DNA of 64,000 nt from NCBI GenBank assembly GCA_950295325.1, contig OX485803.1, forward strand, positions 9,610,001 to 9,674,000. The letters are read 5' to 3'. Of this stretch, positions 1 through 64,000 are shown piece by piece. This stretch comes from Polytrichum commune. Taxonomy: Eukaryota; Streptophyta; Polytrichopsida; Polytrichales; Polytrichaceae. The position numbers and the translations under genes are program-made. Below the pieces are notes generated by a model. That model searched no databases. It saw only the letters and a list, made by a program, of their open reading frames with translations, and was not told where the DNA came from. How positions within the stretch are numbered: position 1 is the stretch's first letter; the number at the start of each line of letters is the position of its first letter.

Positions 1-455
1 AGGCAAAACAAGTCTTGAATTAAATTCTCAGAGTATCATGGGCTGATTTTTCAAGAGGCACGATGATTGTACCCTCGTAAAATGTGTTACCTCACTAAAC
101 CCCAAACCCTTGAGATTTCTTAGTTATTGATGAGATAGCGGGTCTGGTCTACAGTTGATTTGGATTTGCACACTAGAATTGAAGAGGAAATTCAACTGTA
201 GGACGCATAAACTCAAGCTTGAAGGTTTGGATTGAGGGTTTATGGTTTATGGCTCTTGAGATGTAGGTTTAGGATATATGTGCATTGTCTATTTCCGTAC
301 AAGCTGAACATCACAGCAGCTCCTCTAAAGATTTTTGCAATGTAGCACCTGCTCTTAAAAGATTTAGATTCAGACACACGGCAAATAGTAAAATGTAACT
401 CTCATCGGGTGTGTGCGGTTGCAAATTGTGGTTGCTGCACTTAGCATAACGCAAA

Positions 456-668
456 TTACAAGTACTGACAAGGGTGTCCTGGAGTGAGCAGATCAGTGTC
501 AGTAAGCTCCGTGGTGTCATCGAGCAAAATGCCATCGTGTCCTAATTTCTTCTTCATGATTTTGAGAACCTCGGCGACAAAATTTCCCTGCGGCCTCGCC
601 CTAAATTTGCCCAAGCTGGTTCTATCGTCCTCTTGTTTGATTTTGAAAGTCTCCATCTCAGATAGGAG
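456..668 (-). CDS. Possible terminal exon of an unrecognised minus-strand gene
   Basis: An open frame of 70 codons plus stop follows a good acceptor (TTATAG) on the minus strand and ends in TAA. The translation begins LLSEMETFKIKQEDDRTS and contains a Lys-rich stretch (EVLKIMKKKLG) followed by an acidic one (LLDDTTELTDTDLL). The ATG at 656 could also be the true start of a 66-residue protein. Base composition is more GC-rich than the surroundings, which favours coding. I recognise no family. The plus-strand frame over the same bases is less protein-like and I treat it as a shadow. No partner exon upstream on this strand was found. Confidence 0.3.
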   Translation of the reverse strand, partial: LLSEMETFKIKQEDDRTSLGKFRARPQGNFVAEVLKIMKKKLGHDGILLDDTTELTDTDLLTPGHPCQYL

Positions 669-1095
669 CTATAATGGAGAAATTTTGAAAAACAAAAAAC
701 AAAAATCCTGCAATACAACAATCACAAATCGCGTTGCAAACATGAAATTAGGCTTACAATCCCAAAGAAGACGACATCTCTGACATCATTATATCACATC
801 ACATGTGAACGCATTCTCAAAGGAGTCAGAACAAGGAAAAAAACAATGGGCATCTAATATGAGGCTAACTGCTGTAAAAAGAACCGAAGAATTCAAGTTG
901 AATAAATTTGCACAAGGTTTGCAAACCTAAAGTACTACTCATCATCCCCTTTCAAAGTGAATACAAAACTCATCCTCCATTGAGAAACGCACTGAAGGGC
1001 ATTAGGCTGAGTTCTGATTCATTCAAGAACTGAACAGGCTATGTCTACATAGCTACAGCACAAGTCATGATGCCAGTAACGAGAAACGAGAAGCT

Positions 1096-1837
1096 ATGTG
1101 GCAGGAGAAAATTTTGGTGGCTTCTAGAGAGCTTGAGCTGGCGGAGGCAAAACTTTCTAATTTGCCTGATTATGAACCTCCAATACAAGAAATTGTAAGC
1201 TTTTTCTGTTTCTTTGGTGCTCTTTATCTGCACCTTGAAAGATACCAACTGGACCTGGTGCACTATTCGAATTCCATACAAGGTTGTGCGTGACAAGCAT
1301 GAAGCTGTTGTTCACTCTCAGTCATCAGAGGTACTAAAGGTTTTGCACTCAATTCTAGTAAACCCATCATCTCTTCATTGTGGAAAGTCTGCATACATGA
1401 GGTCTTAGTTCTCACACATGTGACAAGGCTTCTCCAGTTGACTATACTTTTCCTTCACATTGAATTTACTTCTTGATAGGAATGTAATTGTTACGTCTTT
1501 AGGAGCAAGTATTCTCTTGTAGGTTATTGAACCAAGTCTAAGTGTACAACAATGATATATGAGTCATTTTTTGGTGATAGGTGTCTAAATCATAGAGCAC
1601 AGTGACTACTTTGCAGCAGATCTCATGGCAAAGAACGTTCTGACCAAATAAACCATCTCTCAAAATTGACCTATTCATTGACATTAGTTCTGGCTGGTAC
1701 AGGTTGTAGATTTTGAGGCTGAAGATATTGAATTCAGAATGAGACCACGAGGTGGCCGGAAACGTGTTATGATTCAACATGTTGATGACCTTTTTACCAA
1801 ACAATCTGCCTTCAAAGTCCTGTCTGAGTTTGTCTGA
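1096..1837 (+). CDS. Partial unrecognised plus-strand gene (last two exons)
   Basis: Two stretches read like exons. The first (1,096-1,194; 5' limit not fixed) encodes a charged helix-like segment with ELELAEAKLSNLPDYEPP and ends at a GTAAGC donor in phase 0. The second begins after a TGGTACAG acceptor at 1,703, also in phase 0, encodes 44 residues including an acidic-then-basic patch (EAEDIEFRMRPRGGRKRV), and ends with TGA at 1,835-1,837. Joining them keeps the frame. An additional exon between them (around 1,240-1,330) cannot be excluded. No 5' start was found, so the gene is incomplete or begins left of the window. Family not recognised. Confidence 0.38.
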
Positions 1838-3430
1838 GTTGTCAAGAAGGAAGTGTCAGTCTTGTTAAATCTGGTAGTAGTGTGTATATATTGTCCCTTT
1901 ACAAGGGAAATCATTCAATAGGAATACAAACTTGTAGGGAGAACTTTACTGGGAGTTGAATCAGGGCTCTTTTGGTCATTAAAGAATCATGAACATAAAC
2001 TTCAACACACATCCTCAAAGGGTTATTTAGGGAAAAAACCGACACATCAAAGTTTTCTTGGGACAAGTATTAGCTAAATTATGCGACTGTAGTACACCAT
2101 GTGCCATCTGAGAGATTCTCTTACCCCAGGCAATTGGACATCAGCACTAGGTTGTCCTCCCAACATAAACTGTATTTTTAGCATTATTATATAAAGTGAA
2201 ATGGACTTGGTCGACAATTTATCCTGCACTTGTGATGTTGTGTGCTGTTTGTAAAACATTTCAGTTCATTATGCTTACTCGACTGTCCCTGCATGAAACC
2301 TACCTGTTTATGAATAAACCAGGTAATATACCTGCATACACAACTCCAAAATATTTGGAGAGGGGGAATTATTGCATACAAGCGTATATCTCATCCATCC
2401 AACATCAAAACTTGACCCCCTATAGGTTTGTTGTTGATTCACCTCATATCACTTGAACTAGATTAATTTGGGAAAGAAACTTAGATAATAAGGAGACACT
2501 GATGTTGGTATGAATAGCATGAATGTTGTGAATAGTTTTGTTGTGAGTATATCCAATACCCACACGCACTATTATCCCACCCTCACTAAATGAGATAAAT
2601 AATGTAGTCAAGTGTTTGAGTTTTATAGCAAGCCTATGTTTATTTTACAAATAAAAATTGCACAAACACCCTACCATGGTAATGAATCTTCTTTTTACAT
2701 GCTGGAAGGTTTCAGATTTCGGGTTTGGTGTGCATGAGAGATTCAAATGGAGATTACTCTATGATCCTCAAATACGTAACTTGTACTTTGTTCCTAATTT
2801 AATCATTTCATCTTCCACGAAGTCTTGGTAGATTCTCTTTTGTTTGTTGAGGCTATCGATTACCTCCTTCATGTAGTCCCAATTACCATCATCATTTTGC
2901 TATATATGAGTGTGCTTTTAATGCACGCTAGGGCCACCTCAAAATGTAATGTAAGTGGGATACCCCAAAGGAGTTACATTAAGTTACACTAATCATAAGT
3001 TAGATCAAAATGGAAGCATGTTGTGAACAATCTACGTCGTGTTTTTTGGATGAGGAAATGTGAAGATCACAAAGCCATCATGTAATTATACCTCAAAGAT
3101 ATCAATCTAAGTTTTTTTTTGGGTTATTTTCCCCCCCCCCGTTACTGAGCAAATCATGATTGAGTTTGGTCTTAACTTCACACCCGCATACGAATGAACC
3201 GCCTCTCCTACGAGGGGCCTCCTCCTCCCACCAACGGGGGGCCTCGGCCCCAAGTGGCTCGTTGTGTTCATTGAAATCTGGTCATATAGGCCCCTCCTAT
3301 TACATTCACCATTGAATCTAAGATACTCATCATCTTTTGAGCACGCGGTCCATTCTCTTTTAAAAACACGTCTTTTAGGTATCCATTCTTGGAGCCACAC
3401 CAAACAACATAGCACTCAAATATGGTTGTC

Positions 3431-3462
<32 letters not shown>

Positions 3463-6400
3463 CCAAATAAGGGTTGTTTGCCTTAATTGTGGACATGACC
3501 TTAACCCATTCAATGTGACCCACCAAATATAGGCAATTAATGACCTTGTTTTACACCCTTCCTTGCCTCAAGGAACATTTCATGGAGCTTGGAATTTACA
3601 TACCACCCTTTGATGTCGAGCCTTTCACTACACTTATTATCCCAAATACTGAGGGAGGGTTAATAGGGTGTGAAAATTAGAGAAGGTGATACTAAATTTA
3701 TTCACACTATGAGATTAGGCCACCAAAAGATATAGGAATCCCAACATTATTCACTAAAAATTCTATTCAAAACAATATTATTTCATTGAAAGCGCCAATA
3801 CCATTTAACATGACACTATTCGCCAACAAGCATGTGTTTGTGCATAAACTTTTTATCACTCTACAAGCACCTTAAAGCATACACTATATATTTTTTGGTA
3901 ATACATGGTAAATGAGCATTTTTTCATGAATTTAGTATCACTCAAGAAAAATTTCAATCCAATTGAAATTGAGACTTGGCATAATAGTGTGTGTTTTGGG
4001 AATTAGTACCACACACACTAATTTGGATAATCAATGTTCCAACAATGTTTGCTTTGACTAGTAGTAATCCTAGGAGGTAGCCAACTACACCTTCAACACT
4101 TATTTATTATGCTCGCCATAATATTGATATACCAAGATAAGTTTGGTAAGCACTCTAGAGTTTGTTGGGAGTCATTGAAAAAATCTAGGTCAACCACATG
4201 CATGTGCTTTATGGATTTAAGGTTGGGTTCAACTAGTGGTAGAACATATACATCCGAAGAAAAACTATTGATTCCCTCAAGCATGCAATTAATCTTGCAT
4301 CTACTTCCAATATCAAAGAATTGAAAGGGCCAATTTCCAATATGAATACCTCCAAATAGTAGTATAAGTTAGGCATATTTGTTGTCCTCTACACACTTGC
4401 AAGGTCCAATAAGTTTTGGACTGGCATTGGAACCAACAAGTGAGACCAATTTCAACCGTAAATACATTTGCAAACATGATTTGTGACCAACAACCTCACA
4501 AGAACCTTAAACCTTGACTTGCTCACACGATTGCCTCATGTTGACATTGCCCCCTCCTTCTATGTCAATGACTAAACCCAAAAAATGTAAGAAATCACAA
4601 AGAAATCAAAACCATGAACTCTAACCATCTACCAAGCAAGCAAAGAACCGAAATATGAATCTTGAGACAGGCGCACCTTAGAAACGCAACTATTTGTGTG
4701 CCCTGTTCTTGAACCTTGATCTATAAACCATCAACATGCGCCAAGTTCGGAAGAAGATAAGAGTTTGCACAAACATGAAAACTTCGAAGCGTTCCCACAA
4801 ACCCTAACTGGGAACTCACAAAGCCAAACAAAATGCCCAAACCTGTTAGGACCCCTTCCCCACGTCTAATCTAATTACATCCAACTACAAGAATACATCC
4901 ATGAGATGTCATCCAATGATGCTCATCCATAGTGTGGGGCCTTAATATATATATAATCTTAACTCCCCACCCTATTGAATCCTATGGTATGTTAGTTTTA
5001 GAATTTCTTTAACATGATCAGCTTGTAAACACCCTAATTTATTTATATCATGTAGTTCAATATATAACTTGGCCTTTGTTACAAGTACATGTTTCATAAT
5101 TTGTAGGTTGCAACTTTAAAGTGGACCCTATGTTTGTTCTCACATAATTTTCTAAAATACGGGATTGACCCCCCTAGGGTTCCTACCCACGCAAACTTCC
5201 AACCACATTATTAGGTGTAAATTACGGTGTACAAAACAAAGATTTGGGAAGAATATTCCGTTCATTACAACATATTTGAGATAACAACAATTGCAAAGTT
5301 GAAGTTTTCAAGTTGGGACAAGTCATAAAAATGATGTGATTCTAATTTTATATGAAGGAATGGAAAGTATCATTAGATAGAAACATAAACATATGTAGAA
5401 ATTCAAAATGTATGCATGTGAAGAGTGAATATTCTCAATTTGGATTTCAGATGCTTCTTTTGCAAGAGGTTGTCAAAGTTCATTGACTAGATGTTTCTCA
5501 TATTGAATTTGAATGCCATTTTTGGAGCATGTTTTGTTTGGGATGTCACCCAAACTGTTGGAGACAGTAAATATTGTCAATTTGACAACAACCAAGAGCA
5601 AACAATGCCTTGTCAAAATGCCGTGCTCCTATGTCCCACAAAATCCAAATATTTTTACTTCAAATAAATTCAAATTCATTCTGACATTTTCAAACTATAA
5701 CATTACTCAACACACATTGTTTGTTCAATGAACCCTTGGAATATAACAGTCAGATGCTTGAAAATCTAATTAGTTAGTACATAGAAGTAAAAACATTTTT
5801 GAGAGAGAGAGAGAGCCAATCCTATAAACTTGTCATTTGCTAGCATGATAACTTGTCTTCCAAAAATCATTATTATTTACCTCTTCTTAATTATAGTGTC
5901 ATCGTCCTCAAGTGAATTTTAGTGCCCCACATGGCTTGCATAACATTGTGTTGAGATAGTACCCAATGATATTCCATGGCTCTCTTACACCCCTCTTACA
6001 TGATTCAATGGTACAAGATAATGAGATTAGACTCACATCCATCAAAATACCTATCACAAGACAAAGATTATACCTATAAAAATAAAATATGTTGGGAAGG
6101 TTACTTTGTTACCATCATCATGTATTAGATCTTCCCTTTGTGTTATTGGCCAACAATCAAACACAAATAGTGAATGAAGGGAGGAATCAAATGAAAGATC
6201 GTTTTACAATCTTTGAAGATTATGACATCTAAAGGTTGTCTACAATTCCACATTTGCAAAGTGGATGGTGCTTTTAGACTAGACCATGTATAGACCATGT
6301 ATGATAAGGACTTCATAGTACACCTTTATTTTGCATCTCAAGATTGCTAATGTGGTCACACTAAATAAATTTTACATGCATTGATGTAAAACATACATAT

Positions 6401-7702
6401 TTAGAATTTGTGTGGTCTACAACATTTGAAATAATAGATGTATGGCAATCCTCTCAAATATCAAACATCAAAGATAAATATCAATAAAAACATATGTAAT
6501 ATGAGATTTTATGTGATAAACCATATATGATCTCAATGAATATCTTTTCACTATAATTTCAGTACAAAAATAGTACAAATTGTCACTCATTGTGTAGAGG
6601 AAAATGGTGTGCACTAATATAGAAAATGATCAATGGGTGCAAGCATGATAAAGTGGACAAAGAAAAATGCTCCGGTATACTAAAACCATAATTTGTGTGG
6701 TCAAAGGCCTAGAAAGTAGTTGCAAAGCGTTATTTGAAATTGGATTTTTTTTTGTGATGACCTCTATTATTGTGTTAAGTACTCATATGTTGAATATCAA
6801 GTTGAGATCTTCAATACCTAGCATCAAAAGTGATGCTCAAAACCAAATGGTTGAGTTTGGTTTTGGTTGTAGATTTCATGACCTTAAGTATTTTGCAGTT
6901 GGATTTTTTTATTTTTTTAATAATGTTCCTTGAGGGCATCATGACAAAACTTTGTAGAATACCATCAATTTAGTTTAAGTTTATCATATTTAAAACAAAT
7001 TTTAGACAATCACTTGTTTAATATCGCCTACTTGCACACCACTTGCACCGTCTTCTAAAATATATAGACTTTTCTTGGAATTTTTTTTGTCATCATAAAT
7101 TGATTGGCTTTGTAGATCAATATGTTTTTAAAAAATGTTTATGATTTTTTTCTCCATAAAAATTCAAAGTTAGTACATGAAATTGAAGCACTTTCATTTA
7201 ACACTAGGCATGGATCACGAGCTGTCTACTTTACCGTGCTTGCACCTCAACACTGATCATTTTTTCATCTCAAAAACTCATGATGAACAAGTGAGACTTG
7301 ATTTGCACTTCTAATAGGGACATGGCATATAAAATATATATTGGGGAGAATATTCACGACTCTCAAGCAATATACTAGGCTAACTTTGTTGAAATGTTGA
7401 TATTGTTAATTCAATAACTGTCAAAGTCTAATCTTAGGCCCTGTAGCTATGCAAGAATAGTCTTCAAGAAACCCATTTATCACAACATGTTGTTGTTGTT
7501 GTTGTTGTTACAATCTTGTAAGACCCATTGATGAAAGGCTTACAATATCCCATTCTTTTTCCTCTGTGTATTGTTGTGCTATGCTTGTTTGCTTGAAAAT
7601 TCCTCAAGCTATTTGTAACTATTTACGTTTTCCAGCACAAACCAAGATTGGTCATTCCTCATGGCCATTTGGTGAACTTGCAACTTAAAATTCATCTTCA
7701 TC
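1838..7702. other. AT-rich intergenic stretch without a supported gene
   Basis: I see only short chance reading frames here. The stretch holds a poly-T/poly-C run near 3,110-3,140, a GC-rich island at about 3,195-3,260, an AAT microsatellite, a short GA run near 5,803, and a TTG run near 7,490. The 3' flank of the minus-strand gene that ends at 7,703 lies at its right end. Confidence 0.6.
3431..3461. repeat. (ATA)n microsatellite
   Basis: About ten perfect ATA/AAT trinucleotide units in a row. Confidence 0.95.
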
Positions 7703-10700
7703 CTAATTCCATGAACGTTTGCGTCCAACACGTAAGTTTTTGCAAACAAGTGGCTTAGATGGGCATGTACACGACGTAGTTTTCTCGATGGTCATACCAA
7801 GACAATCATTCTTTTGAAATTTCTTCAACGGCCGGAATTGCGGGCGCTTTGGACATGATTTCATGATATCCGAAAATTTGGATTTGTGAGGTATAGTTTT
7901 GTCTTTGATCTTCCGCAAATATGACGATGTGGTTGTTGCGTAACTTGGAATGATGGTGTCCTCACATTTCCCAAGATTTTCTAGACTCAATTTTGGTTTG
8001 CCTCGGGAACAGTCATCCATAATTTTCTTGGCAACTAGTTTATAAACTTCATCTGAGCAGTTGTTGTTACCCCTTGGCAGGCAACTCCTGTTTAATAATC
8101 AAGGGGATTTGACAAAATAAGGTTCTGACAATGTATCATAAGCTCAAAATAAAACATGAAAAATATTATAACCATCATATCAAATGAAAGACTACATTTT
8201 CATATGGTATAATAAGACATACATGTGAATTCTAAAAATCAAACAATAATAATATTATAATAATCCCTGATTATATCCTACAACCCAGGTATAAACAACT
8301 TCCTTATTATTACTCAATCATCCATTTTGATGACTGTACTAGAGGTCAACCATGTCAAACAAGATACATTCATGTTTTGTTTTTCTGAGCATTTTGCAAC
8401 AAGTTCCAATTCATTGACAGAACATGAACTTCAAGAGAAAAACAACCCAATACATAAGAGCTCAGGAATTGCTAAACCATAAAACCTGAGTTGTTTCACC
8501 GGGCTACTCCCGCTGGCATTCAAATTCTTGTGGTTATATGATCGCGGAGAATAACGTTGTTGTTGTTGTTGATGATGATCAAATCTCGGGGCCTTCAAGG
8601 GAAAAGGAACAACATCTGCTTCGAGGCTTCCCCAACAACCACACGCATATCGGCGGGGCGGACTCGAACTTGCGGTCCGGCAAAACTCCTCGCGACGACA
8701 AGGAAAGTAGCTTTTCCCGCGGCCACATTCTCGGCAAGGCGGGGCGCTATGGCTCCTTTGAGTGCCGAGCGGGTAACACGATGCCATTGGGGTTGACAAG
8801 AGTCGTGGGCATATATCATACTCTTCCTTTGAGCAATACGTTGACGGAGGGCTCAGTTTGTACGTGTTGCAGGCCGGACTGAAGGGCCGCGCGGGGCTCG
8901 ACTGTTGCTGCTGCTGCTGACATAATAAGAGCCGCTCCGGACGCGCTGCGCTTTGGCGACTCTTATCGCATCGAAACAGAGGCTCATGATCTTTCAATGC
9001 GGAGTCTGATGAAGTGCTCCAGCGTTGTGGGCGGTGGTTGTCGTAGTTGTTGCATGCGAGTGATGAGACGACTGATGGTTTGGGAGAATCAATGACTCCA
9101 CAACGTTCTTCCCGTTTAGTTCTCTGCAACAATGACCAGGGAGAATCGGCCACTAGTTACAGATGAACCGGTTGAGTTCGAGAAATAACTGGTTCAAGCT
9201 CAATACTTGAGGAATATTATCGATCCGTTTTTTAGAGGAATTTACAGAATATTCTTCAATTTCATGAAGAAAAACCGAAAGATAGTCAACATGTAACCAG
9301 TCGGTCCCGGAAACAATAGGATCTCGACCGATTATGCCCAAAAATCTCCCCGGACACTGCTCTGCGAAGGATCCAATGTTTGTGTTTGTACTAGGAAGAG
9401 GAACTAGGTGGTTTGCATTAGGGCTTGGGTCCAAGAAAGTTTGGTTTTTCATAACATGGTATCTTGACCCCTAACTTCATAATCCTACAAACGAGTTGTT
9501 TTGAGTGTATGTCACTCAATGTTGGTTGTGGAATTTTCATGGACAAGTTTTGAGGTCAAAATGGGGTTTATGCATAGGATTTTGAAACATGAGAGATGAG
9601 CTATTTTGAGGCAAAAATGAGGCATGAATAATCCTTTTTGAGTATCTAGTTTTAACAATTGAAAGAAGGGATGCACAAGAGTTGTTAGGGTGTATCCCCC
9701 CAAAAATGGCTTTTGATCAACCAAATTCACCTAGAAAATGAGCGGAATGCTTGTATGATCCACTCGATGGGAACATCTCAATAGTTGAGCACCTCCATAA
9801 ATTCTCATGCCAAAATATGCAAACCACAATAAGCTAGCCAACTTGCATTTGGAGTATGTAAACTATACCATATTTCTAACCACATATATGCAAAGAGTTC
9901 CCTAGAAACCAGTCTGTGTTTAAATGCTATATTGAATGGTTGATTTGAGCACAAAAGAAAATTTGACATAAACATCATTGGTGTCCATGCAAAGTTTGCT
10001 TTGGAGTGGCAACTATTGATTGGAGTGCACACCTTCACATGAGCTCCTAACACAACAAAAACATGACCACTTCCCACTTGGGCATTTTATTTCCACATTC
10101 TAATCATCTCCAATTGCATGGCTCATGTGTCTATGGGTAAATTTCCATGTTGGCATGATGTTTATAGCTCATTTGATTGTGGATGAATGAGTTAGGTGGG
10201 GTTAATGTAAGGAGAAAATTATCTATCAACCAAAAAATGCGTTGCTTGGGAAGTTAGGGGTTCAGGTATGTGGGTGTTATTTGGGTCATCGTCATGTTCT
10301 TCATCTTCTATCGATTAGATTTACACAAGAAAACTTGTATTGTATTAGCAAATCTAGGATGAACCAACAACAAATTAGATTGAAGTTTGGACCTCCCTTG
10401 ATTTAGTTATGATTATTGGAAGTGCATGTTTGTGGATTCCTTTAACGAATACATAGTTCCTCCTAACTATTTAATTATTGAGTGTAGAGTAGTTCATAAC
10501 ATTGGATGTTGTAGCCCAATCTCTTTTAAACATATGCCTTTAAGGTGTTTGTTCATTGATCCTCGCCTAATGACCCACCATTCCAATACATGTGTCCAAT
10601 CAAGCAAAAATATTTGAATAACACCCACATACCTTAATGGACTTTACTTTTTTTTTTTTTACTTAGATTGTCCACTCAATCTCAAAGATTGGTTTCTCCA

Positions 10701-13700
10701 ATTAGGAGTTTCTAATTAGTTCTAAACACAACATCTGAACGTTTTGACCCTTTTCCAATTCAGACACAAGTGGTATCAATGAGTTCTCCATGCCCTATTT
10801 CCAACCATGTTGTTGCCACATCACTAAGGCATTGTGAACGGGCCTTGTGTGATTTGTGTGCACCAACGATCCACACAACCCCATATGGTGGCCTCATTGT
10901 GCCTACATGGCTTATAGAAGGATGCCAACTTGGATTCACTAGGTGATGTAGGACTTGTGCACCCAACCTTCAAGGAAATTAGGGATCCAAAATCCAAGCC
11001 TAACTTAACTTAACCCAATGTCATAGTGGACGGACTCATGGCCTTATTACGCTCTTCAAGATTACTTACTTACATGACTAACTTAAACATTTATTTTGGT
11101 GCATGTGTTCTTGCTCACAAGCAAGTGCTATTTTCATGAATTTGGGCTTTCATAAGCCTCTAAGGTAGATGGGTCTTGAATGGTTATTTTTTCTAACTTA
11201 AAGCTATTTTTGGTATCAAATAAACTAAAAACACTAACTTGTAAATTGCATACTTTTTAGGTTTTCTATCTTGGAAGAATAAGAGGTATGCTCATATGTG
11301 TTGATTCCCTCTCTATACGCGTGTGAACTAGAACACGAACACTAAAATAGATGATTGAGTTACTTAATATGTAAGTAAGTAATGTTGAATAGTAGAATAA
11401 GACCATGAGTCTCCACTTTGACATTGACAGAGGTAAGTTAAGTACATTGGTATGTGCAATTAGGTTGCCTCCACAAATAGGTTGCCTCTTTATCCATGCA
11501 ATTATCTTGGGTCAACACTAGATTACAAAAAAAATTGAACCTTGTTCATTCGTCCACATAAAAACCACATCGAAAACTAGTTCATGTATTTTGATACTAT
11601 ATTGTAATAGACATTCAAAACAGTGTGGATTCCCAATAAATTAGCATGGGGCAACCTTATTGCACATATCAATGTAGGCTTCACCTTTGCCTATGGTTAG
11701 GCTTGGGAGTTGGCTCCCTAATTCCCTTGAAGGTTGGGCACGCAAGTCCCACATCACCTAGTGAATCCATGTTGGCATCCTTCTTCAAGCCATGTAGGCA
11801 CACTGAGGCCGCTGGATGGGCTTGTGTGGATCGACAGTGTAGATCCACCCTAGCGCGACCACACAAGGCCCATTCACAACGCCTCAGTGGCGTGTCGGAT
11901 GTCGTTGTGAAATACAAAATTCCATCAATTCATTAGAAGTGATGATTTAGAAAGGACACTTTTAAAGGGGAAAGTTCCCACCCCAAGGAATCGAGTTTGA
12001 GTATATATTACCAGTTCACAAATGCTCTTAGATGTGATCTAGTAAATACCTAGGGGTCCTAGAGTGATGGTGATCTTTGCTATTTTTCCTCTTCTTTATA
12101 AAATAACAAATTCTTATCAATCCCTTAGAAGTGGTTTAGAAACTACTTTTCCAAAAGAGAGAGTTGCCAACCCAACGAATAACGTAGACATGTCTTACTC
12201 AAACAATGGAACCCTATTTACACATCTACTTTTCGGTGCAAAACGGTTCGATATTCTTTGTCGAGGAGGATTAATACGACGGCTTGTTGGCTCAGGCAGC
12301 CAAGTCAATGTTCAACGCTCACTCCACATGAACCACTTTAGGCAAACCTATGTAACCACTTAAGAAGATTACATACATGTCCTTTGAATAATTGTTGGAG
12401 ATTGAGGTAAAATCACCTTAAACTCATTCTTTAATTTGTACAATTTCACTGAACGACTGGGTATTATTGCAAGACTTGTTGCACATCCGTAGAAGCCGAA
12501 TTTCTTGGAAGTAGCTGGAACAGGCTCATCGACATTAGAGTTCAGGTGAGTGATTATAAGTCTCGAAGAATCTACCACATATACCCAATTTGCCAAACAC
12601 TTTACTTACGATCTTGGAAGAATGGAGTAACTTACACAAACTCCTCCATCCGCAGGAGGAGACATTGGCAGTGTCGAACTCCGCGGAGAGTTTTGTGAGG
12701 GGGACCTACGAAAATTGGCGCCTCTAGTTATTTGAGTGGGCAAACTCCTCCTTGAATTTTTGAGCAATCGCGGCTGGTGTCTCTCAAGGTCCACACACGC
12801 GATCATTTCTGAAGCTTGTGCTTGGCACTTGTCCGAGGTCCTTGCAGATGGACACAGATTTCTTTCTAAATAGCCATCTTCATCATTGTCATCACAATCT
12901 ACATTATTCATCAAACAATTTGTGTGCTGCTCTCTACCATCTTGACGATCGTCACAGCAAGGATTCCCTACAAGAAATCCATGTCCAAATTAACTAACCC
13001 GCGCATTGCTACAAAGTAGAGGAAAATTAGAATCATACTTGATATATACTGCTGTGTCGGACAATGAATATGTGATGCACTCTGACAATGTGGTAGGAGA
13101 GATGGCCATCGGCCATTGTCGAATGTGGCTTCCTTCGGGGAAGAGATAGATACGCACTTCATTGTATAACTTTATAAACAATATGTGTTCGATCATACGG
13201 CATTTGGTGAATGAGCTAAACATGTTTATATGCATAGTCTATTACACCGATGATGATTTGTTTATTTATTTATTTCCTTTTTCTTTTCTGTTTATATGTG
13301 TGCATCACACCATTAGAAACTTTAGGTGGAGGGCAAAATCTCATCTCCAATGGTAAGGTACGATGTGAAGCTTCCCTCTGGTTGTTGCTTGAATAGATAT
13401 GCTTACCATTTTGTTTCAACTTGTCATGAAAACTGGAGCTCAAGAACATGTGCAAGGTGGTGTTATGTCTACCATTGGATATGGTGAACCTAGAGCCTCT
13501 TACAAGTAGAATGCCTCGACGACGACGCAACCTTGATAGAATACTCATGAATTGCAAAGTGGGTCAAAATCTTCTAGAATGTAGCATCACGTCTCTTCAT
13601 TTCAACATTATGCAAATCTAGGAGTTTCGTACATTGGTAACCAATTAAGGATAAAAGAAGTTTTAATTTAGTCTCACATACCTTAGTGTCAAGTATCTTC

Positions 13701-16700
13701 CCCAATAGAGATTAGGTCTTGTTACACTACAAGAATTACACAGTCTTACCATTGGTTGTCTCTCACTTGAGTCTAATCGATCATAAATATCTACGAATGT
13801 GGATTTAGAATATACCACCTTCATAGATCATAAAACCATGTAGTGAAAGACGACTAGTGGTAGTAAGACCGCGTGATCCACGTAGTTTTGGTGAGTGAAA
13901 TCATTTTCTCACAAATTAAAAACTCACAAAACATGATTATTTCTCAAGAATTCAAGGTCCGTATGATAATAACATTCACAGGGTGAAAATGTATGACCTC
14001 CGGGAAAGTTGGGGCAATCTGAAGGGCTCGGTAGTCGGAGGAGTGAATTGACCTGAGCTAGAGTTTGGGCATCAATGCAATGGGATTTTGTTGGCCTCCG
14101 GTAGTTCCACGTTCCTGGTGATGTCATGAGGACAACACATGAGGACCTGCGTTAACATCCCACTTGCTTAGACTAATCAAAACCTGAGACTCTCATCATC
14201 GATTTAACATTACATTATTCAACCATCTTTTCCCCTAGGGAGTCCACCTCCCAAAAGAGAGGCAATATCTTTATCCTTGTGTTGGGTGACACATGACCAG
14301 TGTTAGAGACAATGGTCTCCCATTCGCGCCAATGCGTGACACTAACATTAATTTACATTATTGTCAACATTATTCAATGCCTATTGAGTACCATGATGAG
14401 ATTAATGTTGAACCTTGCAAGTGGGAGATTATATGGGGTAGCACTTTGGGCATAATTCTCAAAATAGACCTAGGCCCACAAAGCTTACTCATACAACTTA
14501 ACGATGCTATGAAAAAATTTAGGGTGTGTTTCATAGAGGATACATGATGATTGGTACAAAACTCTTAACAAACACTAAAATATTATATTATTTGGTCCAT
14601 GATATTGAATCCATAATTTAATGGACCATGTTGACAAAATATATGAAAATAAAATCGTACTAGACAACGGAGAGTAGGTGTATGTGATATGTAGACGATA
14701 TGTATTTGAATCAAGGATATTTATACAAGTCCCAGATGTTAAAATGTCCAAATTTTAGATAGTCGCTTGGGACACTTTTAACGAAAACTACTAATAAGTA
14801 TTATGGAATTCCTAGGTATCATTGACACCTCGAGGGTCCTCTTGGAAAATTTTGGGGTTAGTGCTAGGACATGTAACTCAGGTCGATATATGATACAATT
14901 GGATCGGCATTGATAAGAAGATGGACTACTTAGGGAACGGTTTAATGATTCTGCTACTAAAAAATATTCATTGAACTTTGTTCTGGTGGTGAAATGATAG
15001 TTCCTTGCAATCAAAGCAAATTTGAAACAAGAGCAATCTACCATACTACTTCTAGCAACTTAGATACCCAAATCAACACATAATTAACCCCAATACCACT
15101 TTCATACATTTGAAATATGCAAACATATCCCTGTAGTACATAGGCTTGGTTTTGGGTTCAATGTGGATTATGGGTATACGTACCTTAGGAGGAGATGTAT
15201 AATAAATAAAACATATGTGACATTGAGGCCCACTCACTTATAAGCTTGATATATGCTTGTTGCAACAACAACTTGGATAACCAAATCCAAAACAAAACCC
15301 AAAACCGTTTTCATACATTTGAAATTTGCAAATGTAAGGGTTATGGCATAGTGTTGATTTTGAGTTCAATGTGGGTTTGGGTATACATATCTTAGGAGAA
15401 GGTCATAACATCATTACGTTATATACAGAGCATTGTAGCTTCTCTTTTTGATTTTAGTACTAACTCCCCTTAACATTGTACGTTCTATAATGAAGTATCT
15501 TCGACCACCATCCGATCTATCTTGAGTGATGGGAGATTTGAAAACTAGACACATGGTGATTCAAATTTAGCCTAAAAAGTGTTGTTTCTTAGGCGCATGA
15601 TTTGTTTGAGCCCCCAGACCCTTCTTGGTTTTTTCTTTGACATAGAGAGAGAGGGAGCGTAAATATCTGAATAATGTTATGATGTGTTGAGTGGTTTAAA
15701 TCCAAGGCTTCAACTGGATCCCATGGGAACTATATAGCTAAACTATCAAAGGCTGAAATAGTGTTCAGATGGGTGACCTTCATAGCACTGGGGTTTTGGT
15801 GCACCCTACCACCTATGGTCCACCCAATTATAATAGGGTTATTTCAATTGAACCGGATATTTTCAACCAATCACGTGAGAACTTATGGGCTTGCCCTTGG
15901 AGGAGACATGTATAAGTCAACTTGTTTGAGCATGCTCAATATGTTCACCTTTGAAAGGAGAGTAGTCTTCACATGCCCTCTCATTCTTGTGATGTTTGTT
16001 TCCGGATTACATATAAACTCAAACTGACTCACAAGTGAAGCAACATCATAATCAATACCGGTGGCAACATTGGAGTCAATTTTCTTTTTTCAATGGACTA
16101 GATAACCAATGTGAGGTTATCTAGTGGATGACGAGCCATGGGAGCCGCGAGTCATCCACCACCCACTCGAGTTGGAGGTCGGGACATAACTAATCAACTC
16201 ATGAACAAAATCTAAAATTTTTGGATGATATCAGACCTCCATGGATGCAAACGTTGTCATGAGTTCTGCTAACCCTTCTACTCTTGGATGACCGATTAAT
16301 TGTGGTGTGTAATTAACCAACATATGTTGCAATTAGGCTCATATTGACTCACTTAGAAGCTAATATAATACACATGTGGGTGACCTTCATGACACTTGAT
16401 TTCCAGTGCACCTACCACCAATGGTCCACCCACGATTGAACTGGAATTTTTCAGCTGATCGCATGAGAACCTAGGGACTTTCCCTTGGAGGAGATAGGTA
16501 CATGCTAACTAGTCCACACTAGTTCAAGATGTTCACCTTTGATAATTATATGCAGTAGTCTTTGAAGGCCTTCTAACTCTCGTGATGCCCGTATTGAGAT
16601 TACATATAGACTTGATAAGACCAACTCAGTCGCAGATGAAGCAACACCACGATAATTCACGCCCGGTGGCAACATCGGAGTCATCGTTCTTTCTTTCTTC

Positions 16701-18518
16701 GATGACCATGTTTAATTATATGATATATGTGGCAACAATTGAATCAGCTCGAAATCGTGACTCACTCAGAGGCTCGATGCACGCTCGCTGCAGCAATAGC
16801 TCGGATTCCAAGATGGCGTGGTCGCGCTCCTTGGAGCAGCATCCCTGGCAATGCCACACTTCACACGACTTGAGAAACATGTGCTTCTTGGCCGGCTGCT
16901 TCAGGCACGCTGTCGTGGCCGGGCCGTGGCAATTGTCGGAGGACGTGGGCACGCAGCAGCTGTCTGGGTTGATGCCAATGCTCACGGCCGGGGTGCACAT
17001 GGTGGTGGAGTTCAAGTTATTCGTATTGTTGTTGTTCACCCGGGCTCTATCTTTGGCACACCCAATGGTGAGAGGCAACTGTGGGAGGCTGGCCTCGCGA
17101 AGGAGTTGCTCATCATCTAGGAGTCCATGGACCGGGGAAGTGTGGCAGTAGTATGGTTGAATTGCGGAATATTGGAGTTCACCGTCGCCACCCACCCGCG
17201 GTGGTGTGGTGCACCCGCTTAATTGACGTTTCGGCGAGTTCCCGGGGTGGCAATTATCTGTAGCACCAGCAGGGGTGAACATCTTTAGAACCTCGTTTTG
17301 AAGATGCCAAAGAAAGAAAGAAGCACTCGTGTCAATGCTGGTGGCAACATTGGAGTCATTTTTCTTTCTTCTTTTATAAATTTCGTGGGGAACGAATGAG
17401 TTGACGGATAAGATCTCTATTGGCTGGCTTCAGACACAAGCGGAGAGATTCCCGATGGTTTCTTACCTGTTTTAAAAGGTCTCCGCTCTTCCAAATGCAT
17501 ATCATCAAGAAGGGCCATCGTATCTTATATCATGGATATTCTTCAATGATGTTTCGAAGAGGAATCATGAAATCTCATACATCCTATGTTCTTCTTGTAT
17601 CTATTTGCAATAGTTATGGCACAAGATGAGTTGCTTTCAGCAGACGGTGAACTTACTCCATGAAAATTATGCTAAGTGGGGGAAGGGGGCTCGCTAGGTA
17701 GGTACCAATATATACACATATATATATGATAGAATCCTCCTCCATGCCCCCTACATAACAATACTCAGCTGATGAGTTGTGTTCATGGGTCCTGCAGTGG
17801 ATTCGAGAATAAAGTTTCCGTTGCCGGAATCCCAATCCTTCAGACTAAATTTGAAGTGAGGGCAGCTGAACAGAGCTCATTAGTTGAATATTTTTTTGCT
17901 ACCTAGTGCATATGACATATAAACATGAAATCCAAGAATTACATGATTTTCCTTAGAAGTGAAAATAAATACCTATGGATCTAGATAGGGACACTTGCGT
18001 TTAAATAATGGCTAGTTTGAATTGGTTTTAAAATGTCGACATATGAAGGTGTAAAGCTTCTCTACTTCAGAAACAAATGATAACAATGGCTTTCTCTCAA
18101 TGCCATCATTCCGAGCATGTTGCTCCACTTTGTGATCTAACAAATTATCATTTCATTAGAAGCCTCAGGCGCGATTTGTAAATGACAGGTTGATTAGCAC
18201 CTACTTTGGCGTAACTTGGGTGAGTTGCACCCACTCTGGCTTTTTGGGGAACTGCTACCACTTCTCTGTTTTGGCGAATTGCATCTGCTCTGGAGTTTGG
18301 GTGAGTTGCAAGAAATTTGTTGTTTTTGACAACAAGTTACAATTTCACGACACTGACAAGGGTGACAAGGGTTGCACGGGTCGTCCCAAATTTCTTCAAC
18401 TTTGAATGTGTCGTCAAGGAGCTTGCCCTGGCAGCCTGTGCGTGCCGACTTTGAAGAAAAACGTTTTCCTTTTGGACTAAAACCGCATGGGTGGCGGCAG
18501 CCGCACGGGTCATACCGT
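7703..18518 (-). CDS. Cys-rich, Ser-Pro-Lys-rich protein of unknown function, five exons identified (5' end open)
   Basis: Five minus-strand exons fit together in phase: 18,518-18,205; 17,257-16,766; 12,967-12,636; 9,123-8,486; 8,087-7,703 (TAG stop). Each junction has GT/AG and matching phase (1, 1, 0, 2), giving 719 residues plus an unfound N-terminus. The first exon has Cys pairs (DPCGCRHPCG, CNPCHPCQC) and repeated CNSPK/SSPK blocks that continue across the junction into exon two (GNSPKRQ). Later exons carry Ser-Pro sites, two Gln runs and more Cys, and the last is Lys-rich, ending RVGRKRSWN. The exons are clearly richer in GC than the introns (0.4 to 3.8 kb), which are full of repeats. 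A 26-bp exon starting at an ATG (19,956-19,931, donor GCCAG/GT) would join in phase as the start; that is speculative. I recognise no family. SPK motifs occur in DNA-binding tails and as kinase sites, but no function can be assigned. Confidence 0.68.
9124..12635. other. Long intron of the minus-strand gene
   Basis: This 3.5-kb stretch lies between two phase-0 splice sites of the Cys/SPK-rich gene. It is AT-rich and contains the inverted pair of a dispersed repeat described separately. No independent gene was recognised; the 99-residue frame at 9,153-9,452 has no supporting signals. Confidence 0.55.
10770..11930. repeat. Inverted pair of a dispersed repeat
   Basis: The segment at about 10,770-11,005 matches the reverse complement of about 11,670-11,930. 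Shared blocks include GGATTCACTAGGTGATGT, GTGCCTACATGGCTT and CCAACCTTCAAGG. The arms are diverged but align over more than 230 bp, with roughly 670 bp between them. It could be one foldback element or two opposed copies of one repeat; no clear target duplication was found. Confidence 0.7.
15067..15410. repeat. Direct duplication, about 130 bp per copy
   Basis: The segments at about 15,067-15,205 and 15,283-15,410 share TTTTCATACATTTGAAAT, a 'gggttcaatgtgg' block and a 'gggtatac.tacc/atcttaggag' block in the same order. They are diverged tandem copies inside an intron. Confidence 0.75.
15768..16700. repeat. Direct duplication, about 320 bp per copy
   Basis: The segments at about 15,768-16,090 and 16,378-16,700 align along their length. 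Shared blocks include GGGTGACCTTCAT, TGGTCCACCCA, CCCTTGGAGGAGA, ATGTTCACCTTTGA and GGTGGCAACAT.GGAGTCA. A third partial copy of the last block lies near 17,335-17,375, on the other side of the 17,257-16,766 exon. Local duplication therefore flanks an exon. Confidence 0.8.
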
Positions 18519-19420
18519 CTGTGCACCATCATGCCACGATGTAATTTCTTGAATACATCGCCGTGCTTTTGATGATGATTTTTCTTTTTTTAAGCACCTC
18601 AAGAATTTGCAATTTTCCTGCTCATGTCTTCATAACATTGTTCATCCTATGAAGCTTGTTCTCTTTCTAAAGCTAGTGAAGCAAACTCCCTCCATCTTGC
18701 ATCCACTCTAAATTCAAGCTGAAAGTGAATCAAGATTATGCATTTTGCATTTATATTCTAGAGTCAAATTGCAGCCAACCAAGATAATTGGTTTGGAAAG
18801 AGAACATGCTCTCTCCGCACCGGTCATACTGTCTGTGTACCATCATGCCAAGTCTTAAGTACATCACCACGTTTTGATGGTGATTTTTTTTTTTAAGCAC
18901 CTTCAGATTGTGCAATTCTTCTTCCCGTGTCTTCATGACATTATTCGACCTATAAAGTTTGTTCTCATTCTCCCCCTCTCTTCCATGCATTTTAGATTCA
19001 TGCTGAGATTTGAATCAAGATTCTACATCTCGCACTTTTATTCAAAAATCAAACTGCATCCAACCAAGATTATTCTTTGGGAAAGGGAACACGCTCTCTC
19101 TGCACAGGTCATACCGTTTGTGCACCATCAGGCGAAAACATAATTTGTTGAACACATCAGGACCGCATTTTGATGATAAAGATGTTCTTTAAGCACCTCC
19201 AAATTTCACAATTGTCATGCTCGTCTTCATATTATTATTCAATGTAATGAAGGTTGTTCTCCTTCTGAAGAGAGTATAGCCTACTCCCTCTCTTCCATCC
19301 ACTTTAGATTCAAGCTGAAATTGAACAATGATTTTGCACCTTGCACTTTCATTCTAGAAACAAACTGCAGACAACTAATATTATTTGTTGGAAAAGAAAA
19401 CAAGTTCTCTCCCCACATAG
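18508..19420. repeat. Tandem triplication, unit about 285-315 bp, spanning an exon start
   Basis: Three head-to-tail copies begin near 18,508, 18,822 and 19,107 with GGTCATACYGTYTGTGYACC. Each continues through 'aagcacctc', 'gtcttcat', 'ttcaagctga' and 'caaccaagat' blocks in the same order. In the first copy the opening block holds the splice acceptor and first codons (RYDPCG) of an exon of the minus-strand gene. The other copies keep related sequence (RYDRCG in the second). Confidence 0.8.
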
Positions 19421-21054
19421 TAATGCCGTCTTTCTTTTGATAACCTAGATTCATTCTTAGGGGACCACATTGAGGGCTGTGTTGTTTAATTACAACTATG
19501 CAGTTCAGAACTTCAAGTAAGACAGCAAACCCATTCGATTCATTTTTTGCTCACATGTGGAGATCTGACTGACAGTTTCACCATTGAATATGCCTTCAGA
19601 GCAATTCTGGAAGTGGAAATCAACCACCTTTCAACGTTTTAAAGTCCCTCACCTCTATACAAATTAAGCTCCTAATATTTAGTCTTCTTGCTAATTCTGG
19701 TATATTTTAGTCACCAATCAAAGCACGACAATTCAAGTTAGATCAATCTAACAATCCCTCATGACCTAACTGATTATGCTCAACATGAACATTTGTGGTC
19801 GAAGAGTGTTTGGAAATTTCAATTCTTGCAGGGGACGAAAGGTTTTCTGTCAATTTCTGGAATTAAAGGAGAGCAAGAGAAATGCAAAGGTGTCTTTAGC
19901 TGTTGATGGTTCAGTTGCACCCTCTCAAACCTGGCAGCTTCTTTTGAAATCCTCATTTTTGTGTCACTTGAGCTTGTACTAATAGGTACTTATGTAATTA
20001 AAGACTGAGCACACTCAGGATATCCATATGGCCATGCAAGAGATATAAGGTGAGTGGCCCTCACTTGGACACTTTTCTCTTCACACCCACACCTTTCTCT
20101 TTAAACCACTTCTCATAGGTTCTGAAACACACAATTACTTCAAGATGATTAGCAAATCCAAATCATGCCCAAAACCGTTTTTCCTCATAATTATTGGAGG
20201 TTGCATGAATCCCTTATTCATTGTTGAAGAAAGATTCTCATGCTCATTAAATGGTCATACACGTCCTGCCTATTATGTTGACAATTAAGCTTAGAATGCT
20301 CCATCGTCCAATCTCTTTTCAGAGAACTCAAATATAGGCATCCATATTTTCGTGAGTGTTGCATTGTCACCAATCTGCAGTATACAGTATACAAACCTCC
20401 ACATCCACAGTACTACATTTGCAAGGTAAGGGATTTGGCTTATACAAACCTTGTATTCCATTTACACGTACAAAAGAGTGGAATCAGTAAACCATGCAAA
20501 AATTAACGACAAAGTGTGTTGGGGTAGTGAAGCTTCACTACTTTGGAATTGGCACTCCAAAAACAAGTAAAGAGAGTAACAATCTGTGCCACAAGTAGAA
20601 ACACATTGATTTCACAAGATAGAATACCATGTGTTGGTTAAAGAAAATTGCAACATTTTCTTCCACTGTAAAAAAGCTTTCAGTGCTTGGCCATATGATT
20701 TCATTAGCTCCAGACTCTCTCCATGGAGCAAGGAGTTATCAGAATCTGTTCTAATCCACGGCCAGCAACTGTAAGCGTAACACTATCATGGTCTACAGAA
20801 ATTCAGACATGATATGAAACCCTGACACATCCTCCTATGGATGCTCGTTCCCTTGGTGCTTTGCACATGTGAGTTTCAGAGAATATGGTGCGTCTCCAGT
20901 GTCAAAACTTCAGAGTAAGATAGAAATCTTTGCCCAACAAACCCCTCGCAAAATTTTAAAAATACAAAGAAAATGAACCACAGCTTGCACTGTTGGCAGA
21001 GTACTTCCCTCCATGACATATGATAGGGAACCACCTGGCATGGTGTCTGCAAAT
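19421..21054. other. Intergenic stretch between the sulfite reductase 3' end and the Cys/SPK-rich gene
   Basis: The right part is probably the 3' untranslated region and terminator of sulfite reductase. The left part may hold the missing first exon of the Cys/SPK-rich gene; one candidate is the 26 bp at 19,956-19,931. The plus-strand frame at 19,776-19,982 shows nothing recognisable. Confidence 0.45.
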
Positions 21055-24000
21055 CTAGTTCTCATTTTTCTCCAGATATTCAGCAAGAACTTTGGCAGCA
21101 AGCTTCCCAGCTGTCGATCCTTGCTCTGCAGCTACTCTTGTTAAGCCATCGTGTATGTTAGCGTCTAGGAACATGCCAACTTTCTTGTTGGGCTTCCGAG
21201 GCCCTTGATAATTCTCAATGTAAGTCTTCAAAGTGCTGAAACCCTGTTGAGAACAACATATGAAATCATCCAATAACCCACTCATTAAAATCCCACCTTC
21301 ACTAGGACCAGAACAAAGTTGTTCAACGTACAGATACCTAGAACAAATAGCCGATTTCTATAATTCTACATATTGCAGTCAACACTCTTGATTTGAGCTC
21401 TAAATATTACAAGTTGACATTTGCACCATTGGTAAGTATGCCCACCTGTCTAGTTACAAAATCACCAAAGCCTTCACTTTCATGCCGGTCACACCTCCAC
21501 ATGTAGAAAAGAGGTTCCAATACACTCTCCAGTTTATCAAGTTTCACTCTCTCCATGAAGGTCTCTGCTAACCTTGTCTGATTCAGAGCTCCACCCAACC
21601 ATATCTGCATCATTGTTATCATGACACATCAGCAGTCCACCTACGTTATGCATCTCTTAAGACACTTAAATACTTTCAAATACAGTGGGCACAATTCAGG
21701 AGAGATAATCAACCCAAAGATTTTAGAGATCCTTACACAATCCAAAGACTATCTTTGCTGAGAGGGCTTTAACAAGATCCCCTAGGATTCTGACAAAGCC
21801 TCAGTAATTGTTTAAAATATTCTAAATGCACGGCTCCCAAAGGGAGCACCGTCAACTTTAAAGAGGTGACCTCAGTTCTAATGATGAGACGACACTTACT
21901 AAAGTTTATACAAATATGCTTGCCCATATCAATATAAATTCACAAGCTTGCCATCAGCAGTCCTTGTTCTTAAAGAGAGACATATTAAGATCAAATGACA
22001 GGAACTGTATACAACAGCAGGTCTTTTTACCAGATACAAATTCTAGTTTACATAGAAGACAGAAAATGGTGTCTCCTTATTAGAGACCTCCATTATGGAA
22101 GTTCCCCTGCATTCCAGATTGCAAACTGGATTGCAAGGATGTCATAGCCATTTAATTTGACCTGTATCAGTTGACCTTTTTCTTGCAAGCCAAAAGAAGG
22201 ATTAATATAAGACATTCGCAATACCTGATAGCTGTTGGGCCCATCGCCAACCAATCCAAGTTCTGCCATGTATGGACGAGCACAGCCATTGGGGCATCCT
22301 GTGATCCGGACCACTACAGAGTCTGAAACTTTCAGTCCTACCTGTAAAAGAGGCAAATCCAATTGTTAGAACATAAAGCATAGCTTAAACTAAAACAACA
22401 TACATATAAACTCCACACAATTAAATTTACATCTGACTACCATCCTATTGGCAAGATGAGCTTCATAAGAAGCTCTAAAACATTGTTATCTCCACATACC
22501 TTTTCAAACATTGTTCGGATCCTCTTAAGAATATCTGGTGCCCCTCGTTCAGCTTCTGCAATCGCAAGTGGGCAAAGGGGTAATGCTGGACACGCCATTG
22601 CTGTGATGTTCAACTGATCAACAAATCGAGGAGACTGAAAGAAACAAACAATTGTCAGCTGATAGTCTTGGACAGTGAGAACTTGGTTCTCTGTATGACA
22701 ACACCTTCATCACAAAAGTTAGCAACCCACTCACCAGAAGTCCCACAGGTGCAAGCAATTTGGTGATGCGTGAACGCCACGATGGTCTAATATTGCAGAG
22801 AATGATATTCTGGTTGGGAGTTATACGTGCTTCCAGTTCGTACTTCTCAATCACCTCCCTTAAAGCCTTTTTCATTTCCCCCTTAATTCGTCCATTTTCT
22901 ATGTGCAAACCAAAAAACAAACGCCCGTCTCCCTGCAGAGATCATCAACAATGGTATTTCAGTCCAGGGATTTTAACAGGATTTGAGATTCAATCTCTCC
23001 AGAACATATGACAGCCAGCTGCAACAAACTATATACCAACAACTCCCACCTGCTCGTGCCACCCCAAGTAGCTTTGAAACTCAAAATGAGGAAGCTCCTT
23101 AAATGGCTGAATGGGCTTCCCAAAGTAGAGCTCCACAACTGTCTTGAACTTCTCAATACCCCATTCCTGTACCACATATTTCATTCGGGACATTCTGCGG
23201 TCATCCCTCCGTCCATAGTCTCGTTGGGTCGCCACAATTGCTTTCACCACATACAATATATCTTCTTTCGCCACGTATCCAAGTTCGTCAGCGAGGCGTG
23301 GAAATGTCCCCTCCATACGATGTGTTCTGCCCATACCACCTCCCACCTAAAAATTTCCCAGAGGTACTTAGCATTAGTGAAGTATTACAACTTTAAGGTC
23401 CAAGAATCCATGTTGACTCGGAACATTAAAAATGGAAATGAAGGGAAGGAGAAAAGGGTATAAACATTTTGGATTCAAACCTAATTCCTCCTGCTCACCT
23501 CAAGCTCAAAAAATAAACTGTTCAATTGAGGATGTCATCAAGTACAAAATGTACTATCCACTAGGACATTAATATTTCACCATCTGAAAAGGAAAAACCC
23601 TGTATCTCACACCCTTGGTGAATAGACTTCAGTTTCTCATGAATACCATGATGAACAAGCAAACTTACATAAAGGTTGTATCCTTGGACTTCGCCATGTT
23701 CATCACTCATGACCACAATGCCAATGTCGTTGGTCAATATGTCACAAGAGTTATCCCCTGGGACGGTCACGGCAATCTTGAACTTCCTGGGCAAGAATTG
23801 CACACCGTATATCGGCTCCGGACAGTCTTCAAAGTTCGTCCCATGTGAATTATCATTGCGGGCTATGGTGACATCCTCAGGCTCCTCTTGGGTAATCTTT
23901 TCTCCGTCCACCCAGATGTCATAGTAAGCTCCAGCTTGTGGAGCCAAGAGAGTGGCAAGCTTACTTGCGAGCTCCTGAGCATGCACATATTCCTTTGCTT

Positions 24001-25019
24001 TGAATGGTGCAGCGGGTGCCAACACATTTCTGTTTACATCTCCACAGGCTCCAAGAGTGGACCCCAAACTCTTGATAATGGTGCTCATAACGGTCTTCAA
24101 ATCCGTCTTGAGAACACCGTGAAGCTGGAAAGTTTGCCTTGTGGTAAGACGTAGAGTGCCAATCCCATACTGGTCAGCAAGGTCATCCATGGCCAGGTAC
24201 AAGCGGTTGGGGACGATGCCAGATGGGTTTTTGGTCCGAAGCATGAATTGGTACGCCTTCTTCCCCGGACCCCTCAACTCACGGTTGTCTTGCTGGTAGC
24301 TTCCATGGAACTTGATGAGCTGGACGGCATCTTCATTCACATTTGGTGCGTCCGTCTCAAGCTCCTGCTGCAACGGGAACCTCAGAAAATCACTGTTCTG
24401 CTTGATAATCTCCACCTTGCTCCTCTTCGGTGGGGCTGTCGTGGTCGGTTTCACCGGCTGTCACACATTCACGCATCCAAAGCTTCAGCGTACCCTCAAC
24501 CCCAATACAGTGAGGAACAGATTCATCAACACGAGGAAGATCGACGAGGCCAAGAATGATGACGCATGCGGGGTGCAAAAAATCAGGGATAATCGCCGGA
24601 AAAAGCCAGAGAAAGAATTTGACCACAAAACCCATCACAACACCCAATTCCCAAAACAGGAATCTCGCGATGTAGGATGAGTCTGTCCACTGCTTAGGAC
24701 TGGATCTCGACTGAGGTGCAATTCAACAATGACATAAAACTACAGAGCAAAATCTCAGAAACAAAGGAATTCGTGGAAATGTATTTACCGCAGCCACGGC
24801 CCGAATGCACAGAGAGCCCGGGAAGGAGGCGCCAGCACCGCTGGCGGGCGTCAGCTGCTGCGGCTGCTCGGCTTGTTTGCTCGCCCTCAACCCACTGAAA
24901 CTTGAGAAGGAGGAGGCGGTCGCCGCCGTCTCCTTCAACGATTGCACCGCCGAACCACCGACGGCGGCAACACATAACCCTCCGCCCAATCCCATCCCCT
25001 GCACCACTGCGTGCGCCAT
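21055..25019 (-). CDS. SIR: Plastid ferredoxin-sulfite reductase, intact, with C-terminal extension
   Basis: This enzyme reduces sulfite to sulfide with six electrons from ferredoxin, using siroheme and a 4Fe-4S cluster, in plastid sulfur assimilation. Eight exons join in phase: 25,019-24,789; 24,457-23,669; 23,346-23,050; 22,932-22,735; 22,634-22,500; 22,341-22,225; 21,604-21,446; 21,243-21,055 (TAG), giving 704 residues. Exon 1 is an Ala/Ser-rich, acid-poor transit peptide ([10 protein letters not shown]...). The core matches plant enzymes ([35 protein letters not shown]). Cluster ligands are present as ACPALPLC (C-x5-C) and GCPNGC (C-x3-C). The C-terminus runs about 40 residues past where angiosperm enzymes such as Arabidopsis end, as I recall them; the tail ([19 protein letters not shown]...) resembles a ribbon-helix-helix fold. 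I see no break. Sulfite rather than nitrite reductase is chosen on overall sequence. Confidence 0.96.
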
Positions 25020-25820
25020 AACAAAAACCCTCCCACGCCTCCTCAAACCTTCAAAATCCAAACCCCCAAACCCCCAAACAGGCAAACAAAACCCACTCTC
25101 AAGCTATGGAGCCTAAACCCACCCTACGTACTTCTATTCCCTCCGCTCCAGCGAGCTCCAGACCGAGGGAGAACTGGAGGGGAAGAGCAACCACAACACA
25201 CTTCTCTACTAGTGCTCCCGATGAGAGGTCGTCACCAAAGCGTGTCTCTCTCTTCTGTCTCTTCCTTTGGCTGGTGGTTGCGTGATGCTTGCTTAGTCCA
25301 GGTGCAGAGATGGTTGGTGTATGTGAAGGAGAGCCCCTGGCGTGGCCCCCGCTAACCGGCAGGGTGTCCGCTGCCGCAACAGCAGTTTCCTTCCTTAGAA
25401 TCTTCACAATTCCAACCTTCCTCCTGGACTCATCACCCTGCCAACTCTGGATTGAAGTTTGGATTCTTCTCCCCCTCTTGCTCCTGGCTTGGATTCGCGA
25501 GGAAGCAGGGCCGGGCTCTTCCTCCGCTCCCCTCCTGCCGCTCACGCGCGTCTGTGTCTGAGGACACGAGTGTAACCCCCGTCCGGTGGAGGTCCGGAGG
25601 CGAGTCTCATCGGGTGCACTCTTTGGTCGAGGGGGCCAGGTGACGCTGACGGGCGTCTGCGTCCGCGGGGACCATGGCGCTGAAGAATCTCGGGGGAAGG
25701 GGAGGTTGCGGCAGTGGGGGTGGACGCGGCGGCCGTGCGTGTGAAGGACACATGACCATAGGATGGCGGACGCTGACGGTTGGCTGCCGCTTTCTTGCGG
25801 TCCCCAATGCTCATTGTACA
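25020..25820 (-). promoter_or_regulatory. SIR: GC-rich 5' flank and probable promoter of sulfite reductase
   Basis: About 800 bp upstream of the SIR start codon are strikingly rich in GC and CpG compared with both sides, as expected of a 5' untranslated region plus unmethylated promoter. Long frames on both strands here (for example minus 25,099-25,821) look like products of composition rather than genes. A divergent transcript starting near 25,674 on the plus strand (ATGGCGCTGAAGAATCTC) is possible but unsupported. Confidence 0.55.
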
Positions 25821-26775
25821 TCAGGTTTCCTAAGTTAATATTAGTTATCTCATTTCATGTTGTTTCCTGAGATCTTTCAGGCCTACCATAGAGGCCTCTC
25901 TATTCTGACACACAAATAATCCACCTTCCTTCAAATACTGCCACGTGTCGTGTTACCATTGGTGAAACCCACTCACATCCTACATGGAAACTGCATTCAA
26001 CACTCGTAAAGATGATATAGTGCCCCATCTACGGTAACAGACAGTCAACGGATGACGTTTGTGTGAACCTTGTTACTTATGATTTCTCTCCTCGTTCTTT
26101 TTCTTTTTTATCTCGCCATCATTTTGAAGGTCCAAACACGTTGAGGAACTTGAGCAAAGTGATATGCCTCTTTGCATGCAGGGATCGAATCACCATGCTC
26201 TCCTAATTGTGGGCAAACACACATTGGAAATCTACAAGATAATAAAGTTGTATGTTCCCTCCGAAATCCATATTACATAAAAGAGATGCGTTGTTTTGTG
26301 GGGATTTTGTTACATCACTAAGATTGAATATATCATCAGTTGTGGAGAAACACAACATGTTTATTCTCGGTTGCCGGTTGAAATACTCTCATTCTAAGGT
26401 AAGTGCCAAGTACAACTTTAGCAATGTTATGTTGGTGGTGAGCATAATTTTAGGAAGAAGTTGTAAATTCAAGAAGGGGTCGGTTGACCACCACTCTAAT
26501 CAAATCCAATCACTTGTATCTGTAACCCAAGAGGTCATTTCTCATCATAACAATATTTCATGTTTTAAGTTCCTTTTCTAATGTGGCAAGTTGCCAACAA
26601 GGGGAATAAGAGTAACACCAAACTTTTTAAGGACTGGCATGAACTATTAGCGTTCACTCATTGGATAGTGTTGTTAACCAATTGGTGCCTCCCATCAGTT
26701 AGGTCACACACCATGTTCTTGGGGACGTATTATTTCCTCACACAAGTACAAATGTGGTATATTGTACTATCTCTA

Positions 26776-27060
26776 CTCCCTCTGTCCCAAAATGATTTCC
26801 ATATTCCTAACTTTGGCAAGATTAAGGCCCGCTGACCATTGACCAAATAATTGTAAGTATGACTCTTAAAATAAATAAAACAACAACTACTCCGAAACGG
26901 CCTCCGAAGCTACGGTGTCCAAAGACTTCTCAATGATGAAAGTTTGGTACGAAAGTATTTGACTTTGAGCCTCAAATTTCTAGCCGAACAAATAAATTGG
27001 ATAATCATTTTGGGACAAAAAAAAATGAGAGGTAGGACAATCATTTTGGAATGGAGGGAG
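26776..27060. mobile_element. Stowaway-like MITE (Tc1/mariner type)
   Basis: The 285-bp element starts CTCCCTCTGTCCCAAAATGA and ends with the inverted equivalent TCATTTTGGAATGGAGGGAG, flanked on both sides by the dinucleotide TA. Terminal motif, length and TA duplication are those of plant Stowaway MITEs. It has no coding capacity. Confidence 0.92.
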
Positions 27061-27386
27061 TACCATTTATCCTATTTATATGCGAGTAATTATTATAATT
27101 TCTATCTTTATATTCAACAATCCCTGATTATGAGGGGAAACTCTCTTTTTTCCCATATTAATTTTATATACTTTTCAAAAATACAATGTCCAAAAATTTG
27201 GTATTTCCTCAAAGAGTTTAATTAGTTGCCTAAGTGGTAAAGGTGCTATGGTATGCATGACACGGCCCTCTCACAGCAATCAAGTTTTGTCAAAAGCTTG
27301 ACAACAAAAGGACTTTGCAAGGAAGCACTTTGCAAGGAAGCACTTGGAAATTCTGACAACTATCATAAAACAATTAGGGTTCATAA

Positions 27387-27409
27387 CCCTAAACCCTAAA
27401 CCCTAAACC
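27387..27409. repeat. Interstitial telomere-type repeat
   Basis: Three CCCTAAA units and a partial fourth. This is the plant telomere repeat, here far too short to be a telomere. Such short tracts also occur in plant promoters as telo-boxes, but no gene follows. Confidence 0.85.
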
Positions 27410-27719
27410 TCCTCAAAGGTTACACATAACAATGAGTTTTCAATATTCATAGGTATAGTAACAGGCTTGGAAATGTCTTCAATCTACAAAACGATGGTTG
27501 ACAAGAGTGACATCTTAAATTTCAATTAATATTGTAACTAGTGAAATATATAATGGTCACTTTCACTTCAGTCGATATGGATATTGCCATGTCCTTTCAA
27601 TTATGCAAATTATTTAACCGGAGTACTATAAACTAAAACCGTGTTTTTTGGGCTAAAACTTCCGCATTTATAGTCAATGTCCATCATGCACGGTAAAGCT
27701 TGCAGACCTTGGACAACTA

Positions 27720-28145
27720 ACCAATTAATTCAACCATAAGTTAACTAGTTGCCTTTCGTAATTATAGTTATTCTAAATTAGGTCTGTCAAAAAATCTAGT
27801 TAACTAAGGTTAAGCGTAATCTGTTCATGGAATTTTGTTGTAGTGTTGTAGTGCCACTACATTAGTGTGTTATTTGTGTTGGTGGTGTACATGGAGGTTG
27901 TTTCAGAGCCCAACAGTGTGAGTGATCATATAAAGGCGTTTCTTGATGATCCTCAAAGGCCCGAGCATATTAAAGACCCTCCACTAAAGCAAAACAAGAG
28001 GCGAACTTCTTCGAATATATAACAATACTCATATTTTGTCTAGTTAATTATAGTTGTTCTTGAGTTTGGTCTTACATTTTTCTAGTTAACTATAGTTGAT
28101 CCTTGAAATGTATTGAAAAAAATCTAGTTAACTATAGTTATTTTG
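27720..28145. repeat. Cluster of CTAGTTAACTATAG palindromic motifs
   Basis: The palindromic core TAGTTAACTA or a close form occurs at about 27,738, 27,800, 28,041, 28,100 and 28,127, several times followed by AGTT. The outer copies sit next to related 'ggtctg' blocks, so this may be a small palindromic element about 0.4 kb long with internal copies of its end motif. No target duplication was established. Confidence 0.45.
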
Positions 28146-29665
28146 GCCAAGGTCTGAAAGCTTTTTCATGACATATATTCCTGCACAGTAATACTAACTC
28201 ACTTTCACAAACTAGCTTACTTGCTGCCATTGTATATTACAAAGTAGAGTAGGGGTGCCCATAACCGATCACTTAAGAGATTCTACACTAGGTATGGAGA
28301 GGTATAAGGCAGTGCAGATTTTTTCCCATGTAGGAAGATAGAAATTAGGAGGATTGTGATTTTTTCCGTAACTATATTTTAAAAATTGAAATCACTGTGA
28401 ATTTGTGAAGTCGAAAGTTGGCATGAACATATTACCAATATCTAGTCTACGAGTCTACGATAACCGCTCATTCCTCAACACTTTGGCACTCAAAACAATG
28501 ACATGTGTCATGGCACTATTGGTTCCAACCTGACCAAAATTAAGTCCCAACCTAATCGGAATTACGATATTCTATAGATTATTTTGACAATTATATATGC
28601 CAGAATAACTAAAGCAAGTTGGGATGATGATATTTGAAAACTCATCCATAAGAAGTGTCAATAGAAAAGTTACGATGGTGACGAAAAAATACCATATGAC
28701 ACTAAATACAATATTTAGTGTCATCACAACACATGGCAATTCTCACATGTACATACCACAAAGTAAACCACATTCCATAAATCTGACTACATTATCACCT
28801 TGGTTCATACTTTGGGGCGGGGGGAGGGGGGGGCAACTCAAAGAGCAAGGCGTCTAGCCCTTGCTAAAAGTAGGTAACTGATATATTGATAATAAGCATG
28901 AGAGCAAATGTGATGTTCCCCATGATATTCCCATACTAAGAACATCAAAGTCCACTCCCACCTTGTTTTTTCACCATTTTTCATAAATATCCATATTTTC
29001 AAGCCACCTGAGTCCTTTATTATTATTATTATTATTAATAATTTAAAAAAAAAGCTTGATAGGTTTCTGCTCTACTCTAAAACACTAAAATCCTTGAAAG
29101 TTGACCACACAAAATGTGCATAATGATTGGGTTAATTACAAACAATCCTCCATGCATGTGCAGTCCCCCATAGCTCATGCATTTAAGACCATTGATGGGA
29201 ACAATGTTAGGGGGTTTGGTATCCTTTTCCCCCAACTAAGGCCTCATGTGACCTAAGCCACATCTAGTCCAAAAATGTTGATATGGAGCTTTGACTTTGA
29301 TTAAGTCTTTGCAAAGGATATGTGCAAGCAACCAAAGACAATTATGGAACATCTTGTGCACATCACTTCACCCAAGTGCATGAAAGTTAGAGAATTTGGC
29401 ACAAATTGTGCTCAAAGAATACCTATACTTTTGACACGGAATAAGTGCTAAGATACACCTAGGGTAAAGGGGAGGATCACAAGCCCCGTCTATGATTGAC
29501 CGTGTGTTATGTTCGTGTTGGGTACATAATTTGCATATTCGTTTTTTTGGTAAGAAAAGTATTGGATCTCCTTGGGATACTTTATCCATTTTGTCTTGAA
29601 ACACTACAAAGCTAACAACTTCTCCATAACATACGGAGGACGCTAAATACCCCCCCACGAACTAA

Positions 29666-30715
29666 TAGGGATTCCATATTCGGGCGGGGCAGCCCTCCCA
29701 CGAAATTTCTGCCCCCGCCCGGATTTTTTCCAAACCCGCCCGAAAATAGCTGCCCGCCCCGCCCGAAAACGAAAAAAACATTGCTCTTCCATTCTTGAAG
29801 GCAGCTTGACTACAAATCCCATATTGAGTGCACTTCACCTTCAAGGTCTCAAATCCAATATATATGTGCACTTCCACCTAGTAAATAAGGCATTAAATGG
29901 GATTTCATTCCGGAAGGGAAACCATCAACCAAGAATGTAATTAACTTGGAAGTCAAAAAATTAGAAAATCCTCATCAACATTGAGGTTATAATTTTTATG
30001 ACTTACCATTTGAAATTGTCTTCGTCATTCTAAAATGACACTTAAATTTAGTGTGCTGATGTGGTATGTATATTTTATAATATTTTAGATAATTCTGATT
30101 ACTTTCAAGAATATTCATACGCACTTATTCTAATTAAGTGTGATTTAATGTAATTATGTCTAATTAATTCTGATTAATCCTAATTAATCCCAAATAAATC
30201 AAAAAGTATTCTTTCCAAATTAAGTAAGACTAATTAATCCCAAAATTTAATTACTGGAATTAACTCCAATTAAGTCCAATCAATTTCAGTGTGATTTAAT
30301 TAAATCACACTTAATTGAAAACTTGTGACAGTAGGCGGCATTACTAAAATATTATAAAATATACATACTAAATCAGCACACTAAATTTAAGTGTCATTTT
30401 AGAATGACAAAGACAATTTCAAATGGTAAGTCATAAAAATTATAACCTCAATGTTAATGAGGATTTTGTAATTTTATTTGACCTCCAAGTTAATTACATG
30501 CTTCATTGATGGTTTCATTTCCGGAATGAAATCCCAATGAATTGTTTATTTACTAATAGGAAGTGCACTCAATATGGGATTTGTAGGCAAACGGCCTTCA
30601 AGAATGCAACGGCAACATTTTTTTCGAAGTTGGGCGGGGCGGGCAGCAGTTTTCGGTCGGGTTCAAAAAATTCCCTGGAGGCTGCCCCCGCCCGCCCGGA
30701 TCTGACACCCCCATA
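29666..30715. mobile_element. hAT-type foldback element, non-autonomous
   Basis: Arms of about 430 bp are inverted copies of each other across the whole element. Each starts with a TAGGG/TATGGGGG terminus followed by CGGGCGGGGCAGCC-type GC-rich sequence, as in plant hAT elements. The arms share 'aatggtaagtcataaaaa' and 'gtgtcattttagaatgac' (in opposite orientation), and the centre is rich in TTAATTAA-like sequence. There is no coding capacity. No exact 8-bp target duplication was found; sequence outside the ends (acgaacta/tagttcgt) is itself inverted. Confidence 0.75.
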
Positions 30716-30761
30716 GTTCGTACGGGCGAACTTAATGTCCGCCATGAAAATGCTACATTGT

Positions 30762-31119
30762 GAGTTATCCTAAAAGTCAAGTGGCGTTTGAACAAGATAC
30801 CATGTGTTTTGCTTTAATATACTCTTAATTGTTTACTCTAAATAGTTCAAAGATGTAGAAGAGCTTAGTGGCCTCTCATTATTAGGTGTGTAAGAGCTTG
30901 GTGGTCTTCAAACTCATGCACAATTAGTTTAACCGTCACAAAAAACGGCTAAACTAGTTGTGCATGAGTTTGAAGACCACCAAGCTCTTGTACACCTAAT
31001 AGTGAGAGACCACCAAGCTCTTTCAAACTTCATAACTATCTCCAGTGTACAAATAAGAGTACATTAAATCAAAACACATGGTATCTTGTTCAAACGCCAC
31101 TTGACTTTTAGGATAACTC
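30762..31119. repeat. Palindromic terminal block, left copy
   Basis: The block starts GAGTTATCCTAAAAGTCAAG and ends with its inverse. The arms are about 90 bp, and inside is a second palindrome (30,890-31,020; arms with GAGCTTGGTGGTCTTCAAAC). The same sequence recurs at 55,937-56,157 in a shorter foldback. It is either the terminal inverted repeat of the large DNA transposon lying between them or an independent MITE. Confidence 0.7.
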
Positions 31120-32864
31120 CATTAAGAGACCACCAAGCTCTTTCAAATGTCAATGACAAGATCACCTTTGTATGGTTGGATGCATCATATTTTTATTAAT
31201 AATTTTCATTTCATTTTGAAAGGTTTTCTCTTGAAATTCAATTAAAAATCCCAAATCAACACAAAAAATTGGTAAGGGTAAAAGGTGGCTGAGAGTGGCC
31301 AAGGCCCGGGCCTTCTATTGAATAGTAACCCTATGCTAACCCTAAGTTCACCTAGTCTTACTCTTTGCGTTCGTCCCTCCGTGTTTGGTGTTTCTATCGT
31401 TTTTGCTAGGCATCCGTTGTTGCTCTTACCCTGGGAACGTTGTCGTTGCTATTTCCTGACTGCGTTCCTGCTCTCTTGGCTAAGTTTGGTTGCGCTTGTG
31501 CTTCGAGGTGGCTCTTCGAACTGAGGTATTTGCCAATTCGATCTCCTCTTGTTTGGTGTATGTCTACGTGTGTTGAGTTGCCGTTGATGTTCTTGCATCA
31601 AGCTGATTGATCTCTGATCTGCTCTCGGAGGTTTAGGGTGTGAGATGCTTTTGCTTAATCTGCTTGTGCGCCTGCTTCACAAGTTATAATAGGAATATCA
31701 CCTAGGTATCTTTCGATCAGAGCAAAGACTTGAAGAGACTGATTTTGGTGGAGGAGGACCATTTGCGTTCTTCAATTGCCATCGCCATCGCCATCGTTGT
31801 GTTCGGAGCCACTTCGTAGCGTTCATCGACATTGTATTGTTGTTGCCGTTTTTGCCTGGCGCGCTTCTTGGAGCTCCCGGGAGGTGTTGAATTTGTGGCT
31901 TTAGGGATTTTGATCCAAGTTGTCTTCCTCAACTGCGAGCTAAGGCGAGGCTGCCATTGGAGAATCCATTAGTTTTGCAATGCGACATTCACTTTTCTAG
32001 GTACTTATTTTCTCTTTGATTGATTGGATGCGAGAGAGAGAGGTGGAATGATTGAGCAAGTCGAATCATAAGAGGGAAAAGAGATTTGAAGTATTTTTGT
32101 GTCTTTGTGTCTTTGTCTTTGTTTTTGTGTCTTTTTTAGTACAATTTTTTTAGTTCGTTCACAATCTAATGGCTTTTGGGAAAGAAAGTTTTAACGTCAG
32201 CCACAAAATCAATGAATTAAGCTTTCGTGTCCATTTTTGGGTGTGGTGAATCCCTTGGACAAGTACGACCCTTTTTTCTCCCATTTCTACTTCCAATGTA
32301 TCAATGGTGCTGAAATAACAGTTACCTAGGAGGTGCTGCTCTTTTGATCGCCATGATTGGTTATATCAAGAAACCCCAAGTATGTGGATATTGAGTTCGT
32401 TGCATTACAGGGTGGAGCAGACACAAATACCCCTTCATGGAATGTATTAATATTTCATCAAGGTGAGATATTCTCAAATGATTTTGTGTCTTTCTAGTAT
32501 GTACTTGATTTTGATCTTATTTGAGTTAATGCAAGGTGTTGCTCAGCAGTGAGTTGGTTGTGATCAGGTGGTACCTACAATTTACACAGGCGTGAAAGGC
32601 CATAAGATTGTAACTAATCAAGTAAGTTGTGCACTCTTATATTTTCTCATGCTTTTCATACAACATGCAAAGTTTGTTATCTTTGCAAATTTGAAACGTT
32701 ATTGTTTTTTTCCTGAGCTTCTTTTTTTCGTGAGCTATACATGCAACATTATAAAATTTGGCTCCATTATTGATCTTTCACAGTATGATCAATTGAATTA
32801 GTCATTTACCTTTCGTCGTATAGAGTTTAATAACGAGTGTTGTCTTCTTTGCGGGAAATGAGAA
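31120..32864 (+). other. 5' region of the degraded DNA transposon
   Basis: A GC-richer stretch (31,290-31,980) resembles a promoter and 5' untranslated region, with several 'ggtatt/ggtactt' donor-like sites that may mark leader exons. Frames in it are short. No other gene was recognised. Confidence 0.4.
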
Positions 32865-34888
32865 ATGCAGGGTTCAATTCAATCATCCCAACTGCAGCTC
32901 TGGTTCTGGTTGGTGTGGAAGATGGTGTTGAATTTCAAGATTAGGTTGTACTCGGTGGAAGATGATGTTTCACAGCCGGAGCTATTGAGCCCTTTTTTTT
33001 GCCAAACGGGCGACACTTATGCTGATTTGCGCACGCGCTTGGAGAATGGTGGATGCGTGGAGTGGCTTTTCCTTTTTTGGGACTTCCAAGATGAATGTTG
33101 AATCCTCAAGAGGTTTGAGGCCATGAATCATGTGACAGACCATGTCTATGTCATTCCTTCATTGGAGGAAGAAGGTGGACTTCAGAAGTGGTGTCGTCTT
33201 CAAGCGCCGGGTGAAGCGGGGAGCAATGACTTTGCAGTGGAGCCCCAAGTAGAAATTAGGGTTGCTGAAGCTGTCCAACCGTGTGATGTGGACATCTTGC
33301 ACTGCGGTGTTGCTCCGACATTGGAAGAGGCAGATCTGATTGAAGTTCATGAAGAGGAAGAGACTTTGCTGCAATTGACACTTTTATCTGCTAACGTGCT
33401 TGAGAATTACAAGCGGGGTGCTGAGAAGCTGAGAAAGGAGTTGGAGTCCATGGATTTCACTGATCACATGTGGAACCTCAAAACGTACGATCACCATGGC
33501 GTGGCGGTTGTGAAGATATTTTGTGGGGAGTGCAAGAGAAAAATCGGGGGTACAGGTCGTGATCACTCCCGGAGTGCCATACAAAACTTGTTTGCGAATT
33601 TCAAGAAGTCTCACTTGCATTCTGCTCTTCACATCAAGCAGTGGTGTAGAAAGAGGGATATCTTGTACAACAATCACCCGAAGAAGGAGGGCAACTCTAG
33701 CAAACCCATAATTTTGACACCAGCCGATCACATGCGTCTCGTGGAGGAAGGTGTCAGCATTCTTCAAAGTGTGAATGACTCCATCTCGGAAGATGATCAT
33801 CCATTTGTAGTAGTGGGAGATGTGGGGGTTCCTCAGTTGAAGTCCTTTTGGTTCAAGGTGCGTTGCAAAATCGACGGAGAACTAATGTACTTGTGCCCGC
33901 AAAAGGGAAATCTCAAAGCTAATTTAGAGAATCATGTCCATGGGCTCCTTCATACCAAGTGTTGTGAAGATTTGGTAAGGGTAAAAAGTTCTTCAAAGAC
34001 ATCATGTGCATTGAGCTCCGGGAAACGAGGGAGACCTAGCGCAAGGTTGAGAACAACAATTGGAAATCAACGGGACCTGCATTCTTGGTTCAACAATTCG
34101 GGCAGTACAAATTCCGTAACTACAGGCAAATCTCCATCAGGTACGCACTCAGACTCTATCTTGTCATTGTTGTGTTGGGGATTTAGGAAGAAAATCATTG
34201 AGTACGCTGGGAAGTGCTATAGAGTGGATTTATTGCTCAATGATTCAAAGCCTGGATCGTTGTGGATAGCGGAGCCCAACACAACTGCAGATTTTGTATT
34301 CAAAGGCAAGACTGTCGTTGTGAAAGGTTGCTTCCGTCATGTACAATGTAAACGTTTGAGTGGCACAGGAGAACCTTTCACGGATTTCACTTGTTCTTGT
34401 TGCATAGAAATTGAGCAGGCCACTGATTTCAGACTTAGAGTGCTTAGGGAAGGTCATGCTCTTGTTAAGCGCGGTTGCAGGGATACATATTCTGGAAGAA
34501 GGATAGACTACTTGCAATGTACTGAGGTGGCCGCACAGTCTAGGACATTAGCGAGGAAATATCGTGAGGAAAAGGCTAAGCATTGGCTCATGAAGGCTAG
34601 GGTCGCGCAATTGAAAGTAAGTCACCGCAGTCTGAAACTTAGTGCCGTAGAAAATTTTAATAGAAAGGATGTTCTCTCTTTTTGTAACAACATTTTGGCG
34701 GCTCACAGAACCAATGCCTTTGGCGAAAAGCCAACTTTGTGGGACTTCCTTAGGGATGTTGCCACAAACTTGAATCGTGTGAGGCAGGGTCATAGATTGT
34801 CAAAAAATTCAAAATCATTTGCACAAGCTATGAGGATCTATGGTGGGAGGCGAATATGTGATTTGTTTGCTTTGAATTTTGGTGGACC
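32865..34888 (+). pseudogene. N-terminal part of a zinc-finger DDE-type transposase (degraded)
   Basis: A long open frame from 33,123 encodes two zinc-finger-like modules: CGECKRKIGG...SHLHSALH (about 33,523-33,640) and C-x8-C with NLKANLENHVHGLLHTKC (about 33,868-33,963). A basic KRGRPSARLRT segment follows, then a region ending YGGRRICDLFALNFGG. Just upstream and in the same frame, 32,865-33,119 reads as protein (YSVEDDVSQPELL, WDFQDEC) but is cut off by one TGA at 33,100, a likely CGA-to-TGA change. The block stops at the 5-bp target site GGACC (34,884-34,888) of the LTR-type insertion. From memory it belongs to a family of long plant and algal proteins of transposon type; I cannot name the superfamily. 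Confidence 0.7.
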
Positions 34889-35273
34889 TATGAGCCCAAA
34901 ATGGTTGCTCATATTTGTTTTATGTTTAGAATTTACTTAGAACTGCATTTGAAGTTGTTATTGAAACAATTAAAAGTATTAAAAAGAGTGAGGCTTGGTG
35001 TGGAGTTATGTTTTAGGCCTTAGGCTTATTTTGTGTGGTTAATTAGAAGCTTAGTGGCATTGGGGAGTGTTTTGGTTAAGTGAGTAGTGTTTGATGAAGC
35101 AAAGGGAAGGTCCTTGTGTTTAAGTGTTTGAATTGGGATCTATCTTGTTGGTTTAGGGGGTGAGGGTTTAGTGGATAGGATAAGGTCCTACTAAGTAGGA
35201 GAGAGTTTAAGGGGTTTGTGGTTTTGGGTGCCCTCCTTTTTCTCTCTCATCTCTTTTTCTCTTATCTCCTTCT

Positions 35274-35276
<3 letters not shown>

Positions 35277-35314
<38 letters not shown>
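35277..35314. repeat. (TC)n microsatellite
   Basis: About 19 perfect TC units inside the first terminal-repeat copy of the LTR-type element. Confidence 0.95.
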
Positions 35315-35320
<6 letters not shown>

Positions 35321-35390
35321 AGGAGGTTGAGCTCTTAGAGCTCGGAAAAATGCGGGAATTAGGTAGGGACTTAGTTCGGATGCTGATACA

Positions 35391-36005
35391 AGGAGGGAGC
35401 TGCTGGTTCCATTCGGACTGGGTATTAAGGAGGGAGCTCTGTTCTACTCAGACTGTGATGAAGGAGGGAGCTGATGTTCCATTCCGACTGTTGGTATTAA
35501 GGAGGGAGCTCTGTTCTACTCGGACTGTTGGGATTAAGGAGGGAGCTGCTGGTCCACTCGGACTGTTGGTATTAAGGAGGGAGCTCTGTTCTACTCGGAC
35601 TGTTGGGATTAAGGAGGGAGCTGTTGGTCCACTCGGACTGTTGGGATTAAGGAGGGAGCTTCTGGTCCACTCGGACTATTGGTATTAAGGAGGGAGCTGC
35701 TGGTCCACTCGGACTGTTGGTATTAAGGAGGGAGCTGCTGGTCCACTCGGACTGTTGGTATTAAGGAGGGAGCTGCTGGTCCACTCGGACTGTTGGTATT
35801 AAGGAGGGAGCTGCTGGTTCCATTCGGACTGGGTATTAAGGAGGGAGCTCTGTTCTACTCGGACTGTGATAAAGGAGGGAGCTGTTGGTCCATTCGGACT
35901 GTTGGTATTAAGGAGGGAGTTGCTGGTCCATTCGGACTGTTGGTATTAAGGAGGGAGCTACTGGTTCTACTCGGACTGTGGGATAAAGGAGGGAGCTGCT
36001 GGTCC
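35391..36005. repeat. Minisatellite, unit about 37-47 bp
   Basis: About 14 copies of a unit built on AAGGAGGGAGCTGCTGG, then 'tccactcggactgttggtatt'. Unit length varies between copies. The open frames across it are products of the repeat and not genes. Confidence 0.95.
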
Positions 36006-36807
36006 TAAGACCGGGTAGGAGGCCGGGTATGGGAAAATGCTAAGATCACTTATTATGGGGGTTACTTAATTAGAAAGGGGGGGAAGATTTAACTAGGAGT
36101 TCAACTCATTAGTGAGTTAGGGTAGTTTGGCTTCACACAAATTAGAGGGTGGCATAGTATGAGCCCAAAATGAGTGCTCATATTTGTTTTATGTTTAGAA
36201 CTTATTTAGGATTGCATTTGGAGTGTTATTAAAACAATCAAAAGCATAAAAAGAGTGAGGCTTGGTGTGGATTTGTGTTTAGGCCTTAAGCCATTTTGTG
36301 TGGTGAATTAGAAGCTTAGTAACATTAGGGAGTGTTTTGATTAGAGGAGTAATGCTTGATGAGGCAAGGGGAAGTGGCTTTGATTTAAATGTTTGAATTA
36401 GAACATGTTCTTGTTGGTTTAGGGGGTGAGGGCTTAGTGGATAGGATAAGAGCCTACTAAGTAGGAGAGGATCAAGGGGGCTTGTGGGCTTGGGGGGCAC
36501 TCACCTCTTCCCTTCCCTCTTCCATTATCTTCTTGGCTCTCTCTTCTCTCTCTCTCTTTTCTCCCTTGGTGTTCCGTGTGGACGTGGGTGTGGATGTGTG
36601 TGGAGCCAAGGGAGGCACGGAGGAGTGCAAGTTCTCTTGGCGGAGAACTGGGGCCAACCGGTTGCAAAGTTAGTTTTTATGGTTAAGTTTATAATGTTCA
36701 ATATATAGTCTTTAGTTTGTAGTGTTTAGTCACAATATTTAGTTGTGTTAATTAGATATAGATTTAGTTTTAGTTGTGTTGATTAGATATAGATTTAGTT
36801 TAATTCT

Positions 36808-37099
36808 GGTTAAGCCGGTAAGGCTACTGGTTCGACCAGCAGAGAGCTGGGTTAAGCCGGCAAGGTTACTGTTCGGCCAGCAGAGAGCTGGGTTAAGCCG
36901 GCAAGGTTACTGTTCGGCTAGCAGAGAGTTGGGTTAAGCCGGCAAGGTTACTGTTCAGCCAGCAGAGAGCTAGGTTAAGCCGGCAAGGTTACTGTTCGGC
37001 CAGCAGAGAGCTGGGTTAAGCCGGTAAGGCTACTGGTTCGGCCAGCAGAGAGTTGGGTTAAGCCGGGAAGGCTACTGGTTCGGCCAACAGAGAGTTGGG
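36808..37099. repeat. Minisatellite, unit 41-42 bp
   Basis: Seven copies of GGTTAAGCCGGCAAGGTTAC followed by 'tgttcggccagcagagagctg'. It occupies, in the second terminal-repeat copy, the position that a different minisatellite occupies in the first. Confidence 0.95.
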
Positions 37100-38043
37100 A
37101 TGGAGGTCGCAACAGGAGTAAGGGCCATAAGTGTTTGGGTTAGGAGGGAGCTAGGTTAGGGATTAGGTAGGTGGCTAAGTTAGAATTTAGGAAGATAGGA
37201 GGATTAGTATTAGAACTACAATTAGGAAAATCTTATGTTGGCGGGTGGTGACATTGGGGAGTGAGCTGTGGAGTGAATTTGGAGAGGATTTGCTGTGGAA
37301 AATGCTAAGATATTGATAAGAGAGAGAAATGTTTTTTTAACACTTGTATCTTGTCATGGAATAAATTGACGTGCTAATATTGTTGTGAAGCACGATGGTG
37401 GGTTGTTGGCCCCACACAAGGAGAATGGCCTTTGGTTGACAAGTGGGAATTAAGACACTAGAAACTTAATTGCCTCATGGAGTCGACAAGCCATAGCCTC
37501 ACTGAGGTCAAGAGCACCGATGAGGAAACCTTGGCCAGGGCCAAGGTTTCAAGAAGAATATCCTTAAGGGCATGTGTAGCCAAGGCCGTGGGTTGGACCC
37601 TTGAGAAGGCCAATGCCCTACCTATTCAAGATGTTAGCATTAATAAAACATCATGACTTTAAGTAAGGTGGGAGCTCATTGAGATGGAAGTTACATTTCA
37701 TGTTACCACGAGTTTTGGTATGACTCATGTGATTCTCAAAACCATCACCCGGACTAGGACGCTTAAGGGTGGTGGGTTTGGCCTCACACATAGGGGAATA
37801 AGTTTTAGTAAGGAATTGAGTGTGGGGTTGTGAATCAGTGTAGGAGGAAGGGAATAAATAGAGAAGAGCATTTTTCAATGCTTGTACTCGTATTATGGAA
37901 TAAATTGGTGTGCAATGATTGATGGGAAATGTAATGGATTTTTACGAAGTTGGGAAGAGGGAGTTATGTGAACATGAATGTGATCCCCATTCCCTCACCC
38001 GGACTAGGACGCTTAAGGGTGGGTGGTTTGGCCTCACAGGATC

Positions 38044-38777
38044 GTCATATGATTGTACCAAGAGGGAAAACAAAAAGGAGTTCAATTCATTGCCGGGGAA
38101 CATTCTTCGTTGTTTGCTGTTGTGGCTGATATTTACAAGGAGGCCAAAGCAAGTCACGGAGTGGTAGGACCAATCCCAGTCATCTTAGCTGAAGACAAGA
38201 CAAAAGTTAAGTCCCATATTTCTTGGGACGCTCGGTCAGATGGATTGGTAGGCTTTTGTGGAGAAAAGGAGAATCATGTGTGCATCTCTATTTTCAGACC
38301 GCAAATAGGGAATGGTGAGAGTGGATATTCATCCATAGTTGATTCTTTCCGAATGAATCTCAAAGGAAATTTTGCTCGTGTCATCATGGTCAATCATTTG
38401 CATGATAAGTTGCCCAGACTTGTACTTGTTGTGTCATGCACTTGCAATCGATTTAATTCCAGTTGGGTGAGAAGTCAGTGGGAGACTATTGACACCCTTT
38501 GGCAAGACAGTTGTGGGCCGGTTGTTGGACCTATTATAGGGCATTCTTTAGATGGCGACTCTAGGAGAAGGCAGTTGATGGTTGAAGACTACTGCAACAA
38601 GGTAGGATTCGGGTATGAAATTCCATGGGAAGGCTGGTCTTCATCTTGTGAGTGGCTTGGGGAGAATAAAATTAAAGGCTTGCATGATCAGGATTTCATC
38701 CATAACGGAAACAAATTGATCAACCCACTTGACAGTGTTGTAAAGAACCTTCAACTAGGGGTTGATGTCTGTTACCT
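38044..38777 (+). pseudogene. Middle part of the degraded DDE-type transposase
   Basis: This block resumes the transposase directly after the LTR-type insertion: joining across the 5-bp target copy gives FGGPSYD in frame. A one-base frame change follows near 38,070 (RENKK then GVQFIAGEH). The next residues look like a catalytic core, with candidate acidic residues in AEDKTKVKSHISWDA (about 38,190) and GHSLDGDSRRRQLM (about 38,540-38,580), separated by FARVIMVNHLHDKLPRLVLV. The block runs to VDVCYL, where the Mutator-like element is inserted at the 10-bp site TCTGTTACCT; LDHLG follows in frame on the far side. Confidence 0.78.
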
Positions 38778-38832
38778 GAGGGAAGCTATTTTATGAGCGA
38801 TGAGCAGTGAGCGGTGAGCGGTGAGCAGTAAC
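38778..38832 (+). repeat. Left terminal inverted repeat of the giant MULE
   Basis: After GAGGGAAGCTAT the end is built from GAGCRGT-type heptamers (GAGCGAT, GAGCAGT, GAGCGGT twice). These continue past the repeat as ATGAGCAATGAATAG copies to about 38,870. Such subterminal arrays are typical binding sites for a transposase. The 10-bp target duplication precedes it. Confidence 0.9.
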
Positions 38833-38959
38833 ACATGAGCAATGAATAGTAACATATGAGCAATGAATCCAAATTTAGTAAAGACACACGGGTTTAGGGT
38901 ACACAACCAAGTTTTTGACAAATTAATTGCATATTTTCAATTGTAAATTGCCAATATTT

Positions 38960-39175
38960 TAAATGAAGCAGAAGTCAAAGGGCCCTATTTCCATGGATCA
39001 TTTAAAACACTTTCAATCCATTGCTGGTTTTTATTATAATAATCCAAACCAATACATGTCATTTATTGACATCCTTATACATGTAGTTACAACCAACACT
39101 TGCACAACTACTCACATTCCACAACACCAGCAAGTTCAAGTAGGTGCATAACCTCATTATATGTACATGTAGGTG
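38960..39175 (-). pseudogene. Extra copy of the 3' end of the MULE transposase gene
   Basis: About 210 bp match 40,965-41,160 in the same orientation (TTTTTATTATAATAATCCAAA, ATGTCATTTATTGACAT). On the minus strand the copy encodes a second version of the transposase C-terminus (TYNEVMHLLELAGVVECE) plus its 3' flank. The duplicates lie on either side of the SINE-like and solo LTR-type insertions, so the element's left arm has undergone a local duplication. Confidence 0.8.
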
Positions 39176-39274
39176 TCATAATTGTGAGCCACTCAAACCA
39201 CTCACGGGTTGAGTTAAGGCCCAAAATCTACAAAAGAAAGGAAATTATATATTAGAAATAGTCAATATGTAGGT

Positions 39275-39480
39275 AACTACTAGGTTTTGAGACATCCGCC
39301 TATGGATGCGAGTTGTGTAAGAGACTGGTATTAGGTATGGATCAACCCGGGTTCGAATCCGGTTGGTTACATTGACTGGTGCTATCCCAAATTGAGCTAG
39401 TGATAAAGCAGGAATAATCTATAGGCGGATACCAAGAAGACGTTACTACGCGGATGTGCGTAGAATCTTCTCAATTTTAT
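39275..39480 (+). mobile_element. tRNA-derived SINE-like element
   Basis: It contains a perfect polymerase III B box, GGTTCGAATCC (39,350-39,360), in a T-arm-like context (CCGG before, CCGG after), a plausible A-box region upstream (TGGATGCGAGTTG), and a T-rich 3' tail (TTCTCAATTTTATTTTATTT). A full cloverleaf is not convincing, so it is a SINE rather than a tRNA gene. Target duplications were not identified. Confidence 0.6.
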
Positions 39481-39530
39481 TTTATTTTTAGAAACTTTTT
39501 TATTATTTATCCGTGTGAATCAATCAAACA

Positions 39531-40930
39531 TGTGAGCTAGGATCACCCCCACCCTTAACTGCGTCGTAATGCAGGTGGGGGATCACCCTTTCACAGTTTG
39601 TAACATGTCCACCTCCAATGGTGGTCCTTTCCACCTCGAGGTGACCCTTAATAATGAATAACCGTTTACTTTATTACTAATACTCATGCGTGTCATAACA
39701 TGAACGTGAGAATCAACACATTAAGTCACACATTAGTTTTTCACCTAAATTCCTAGCTTAACTATCACCCTTCACTACTTCACTAATATTACTGCCTTAG
39801 CTTAACTCGGTTAATCCAGCTTTGTTCTCAGTTGGCCGTTGTCCTTTCATGCCCTTGGGCCTAATCACAACCAGCTCCTAGCCTCTTAGACCAACCCCGT
39901 TACTGGCCCTGTTACCGGCCATGTTACCAGCCGTGGCTAGGCTGATCCCTTGCACCCTTCCTACCACACGCGGCTCTCGCCTATCTGGTTTGAGCACCCT
40001 TCCCCTGCGCTCACAACTGTTGAGACCCCAGCCACAGCTCTCGGCCATGCAGCCATTAATTCACATTTGTTCACACTATGACCCCCTCGCATTTGTGCAA
40101 CCTCCTCTCTGTGCTGATTCACCATTTAAATGAGGCTTGTGGCCTGGGCTCTTCCCCGCTCAATTTTGATCATTCTTCACATTAGTCATGTTGTAGTGCC
40201 CTCCGAACCATTTGGTTCAAACATTGTTGGTTGCAACCTGTGGAATTCACCTTCTCCTTTCCAGCTCACCCCTGCATTGCGGCATTGTGCCAAGTTCTTT
40301 TTGGAAGGCCGAGGCCTCCAGGCATTCGAATTCAAACAATGCCTATCCCAGCTGCGCCCTCGGCAACCTCTATCATTTGCTCCAGCTTAGCCTCCAACCT
40401 CCTTCCCCTCCTTGGCAAAGCACTTCCTCCTCATTCTCGGCGGCACCCACCTAGCTCCCTACTAACTCCTCCAGCATCCATCACCAGCCTCGCATTCGGC
40501 AGCGCCTTACTCCTCAGCGGCAGCGTCCCCCTCCCCCTGCTAGCTTGCTTGTTTGAGAGAGAGCTTAGTTGTGAGAGCGGCGACCTCAATCGCGCCTGTC
40601 CGAGTCCCTGGATCCGCATTTTACTAGGGTGCAGTGGCACCTGCCTAATTCGAACAGTTCCCAAGCATTTTCAAGTCACATAAACCCCAGGTTTACAAGG
40701 CCTAAGGTCTAAGCCTAAGAACCACCTTAATCACCTCCTAGTCAATTCCCTTACACCTGCTCTCATTATTCAAACACTGAGTACTAACCTCCTATCCCTA
40801 ACGTTAATTCTAACACAACTCCAATCCTCCACATTTTTTATGTTTTAATTAATTGATGAAAACTCCAAACCTAAGTTTTAATGTGTTTTTCAGCTTGAGA
40901 ACACATGTGGCCACATAGTTTGGGCTCACA
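39531..40930 (-). mobile_element. Solo LTR-type repeat (fossil)
   Basis: Read on the minus strand it starts TGTGAGCCCAAACT and ends with a GACGCAGTTAAGGGTGGG block followed by CTAGCTCACA. These match the start and end of the LTR-type element at 34,889-38,038, with its own GC-rich diverged middle. Flanks AAACA/AAACC form a 5-bp target duplication with one difference. At 1.4 kb with no internal domain, it is best read as a solo terminal repeat, older than or diverged from the other copy. Confidence 0.65.
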
Positions 40931-41089
40931 AAACCGCTCACGGTTGGGTCGTAGTCTAAATAGAAATGAAGTTACTAAATCATTTGAAATACTTTCAGTC
41001 CATTGCTAATTTTTATTATAATAATCCAAACGAAAACATGTCATTTATTGACATTCAAATATATGTTGCTTAATAGAACACTTGCAATA

Positions 41090-44000
41090 CTACTCACATT
41101 CTAGAATACCAGCAAGTTCAAGTAGTCGCATGACCTCATTATAGGTATATGTAGGTGCATGAATGAATTTGTCACTCTCGTAATCCACCTTGCACAAAAA
41201 TCTAAACACATAATAAAGATGTTTACAATACACCCATTTTCCTTCCTTTCCCAATGCATGAGAGGACATTTTCGTGAAGTCCGGGCATGTGCAATGCGGG
41301 ATGTCACCAATTGTGACACGGTATGTAATATCCTCTTTGGAGACAATGTTGATTATCACTCCAAAACCTGGATATGGAATGGCAGTCATCCCAACTACAA
41401 AATAACCATCCATGAGTCCGGCGCTCTCCCATTTGTTTTTGTGATCCGCTGTCGGTGCGGTCGGATTGCGACGAACTGTCTTTCCAAACCTGAATGTAGG
41501 GTGGGCATCCGGGTTGGGTGGCATACGAAAATGCGAACGAGGGATGGGAAGGGTTGCAATTGTAGAAAGCCTACGACGGGGGGATAATGCTTCCCTTTGC
41601 TGTAGTTGAAATCCGGCGTCCTCAAGCGCCAACACCTCCTCTCTTAATAGATTGGTGCCTATCTTCACCGGCCAAGTGTTAGGCATTATAGGCCAATCCA
41701 ACACATATTTCTTCTTACTACCACTCACACAACGCTTGATGTCGTCAGGGCAGAACCAAAATTCATACTCCACATTGTTGGGAGAGTGAAATTCTTTCTT
41801 GAACCCTTTGTATGTTGGAGCAGGTGTGCCATGTTTTCCAATACCGACTTTGGCATTGCACATCGTCCCTGTAATGGCATGTAATGCCCAACATCGTCTA
41901 GCTGAGTTGGGTGGCAATCTTGCAATTTGCCAATTGGAAGCAAGACAATCAGTCTCTAACACGGATGTAGTATGAGTCACACCTTGTTGTGCATAATTCA
42001 ATGATTCCTCTATGCGTTGACGAGTTGCACGAGTGTTAGGGCGAGGAATTGAAAAATTCACTTTGTCGGGTCGATGAGAATCGCAATCAGCACCCGGGGG
42101 CATGTTGAATTTTCGTTTGGTGGACCCAAATAGCTCGGACCCTTCCAATGCACAATTTCTAGTATTGACGTCTTCTGCCCCCGGGAAAGACTTCATGGCA
42201 TTAGCCAAAAATTTTGGATCTCCACACCTGGCAGCTGCCTTAAGTTTTAAGGATGCCGAATCAGGACCTTTACCATGAGACCCCCCTTTCAACCATGCAC
42301 GGTAATTCGCGATTTGCATGAAGGCACGGATCATGTCATCAACAATAGCTTCATACAGGCAAATCATCTTGTTGCCGGATTGTTGGAGCCATTTGTTATG
42401 AACAGTCTCGGCAAGGTTGCATGTTGGCATTTTTGCACGCTCATCTATTGTCATATCCTACGAACAACATACAAATACGGGGTTAAGAAAAACAAGACAC
42501 AAATTTATAAAAATGGAAAAAATACGGGGAAGTTCAATGACATTGAATAATGCAGTGTGGTATGCACTTACAAGTAGCATATGACCACCCCATTGTCTAT
42601 AACAGAAGTGCCAAAATCCCAACCACTCCGAAAGGCCAATGATGCCTTCCTCTGTGGCAGCTCCAAATGACAACCACCAAGAACGAATCACGTGATACTT
42701 AGTCTCGGCATCGTCCATTGTTACCGCGTCCTTGTAATCCTTGCATATTTGCTTGTGTTGAAACTGCAAGGATGGTTTGATATATTTTTGTGTCACCTTA
42801 TCCAAGCTTGTAGACCAATGGAAAAGGTATGTGCGTTCACGTGCGACCATGGGCAGGCTTGGATCGCCGTCCCCATAAACCATCCGCACCGCATTCCAAT
42901 TGGCTTGAGCACTGTCTGCCATGAACCCTTTGAAGTTTGTTTTTGGAACACCATTCTCGGCCATAACAGCATTCAGATTTTCCCAAAAGAGAGATTGTGC
43001 TGCACCATCTTCAGATTGCATGTCACAACACGCAATGGTCAACACCTTACAATATCGACTATCGTACACATGGCAAACCATTGTCGTCCAATCCTTCAAA
43101 CGTTTGACATGGTCAAACATGATCCAATAATTCTCCATATCTCCCCCGACTTGTATCCTCTTTACAAGCTCCACACCACTGCCCGGAAGGTCTACGGACA
43201 TCTTGAAAACAAAAACCTTGTCTTTCGATTGCCCTGGGAACCGACTATCATGGACGAACTTGAAAGCAGAATGGTCTTTGAGTGCCATAATACTATCCAT
43301 AGTTCCCATTCCACTACGCACAAAACGTTTTGGTCCAGATACAAAATTACGACAATTTGGGGAGGCTAAAGTGTTGAATTTGTCCATGACCACCTCTAAG
43401 GAAGAACCAACCAAGTGATGGCTTTCTCTAATTGTGGGAGATCTAAGAAGGTAATCGGCCAAGAATTGTTTGTTCGCGACCATCACTATGGCGGAATTTG
43501 TAGCTGTGGGTGTTTTCAACACTTCATTGGCAACGCACTGGTATGCCATGTCCAATGATTCACGACATGTAGACCAAGATGAATGCAAACTCTGGACATC
43601 CTAGCAGAGGCGGAATGAATGTATATAATGCGAGCAGGGCACAAAGCAATGCACACAGGTGTTGAACGACATACCTTACGATGGATAGTAGACCTAGTAG
43701 GGGCAACATTACCCACAATAAATGGCAGAGGGGTTGAACCGGCCCATTCAGTGTTGTTGCGCAGACCCCCATTGCGATGCATGTAATCACAGTAGTCATT
43801 AGGACATTGGAGATGACCTGCACAAGTAGAACGCCGAAAGGATAATTCAAAATCATTTTAGATATTCGTGGTTTTGGTGGTGCACCAAAGGTGACCGTCG
43901 CACATTTTATCCATACCACCCATGGAGCGGCCATACGTATTTGGAACTCCAAGTGCCACAGGGGGCAAGACAAATAAAACGTCGCCGTCAAAAGATGATG

Positions 44001-44694
44001 GCAAGTATTTGACATCACGGACATCTATATTGTCAAAATCAATGAATGCAAGATCAGACTTTGACCTTTTCCTAGACTTTGTGAACTTCAAAGCATCAAC
44101 GATAGTCAACCCTGTAGATGACGGTGAAGGGTGCAATGGAGGGCGCTGAGAAGGTGTCATACGGTGAACCAATGTGTTGCATATAGGACTGAATGGGGAT
44201 TTGGGAAGTTGTGAAGGAGTGGAGTTTTTACTTTCAAATGGAAATGACGATATGTCTGAAAGATCAACAGCAGCACAAATATCATCTTCTGAATTAGACA
44301 ACACTAATACACTATCATCATTGGGCTCCAACTTAACAGTTGCAACAGTGGGCATTTGAACTGTGGATGTACCGGATTCATTGGTCAATAAGACAGTTGG
44401 AGCTTGCATCTGCGATTCAGAAAGACCTATGATCCTAAATGAACCAGGCCCTAAAATCCACACAAATGCATATTTAGTTATGGTCTTTTGAACCAAAATC
44501 GTTTCATACACCTCTCCATCCGCAGAGTACATCTCTTGTTCTAAATACATGGTTCTTAGTTGGAGATTGAATCTCAAACTAAGCAAATCTTCCAAGACAC
44601 ACACAAAACCATCATCCTGAAGTGATAGCAGGAAAGGAACAAAGGATCCGGGAGCTCTAATGGTAGCCATGGAGAAAGAAAGCAATAGATGCAC
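41090..44694 (-). CDS. Mutator-like transposase with Cys/His finger and SWIM finger, intact
   Basis: Four exons join in phase with good splice sites: 44,694-43,896; 43,817-43,675; 43,600-42,572; 42,457-41,090 (TAG), giving 1,112 residues with no stop or frame break. An alternative start is MATIRAPG at 44,670. The exon 1/2 junction creates KMCDGHLQCPNDYCDYMH, a GCM/WRKY-like Cys/His finger as found before MULE cores. Exon 3 carries the core, with candidate acidic residues in MFDHVKR and FMADSAQANW, followed by YLFHW. Exon 4 holds a SWIM finger, IPHCTCPDF then VYCKHLYYVF (C-x-C...C-x-H), usual at MULE transposase C-termini. It is the only transposase between the inverted repeats and is divergent from the cargo. 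Intactness suggests recent activity. Confidence 0.85.
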
Positions 44695-45705
44695 GTTACA
44701 ATAATATTGGATGGGCGGAGATTATTATACTAAATGGTATGTACTAAAAAATGAGGTGTAGATCAAAACTTTGAATACTATAACATCCAATAATACACAA
44801 GTAGACAACTCACACTGACAGTCAAAGAATAGATTAGGCCAAACATAGAATCCTACACCAAATCCAATAAACTATCTCATTTGGAAACAAAACCATAGCG
44901 AACCCCAATGCACAAATGAGATGTGGATCTTAAGTCCATGACACCATAAGTCATGTCCATTATAACATTGGGAAGAATATATGAAGAAGAGATTTAACTA
45001 ATGTATATAACTTAATAAAAATATAAACTATTTAGAATATAGATCTATATATCTATATATCTATGTCTTTATGTCTATATGTCTCTGTCTATATCTCTAT
45101 ATCTCTATATCTATATCTATATATCTATATGTTTATATGTTTATATGTCTATAAATCTGTATATCTATATATGTATGAATTCCTAAATGAAAACGGAAGA
45201 AACGCGGGCATGGACATCATTAAAAAACGTGTTATATAATGAACAAATACATATGAATCGATAATAACAATTTGGCGAATAATTTCACTTTTTAAATGAT
45301 GTTGGGGAAGTGAAGGATTTAAACCCTATAACCTTCTTAGAATGTTCCCCAATCATGTGCAAAAAAATGATTTTGGAAAATTTCCAAAATGTACCATATA
45401 GGAAGATTTCCCAAAAATCTACGATATCCTCAATTTCAGAGTTTTTAGAAATTCATAAGAAATTGAAATTTAATGAAAAAAATCTAATTTTTTGTATATC
45501 ACTACATATGATGGATGTAACTATGAAAAAAAATTTCAAGCTAATTAATTTTAATATGTAGGAGATATACCTATTTAAAGTTTTCTAAAATCTGTAGGTT
45601 TTATATTTTTTTTTGTATTTTTTTTTCCCAACCTTTCATTTCCCTCTGAACCTAAATCCCTTTGCGTTCATGGCCGTCATGTTCACGGTTGCCACGGCCG
45701 AGGCG
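44695..45705. other. Divergent intergenic region between transposase and cargo genes, with microsatellite
   Basis: About 1 kb separates the transposase start from the cargo TATA box, so it should hold both promoters. It is AT-rich and includes an imperfect (TCTATA)n microsatellite at about 45,041-45,176 and T-runs near 45,610-45,630. No gene is seen; the 83-residue frame at 45,310-45,561 has AT-rich composition only. Confidence 0.6.
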
Positions 45706-45713
45706 TATAAATA
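45706..45713 (+). promoter_or_regulatory. TATA box of the cargo transcript
   Basis: TATAAATA stands alone in a GC-rich context (GCCGAGGCG upstream). It lies about 100 bp before the first palindrome and is followed by leader sequence with splice-like sites. Transcription would start near 45,740 toward the kinase and methyltransferase genes. Confidence 0.55.
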
Positions 45714-45812
45714 AGGATGAGAAGGTGTTTCTACAACAAACTTATATGAACGAGCTTCTGTTTAGCACTGCGTATGAGAGCAAGTTTGTAGAGAAGTTGC
45801 TTGTTGGACCTG

Positions 45813-46478
45813 CTTGTGCGCTAGCGTACAAGCCTGTATAAGGACTACTTCTGTTCATTTTTCCTTTCAATCCTTTCATTTACATAAGATTTGTTCAGTC
45901 CTGCTGCTGAGAGTTGTTTGTGCGCTGGCGCACAAACATCTTAGGACTTTTTTTGTTTACTTTGTTCTTTAGATCTATCATTTGCATACGATTTGTTGCG
46001 CCCTTCCGTTTGAAGTTGTTTGTGCGCTGGCGCACAAACATTCTTTAGGATTTTTTTCTGTTTACTTTGTTCTTTAGATCTATCATTTGCATACGATTTG
46101 TTGCACCCTTTTGTTGAAAGTTGTTTGTGCGCTGACGCACAAACATCCTTTATGACTATTTCTGTTTAGTTTGTCATTTAGATCTATCATTTGCATACGA
46201 TTTGTTGTGCCCTTCTGCTGGAAGTTGTTTATGCGCTAGCGCACACTCCTTTCGTAGTGCTTCAATTCATTTTTCTGCTTTAGTTCTTACATTTAGTTTA
46301 GGCTTCATTTCATTTTCTCTAGTTTGCACTTCATTTGCCTTGGTGTTGCATTCTGCTTGTGCGCTGGCGCACAACCATTAATCATGTATTTCTCCATTTA
46401 TTTTTTCTTTACTTATATTAATGCTTTTAAGCTTGTTATGCCCTGCTCCTGCTTTTTGGTTGTGCGCTAGCGCACAAC
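45813..46478 (+). repeat. Array of seven GTGCGC-NN-GCGCAC palindromes with regular spacing
   Basis: Near-perfect 20-bp palindromes of the form TTTGTGCGCTGGCGCACAAA begin at 45,813, 45,917, 46,019, 46,124, 46,228, 46,356 and 46,459. Spacings are 104, 102, 105, 104, 128 and 103 bp. The spacers are also related for several units (AGATCTATCATTTGCATACG, TTTGTT, 'cccttctgctgaaag'), so this is a tandem repeat of about 104 bp in which the palindrome is the best-kept part. It lies just downstream of the cargo TATA box. It could act as a DNA operator or, if transcribed, as a row of hairpins with about nine base pairs each. Confidence 0.9.
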
Positions 46479-46639
46479 CATCAATGAGGACTAGTATGTA
46501 TTAGGGTTTATCTACTAATATTTATTTGAATCTTATTCTTAATTGCTTTTAAAAATTTCACAACTTCTGTTTTGCTTTGTTGTTTACAATTTTTGTTTAT
46601 AATTAAATTTTGTTTTAATTGATATTCTGAACTTCATGT

Positions 46640-47346
46640 GCAGCACTACACCTCCGATCTGGTTGTGTGTCAAGTTCTAAGGCATCAACTATCATTCCAG
46701 GTATTTTTTCACTCCATTATGTTTTGTTTTGTTTAGCTTTATTTAATTTTTTTTTGCCTTGTTTTTTTTTTTTTATGGTTTTGTTTTGTCTTGCTTTGGC
46801 TTGCTTTGTTTTCTTCTAAATTCCGAATCCTCTCAGCTGGCGTGGATGGATGCTTTATGCTTCCTCAAGTCCTGGGTATTAGGACGTGTAATTATATCGT
46901 ACCCATCATTTCCAGCTGGTATGGTCCACATGATTATAATTTTCATGTACATAATCTGGATTTGATTTTTTACATTCAACTTCAAATGGCCCTAGCAGAT
47001 GTGGATGGATGTTTCATGCATTCTCACGTCCTAGGTGTTCATATATGTATTTCTATAATATATTTTCTTTCTATCCGCGTACCAATCCATTTTTGCACTT
47101 ACTTTTAAGATGTGTATCTAAATCCTATATTTTATTTCTTCAACATTAAGTATACAACCCATACTATATGGTAATTTCATGTGGTTTTATTGACTCTTAT
47201 ATGCAGGTATTCATTGTTCGTTGATGTTATCCTCAATAAACTATTCAAGGTAATTATTGCTTACAACTATGAAACCTCTTCTCAATAAGCCTAATCAAAT
47301 GGTTACTTTGAGTGTGCAAAACTTCCTTGTAGAATGGTAGGGTGAT
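46640..47346 (+). other. Probable spliced leader exons of the cargo transcript
   Basis: Exon-like pieces with good splice signals and no long frame are seen: about 46,644-46,701 (TGTGCAG before, CAG/GTATTT after) and about 47,209-47,250 (ATATGCAG before, CAAG/GTAATT after). A block with GTGGATGGATG is duplicated at about 46,838 and 47,000. A short upstream reading frame (starting MKPLLNKPNQ) at 47,271-47,339 precedes the kinase start. Confidence 0.4.
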
Positions 47347-48763
47347 ATGTCTTGGGATTCAATTCATCAAAATTTTGTGTCGATGGGTATGTCCGGCCCT
47401 ATCTTTTTGGATGAGCGTGTGAAGATCATGATTGATGATTGCATCTCGAGACGTTTTCCATCATGCAAAGAAATGTCCAATTATAATACTTGGAAAGACA
47501 ACGTCTCTTCTAATTTTGTTGGACAAATGCCCGATGTGGTTTCAAAGGTGCATCAGAAAGTCACGCATGATTGGACATTGGAAAAGTTAGAAGCGTAAAA
47601 AGTTAACTCCAATCGGTGGCGAGTGGAGATTCCACAACTCTTAAGACGTAGAAAAACTCATGTCAAAAATTTAAACCGTGTTGATCGACACGTCAATCCT
47701 GGAAGTGGTGCTTTTCTTTTTGCTTGGAGAGATGTTGTTATTGAGAAGCATGAACAACTAGGTCGTGGTTCATATGGAGTGGTGTGGAAATGTTTCATTA
47801 AGGACAATTCAGATACTGATCCATTCGTACCATATGCCATTAATTTTTTTTGGATCATAATGGAAATTCTCATCATGCAAGCATGAAAGAGTTCTATTCA
47901 GTGGCATCCATAGATCATGGTGGTGTTATCAAACCGTTTGTTTTCCAAACAACACCTGCACCTGCCATCTTCTTGCCCTATTGGAATGGTGGGACATTGG
48001 AAGATATGTTCAAAAGTGTGAAAGACCATGGAACTAATGAGTATGATGTTTTTCAACGTCTTACAATAGTCAAGAAAAATCATCCAGAACAAATTTCTAA
48101 AATTCAAGAATTGGAGCGGTTAAGGTTTTTCTTGTTAAACCGTTGTAGCTTTGCGATCACCTTCATGCAAATCATGGCCGATGTACTTACCATTCATAAT
48201 TTTTTCATTGTGATTTATCCTTTACAAACATCATATTCCATTTTGGTGAGATGGATGACAAAGATAAAATTTACATAGGCATTGGTGATTGGGGATCGGC
48301 AACAATATCGTCGGATAGACGACATTCAAATCATTTCTTGCAGTCTGAATCTTTGAGACATTCTAGGCTCCAAGAACGTTGGTGGGTAGATTCTGAGTTG
48401 TTCTTCACCAAAGACCACAATGCTCGTCCGTGCCACACCGAAAAAACAGAGTCATATTCTGTATTAAAGATTGCAGAGGCTATTTGGGGTTTATATGTCG
48501 ATCCAATATATCTCAAAGTCATTCACTCTCGTTCTTATAATCTTTTGCTATATTGTATTCGTCGAATGTCATGCACTTCAACCACGGAGCTTCGCATGAT
48601 CCCTACTGATGTCATGAATCGATTGTCTCACGAACCAGATTTTCATACTTTTCTCTTCAACAAACACATCCGGCAACGTTATCTTACTCTACCAGAACGG
48701 AATAGGGTTCATAGTCGTCAAATTGATTGTGATGATGAAATCCCTTCCAAATGTCGGAAATAG
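47347..48763 (+). pseudogene. Protein-kinase-like cargo gene with stop and frame changes
   Basis: Translation from MSWDSIHQNF shows no known domain for about 80 residues. The same frame has one TAA at 47,596 and continues into a kinase fold: glycine loop GRGSYGVVW (about 47,764), hinge-like YWNGGTLEDMF, catalytic loop readable as HCDLSFTNIIF, and GDWG in place of DFG (about 48,286). Two frame changes occur, each at a T-run (47,844-47,851 and 48,200-48,205), so homopolymer errors in the assembly are possible. The usual VAIK lysine reads as Asn (YAIN) next to the first run. The end is TAG, with AATAAAG 20 bp later. It is either a decayed kinase or an atypical one with sequence errors. It lies head to tail with, and about 135 bp before, the methyltransferase gene. 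Confidence 0.7.
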
Positions 48764-48898
48764 ATTATACATTTTTATATTAATAAAGTATTGGATTTGT
48801 AAAATCCATTATGTATTATTTTGAAATATATATACGATGAAGTTATTTCTATCATTTTTTGTTTGCATTTTCATTTATGTTTTTTGTTTGCAGAAAAT

Positions 48899-51800
48899 AT
48901 GTTTCCTAAAGGAAAACTAAAAGACCCATCTTCCAATACGTTACAACCTCTCTCGCCAAAAATACAAACTATCCATCAACAAGGCGTTAAATCAACAACT
49001 AGGAAAAGAAGACAAGGTGAAAACTCCACCCTTACGCGAAGGTCTCATCGCAACAAGGGACTTCAACATGATGTTGTTCTTGAAACAGTGGAAGAAGATT
49101 GTGCATCTTCCATGCATTCAAACGATCAACCACAAGTCCATTCTAAAGAAAATACAATAACATTGTCGCAAAGATTGAAGCCACTTTTGGGACAACATCA
49201 AAATATCACTGAAGATGTTGCAACAAAAATTGTGGATAATATTGTGGATTTAGTTGCAGAACAAGTTATTGAGGAATCCACTTTAGAGAAATCGCATCAA
49301 GAAAATCAAGACAATCTGCAATATGATGATACACAAGACTCTCAAGAGAATCAACATTTTCAAGTGACACAAACTTCTCCAGAGAATCAACAATTTCAGG
49401 AGACACAAACTTCTCCAAAAAATCAACACTTTCAAGAGACACCAGATTCTCAACATACTGAACAATTTCAAGAACAACAATTTTCTCTTGTGAATCAACG
49501 ATCACAGCATAGAGAGCATTCTTTGACATTGTCTCAAGGGACAATATCCACATCTCAATTTATTGGTGGAACTTCTGAAGGTGTAACTAATCGACGCAAA
49601 AAAAGAAGGTAAATTTTATTTTCATTTGTATTAAACGGTTTGAATTTTTTTAATTTATATATATTCTCTATTATTATTAGGTTTATATTCTCTTACATAC
49701 ATGAATATTATGCAGAGTGGAAAAAATGATATTCATGAAGGATTATGGACACCTCCGCCTACATTGGAGAACCCAGCTGAACATGAAGGGAAATCCATCA
49801 AGTACACGAGAATGAAACTCTTGGAGCGAAAACAAAAAATCAACTCGACATTGAGTGATATATGTGTCATGAAATATCCTGTGCCTATCCCTTTGTGTCG
49901 AATGATTGGCATGGAGGTGGTTAGGCCCACATTGGACGATGATGTATCAATTTTGTCACGTTCGTTTCTCAATGGTTATATTCCTGGGTTTGCATCATTT
50001 TATGTCTTGGTAGAGCATTAAGAGGGATACACGATTGATGTCAATGATGACATTGTGAATGAATGGGATGAAATTTGGAAACAAAAAAATGAAGAATTTG
50101 AAGCCTATCTGACAGAGCATGGTTTGCATGCATTCAAAAATAAAATGTTTCACATTTGGGATGGAAATCATCCCTTTAAAGCGTGGTACAATACCAAAGA
50201 GATGAAGTTGGGTGGTGTTGAATATCATATAAGCCCTACATCGATAATATTTGATGGACGAAAAGAAAATCACTCTGTTATCACATGTCTCTGCGATGAT
50301 ATCAACATGTAAGTATTTTATTCATTTCTATTTTGATTATCTTATATTGTTAATTTTCTTTACATGTTTCATCTTTAAATTTTTTAAATTTTTATATTTA
50401 TGTTTATATTTTGAAATGATTCAGATCAACAGAGAAAAATGTTGTCAAACCTCGATTCATTCACACACTCTTCAAAGTGACAAAATATGGAAGTCAACCG
50501 CTGGAATGGTGGGAAGGAAGGATTAGTCCTGAGCAAATGGCTTTGTGCAAAAAGAAAAAATCAGTAAATTCCAAAAAGTGGTATAATGTCACACAAGAGA
50601 TCTTGGTCAAACATATTTACAAGGTAAATTTTGTATTTCCTTATTTCTTTAACTATGTCAATTCATATTTATGGATTTCTAGATTTTCTTTCTTTATGCT
50701 CATCAATACTTTGTATTGTACAGAGTGAAATTGAGGACGAGGTTGCAAAAGCAACTGAAAACTATATCAACTTGGAGGTTGCAGATCACATCGGATTGCA
50801 ACAAATAATTGCAACAGCGTCACAATTCATCAAAACTAAAAAACGGTTAACACTGGTTAAAATTTTGGCCATCGCTGATCCCGAAAATGGCACAGAGTTT
50901 TTTGATGAAATCAAAAAACACTATGACAAAAATGGAGACAATGTGCAAATGACCCTTGATCGCCTCCATCTTTTTTGTCAATCTCAGGTTGATTCCAAAG
51001 AGAAAACGAATTGGCTAAAGCTCTGGAATGCTAATGATGACACAAAACATGCTGCATCGTTTCCTTTAGAAATTGGAGGAAATGATGCATTGGATCCATG
51101 GCTGACAAGAAGAACATTTTGGTGGCAGATATTTATATATGAAGTTTACTATTTGATATGTGATATATTTATGTATCAGATATATAATATATATGTATGT
51201 TTGATATATGTATTATGTTACATAACTATTTGTATATTGTATATTAATTATTTTTATGTATGTTATACAACTCAAAGAGGAGGCATACAAAAAAATTGAC
51301 TACTACATCAATCATGATGATGCAACACAACGATTGGTGTTGGACAATATGACTTCGGATGTTCCGGATGTTGTCTCATATATTAGAACATGGGAGGAAA
51401 AAATTGGGAACATGGCCTTTTTAGTGGAAATACCCACTAAGGTGAATGCAAAGACTGTGTGGAGGAACAATATATGGAAAGATCAACCAGGTTTTGCTGC
51501 AATCATGTGTCGTATAATTTATCGATACATTAAATTCATTTTGATTGCAAATGGAAAACTTCGAGGTCGTCCATCATGGTGGTCTTCTTGGACACTTGCA
51601 GAAGGAATGCTTTGGAATATTGAACAAAGAAAATGGCCATCTGCACATCGCGAAGGGGGAGGTTGGTATTTGGACCTTCCCAACGGTTCTTTACTAGAAG
51701 AAGAAACACAATTGTTTCAAGATTGCAATGCAAGAGTTGAAGAACAAAGAAGTGTTGGTATTAATGTGGGTGAAATGCCAACATTTGAAACCGAACAACC

Positions 51801-53271
51801 ATCGGAGTCCTCCAAACAACCATCGCAGTCTTCCAGACCACATATTCAATTGAGGAAAAAAAGAAAAATAATCGATACAAAAAATGACGAACAAGATATT
51901 GTCCCAAATCCAAAGCCACCAAGTGGTCGAGTGTCGTCAAGATCACAAATTGCAACTGTACCAAAACCGGGAAGAAATCTTGATTTTATTCCCAAGGTAG
52001 GCCTTGTTAAAGGTGATTGGTACGATTGTCATGTTTTTTATGAAAAACACAAAAAAACATCTCCTGATTTCAAAAAATTGATGTCATGGATGAAAGATGT
52101 TTCTTTGGGTAAAGTAAACAACGTGAATGGAATTGTTACCAAAGCATGTGTGGACCTAATTATCGTTGATATTCCATATGGGATGCCAATCCATGGTATT
52201 GACGAAGGGCGTACTATTCCTTCTTGGATGCAATTGAAGACAGATGAATGGTGGGAGACATTGTTTGATTTTTTGGAATCAATACTTTCAGACAATGGTT
52301 GCACGCTTATCATGTGCAATGCCAAGATGCCAAGACTGCAAGAAAAAATTGTGAGTTATGCACTAGGGACCAAAGATCGTCCAAAACATTTTTGTTTAAG
52401 GGAGCATGTCAAAACATTCACAATTGTGAACTGTTTACCACAAAATGCTCCTAACGGTATCCAAACTGCTCTTTCCAACATTCTTCTCTTGAAGAAACCA
52501 TCTAGTTCATTTGCCCTCTCGGATGCTGCTAGCTACATAGATCCATTTGTGGACATCAAACAATTGGATGTTTTGTTCAATCAAATAACGAACACAAACA
52601 TGTGTTTGAACCAATGTAGACAACCTTGGAGGGGAGCTAAAGAAAAAAACCCTTTGATTATGCAACAACTCATTGAAGCATGTTCTCCATTACATGGTCG
52701 TATATTGGATTTGTCCGTGGGGACAGGTGCAAGTTTTCACGCTGCAAAAGAAAGTGAAAGACATATTTTTGGTTTTAAAGCAGACGAAGAAATACACATG
52801 GGGTTATTGGATGATTTATTCCAGAGTTTGAATGTTGAAGCATCCAATGTATTTCAAGCACCCTCAGAACCTTCCTCAAGTATTGGTCCAAATTTTGAGG
52901 ATGTAGCTCCAAAGCAAGGGCGCAAATTTGTGGCCATCAATGTATCTGATTCTGAATAGTGAGTAAGTCTTCAAGCTATTGCAAATTTCATACAATGAAT
53001 TTGCATGTGTACATTTATTTTTCAATATATTACTTAAACTCATATTAATATTGTTTTTTTTTGCATGATTAGCATTGGATTGAAAGATTGGTTTGCAAAA
53101 GTACCAGCAACTCCAAATTTTGTACAAGATCTACCAATATATGCAAAGTCAATGGCACAACACATGGCACAACAACAAGAAGTTTCACTAGAGTCATCAA
53201 GCCAATCAACGGATCTTCATCCTAGACGATTAGTAGAAATGTTCATGGACATAGAGGCCCATGAAGAATGA
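48899..53271 (+). CDS. Beta-class amino-methyltransferase protein (DNA N4-cytosine/N6-adenine type), cargo, one internal stop
   Basis: Six exons join in phase: 48,899-49,608; 49,718-50,308; 50,425-50,623; 50,724-51,143 (approximate); 51,280-52,958; 53,073-53,271, about 1,265 residues with a single in-frame TAA at 50,019. The N-terminus is basic (TTRKRRQGENSTLTRR), then has Gln-rich repeats of 12 residues (SPENQQFQETQT type). The middle is unrecognised. The C-terminal part is a methyltransferase: motif IV DIPYG (52,168-52,182), motif X-like KNPLIMQQLIEACSP, motif I DLSVGTG (52,708-52,728), then HIFGFKADE. The order IV...X...I is that of bacterial beta-class enzymes that methylate N4-cytosine or N6-adenine. 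The exon 5 donor lies inside GAATAG, so the apparent stop at 52,957 is spliced out. Base target cannot be told from sequence; an RNA or protein substrate is less likely. Confidence 0.78.
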
Positions 53272-53889
53272 AACTTTACATATATATTATGAAGATGTAT
53301 GTTGAGAGTTCTCCAATGCCAAGTTTTCAATTGGGTTCTAATAATTAAAATCATTATATATCTAATGTTTTGACTCTTCAATGTTTGTTGTTGTACATAT
53401 AGTCTTCAATTTTCCACAAATATATATATATTCAATACCACGGTCATGAACATGCACCTGTAATTAGGTTTGGTTGTGATGAAATTCTTTGTGGTATTTT
53501 GTACAAGTTGCATATTATGCACCCACTATATTTGAGTGCACACAGGATTGCACCCAAATCCATGCACCCATGCACCAATTCATTGTTAAATTCATTGTTG
53601 ATTATTTTGCTACAATTGATGATATTATTGAACCGCAAAATAAAACATGTGGATGCAATAATTTATCTATAGTTGAAATAAAGATGTATTTATATATGAT
53701 AAATGTATATATGCCCATAGTCATGTGGGATTTTTTTCTTCTCATTGCTCACTTCTCACAATGTTGCTTATCATCCCCACACCTCTCCCTATTAAACCCT
53801 AAAATCAAAAACTTTTATGCCAAAATTCCACGGTTATAGGATACTAGTGGCCCTATTACCAAATATTTCACATTCCTCACCGCTCACAA
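53272..53889. other. 3' flank of the methyltransferase gene and right subterminal region
   Basis: AT-rich sequence with no supported gene. The frame at 53,489-53,839 shows nothing recognisable. GCTCAC-type heptamers begin near 53,880 and lead into the right terminal repeat. Confidence 0.55.
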
Positions 53890-53944
53890 GTTACCACTCA
53901 TTGCTCACCGCTCATTGTTCACCGCTCACAAGATAGCACTCCCC
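53890..53944 (-). repeat. Right terminal inverted repeat of the giant MULE
   Basis: The inverse of the left end, with heptamers CTCACCG/CTCATTG and terminus AAGATAGCACTCCCC, followed by the 10-bp target copy TCTGTTACCT (53,945-53,954). Confidence 0.9.
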
Positions 53945-55748
53945 TCTGTTACCTAGATCATCTTGGTCAGGTTTATCAAAAGTTTGGTATTGATCAGCAT
54001 GGTCTTAGAAAGGAAGATGTGGACGGAATAGACAGACAAAATTGGGCTAGTGCACAACGCATTTGTGCAAAGAAGGCAAGGATTTGCTTGTACGAACTCA
54101 GAACTTGTAAGGACGCACATCAGGAAAGAACTTTGGGGACTGAGCTGTACTTGTCTATATGTGCTGACTATATCGATATTTTCCTTTCTGTGTCCTTGGC
54201 TTTGAGGGAGAGGGTGGTTCTTGCTAGCAAAGTGTCATTCTTTTTTAGAATATGGAAGTTGTGGTTCCACCATGGTGACCACGGTGTAGGAGGAAATACA
54301 AAGAATCTCACGCTACAGGAATGCTTTGTGAGCAACCAGTGCTATCTTGATGTGCAGCTGTCTTGCCATTTTGTGGTCTTACTGATAAGGTATTTTCGTG
54401 ATGGATTCTCTCACTTGCTAGTTCCACTCCACTCACAGGATCTGATTCGAGTGAAATTTTTTTTAGCAAGGTGGGAGGGATGTAGGGTATGGAGAGAGCT
54501 TACGATTTCCAGGAGCTTGTGGGTTGTGCTAACACAGTGAACCAACTTGCTGCGATTGAATACGGACCCAATGGACTGCAATTTGGTAGAACGCATAACA
54601 AGCAGTGAAACATTTGGGCTAACTTGCATCCTTTAGAACGGTGACAGTCCCCTACAAATTTGGGAGATTACAGCGCCCTTGCCATAGATGAGGACTCCGT
54701 ATCAGCGTTGAAGGAAGGTCTAAAGGCAACCCAAGCCCAATTGAAGGTGTTGAATATGGCTCCATCCTCTTATGCTAGAAATAAACGGTGGTTCTTGCAG
54801 CCTTGGATGGTCGAGAGGGCGGATCCAAAGCACCGGGCATATGTGGCTCCCGAAAAACCTGTCCCCGGTGAAGATGGCGATGGTGAGGTCATGAGGGACT
54901 CCAAAATTTTGCCGATGGAAGAAGAGACCATGGATGGTGACGGCGCCAACGTAGACCCGGATATGAGTGTTGTGGACATTAACGTGGATATGAGTATTGT
55001 GGACGCTTCTTTGGATGACATGGAAGAAATTTTAAGACTTGTTGAGGAGGAATGCAGGGATGCAATCTCGCAAATGCTAGATTCAGCTGAGCCGAGCCCA
55101 CCAATGCCTCCAACTGGGCAGAACCTTGTACATAAAATAGAGCCGGTGGTGGAGTACAAGGGCAGGGCCATTTACAAATCAACGTTAGTAGGTGAATTGA
55201 ATGGGAATCCTTTCTTGTCAAAGGACTGCTTGACTCGCATCAAGAACTCTATTTACTTCAATAACGCAGAGGATTGCTTTTCTGCTGCAAATTCGACATC
55301 AACCACTTTCCTTGGACTTGGAAGTGACTGCGTTGTGTTGTTCATGCAATCACCAACTTTGGGCCAGACTTATGGAGTGAGAGCAACACAGAAGAGGAAC
55401 CGCACCAGTGCTCATGTGGGACACCCGACTGCTGTGACCGTTGGCCCGGACATTGGCACTTGGTGGCTAGGCCGAGTCCAAAAAATGCGAAGGACGGTTG
55501 GAAAAACGTGGAGATTGTGTAGAAACCCTATCGACCTTATGGCTCACACCTCTACAGGTAAGAAGGGAAGTTCTTCATCGTCCATTCAAATAATGTTGAA
55601 TTGGTTCAAATCAGCGTCGGGGAGGAACAAATACAAGTACGATGTGACTGACACCCAATGGATTGACATTGAAAGCGTGATTTGCATCATTGCATTGTCA
55701 TTCAAATCTAATAGCAACGTTTACACCCTACAAGAGACTGATCGGTAG
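53945..55748 (+). pseudogene. C-terminal part of the degraded DDE-type transposase
   Basis: The frame continues from the block that ends at 38,777: VDVCYL then DHLGQVYQKFGIDQHGL. Segments follow that are well kept in this family as I remember it: RQNWASAQRIC, DIFLS, ASKVSFFFRIWKLW, HGDHGVGGNTKNLTL, CFVSNQCYLDVQLSCHFVV. Between about 54,440 and 54,665 it changes frame at least twice and has a TGA (54,606), through a part readable as ERAYDFQELVGCANTV and NQLAAIEYGPNGLQF. The open frame from 54,660 (MGDYSALAID...) then carries on to a TAG at 55,748, with FLSKDCLTRIKNSIYFNN, TWWLGRVQKMRRTVG and TDTQWIDIESV. It is clearly decayed, more so than the inserted giant element. Confidence 0.75.
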
Positions 55749-55936
55749 GTGCATGCTAGATGAATTTGTGTCAAAAACTACTTAGCATTGCAGGTTATTT
55801 AAGTAGCTACGGATTTATCTTTATTTTTCAGTGTCTCCATGATATGCACATTTAGTTTCATTCATTGTGTTTGTAAACACAATGAGAACATTTTATTTCA
55901 TATAACTATGATTGTGCACAAATACTTTGTAAATTG

Positions 55937-56157
55937 GAGTTATCCTAAAAGTCAAGTGGCGTTTGAACAAGATATCATGTGTTTTGATTTAATGTACTCT
56001 TATTTGTTCATTGTAAATAGTTATGAAGTTTGAAAGAACTTGGTGGTCCCTCATTGGAGTTAATTTAAAAGTCAAGTGGCGTTTGAACAAGATGCCATGT
56101 GTTTTGATTTAATGTACTCTTATTTGTTCAAACGCCACTTGACTTTTAGGATAACTC
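55937..56157. repeat. Palindromic terminal block, right copy
   Basis: It starts GAGTTATCCTAAAAGTCAAG, repeats that block with changes at 56,053, and ends with its inverse (CTTGACTTTTAGGATAACTC). Together with the block at 30,762-31,119 it brackets the degraded DNA transposon. Flanks (AATTG/TATTG) would also allow a separate MITE insertion. Confidence 0.7.
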
Positions 56158-59100
56158 TATTGTGTTTCATAATATGAATGATTTCATACTAAAGGTTTGT
56201 ATTGTTTTTACGTGATCTATACAAATTGCTCTTTTATATCATTTACACTTTAACCTACATTGTTTGATTTCATGTATGTGTTCATAATTTGATGTAGGAC
56301 AAAAACTGTAGTAGAATTTTTTTTAAATCTAAATTACCATATCGTTTATTCATATCAATTTGGAATTATAAGTAATGCAAGCCCCTTTTCTATTAACCCA
56401 AAGTAGAAAATTACATAATGATAGCACGTGAAAAAAAGAAAAGAAAAAGTAATACCCCCCTATAAAATAGTGGTTGTTCGCATCTATATCCTTAACTTTT
56501 TAACACACTAACCCCCCCGAGACTTTCGATCATCATAACTAAAACAAGGGAGGTTCAATTTTCAATCCAGTTTTTCCCAGATGTTTCATTGTGAAATTTG
56601 ATTGGTAAAAAATGAAGAACATGAAAAAAAAACCCTGCACAATACCCACTTACAATACCTTAGTGAGTGCTCATGCCTTCAAGCATGTGTCATGGTTGGT
56701 CCTTGACCCATATGCTAAGGGTCAGTTTATAGAAGGGTTCTTGACCAAATATTGTCTCATGTGATGGTTAGAATAACACAAAATCAAGTAAGATTCACCT
56801 AAGCTCCAATCTATGATTACAACATAATAAAGTGTGTGGAAAGATCATGGAATAGAACCGTATATGCAAACATTTTATGCAAATACTAAGATGGATATTT
56901 TGATTAAATTTTCATTATTTATCAATTATTTATACATATGCAACATAAAAATAAGTTAATAATTCTCATCATATGTCAAGAATAGTCAGATTAGGCAACT
57001 TGTTTTGGCTAAATGAGACGATTTATGCTAGTCATATGAGTTGATTCTCAATATGTTGCCAGTGGCCAAATTTTTGTGTGGAATTGAAATGCCCACTATA
57101 GAGCCACATACCTCTAGTCAAGAAGAATGATACCACAACTAATGGTTTCACCCAATTATCCACGGGGTGACACTTAGTGTGACTTACGAGAACCACGTGT
57201 GATGAGGGTATAATAGTTTGGTGAGGGTATTATCTTGCTCACAAATGATTAATGACCCATTCACTTAGGTAATTATGTAATTATGCATATTTTGTAGTAC
57301 CTTTCTATTACTTTGAAAGGCTAGGGTTAGTTATTTTCATGTACCATGTTTTTGTTATAAATGAACATGTGACCGTTAAAATTATGCTATGTCCTATGAT
57401 TAATTGTGACATGTGGCCAATTCTAGTTGCATGTCTGATTGAGGCCAAACTTTGGCTCATTTCAAAAACCAACTCAAAAGGTGTTATTTAAAACCTTGGG
57501 CGGAAGTCTCTTGCCCAGTAGCAACATTTCACAATCTCAAAGTAGATTGACAAGTATTGAAGACAATGCCGGTGATGGAGCCGACTCAAACATAAAGGAT
57601 CACCTAGCATCTTTCGTTGATGGACACAAGTCAGAAAGCAAAGATGCAACATTTCTTGATTTTTAATTTTTTAATTTTTAGATTATATTTTGAGACTTGA
57701 GCATGAGAAGGACGCCAAGGACGAAAACTTAGAGTTGGATTTAGATGCCACTTTGGAAGAGGACTTTCGTTCAACTACAAAGATTTGGAAGGAAACTGGT
57801 GAGGTTTCGAAGGAGGGTGAGGTCAATCATGAATTAAAGAAGGCATCACAAGAGGAGCTTGATAACCACAACCCAAAGCTTGTAGATTCACAAGAAGACA
57901 TAGAAACTTGAAAGACAAAGATACCTAACATATATATGAAGATAGCGAAACATGAAATCAAGGAAATTCCAATTCGAAATTGAAGAGAGTTTACAATGAT
58001 GCTAGTAGGCTTGGGCATACGGAATGTCGAGGATTGTAAACCAATCTCACCATGCGCATACACCAAACTCTCAAAATGCAATGCCACGACCTAAACCAAT
58101 CTCTTCCATGTTGCTTACCTAAACCCATCATCCAACATTCTTCCAAAAAAAAAAATTCATTCACTATGGGTGGGACGGGGGAATGTATGCACTATACCAC
58201 TTTGCAATATTTCTATACCATGGTAATTTAGAAATAGTAGAAACCTAATTTCATGGAATATATAACACCCTACACTATGTTGAACTCAAAGTCACATATT
58301 CTATCTATAAAACCACTTCAACTTTTTGGACACAATCATAAACAAAAAGACTCTATCCTTGGCTGCGTGTAGTCTCTAAATTTTGGGGGATGTCGGCCCC
58401 ATGCAATTACTCTTGATTCATCTTGGTGCATTTACACCCAAACACTCCCACCTAGACAAGAAAATAATATGGCCAAGGCCTTCATTTTTGAGGTCCACAA
58501 TAAACCTAAAGATCTCTCTCCACTTGACGCTAAAATGGTTGTTATGAAGTCCATAAGCCTTTTTAGGTGCCTTATCTTCCCACATGTACACTATCCAATA
58601 AGTGACCCTAGTTGGTGGGTGACATGGCAGGTCATAAAGCTGGTTATCTTACATCACAATTGTTGAACCCCTTGGCCTTAATATCCTGCTCCCAAGTATT
58701 TCGTATCAACAAATGAGCTGCCAAAAACTCATACCCTTGGCTGAGCATTGAAGTTAGATCGGACAGATTGTATTCATTGTATTATGGTTAATATCATTAT
58801 GTATAATTTTCAATTTTGTAATAATATTCCTTTCCTTTTGGTTAATTCTTTGAAATTCTAAAATAAGAATTTATTTATGACAAAGTGGGATATGATTATG
58901 TAGATGGTTGCATAGGTAATTTTGGTGAAACTACTTTAATTAAAGTAGTAGTACTTGTAGTAATTGTGATTGCCGTCGCCCATGCAATGTTGGAAGCGAG
59001 CCAGACGAAATTAAGTCGTCATATAATTAAAGTAGGTCTTCAAATTAGGTTGGCCTTTGCTAGTCATCACTTAACTGACAAGAGAGGGGCAATAAATCAT

Positions 59101-60380
59101 TTGCAAATCAAAGAATGCATGTCATTTATATCAAGATAGGGATGCATGTATTTGGAAAGAGCAAGTGAGAACATGGGTTTCTTAAAGTGTTGAAAATTGT
59201 CCACATGGTTGTTTTGTGGATACAACTAAAAGTAGGTGGAAATGCAAAGTAGTTGCCAAGTTCCTCATATCTACTCTTTCAGGCCCAAACCTCAATATCT
59301 TAGAAATTACACCATTCCCATTTTTCAGGAGGGTTTAGCTAAACTATCAAGTCTTAGCTAAGGTCAAGTGTGTGGAGACCTTAAGTCTTAGGTCATTCTC
59401 AAAAATGATAGCTTAGGTCTTATTGCCATAGCAAGGTCTCCATGAAACACAATGTCTCTTTTAATTTAGAAAAGGTAAGGGAGCATGAAACTTAGGAATG
59501 TTATGCCCAAGCCTTTTACAGGTTAAATGGCAATCGGACATGTATAACTTCCTCAACATCCATGCATTGAGCACATACCTAACACATGCAAACTACACAC
59601 AAGCTACGCTGCATAATCAGATAAATTTGGCTTTCAAAAGCTGGAGGACCTTGTTCAAGAACAACTGCGTGAGGTAAAATGCCTAATGCAAACACTTTGA
59701 ACACTGGAGACCCTTGCCATGCTCCAAAAACCTTTCAATAAAATCAGAAATGAGCATCCATAGGGAAGTTTTGAAGTAGAGTTGATGAAAGTTTGGCATT
59801 CTATGACTTACCTGCAACTAATGGAAGTCAAGTTCTTTGCAGGTGGAACTTTAAATTGGTATCATAACCACTGTAGAGACCTGATGTTGTACATTTCAAC
59901 GAATCTCATGTGGTCTAAAAAACACCTTGTGATTATGTCAGACGCCTTTAAAGGGGCATCTTTGGGATGTCTGATGATATTGTTCAACTACTAATGACCA
60001 AATTTGCAAATGCAACTCGAACAATCATACAAAGCTCTGTCATTCGAGACTTGAAGATTAATTCCGAAATATGTTTTCCACACAGTTAGATCCTGGTGTT
60101 GCCATGCCTGTCAGTAGGTTGTCAATAAGCACAAGTTTTGCCCTTCCAAATACAAAAGAATACTCTTCCTTAGACCCATTTGTTGACAGGCTATGCATTT
60201 ATGCACAAATCTGAACTGACATGCTAGACCACTTATCCCAGCTCTCCATCATCAACTACGCCTGCTAATGAAAGACTGACTCATAGAGTTCTTACAGACT
60301 GATGTACAATTCGCGGTTTGTGCTTGAGCTCTCTGAGGCCAAAATGATTTGAGTTCATAGAAGTACAATTTGAAGTAGTA
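56158..60380. other. AT-rich intergenic stretch
   Basis: No supported gene apart from weak remnants at 57,439-57,911. The right end (about 60,000-60,380) is probably the 3' untranslated region of the CBM48 gene. Frames at 58,885-59,139 and 59,782-59,994 lack splice or composition support. Confidence 0.55.
57439..57911 (+). pseudogene. Two acidic open frames, possible gene remnant
   Basis: The first frame has TSIEDNAGDGADSNIKDHL and stops near 57,666. The second, from about 57,690 (no ATG at its start), has DENLELDLDATLEEDF and Lys/Glu-rich helix-like sequence to a TGA at 57,911. Charge pattern and codon use look protein-like, but no ATG-to-splice structure or family could be found. Confidence 0.25.
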
Positions 60381-62682
60381 TTAATTAGTGGACAAAAACT
60401 TCTGGGCAAAGAGGCGCTTTGTTATCCAGAGCACTATTAGGTCACCATTGAACTTTTTCTCATCAATGAGAAAAGGCTCGATGGTACTTGGTGGAGATCC
60501 ATGCGATGTGAGTGAGAATCCTCTTGACCCTGCTCCAGCCATAACCCCATATTAAGCTCTCAAACTAGAAACTGGAAGTAATTTACTTGCCTAAATGACA
60601 GCTCAATATCAATAGACCAAGATCAATAGCCCAAAGAAAGCACTCAGTGCATTCTTAAGCATGTGTAAGGGCGTCCTCTTTCTATTCTAGCTCCATGAAT
60701 CAATGTCCTTGTTTACATGCATAAATGCCAAGCATAATTAAGTGGCAAGCTCTAATTGGTCAGCATGTCATTCTCACCTATCTTTAGGCTACCAAGATTC
60801 AACTTGAGACCTTGCCAAAAAGAACCTCACCATGTGTATACTCTCCAAGATACTTATCTAATACACCGCCTGAGAATGTTATGCTTGTAGTCTTGTTAAA
60901 TAAGGGGAGTTGTACACCAATAGTGAACGCATTCCATACCTTCAAGCTCTCCATCAGGAAAGAACGCCCAGAAATTGTATTGCGTTCCATTCCTCACATA
61001 GCCGCCTTCTAGCTGCATAATGCCAGCAATTCAGATACTTTTGAGTTAACAACTCTGAACAACATTATAACTCGTATTTACAACAAGAATCACGTTTTTC
61101 AAACCACCTTTTCTTTGGAAAAGCCCAACAATGTTATTGGGATGCAAGGCCATTGATGCTATTTACAAGGACGTGCACAACTGGTCTACAATAAATTCAC
61201 ATAACTAGGCCCAAGGAGCAATTAGATATCCCTTGTCACAACAGTACACCCCTCCAACAAAATGATGTGATGCATTAATTGCAAAGCATGCCTTCAACTG
61301 CTTGAGACTCGGAGGCCCTTTTCTCTCGTACAGTCAACGTCTAAGGTGATGCTGCCGAGATCAGCAATGGAGAGCTAGCTAATGGATGCGAGGAGCCCTC
61401 CCACAGGCTGTAGGGGGTGCCCAGCGTATTAAACCACAGTAACAGTGAAGTAGGTTCTTGGGTGCCTACTACAACCAATGGCAGGGTGACATATGCCCAA
61501 TATGAGTGTTAATGTGCCTCCTCGTATCCAATCAGGAATCAACACATCAGCAAAACGGCTTAGCCTGACCACTGCATTCCTCCAACCCAACCACTTTTAT
61601 GGGTTCGACTGTGACCATCTCTTAAACATGTATATATTTAGGCATATGCAAGAAGACCTCTTGAAGCTTCTGGCATTCTGCATGTGTACCTGGTTGTCGG
61701 CAAATACAAGGTCCACGTCTGATACACCTTCTTTCTTGAAAAAAGTTGTCAGCTGAGGAATCACATCCTCCACCATAGTTTCTAATAGAGGCTTGGCAAC
61801 AGCCTTTGCTGCCTTCTTCCCCCCTGCTGCAGCAGCTTTTGGCTTTGGGGGACTCGCTGCAACACTAGGGTTTGCCTCAGCAGCATCACTCGGTACTGCC
61901 TTCTTACTTGCTGCAACTTTCGGCTTTGGGCTCGTTGCAGCATCAGTTGATCCTTCTGAAGTTGTTGACTTTACGCTGTCTTCAGCTGCATTCATATCCC
62001 CTTCCAAGAGCAACCTTAGCAGGAACTTGAGAAATTGCTCTCTCTATTGCAAACAATTCGAATCTATCTCAGAATTTATGACACAATCCTGTATGGGTGA
62101 GGAATACATCTACCATAGATTCAAGGCAAAACCTCAACATATGAATTCATACAAGTTGGTTATGGCAAGGATGTCACCCTGATATTATGATTACCTCTGT
62201 TTCAAAGCTGACACACGTAAATGGTGTGTGATTGTTTCTTTTGCAAGCTTTCGTTACGGTTATTGTTTCTTGTCTTTATGTCATTGTTGTTAACTAACCT
62301 GTTACAGTGATCTCGTTGTTAAAACCTCCATTATTGTCAGGAACAGATGGGCAATCAGGTGAGTGCTGCCATACTCCATCAACAATAAATTTGTACTTGT
62401 ACGTTCCAGGGGCGAGCTTCTGCCATTGCAACTCAGGCTTGTAACTGGAATTGCAATCAGCAACATTCAAAGAGCAAGGAAACAAGCCACAATGAACGAG
62501 TTCCACCACCCAGGAAGAAGTGCATAGATGAACACACATACCTGCTTGACCACAAACCAACCCTCGGGTCCTTTCATTAGTTGCAACTGGCTTTCCCAGT
62601 TCAGAAAATCACCCGAAAGTAGAACCTCAGACCCTGGTCCCTTCCAAATAAACTCCACCTCCTGTACCACCACTGCCCCCAT
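60381..62682 (-). CDS. CBM48 (starch/glycogen-binding) protein, plastid type, 5' part incomplete
   Basis: Exons supported on the minus strand: about 62,682-62,542; 62,419-62,299; about 62,05x-61,690; 61,012-60,940; 60,529-60,381 (TAA). The first two join as EGWFVVKQ/KLAPGTYKYKFIVDGVW, a canonical CBM48 with preceding FIWKGPGSEVLLSGDFLNWE and following DNNGGFNNEI. The third has an Ala/Lys/Pro-rich linker (about 61,800-61,960) and EDVIPQLTTFFKKEGVSDVD. The last two give NFWAFFPDGELEG/SRGFSLTSHG and IEPFLIDEKK in phase. The start of the third exon is uncertain: one acceptor choice keeps phase, but an alternative frame there also looks coding. The layout resembles plant proteins annotated as AMP-activated-kinase-related with a CBM48, thought to act on plastid starch; no kinase domain is present. 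The N-terminus lies upstream in or beyond the tandem array. Confidence 0.72.
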
Positions 62683-62739
62683 CCAATCACGCTTCCATCA
62701 TCTTATGGCTACAGCGACCACGTTTATGACACCTTGACT

Positions 62740-63860
62740 CTTGTCGGTTAGTGAGACGTTCATTCGCTTCCATTGCAATGTACAACATACATTATCATCT
62801 CTTTCCAACCTCGTGTGCTCACGTTCCTTCCTTTTCGAAATGTCCTTTCCTCCCAAGGGGTACAGGTTAATCTTCGTTTACACTTTTCAAAATCTCTGAC
62901 AACATTGAGTACAAGACGAAAACACTATCCTGACTGACAGTTCTCCATTAAATCTTGTCCATCATGTACTCTGTCAACTTAACCTCGCGGGCAGCATCCT
63001 GCCGCTTAAAATCCCTTTAGTATTGTGAAAATGCAGTCACATAAAGTCTACCTCGAGCTTCTTCCACTGGATTCTTTATTTCTTCCATTATTCGCAGCTA
63101 ATGTTTTGCATGCAGTTCACAAATATGCTGACGAATACCCATTGCAACATACACACACATCTGTTCCCAAGCAAACACGTGCTTTCATTCCTTCCTTTTC
63201 AATACTTCCCTCTCTCCCAAGAACTACAGGTTATTCTTCAATTAAGGTTTTCAAAGTCTGACAACCTCGAATACGAGACAAAAACAATCCTGACTAGCAA
63301 TATCCTTTGAATCCTGCCCATTCTGTACTCTGTCAACTTAACCTCTCAAACAATATCCTGCCGCTTAAACCCCCTATGGTATTGTGAACATGCAGATTAC
63401 ATAAGAGTCTACCTCCAGGTGCTGCTTCCACTAGATTCTTTATTTCTTCCATTGTTTGCAGATAATGCTTCTGCATGAAATTCAAAAATGTGGTGCCAAA
63501 TACCCATTGCAATATACAGTAACATCTATCCCCAACCTCGTGTGCTTTCAATCCTTCACTTTTCGATATGACCCTCTCTCCCAAGCAGTACAGGTTAGAA
63601 TTCAACTTCGCTTTTCAAAATCTCTGAAAACATCGACTACGAGGCGAACCACAGTCCTGACTGACAATTCTGCATTAACTTTCATCTGTCAATTTAACCT
63701 CGCAGGCAGCACCCTATCGATTAGACTCCCCATGGTATTGTTAAAATGCAGGTCACATAACTCTGCCTCCAGCTGCTGCCTCCACTGGAATCCTTATTTC
63801 ATCCATTCTATGCAGAAAATGCTCATGCGTGAAATTCACATACATGCTTAGCTAAATTGT
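62740..63860. repeat. Tandem array, unit about 360 bp, three copies, with an exon-like core
   Basis: Head-to-tail copies are marked by TTTATTTCTTCCATT-type blocks at about 63,075, 63,440 and 63,795 (spacing about 364 and 354 bp). 'ctgtcaacttaacctc' and 'atcctgccgcttaaa' blocks lie in the same order between them, and a partial first copy starts near 62,767. On the minus strand each copy encodes a short conserved peptide (MEEIKNLVEAAPGG in the second) ending in GGAG/GTAG-like donor sequence, which suggests a duplicated small exon of the CBM48 gene. Confidence 0.75.
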
Positions 63861-64000
63861 CACAACTCAACCACAGTGCAAACCAATTGCAGAGGCAAAT
63901 AGAGAGAAGAACAGCATACAAGTTGATGTGCCAGCTTCTTGACTGGCATTGGCAATCAACCGCTGCCAGGTCGAACTTCGCACGTTGGAGACAAGCGGTG

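Follow-up and report, generated by a model that had tools for sequence, protein, structure and literature searches.

At positions 38778-53944 of a 64,000-nucleotide stretch of Polytrichum commune contig OX485803.1 (hereafter the window, to which all coordinates refer) lies a 15,167-bp DNA transposon that holds a kinase-like gene and a DNA amino-methyltransferase gene in addition to its own transposase. The locus raises the question of whether these two genes form an accessory module with which a plant transposon could mark its own DNA, or whether they are captured passengers that are now decaying. The evidence comes from one copy of the element; relatives were sought in viral, prokaryote, phage and plasmid collections, and because these collections hold no plant genomes, the searches say little on the spread of the element.

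Insertion site and terminal repeats

The element is a genuine transposon insertion with cargo between its ends. An earlier note on this DNA had claimed inverted ends and an exact 10-bp target duplication, and both were found. The target site duplication TCTGTTACCT is present as an exact match on the left (38768-38777) and on the right (53945-53954), and these two are the only exact copies on either strand of the window, each abutting one element end. When the element and one duplication were removed (38053-38777 joined to 53955-54540), the rebuilt empty site read as a single 436-codon frame with no internal stop, indicating that the insertion is real and that the element broke a reading frame. 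Because the two halves of the interrupted frame are both still stop-free, the insertion is inferred to be probably recent. A Pfam search at E up to 1 left the 436-codon frame without a match.

The left terminal inverted repeat (38778-38840, + strand), which starts GAGGGAAGCTATTTT, is made up mostly of degenerate TGAGCRR units and is identical at 47 of 63 positions to the right one (53882-53944, - strand), which starts GGGGAGTGCTATCTT when read as reverse complement from 53944. The best local alignment of the ends was ungapped, with 44/56 positions identical and a score of 52, whereas 500 mononucleotide shuffles of the two 400-bp end sequences scored 30 at most; comparison of left with right by blastn gave E = 8e-8. 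Within about 104 bp, exact TGAGCRR matches number seven in the left end and four in the right. A share of the end-to-end identity is due to the degenerate TGAGCRR units common to both ends.

In the window, Pfam cut-offs were exceeded by an AMPK1_CBM frame and by an exon of a nitrite/sulfite reductase, and a DUF2996-like frame scored below its cut-off; together with the intron style, this gene content points to a plant as the probable host. Scanning the window for tRNAs and Rfam families gave no matches.

Gene content of the element

The transposase gene is on the - strand (41090-44670; exons 44670-43896, 43817-43675, 43600-42572 and 42457-41090) and comprises 1104 codons. All introns are GT..AG, with a first donor, GTCACC, that is weak by eye, and the model contains no internal stop; the same exons read in the two other frames contain 47 and 80 stops. 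The earlier note had called the four-exon transposase intact, and the gene is open in this copy.

Both cargo genes lie inside the element ends on the + strand. They had been called divergent, which is correct relative to the - strand transposase but not relative to each other, since the two point in the same direction. Their description as kinase-like and methyltransferase-like was upheld by the domain matches given below, but both genes are broken in this copy.

The methyltransferase gene (48899-53271, + strand) was modeled with six exons (48899-49608, 49718-50308, 50425-50623, 50724-51143, 51280-52958 and 53073-53271), of which the exon 4/5 junction has a weak donor and is uncertain. The model has 1265 codons, including an in-frame TAA at 50019-50021. 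Its frame contains two stops (one internal, one terminal), and the other frames contain 58 and 91. A 243-amino-acid core matched the N6_N4_Mtase domain (PF01555; 52150-52797, + strand) at 34.9 bits (cut-off 26.7, E 1.9e-8); the single reading frame scored 32.4 bits, above the same cut-off, and the 1265-codon protein as a whole reached 25.1 bits, slightly below it. Amino-methyltransferases have an AdoMet motif of the FxGxG type. As expected for PF01555, motif IV, which here reads DIPYG (52168-52182), precedes an AdoMet-type motif (LDLSVGTG, starting at about 52705). The second residue of DIPYG is I, where the catalytic motifs of known enzymes listed in the extracts of PMC8885841 (SPPY, DPPY, DPPY/F, NPPY and DPPW) have P. 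Because DIPYG falls outside these listed forms, the activity of the predicted methyltransferase is uncertain.

Four of the six PHROG matches of the methyltransferase are named DNA methyltransferase (weak, E 0.002-0.24 for those four), and five of the six PDB matches of its core are methyltransferases, including two DpnA and one tRNA enzyme (weak, E 0.019-0.73). Neither PDB search by sequence was significant (best E 0.3 for the methyltransferase exon and 0.019 for the core). A tblastn search of phages with the core at E up to 10 returned 17 weak records with 21-36% identity, several of them duplicates; a methylase or methyltransferase gene underlies 16 of the 17 matches and the last is unannotated (E 0.02-10). 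Exon 5 had no relative in phages, in plasmids, or in viral or prokaryote contigs (the contigs by an exact-peptide-pattern scan, sensitive to close relatives only), and exons 2-3 had none in phages at the thresholds used. With a profile built from 13 phage ParB-methylases, the methyltransferase scored only 4.1 bits, a value that 7 of 2000 shuffles also attained; as this score is weak, the Pfam match is the main evidence for the methyltransferase.

A ParB-like domain found no support, with no match in Pfam at E up to 10 and none to the 13-sequence phage profile. The stretch WDGNHPFKAW (GNH-type) looks ParB-like by eye only, and the protein may hold a very diverged domain of this kind.

The kinase-like gene (47347-48763, + strand) is interrupted by a TAA at 47596 and, according to a three-frame reading, by frame changes near 47845 and 48200, each of one base and each in a T run. 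Read through these lesions, it matched Pkinase at E 4.9e-6 and 26.6 bits, under the curated cut-off of 31.7; when its two pieces were scanned separately, no Pfam match was obtained. Active protein kinases have a VAIK lysine, an HxD...N loop and a DFG-type aspartate. A G-loop, HCDLSFTN and GDWG can be read in the present gene, AIN stands in place of AIK, and the missing VAIK lysine together with the three frame breaks speaks against an active protein kinase. By sequence, there was no match in the PDB at E up to 0.01, and the N-terminus had no relative in viral contigs in an exact-peptide-pattern scan for close relatives. The frame changes near 47845 and 48200 could be homopolymer sequencing errors; such error explains the TAA at 47596 and the lysine change less easily.

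A working kinase is probably no longer made by this copy, and its methyltransferase may be a truncated one. Given the nonsense codon in the methyltransferase gene, and the three lesions and absent VAIK lysine in the kinase gene, the full proteins are probably not supplied by this copy.

Palindrome array

Seven 18-bp palindromes of the form TTGTGCGC-TR-GCGCACAA (45814-46477; starts at 45814, 45918, 46020, 46125, 46229, 46357 and 46460) occupy the region between the transposase and the cargo, that is, between the divergent units. They are spaced about 103 bp apart (104, 102, 105, 104, 128 and 103). When the + strand of the full window was scanned with up to 4 substitutions allowed, only seven sites were found, all in the array. 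Mean conservation was concentrated in the motif: pairwise identity was 0.905 in the palindrome and 0.516 in the flanking columns, and was higher inside in 21/21 pairs; none of the other windows, among 95 of 18 columns, was as well conserved as the palindrome. The pairs behind these values are not independent, and the values are biased upward by selection of the copies through the palindrome itself. The copies with the most divergent flanks still retain the palindrome. The array is absent from the earlier note. Across the window, 56 inverted repeats of 8-2-8 form with at most one mismatch were counted, the array accounting for 6; many are unrelated short ones.

Origin of the cargo

A serious rival to a self-marking module is a one-off capture, by which an ordinary MULE took up two neighboring genes, as in Pack-MULE transduplication, that are useless to the element and now decay. 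This explanation is considered unlikely, and several results speak for it. Lesions are present in both cargo genes and the transposase is open: four (two frame changes and two nonsense codons) were found in 5.2 kb of cargo, whereas the transposase and the interrupted host frame, together 4.6 kb, have no lesion. The binomial P is about 0.08 for all four lesions falling in the cargo and about 0.01 for three of the four falling in the kinase, which makes up 14% of the compared coding length, both values being based on small numbers and on an assumed even lesion rate. Capture is also favored by the GC3 of the methyltransferase gene, which at 0.31 is below that of the transposase (0.42) and that of the host frame (0.43). 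Against it, the methyltransferase gene is no fragment, having six exons and 1265 codons with a single nonsense codon; the conserved motif array separates the two units; and a like enzyme in like opposite orientation is present in an Ectocarpus transposon of another superfamily (extracts of PMC12477816).

An improbable explanation is that the element is composite or nested, the cargo having arrived with a second mobile element or through recombination of two related MULEs, so that the ends enclose it by accident. What favors this is a second, diverged transposase 3′ end (38997-39175, - strand) within the left end, containing YNEVMHLLELAGVVECE followed by a stop, which is identical at 151/179 positions (84%, E 7e-53) to 40979-41157 and lies 1,982 bp from this first copy; it implies that recombination, duplication or nested insertion shaped the left 2 kb at least once. 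The cargo, in contrast, has no second flanking ends or target duplications. The region contains 16 inverted pairs (five belonging to the outer ends, seven to the palindrome array, and four weak and short, 71-80% complementary), and the outer ends are the only ones that bracket the cargo. Fifteen inverted pairs share an exact 12-mer at a distance of over 1.5 kb, and only three of them have a 6-bp flanking repeat; these three overlap one another and are AT-rich. A nested element around the cargo was rejected, with no second end pair or target duplications found. Moreover, the outermost ends and the duplication restore the host frame exactly, from which it follows that the outer ends stem from one insertion event.

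Superfamily assignment

The element probably belongs to the Mutator group (MULE), an assignment based on the 10-bp duplication length, the ends and a weak SWIM finger rather than on a transposase-domain match. The candidate SWIM-type finger, CxC...CxH (41219-41293, - strand), spans residues 1038-1062 near the C-terminus of the transposase. It scored 14.0 bits with PF04434, under the cut-off of 19.6 (E 0.039), and the CxC...CxH pattern also arises in 71 of 5000 shuffles. Pfam includes MULE, FAR1 and KDZ models. In a Pfam search at E up to 10, the sub-threshold SWIM finger was the sole match of the transposase, and no transposase domain was detected. The putative transposase core had no significant match in the PDB by sequence (best E 0.37), and its single-sequence AlphaFold model had a pLDDT of 38; of the two single-sequence models made, with pLDDT of 38 and 34, both are too poor for use. 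Exact-peptide-pattern scans for close relatives found none of the core in viral or prokaryote genome contigs and none of the C-terminal exon in viral contigs.

Pack-MULEs consist of host gene fragments in MULE ends, without a transposase gene. The open 1104-codon transposase and the complete-looking six-exon cargo gene do not fit this class, and the earlier description of a MULE-like element with cargo beyond Pack-MULE content, here including a DNA amino-methyltransferase, agrees with these results. Some MULEs lack terminal inverted repeats, and a SWIM or other zinc finger is frequent but not universal in their transposases. According to the extracts of PMC6446971, MULE target duplications measure 8-11 bp and ends of hundreds of bp are common; the table there gives TIR lengths from about 20 bp up to several hundred and also records SWIM fingers. 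The 10-bp duplication lies inside the first range, and the inverted ends are present but short for a MULE, still within the tabulated lengths.

Zisupton transposases bear a SWIM finger, a point in favor of placing the element outside the Mutator group. A superfamily other than Mutator, for instance one related to KDZ or not yet described, in which target duplications are long and the transposase carries a SWIM finger, is nevertheless very unlikely. In its favor, the transposase had no match to a Pfam transposase model at E up to 10, and fungal Kyakuja, Dileera and Zisupton transposons have DNA-modifying TET/JBP enzymes (extracts of PMC12730594). Against it, KDZ-type models are likewise without a match, and the 10-bp duplication falls in the MULE range given in the extracts of PMC6446971, whose table also covers MULE TIRs and SWIM fingers.

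Proposed mechanism

The preferred reading, held tentatively and at slightly less than even confidence, is that of a MULE-like cut-and-paste transposon with a self-marking accessory module made up of the kinase-like gene and the DNA amino-methyltransferase gene. By analogy with its family, the transposase would bind the TGAGC-rich ends and move the element. The methyltransferase, whose long non-catalytic N-terminal part is a possible DNA-binding region, would modify the DNA of the element itself, producing N6-methyladenine or N4-methylcytosine. Judged from position and precedent, the most plausible site of methylation would be in or close to the palindrome array that separates the divergent genes; amino-methylation there might keep the array region accessible in the face of silencing by host cytosine methylation. 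The kinase might tune the transposase, the methyltransferase or host chromatin proteins. With a dead kinase and a nonsense codon in the methyltransferase gene, the present copy would rely on other copies or be heading toward silencing; its transposase could still act.

A fuller version of this mechanism is doubtful: a plant Mutator lineage with a two-part writing system, in which the amino-methyltransferase would write 6mA or 4mC on the palindromes of its own element, host 5mC silencing would fail there, and the kinase would provide timing. If this version were true, the element would have a self-marking counterpart of VANC and would represent a second transposon superfamily using an enzyme known from algal Sola1. 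If other copies were found to keep the module, plant transposons might be able to put a DNA mark of a second kind on their own sequence; the source of 6mA or 4mC in plant DNA, and the use of amino-methylation by transposons against 5mC silencing, would become testable in the same system; and similar cargo would be seen to recur in different superfamilies of transposons, in hosts ranging from brown algae to plants.

Comparison with known systems

Algal elements offer one close parallel. Sola1-1_Ec32 of the brown alga Ectocarpus encodes, opposite its transposase, an accessory protein of 1104 amino acids with ParB-like and N4C/N6A methyltransferase parts, for which self-binding and self-modification of the element have been proposed, and green and red algal transposons with a similar accessory protein are mentioned (extracts of PMC12477816). 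Like Sola1-1_Ec32, the present element is a large DNA transposon with a long methyltransferase gene (1265 codons) opposite the transposase, and like the algal accessory proteins its product would have an N6_N4_Mtase domain, encoded within the ends on the strand opposite the transposase. It differs in its 10-bp duplications, TGAGC-rich ends and SWIM-like finger, Sola1-1_Ec32 belonging to the Sola1 superfamily, and in its neighboring kinase gene, its palindrome array between the units, the absence of a detected ParB domain and a host that is probably a plant. No mention of ParB was found in PMC8226300.

Among the VANDALs of Arabidopsis, VANDAL21 (Hiun) has motif arrays in its non-coding parts that are bound by VANC (extracts of PMC5735166), a motif-binding anti-silencing protein (extracts of PMC5735166 and PMC10398659), and VANDALs have been termed non-TIR MULEs (extracts of PMC13317346). 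The shared features are a MULE with accessory genes, with tandem arrays of short motifs in non-coding parts and, by analogy with the role proposed here, an element-specific escape from silencing. VANC is not described in these extracts as a methyltransferase, VANDALs are classed as non-TIR, and no protein is known to bind the 18-bp palindrome that forms the present motif. The suggestion in the earlier note that the cargo modifies DNA agrees with the proposals for algal transposons and resembles VANC anti-silencing in VANDALs. The interpretation in that note is supported in part; the one copy, with both cargo genes damaged, lends no support to the stable autonomous lineage proposed there.

Other mobile elements also carry DNA-modifying enzymes. 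In fungal TET-bearing IS3EU, a TET/JBP gene lies between transposase and alpha-kinase genes, and the kinase gene is also opposite the transposase (extracts of PMC12730594). The fungal TET/JBP transposons resemble the present element in having a DNA-modifying enzyme, but their enzymes oxidize 5mC and do not add an amino-methyl group, the kinase is an alpha-kinase, the transposase families are others and the hosts are fungi. DNMT-bearing retrotransposons of dinoflagellates and charophytes (extracts of PMC5890265) also place a DNA methyltransferase on a mobile element in the green lineage; unlike the present one, that enzyme acts on cytosine C5 and its carrier is a retrotransposon.

Bacterial-type N4C methyltransferases have been acquired by bdelloid rotifers (extracts of PMC8885841, in which PF01555 and an SPPY motif are stated for the enzyme) and by Marchantia (extracts of PMC12344493). 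These share with the present gene a bacterial-type amino-methyltransferase in a eukaryote and, for the rotifer enzyme, PF01555; they are described there as acquired host genes and not as transposon cargo, and the rotifer motif is SPPY.

In the titles and abstract openings examined in the open-access literature, no plant MULE was found to combine a methyltransferase with a kinase, and PMC6446971 mentions neither enzyme. An N4C/N6A methyltransferase opposite a transposase has already been reported in algal transposons; what is new here is its occurrence in a probable MULE, next to a kinase gene.

Structure within the element

The left 2 kb of the probable Mutator-like element (38778-53944) is not simple in structure. 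The 3′ end of the transposase gene is present a second time close to the left terminus, at 38997-39175, where the two copies are 84% identical. A SINE-like stretch lies within the element at 39270-39490 and appears tRNA-derived, with a B box of the GGTTCGAATCC type recognized by eye; no tRNA was found in this stretch by ARAGORN, and the only flanking repeat noted was a 7-bp candidate. The divergent genes of the element, encoding the transposase (minus strand) and the cargo (plus strand), are separated by an array of seven copies of an 18-bp palindrome, spaced ~103 bp apart (45814-46477).

Sequences flanking the element

Neither the 436-codon frame interrupted by the insertion (38053-38777 joined to 53955-54540) nor the neighbouring frames at 33123-34940 and 54645-55745 had a Pfam match at E values up to 1. 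The frame at 23561-24460 (minus strand) contains nitrite/sulfite reductase domains with scores above the cut-off and is probably a host gene. Tandem repeats built of 38-bp and 41-bp units lie at 35390-36036 and 36789-37076, upstream of the frame that the insertion disrupts. Large inverted repeats with arms of 95-175 nt, 81-96% complementary, were found at 29715-31152, and a related copy lies ~25 kb from them, across the transposon, at 55935-56175; these repeats perhaps represent a foldback-type element.
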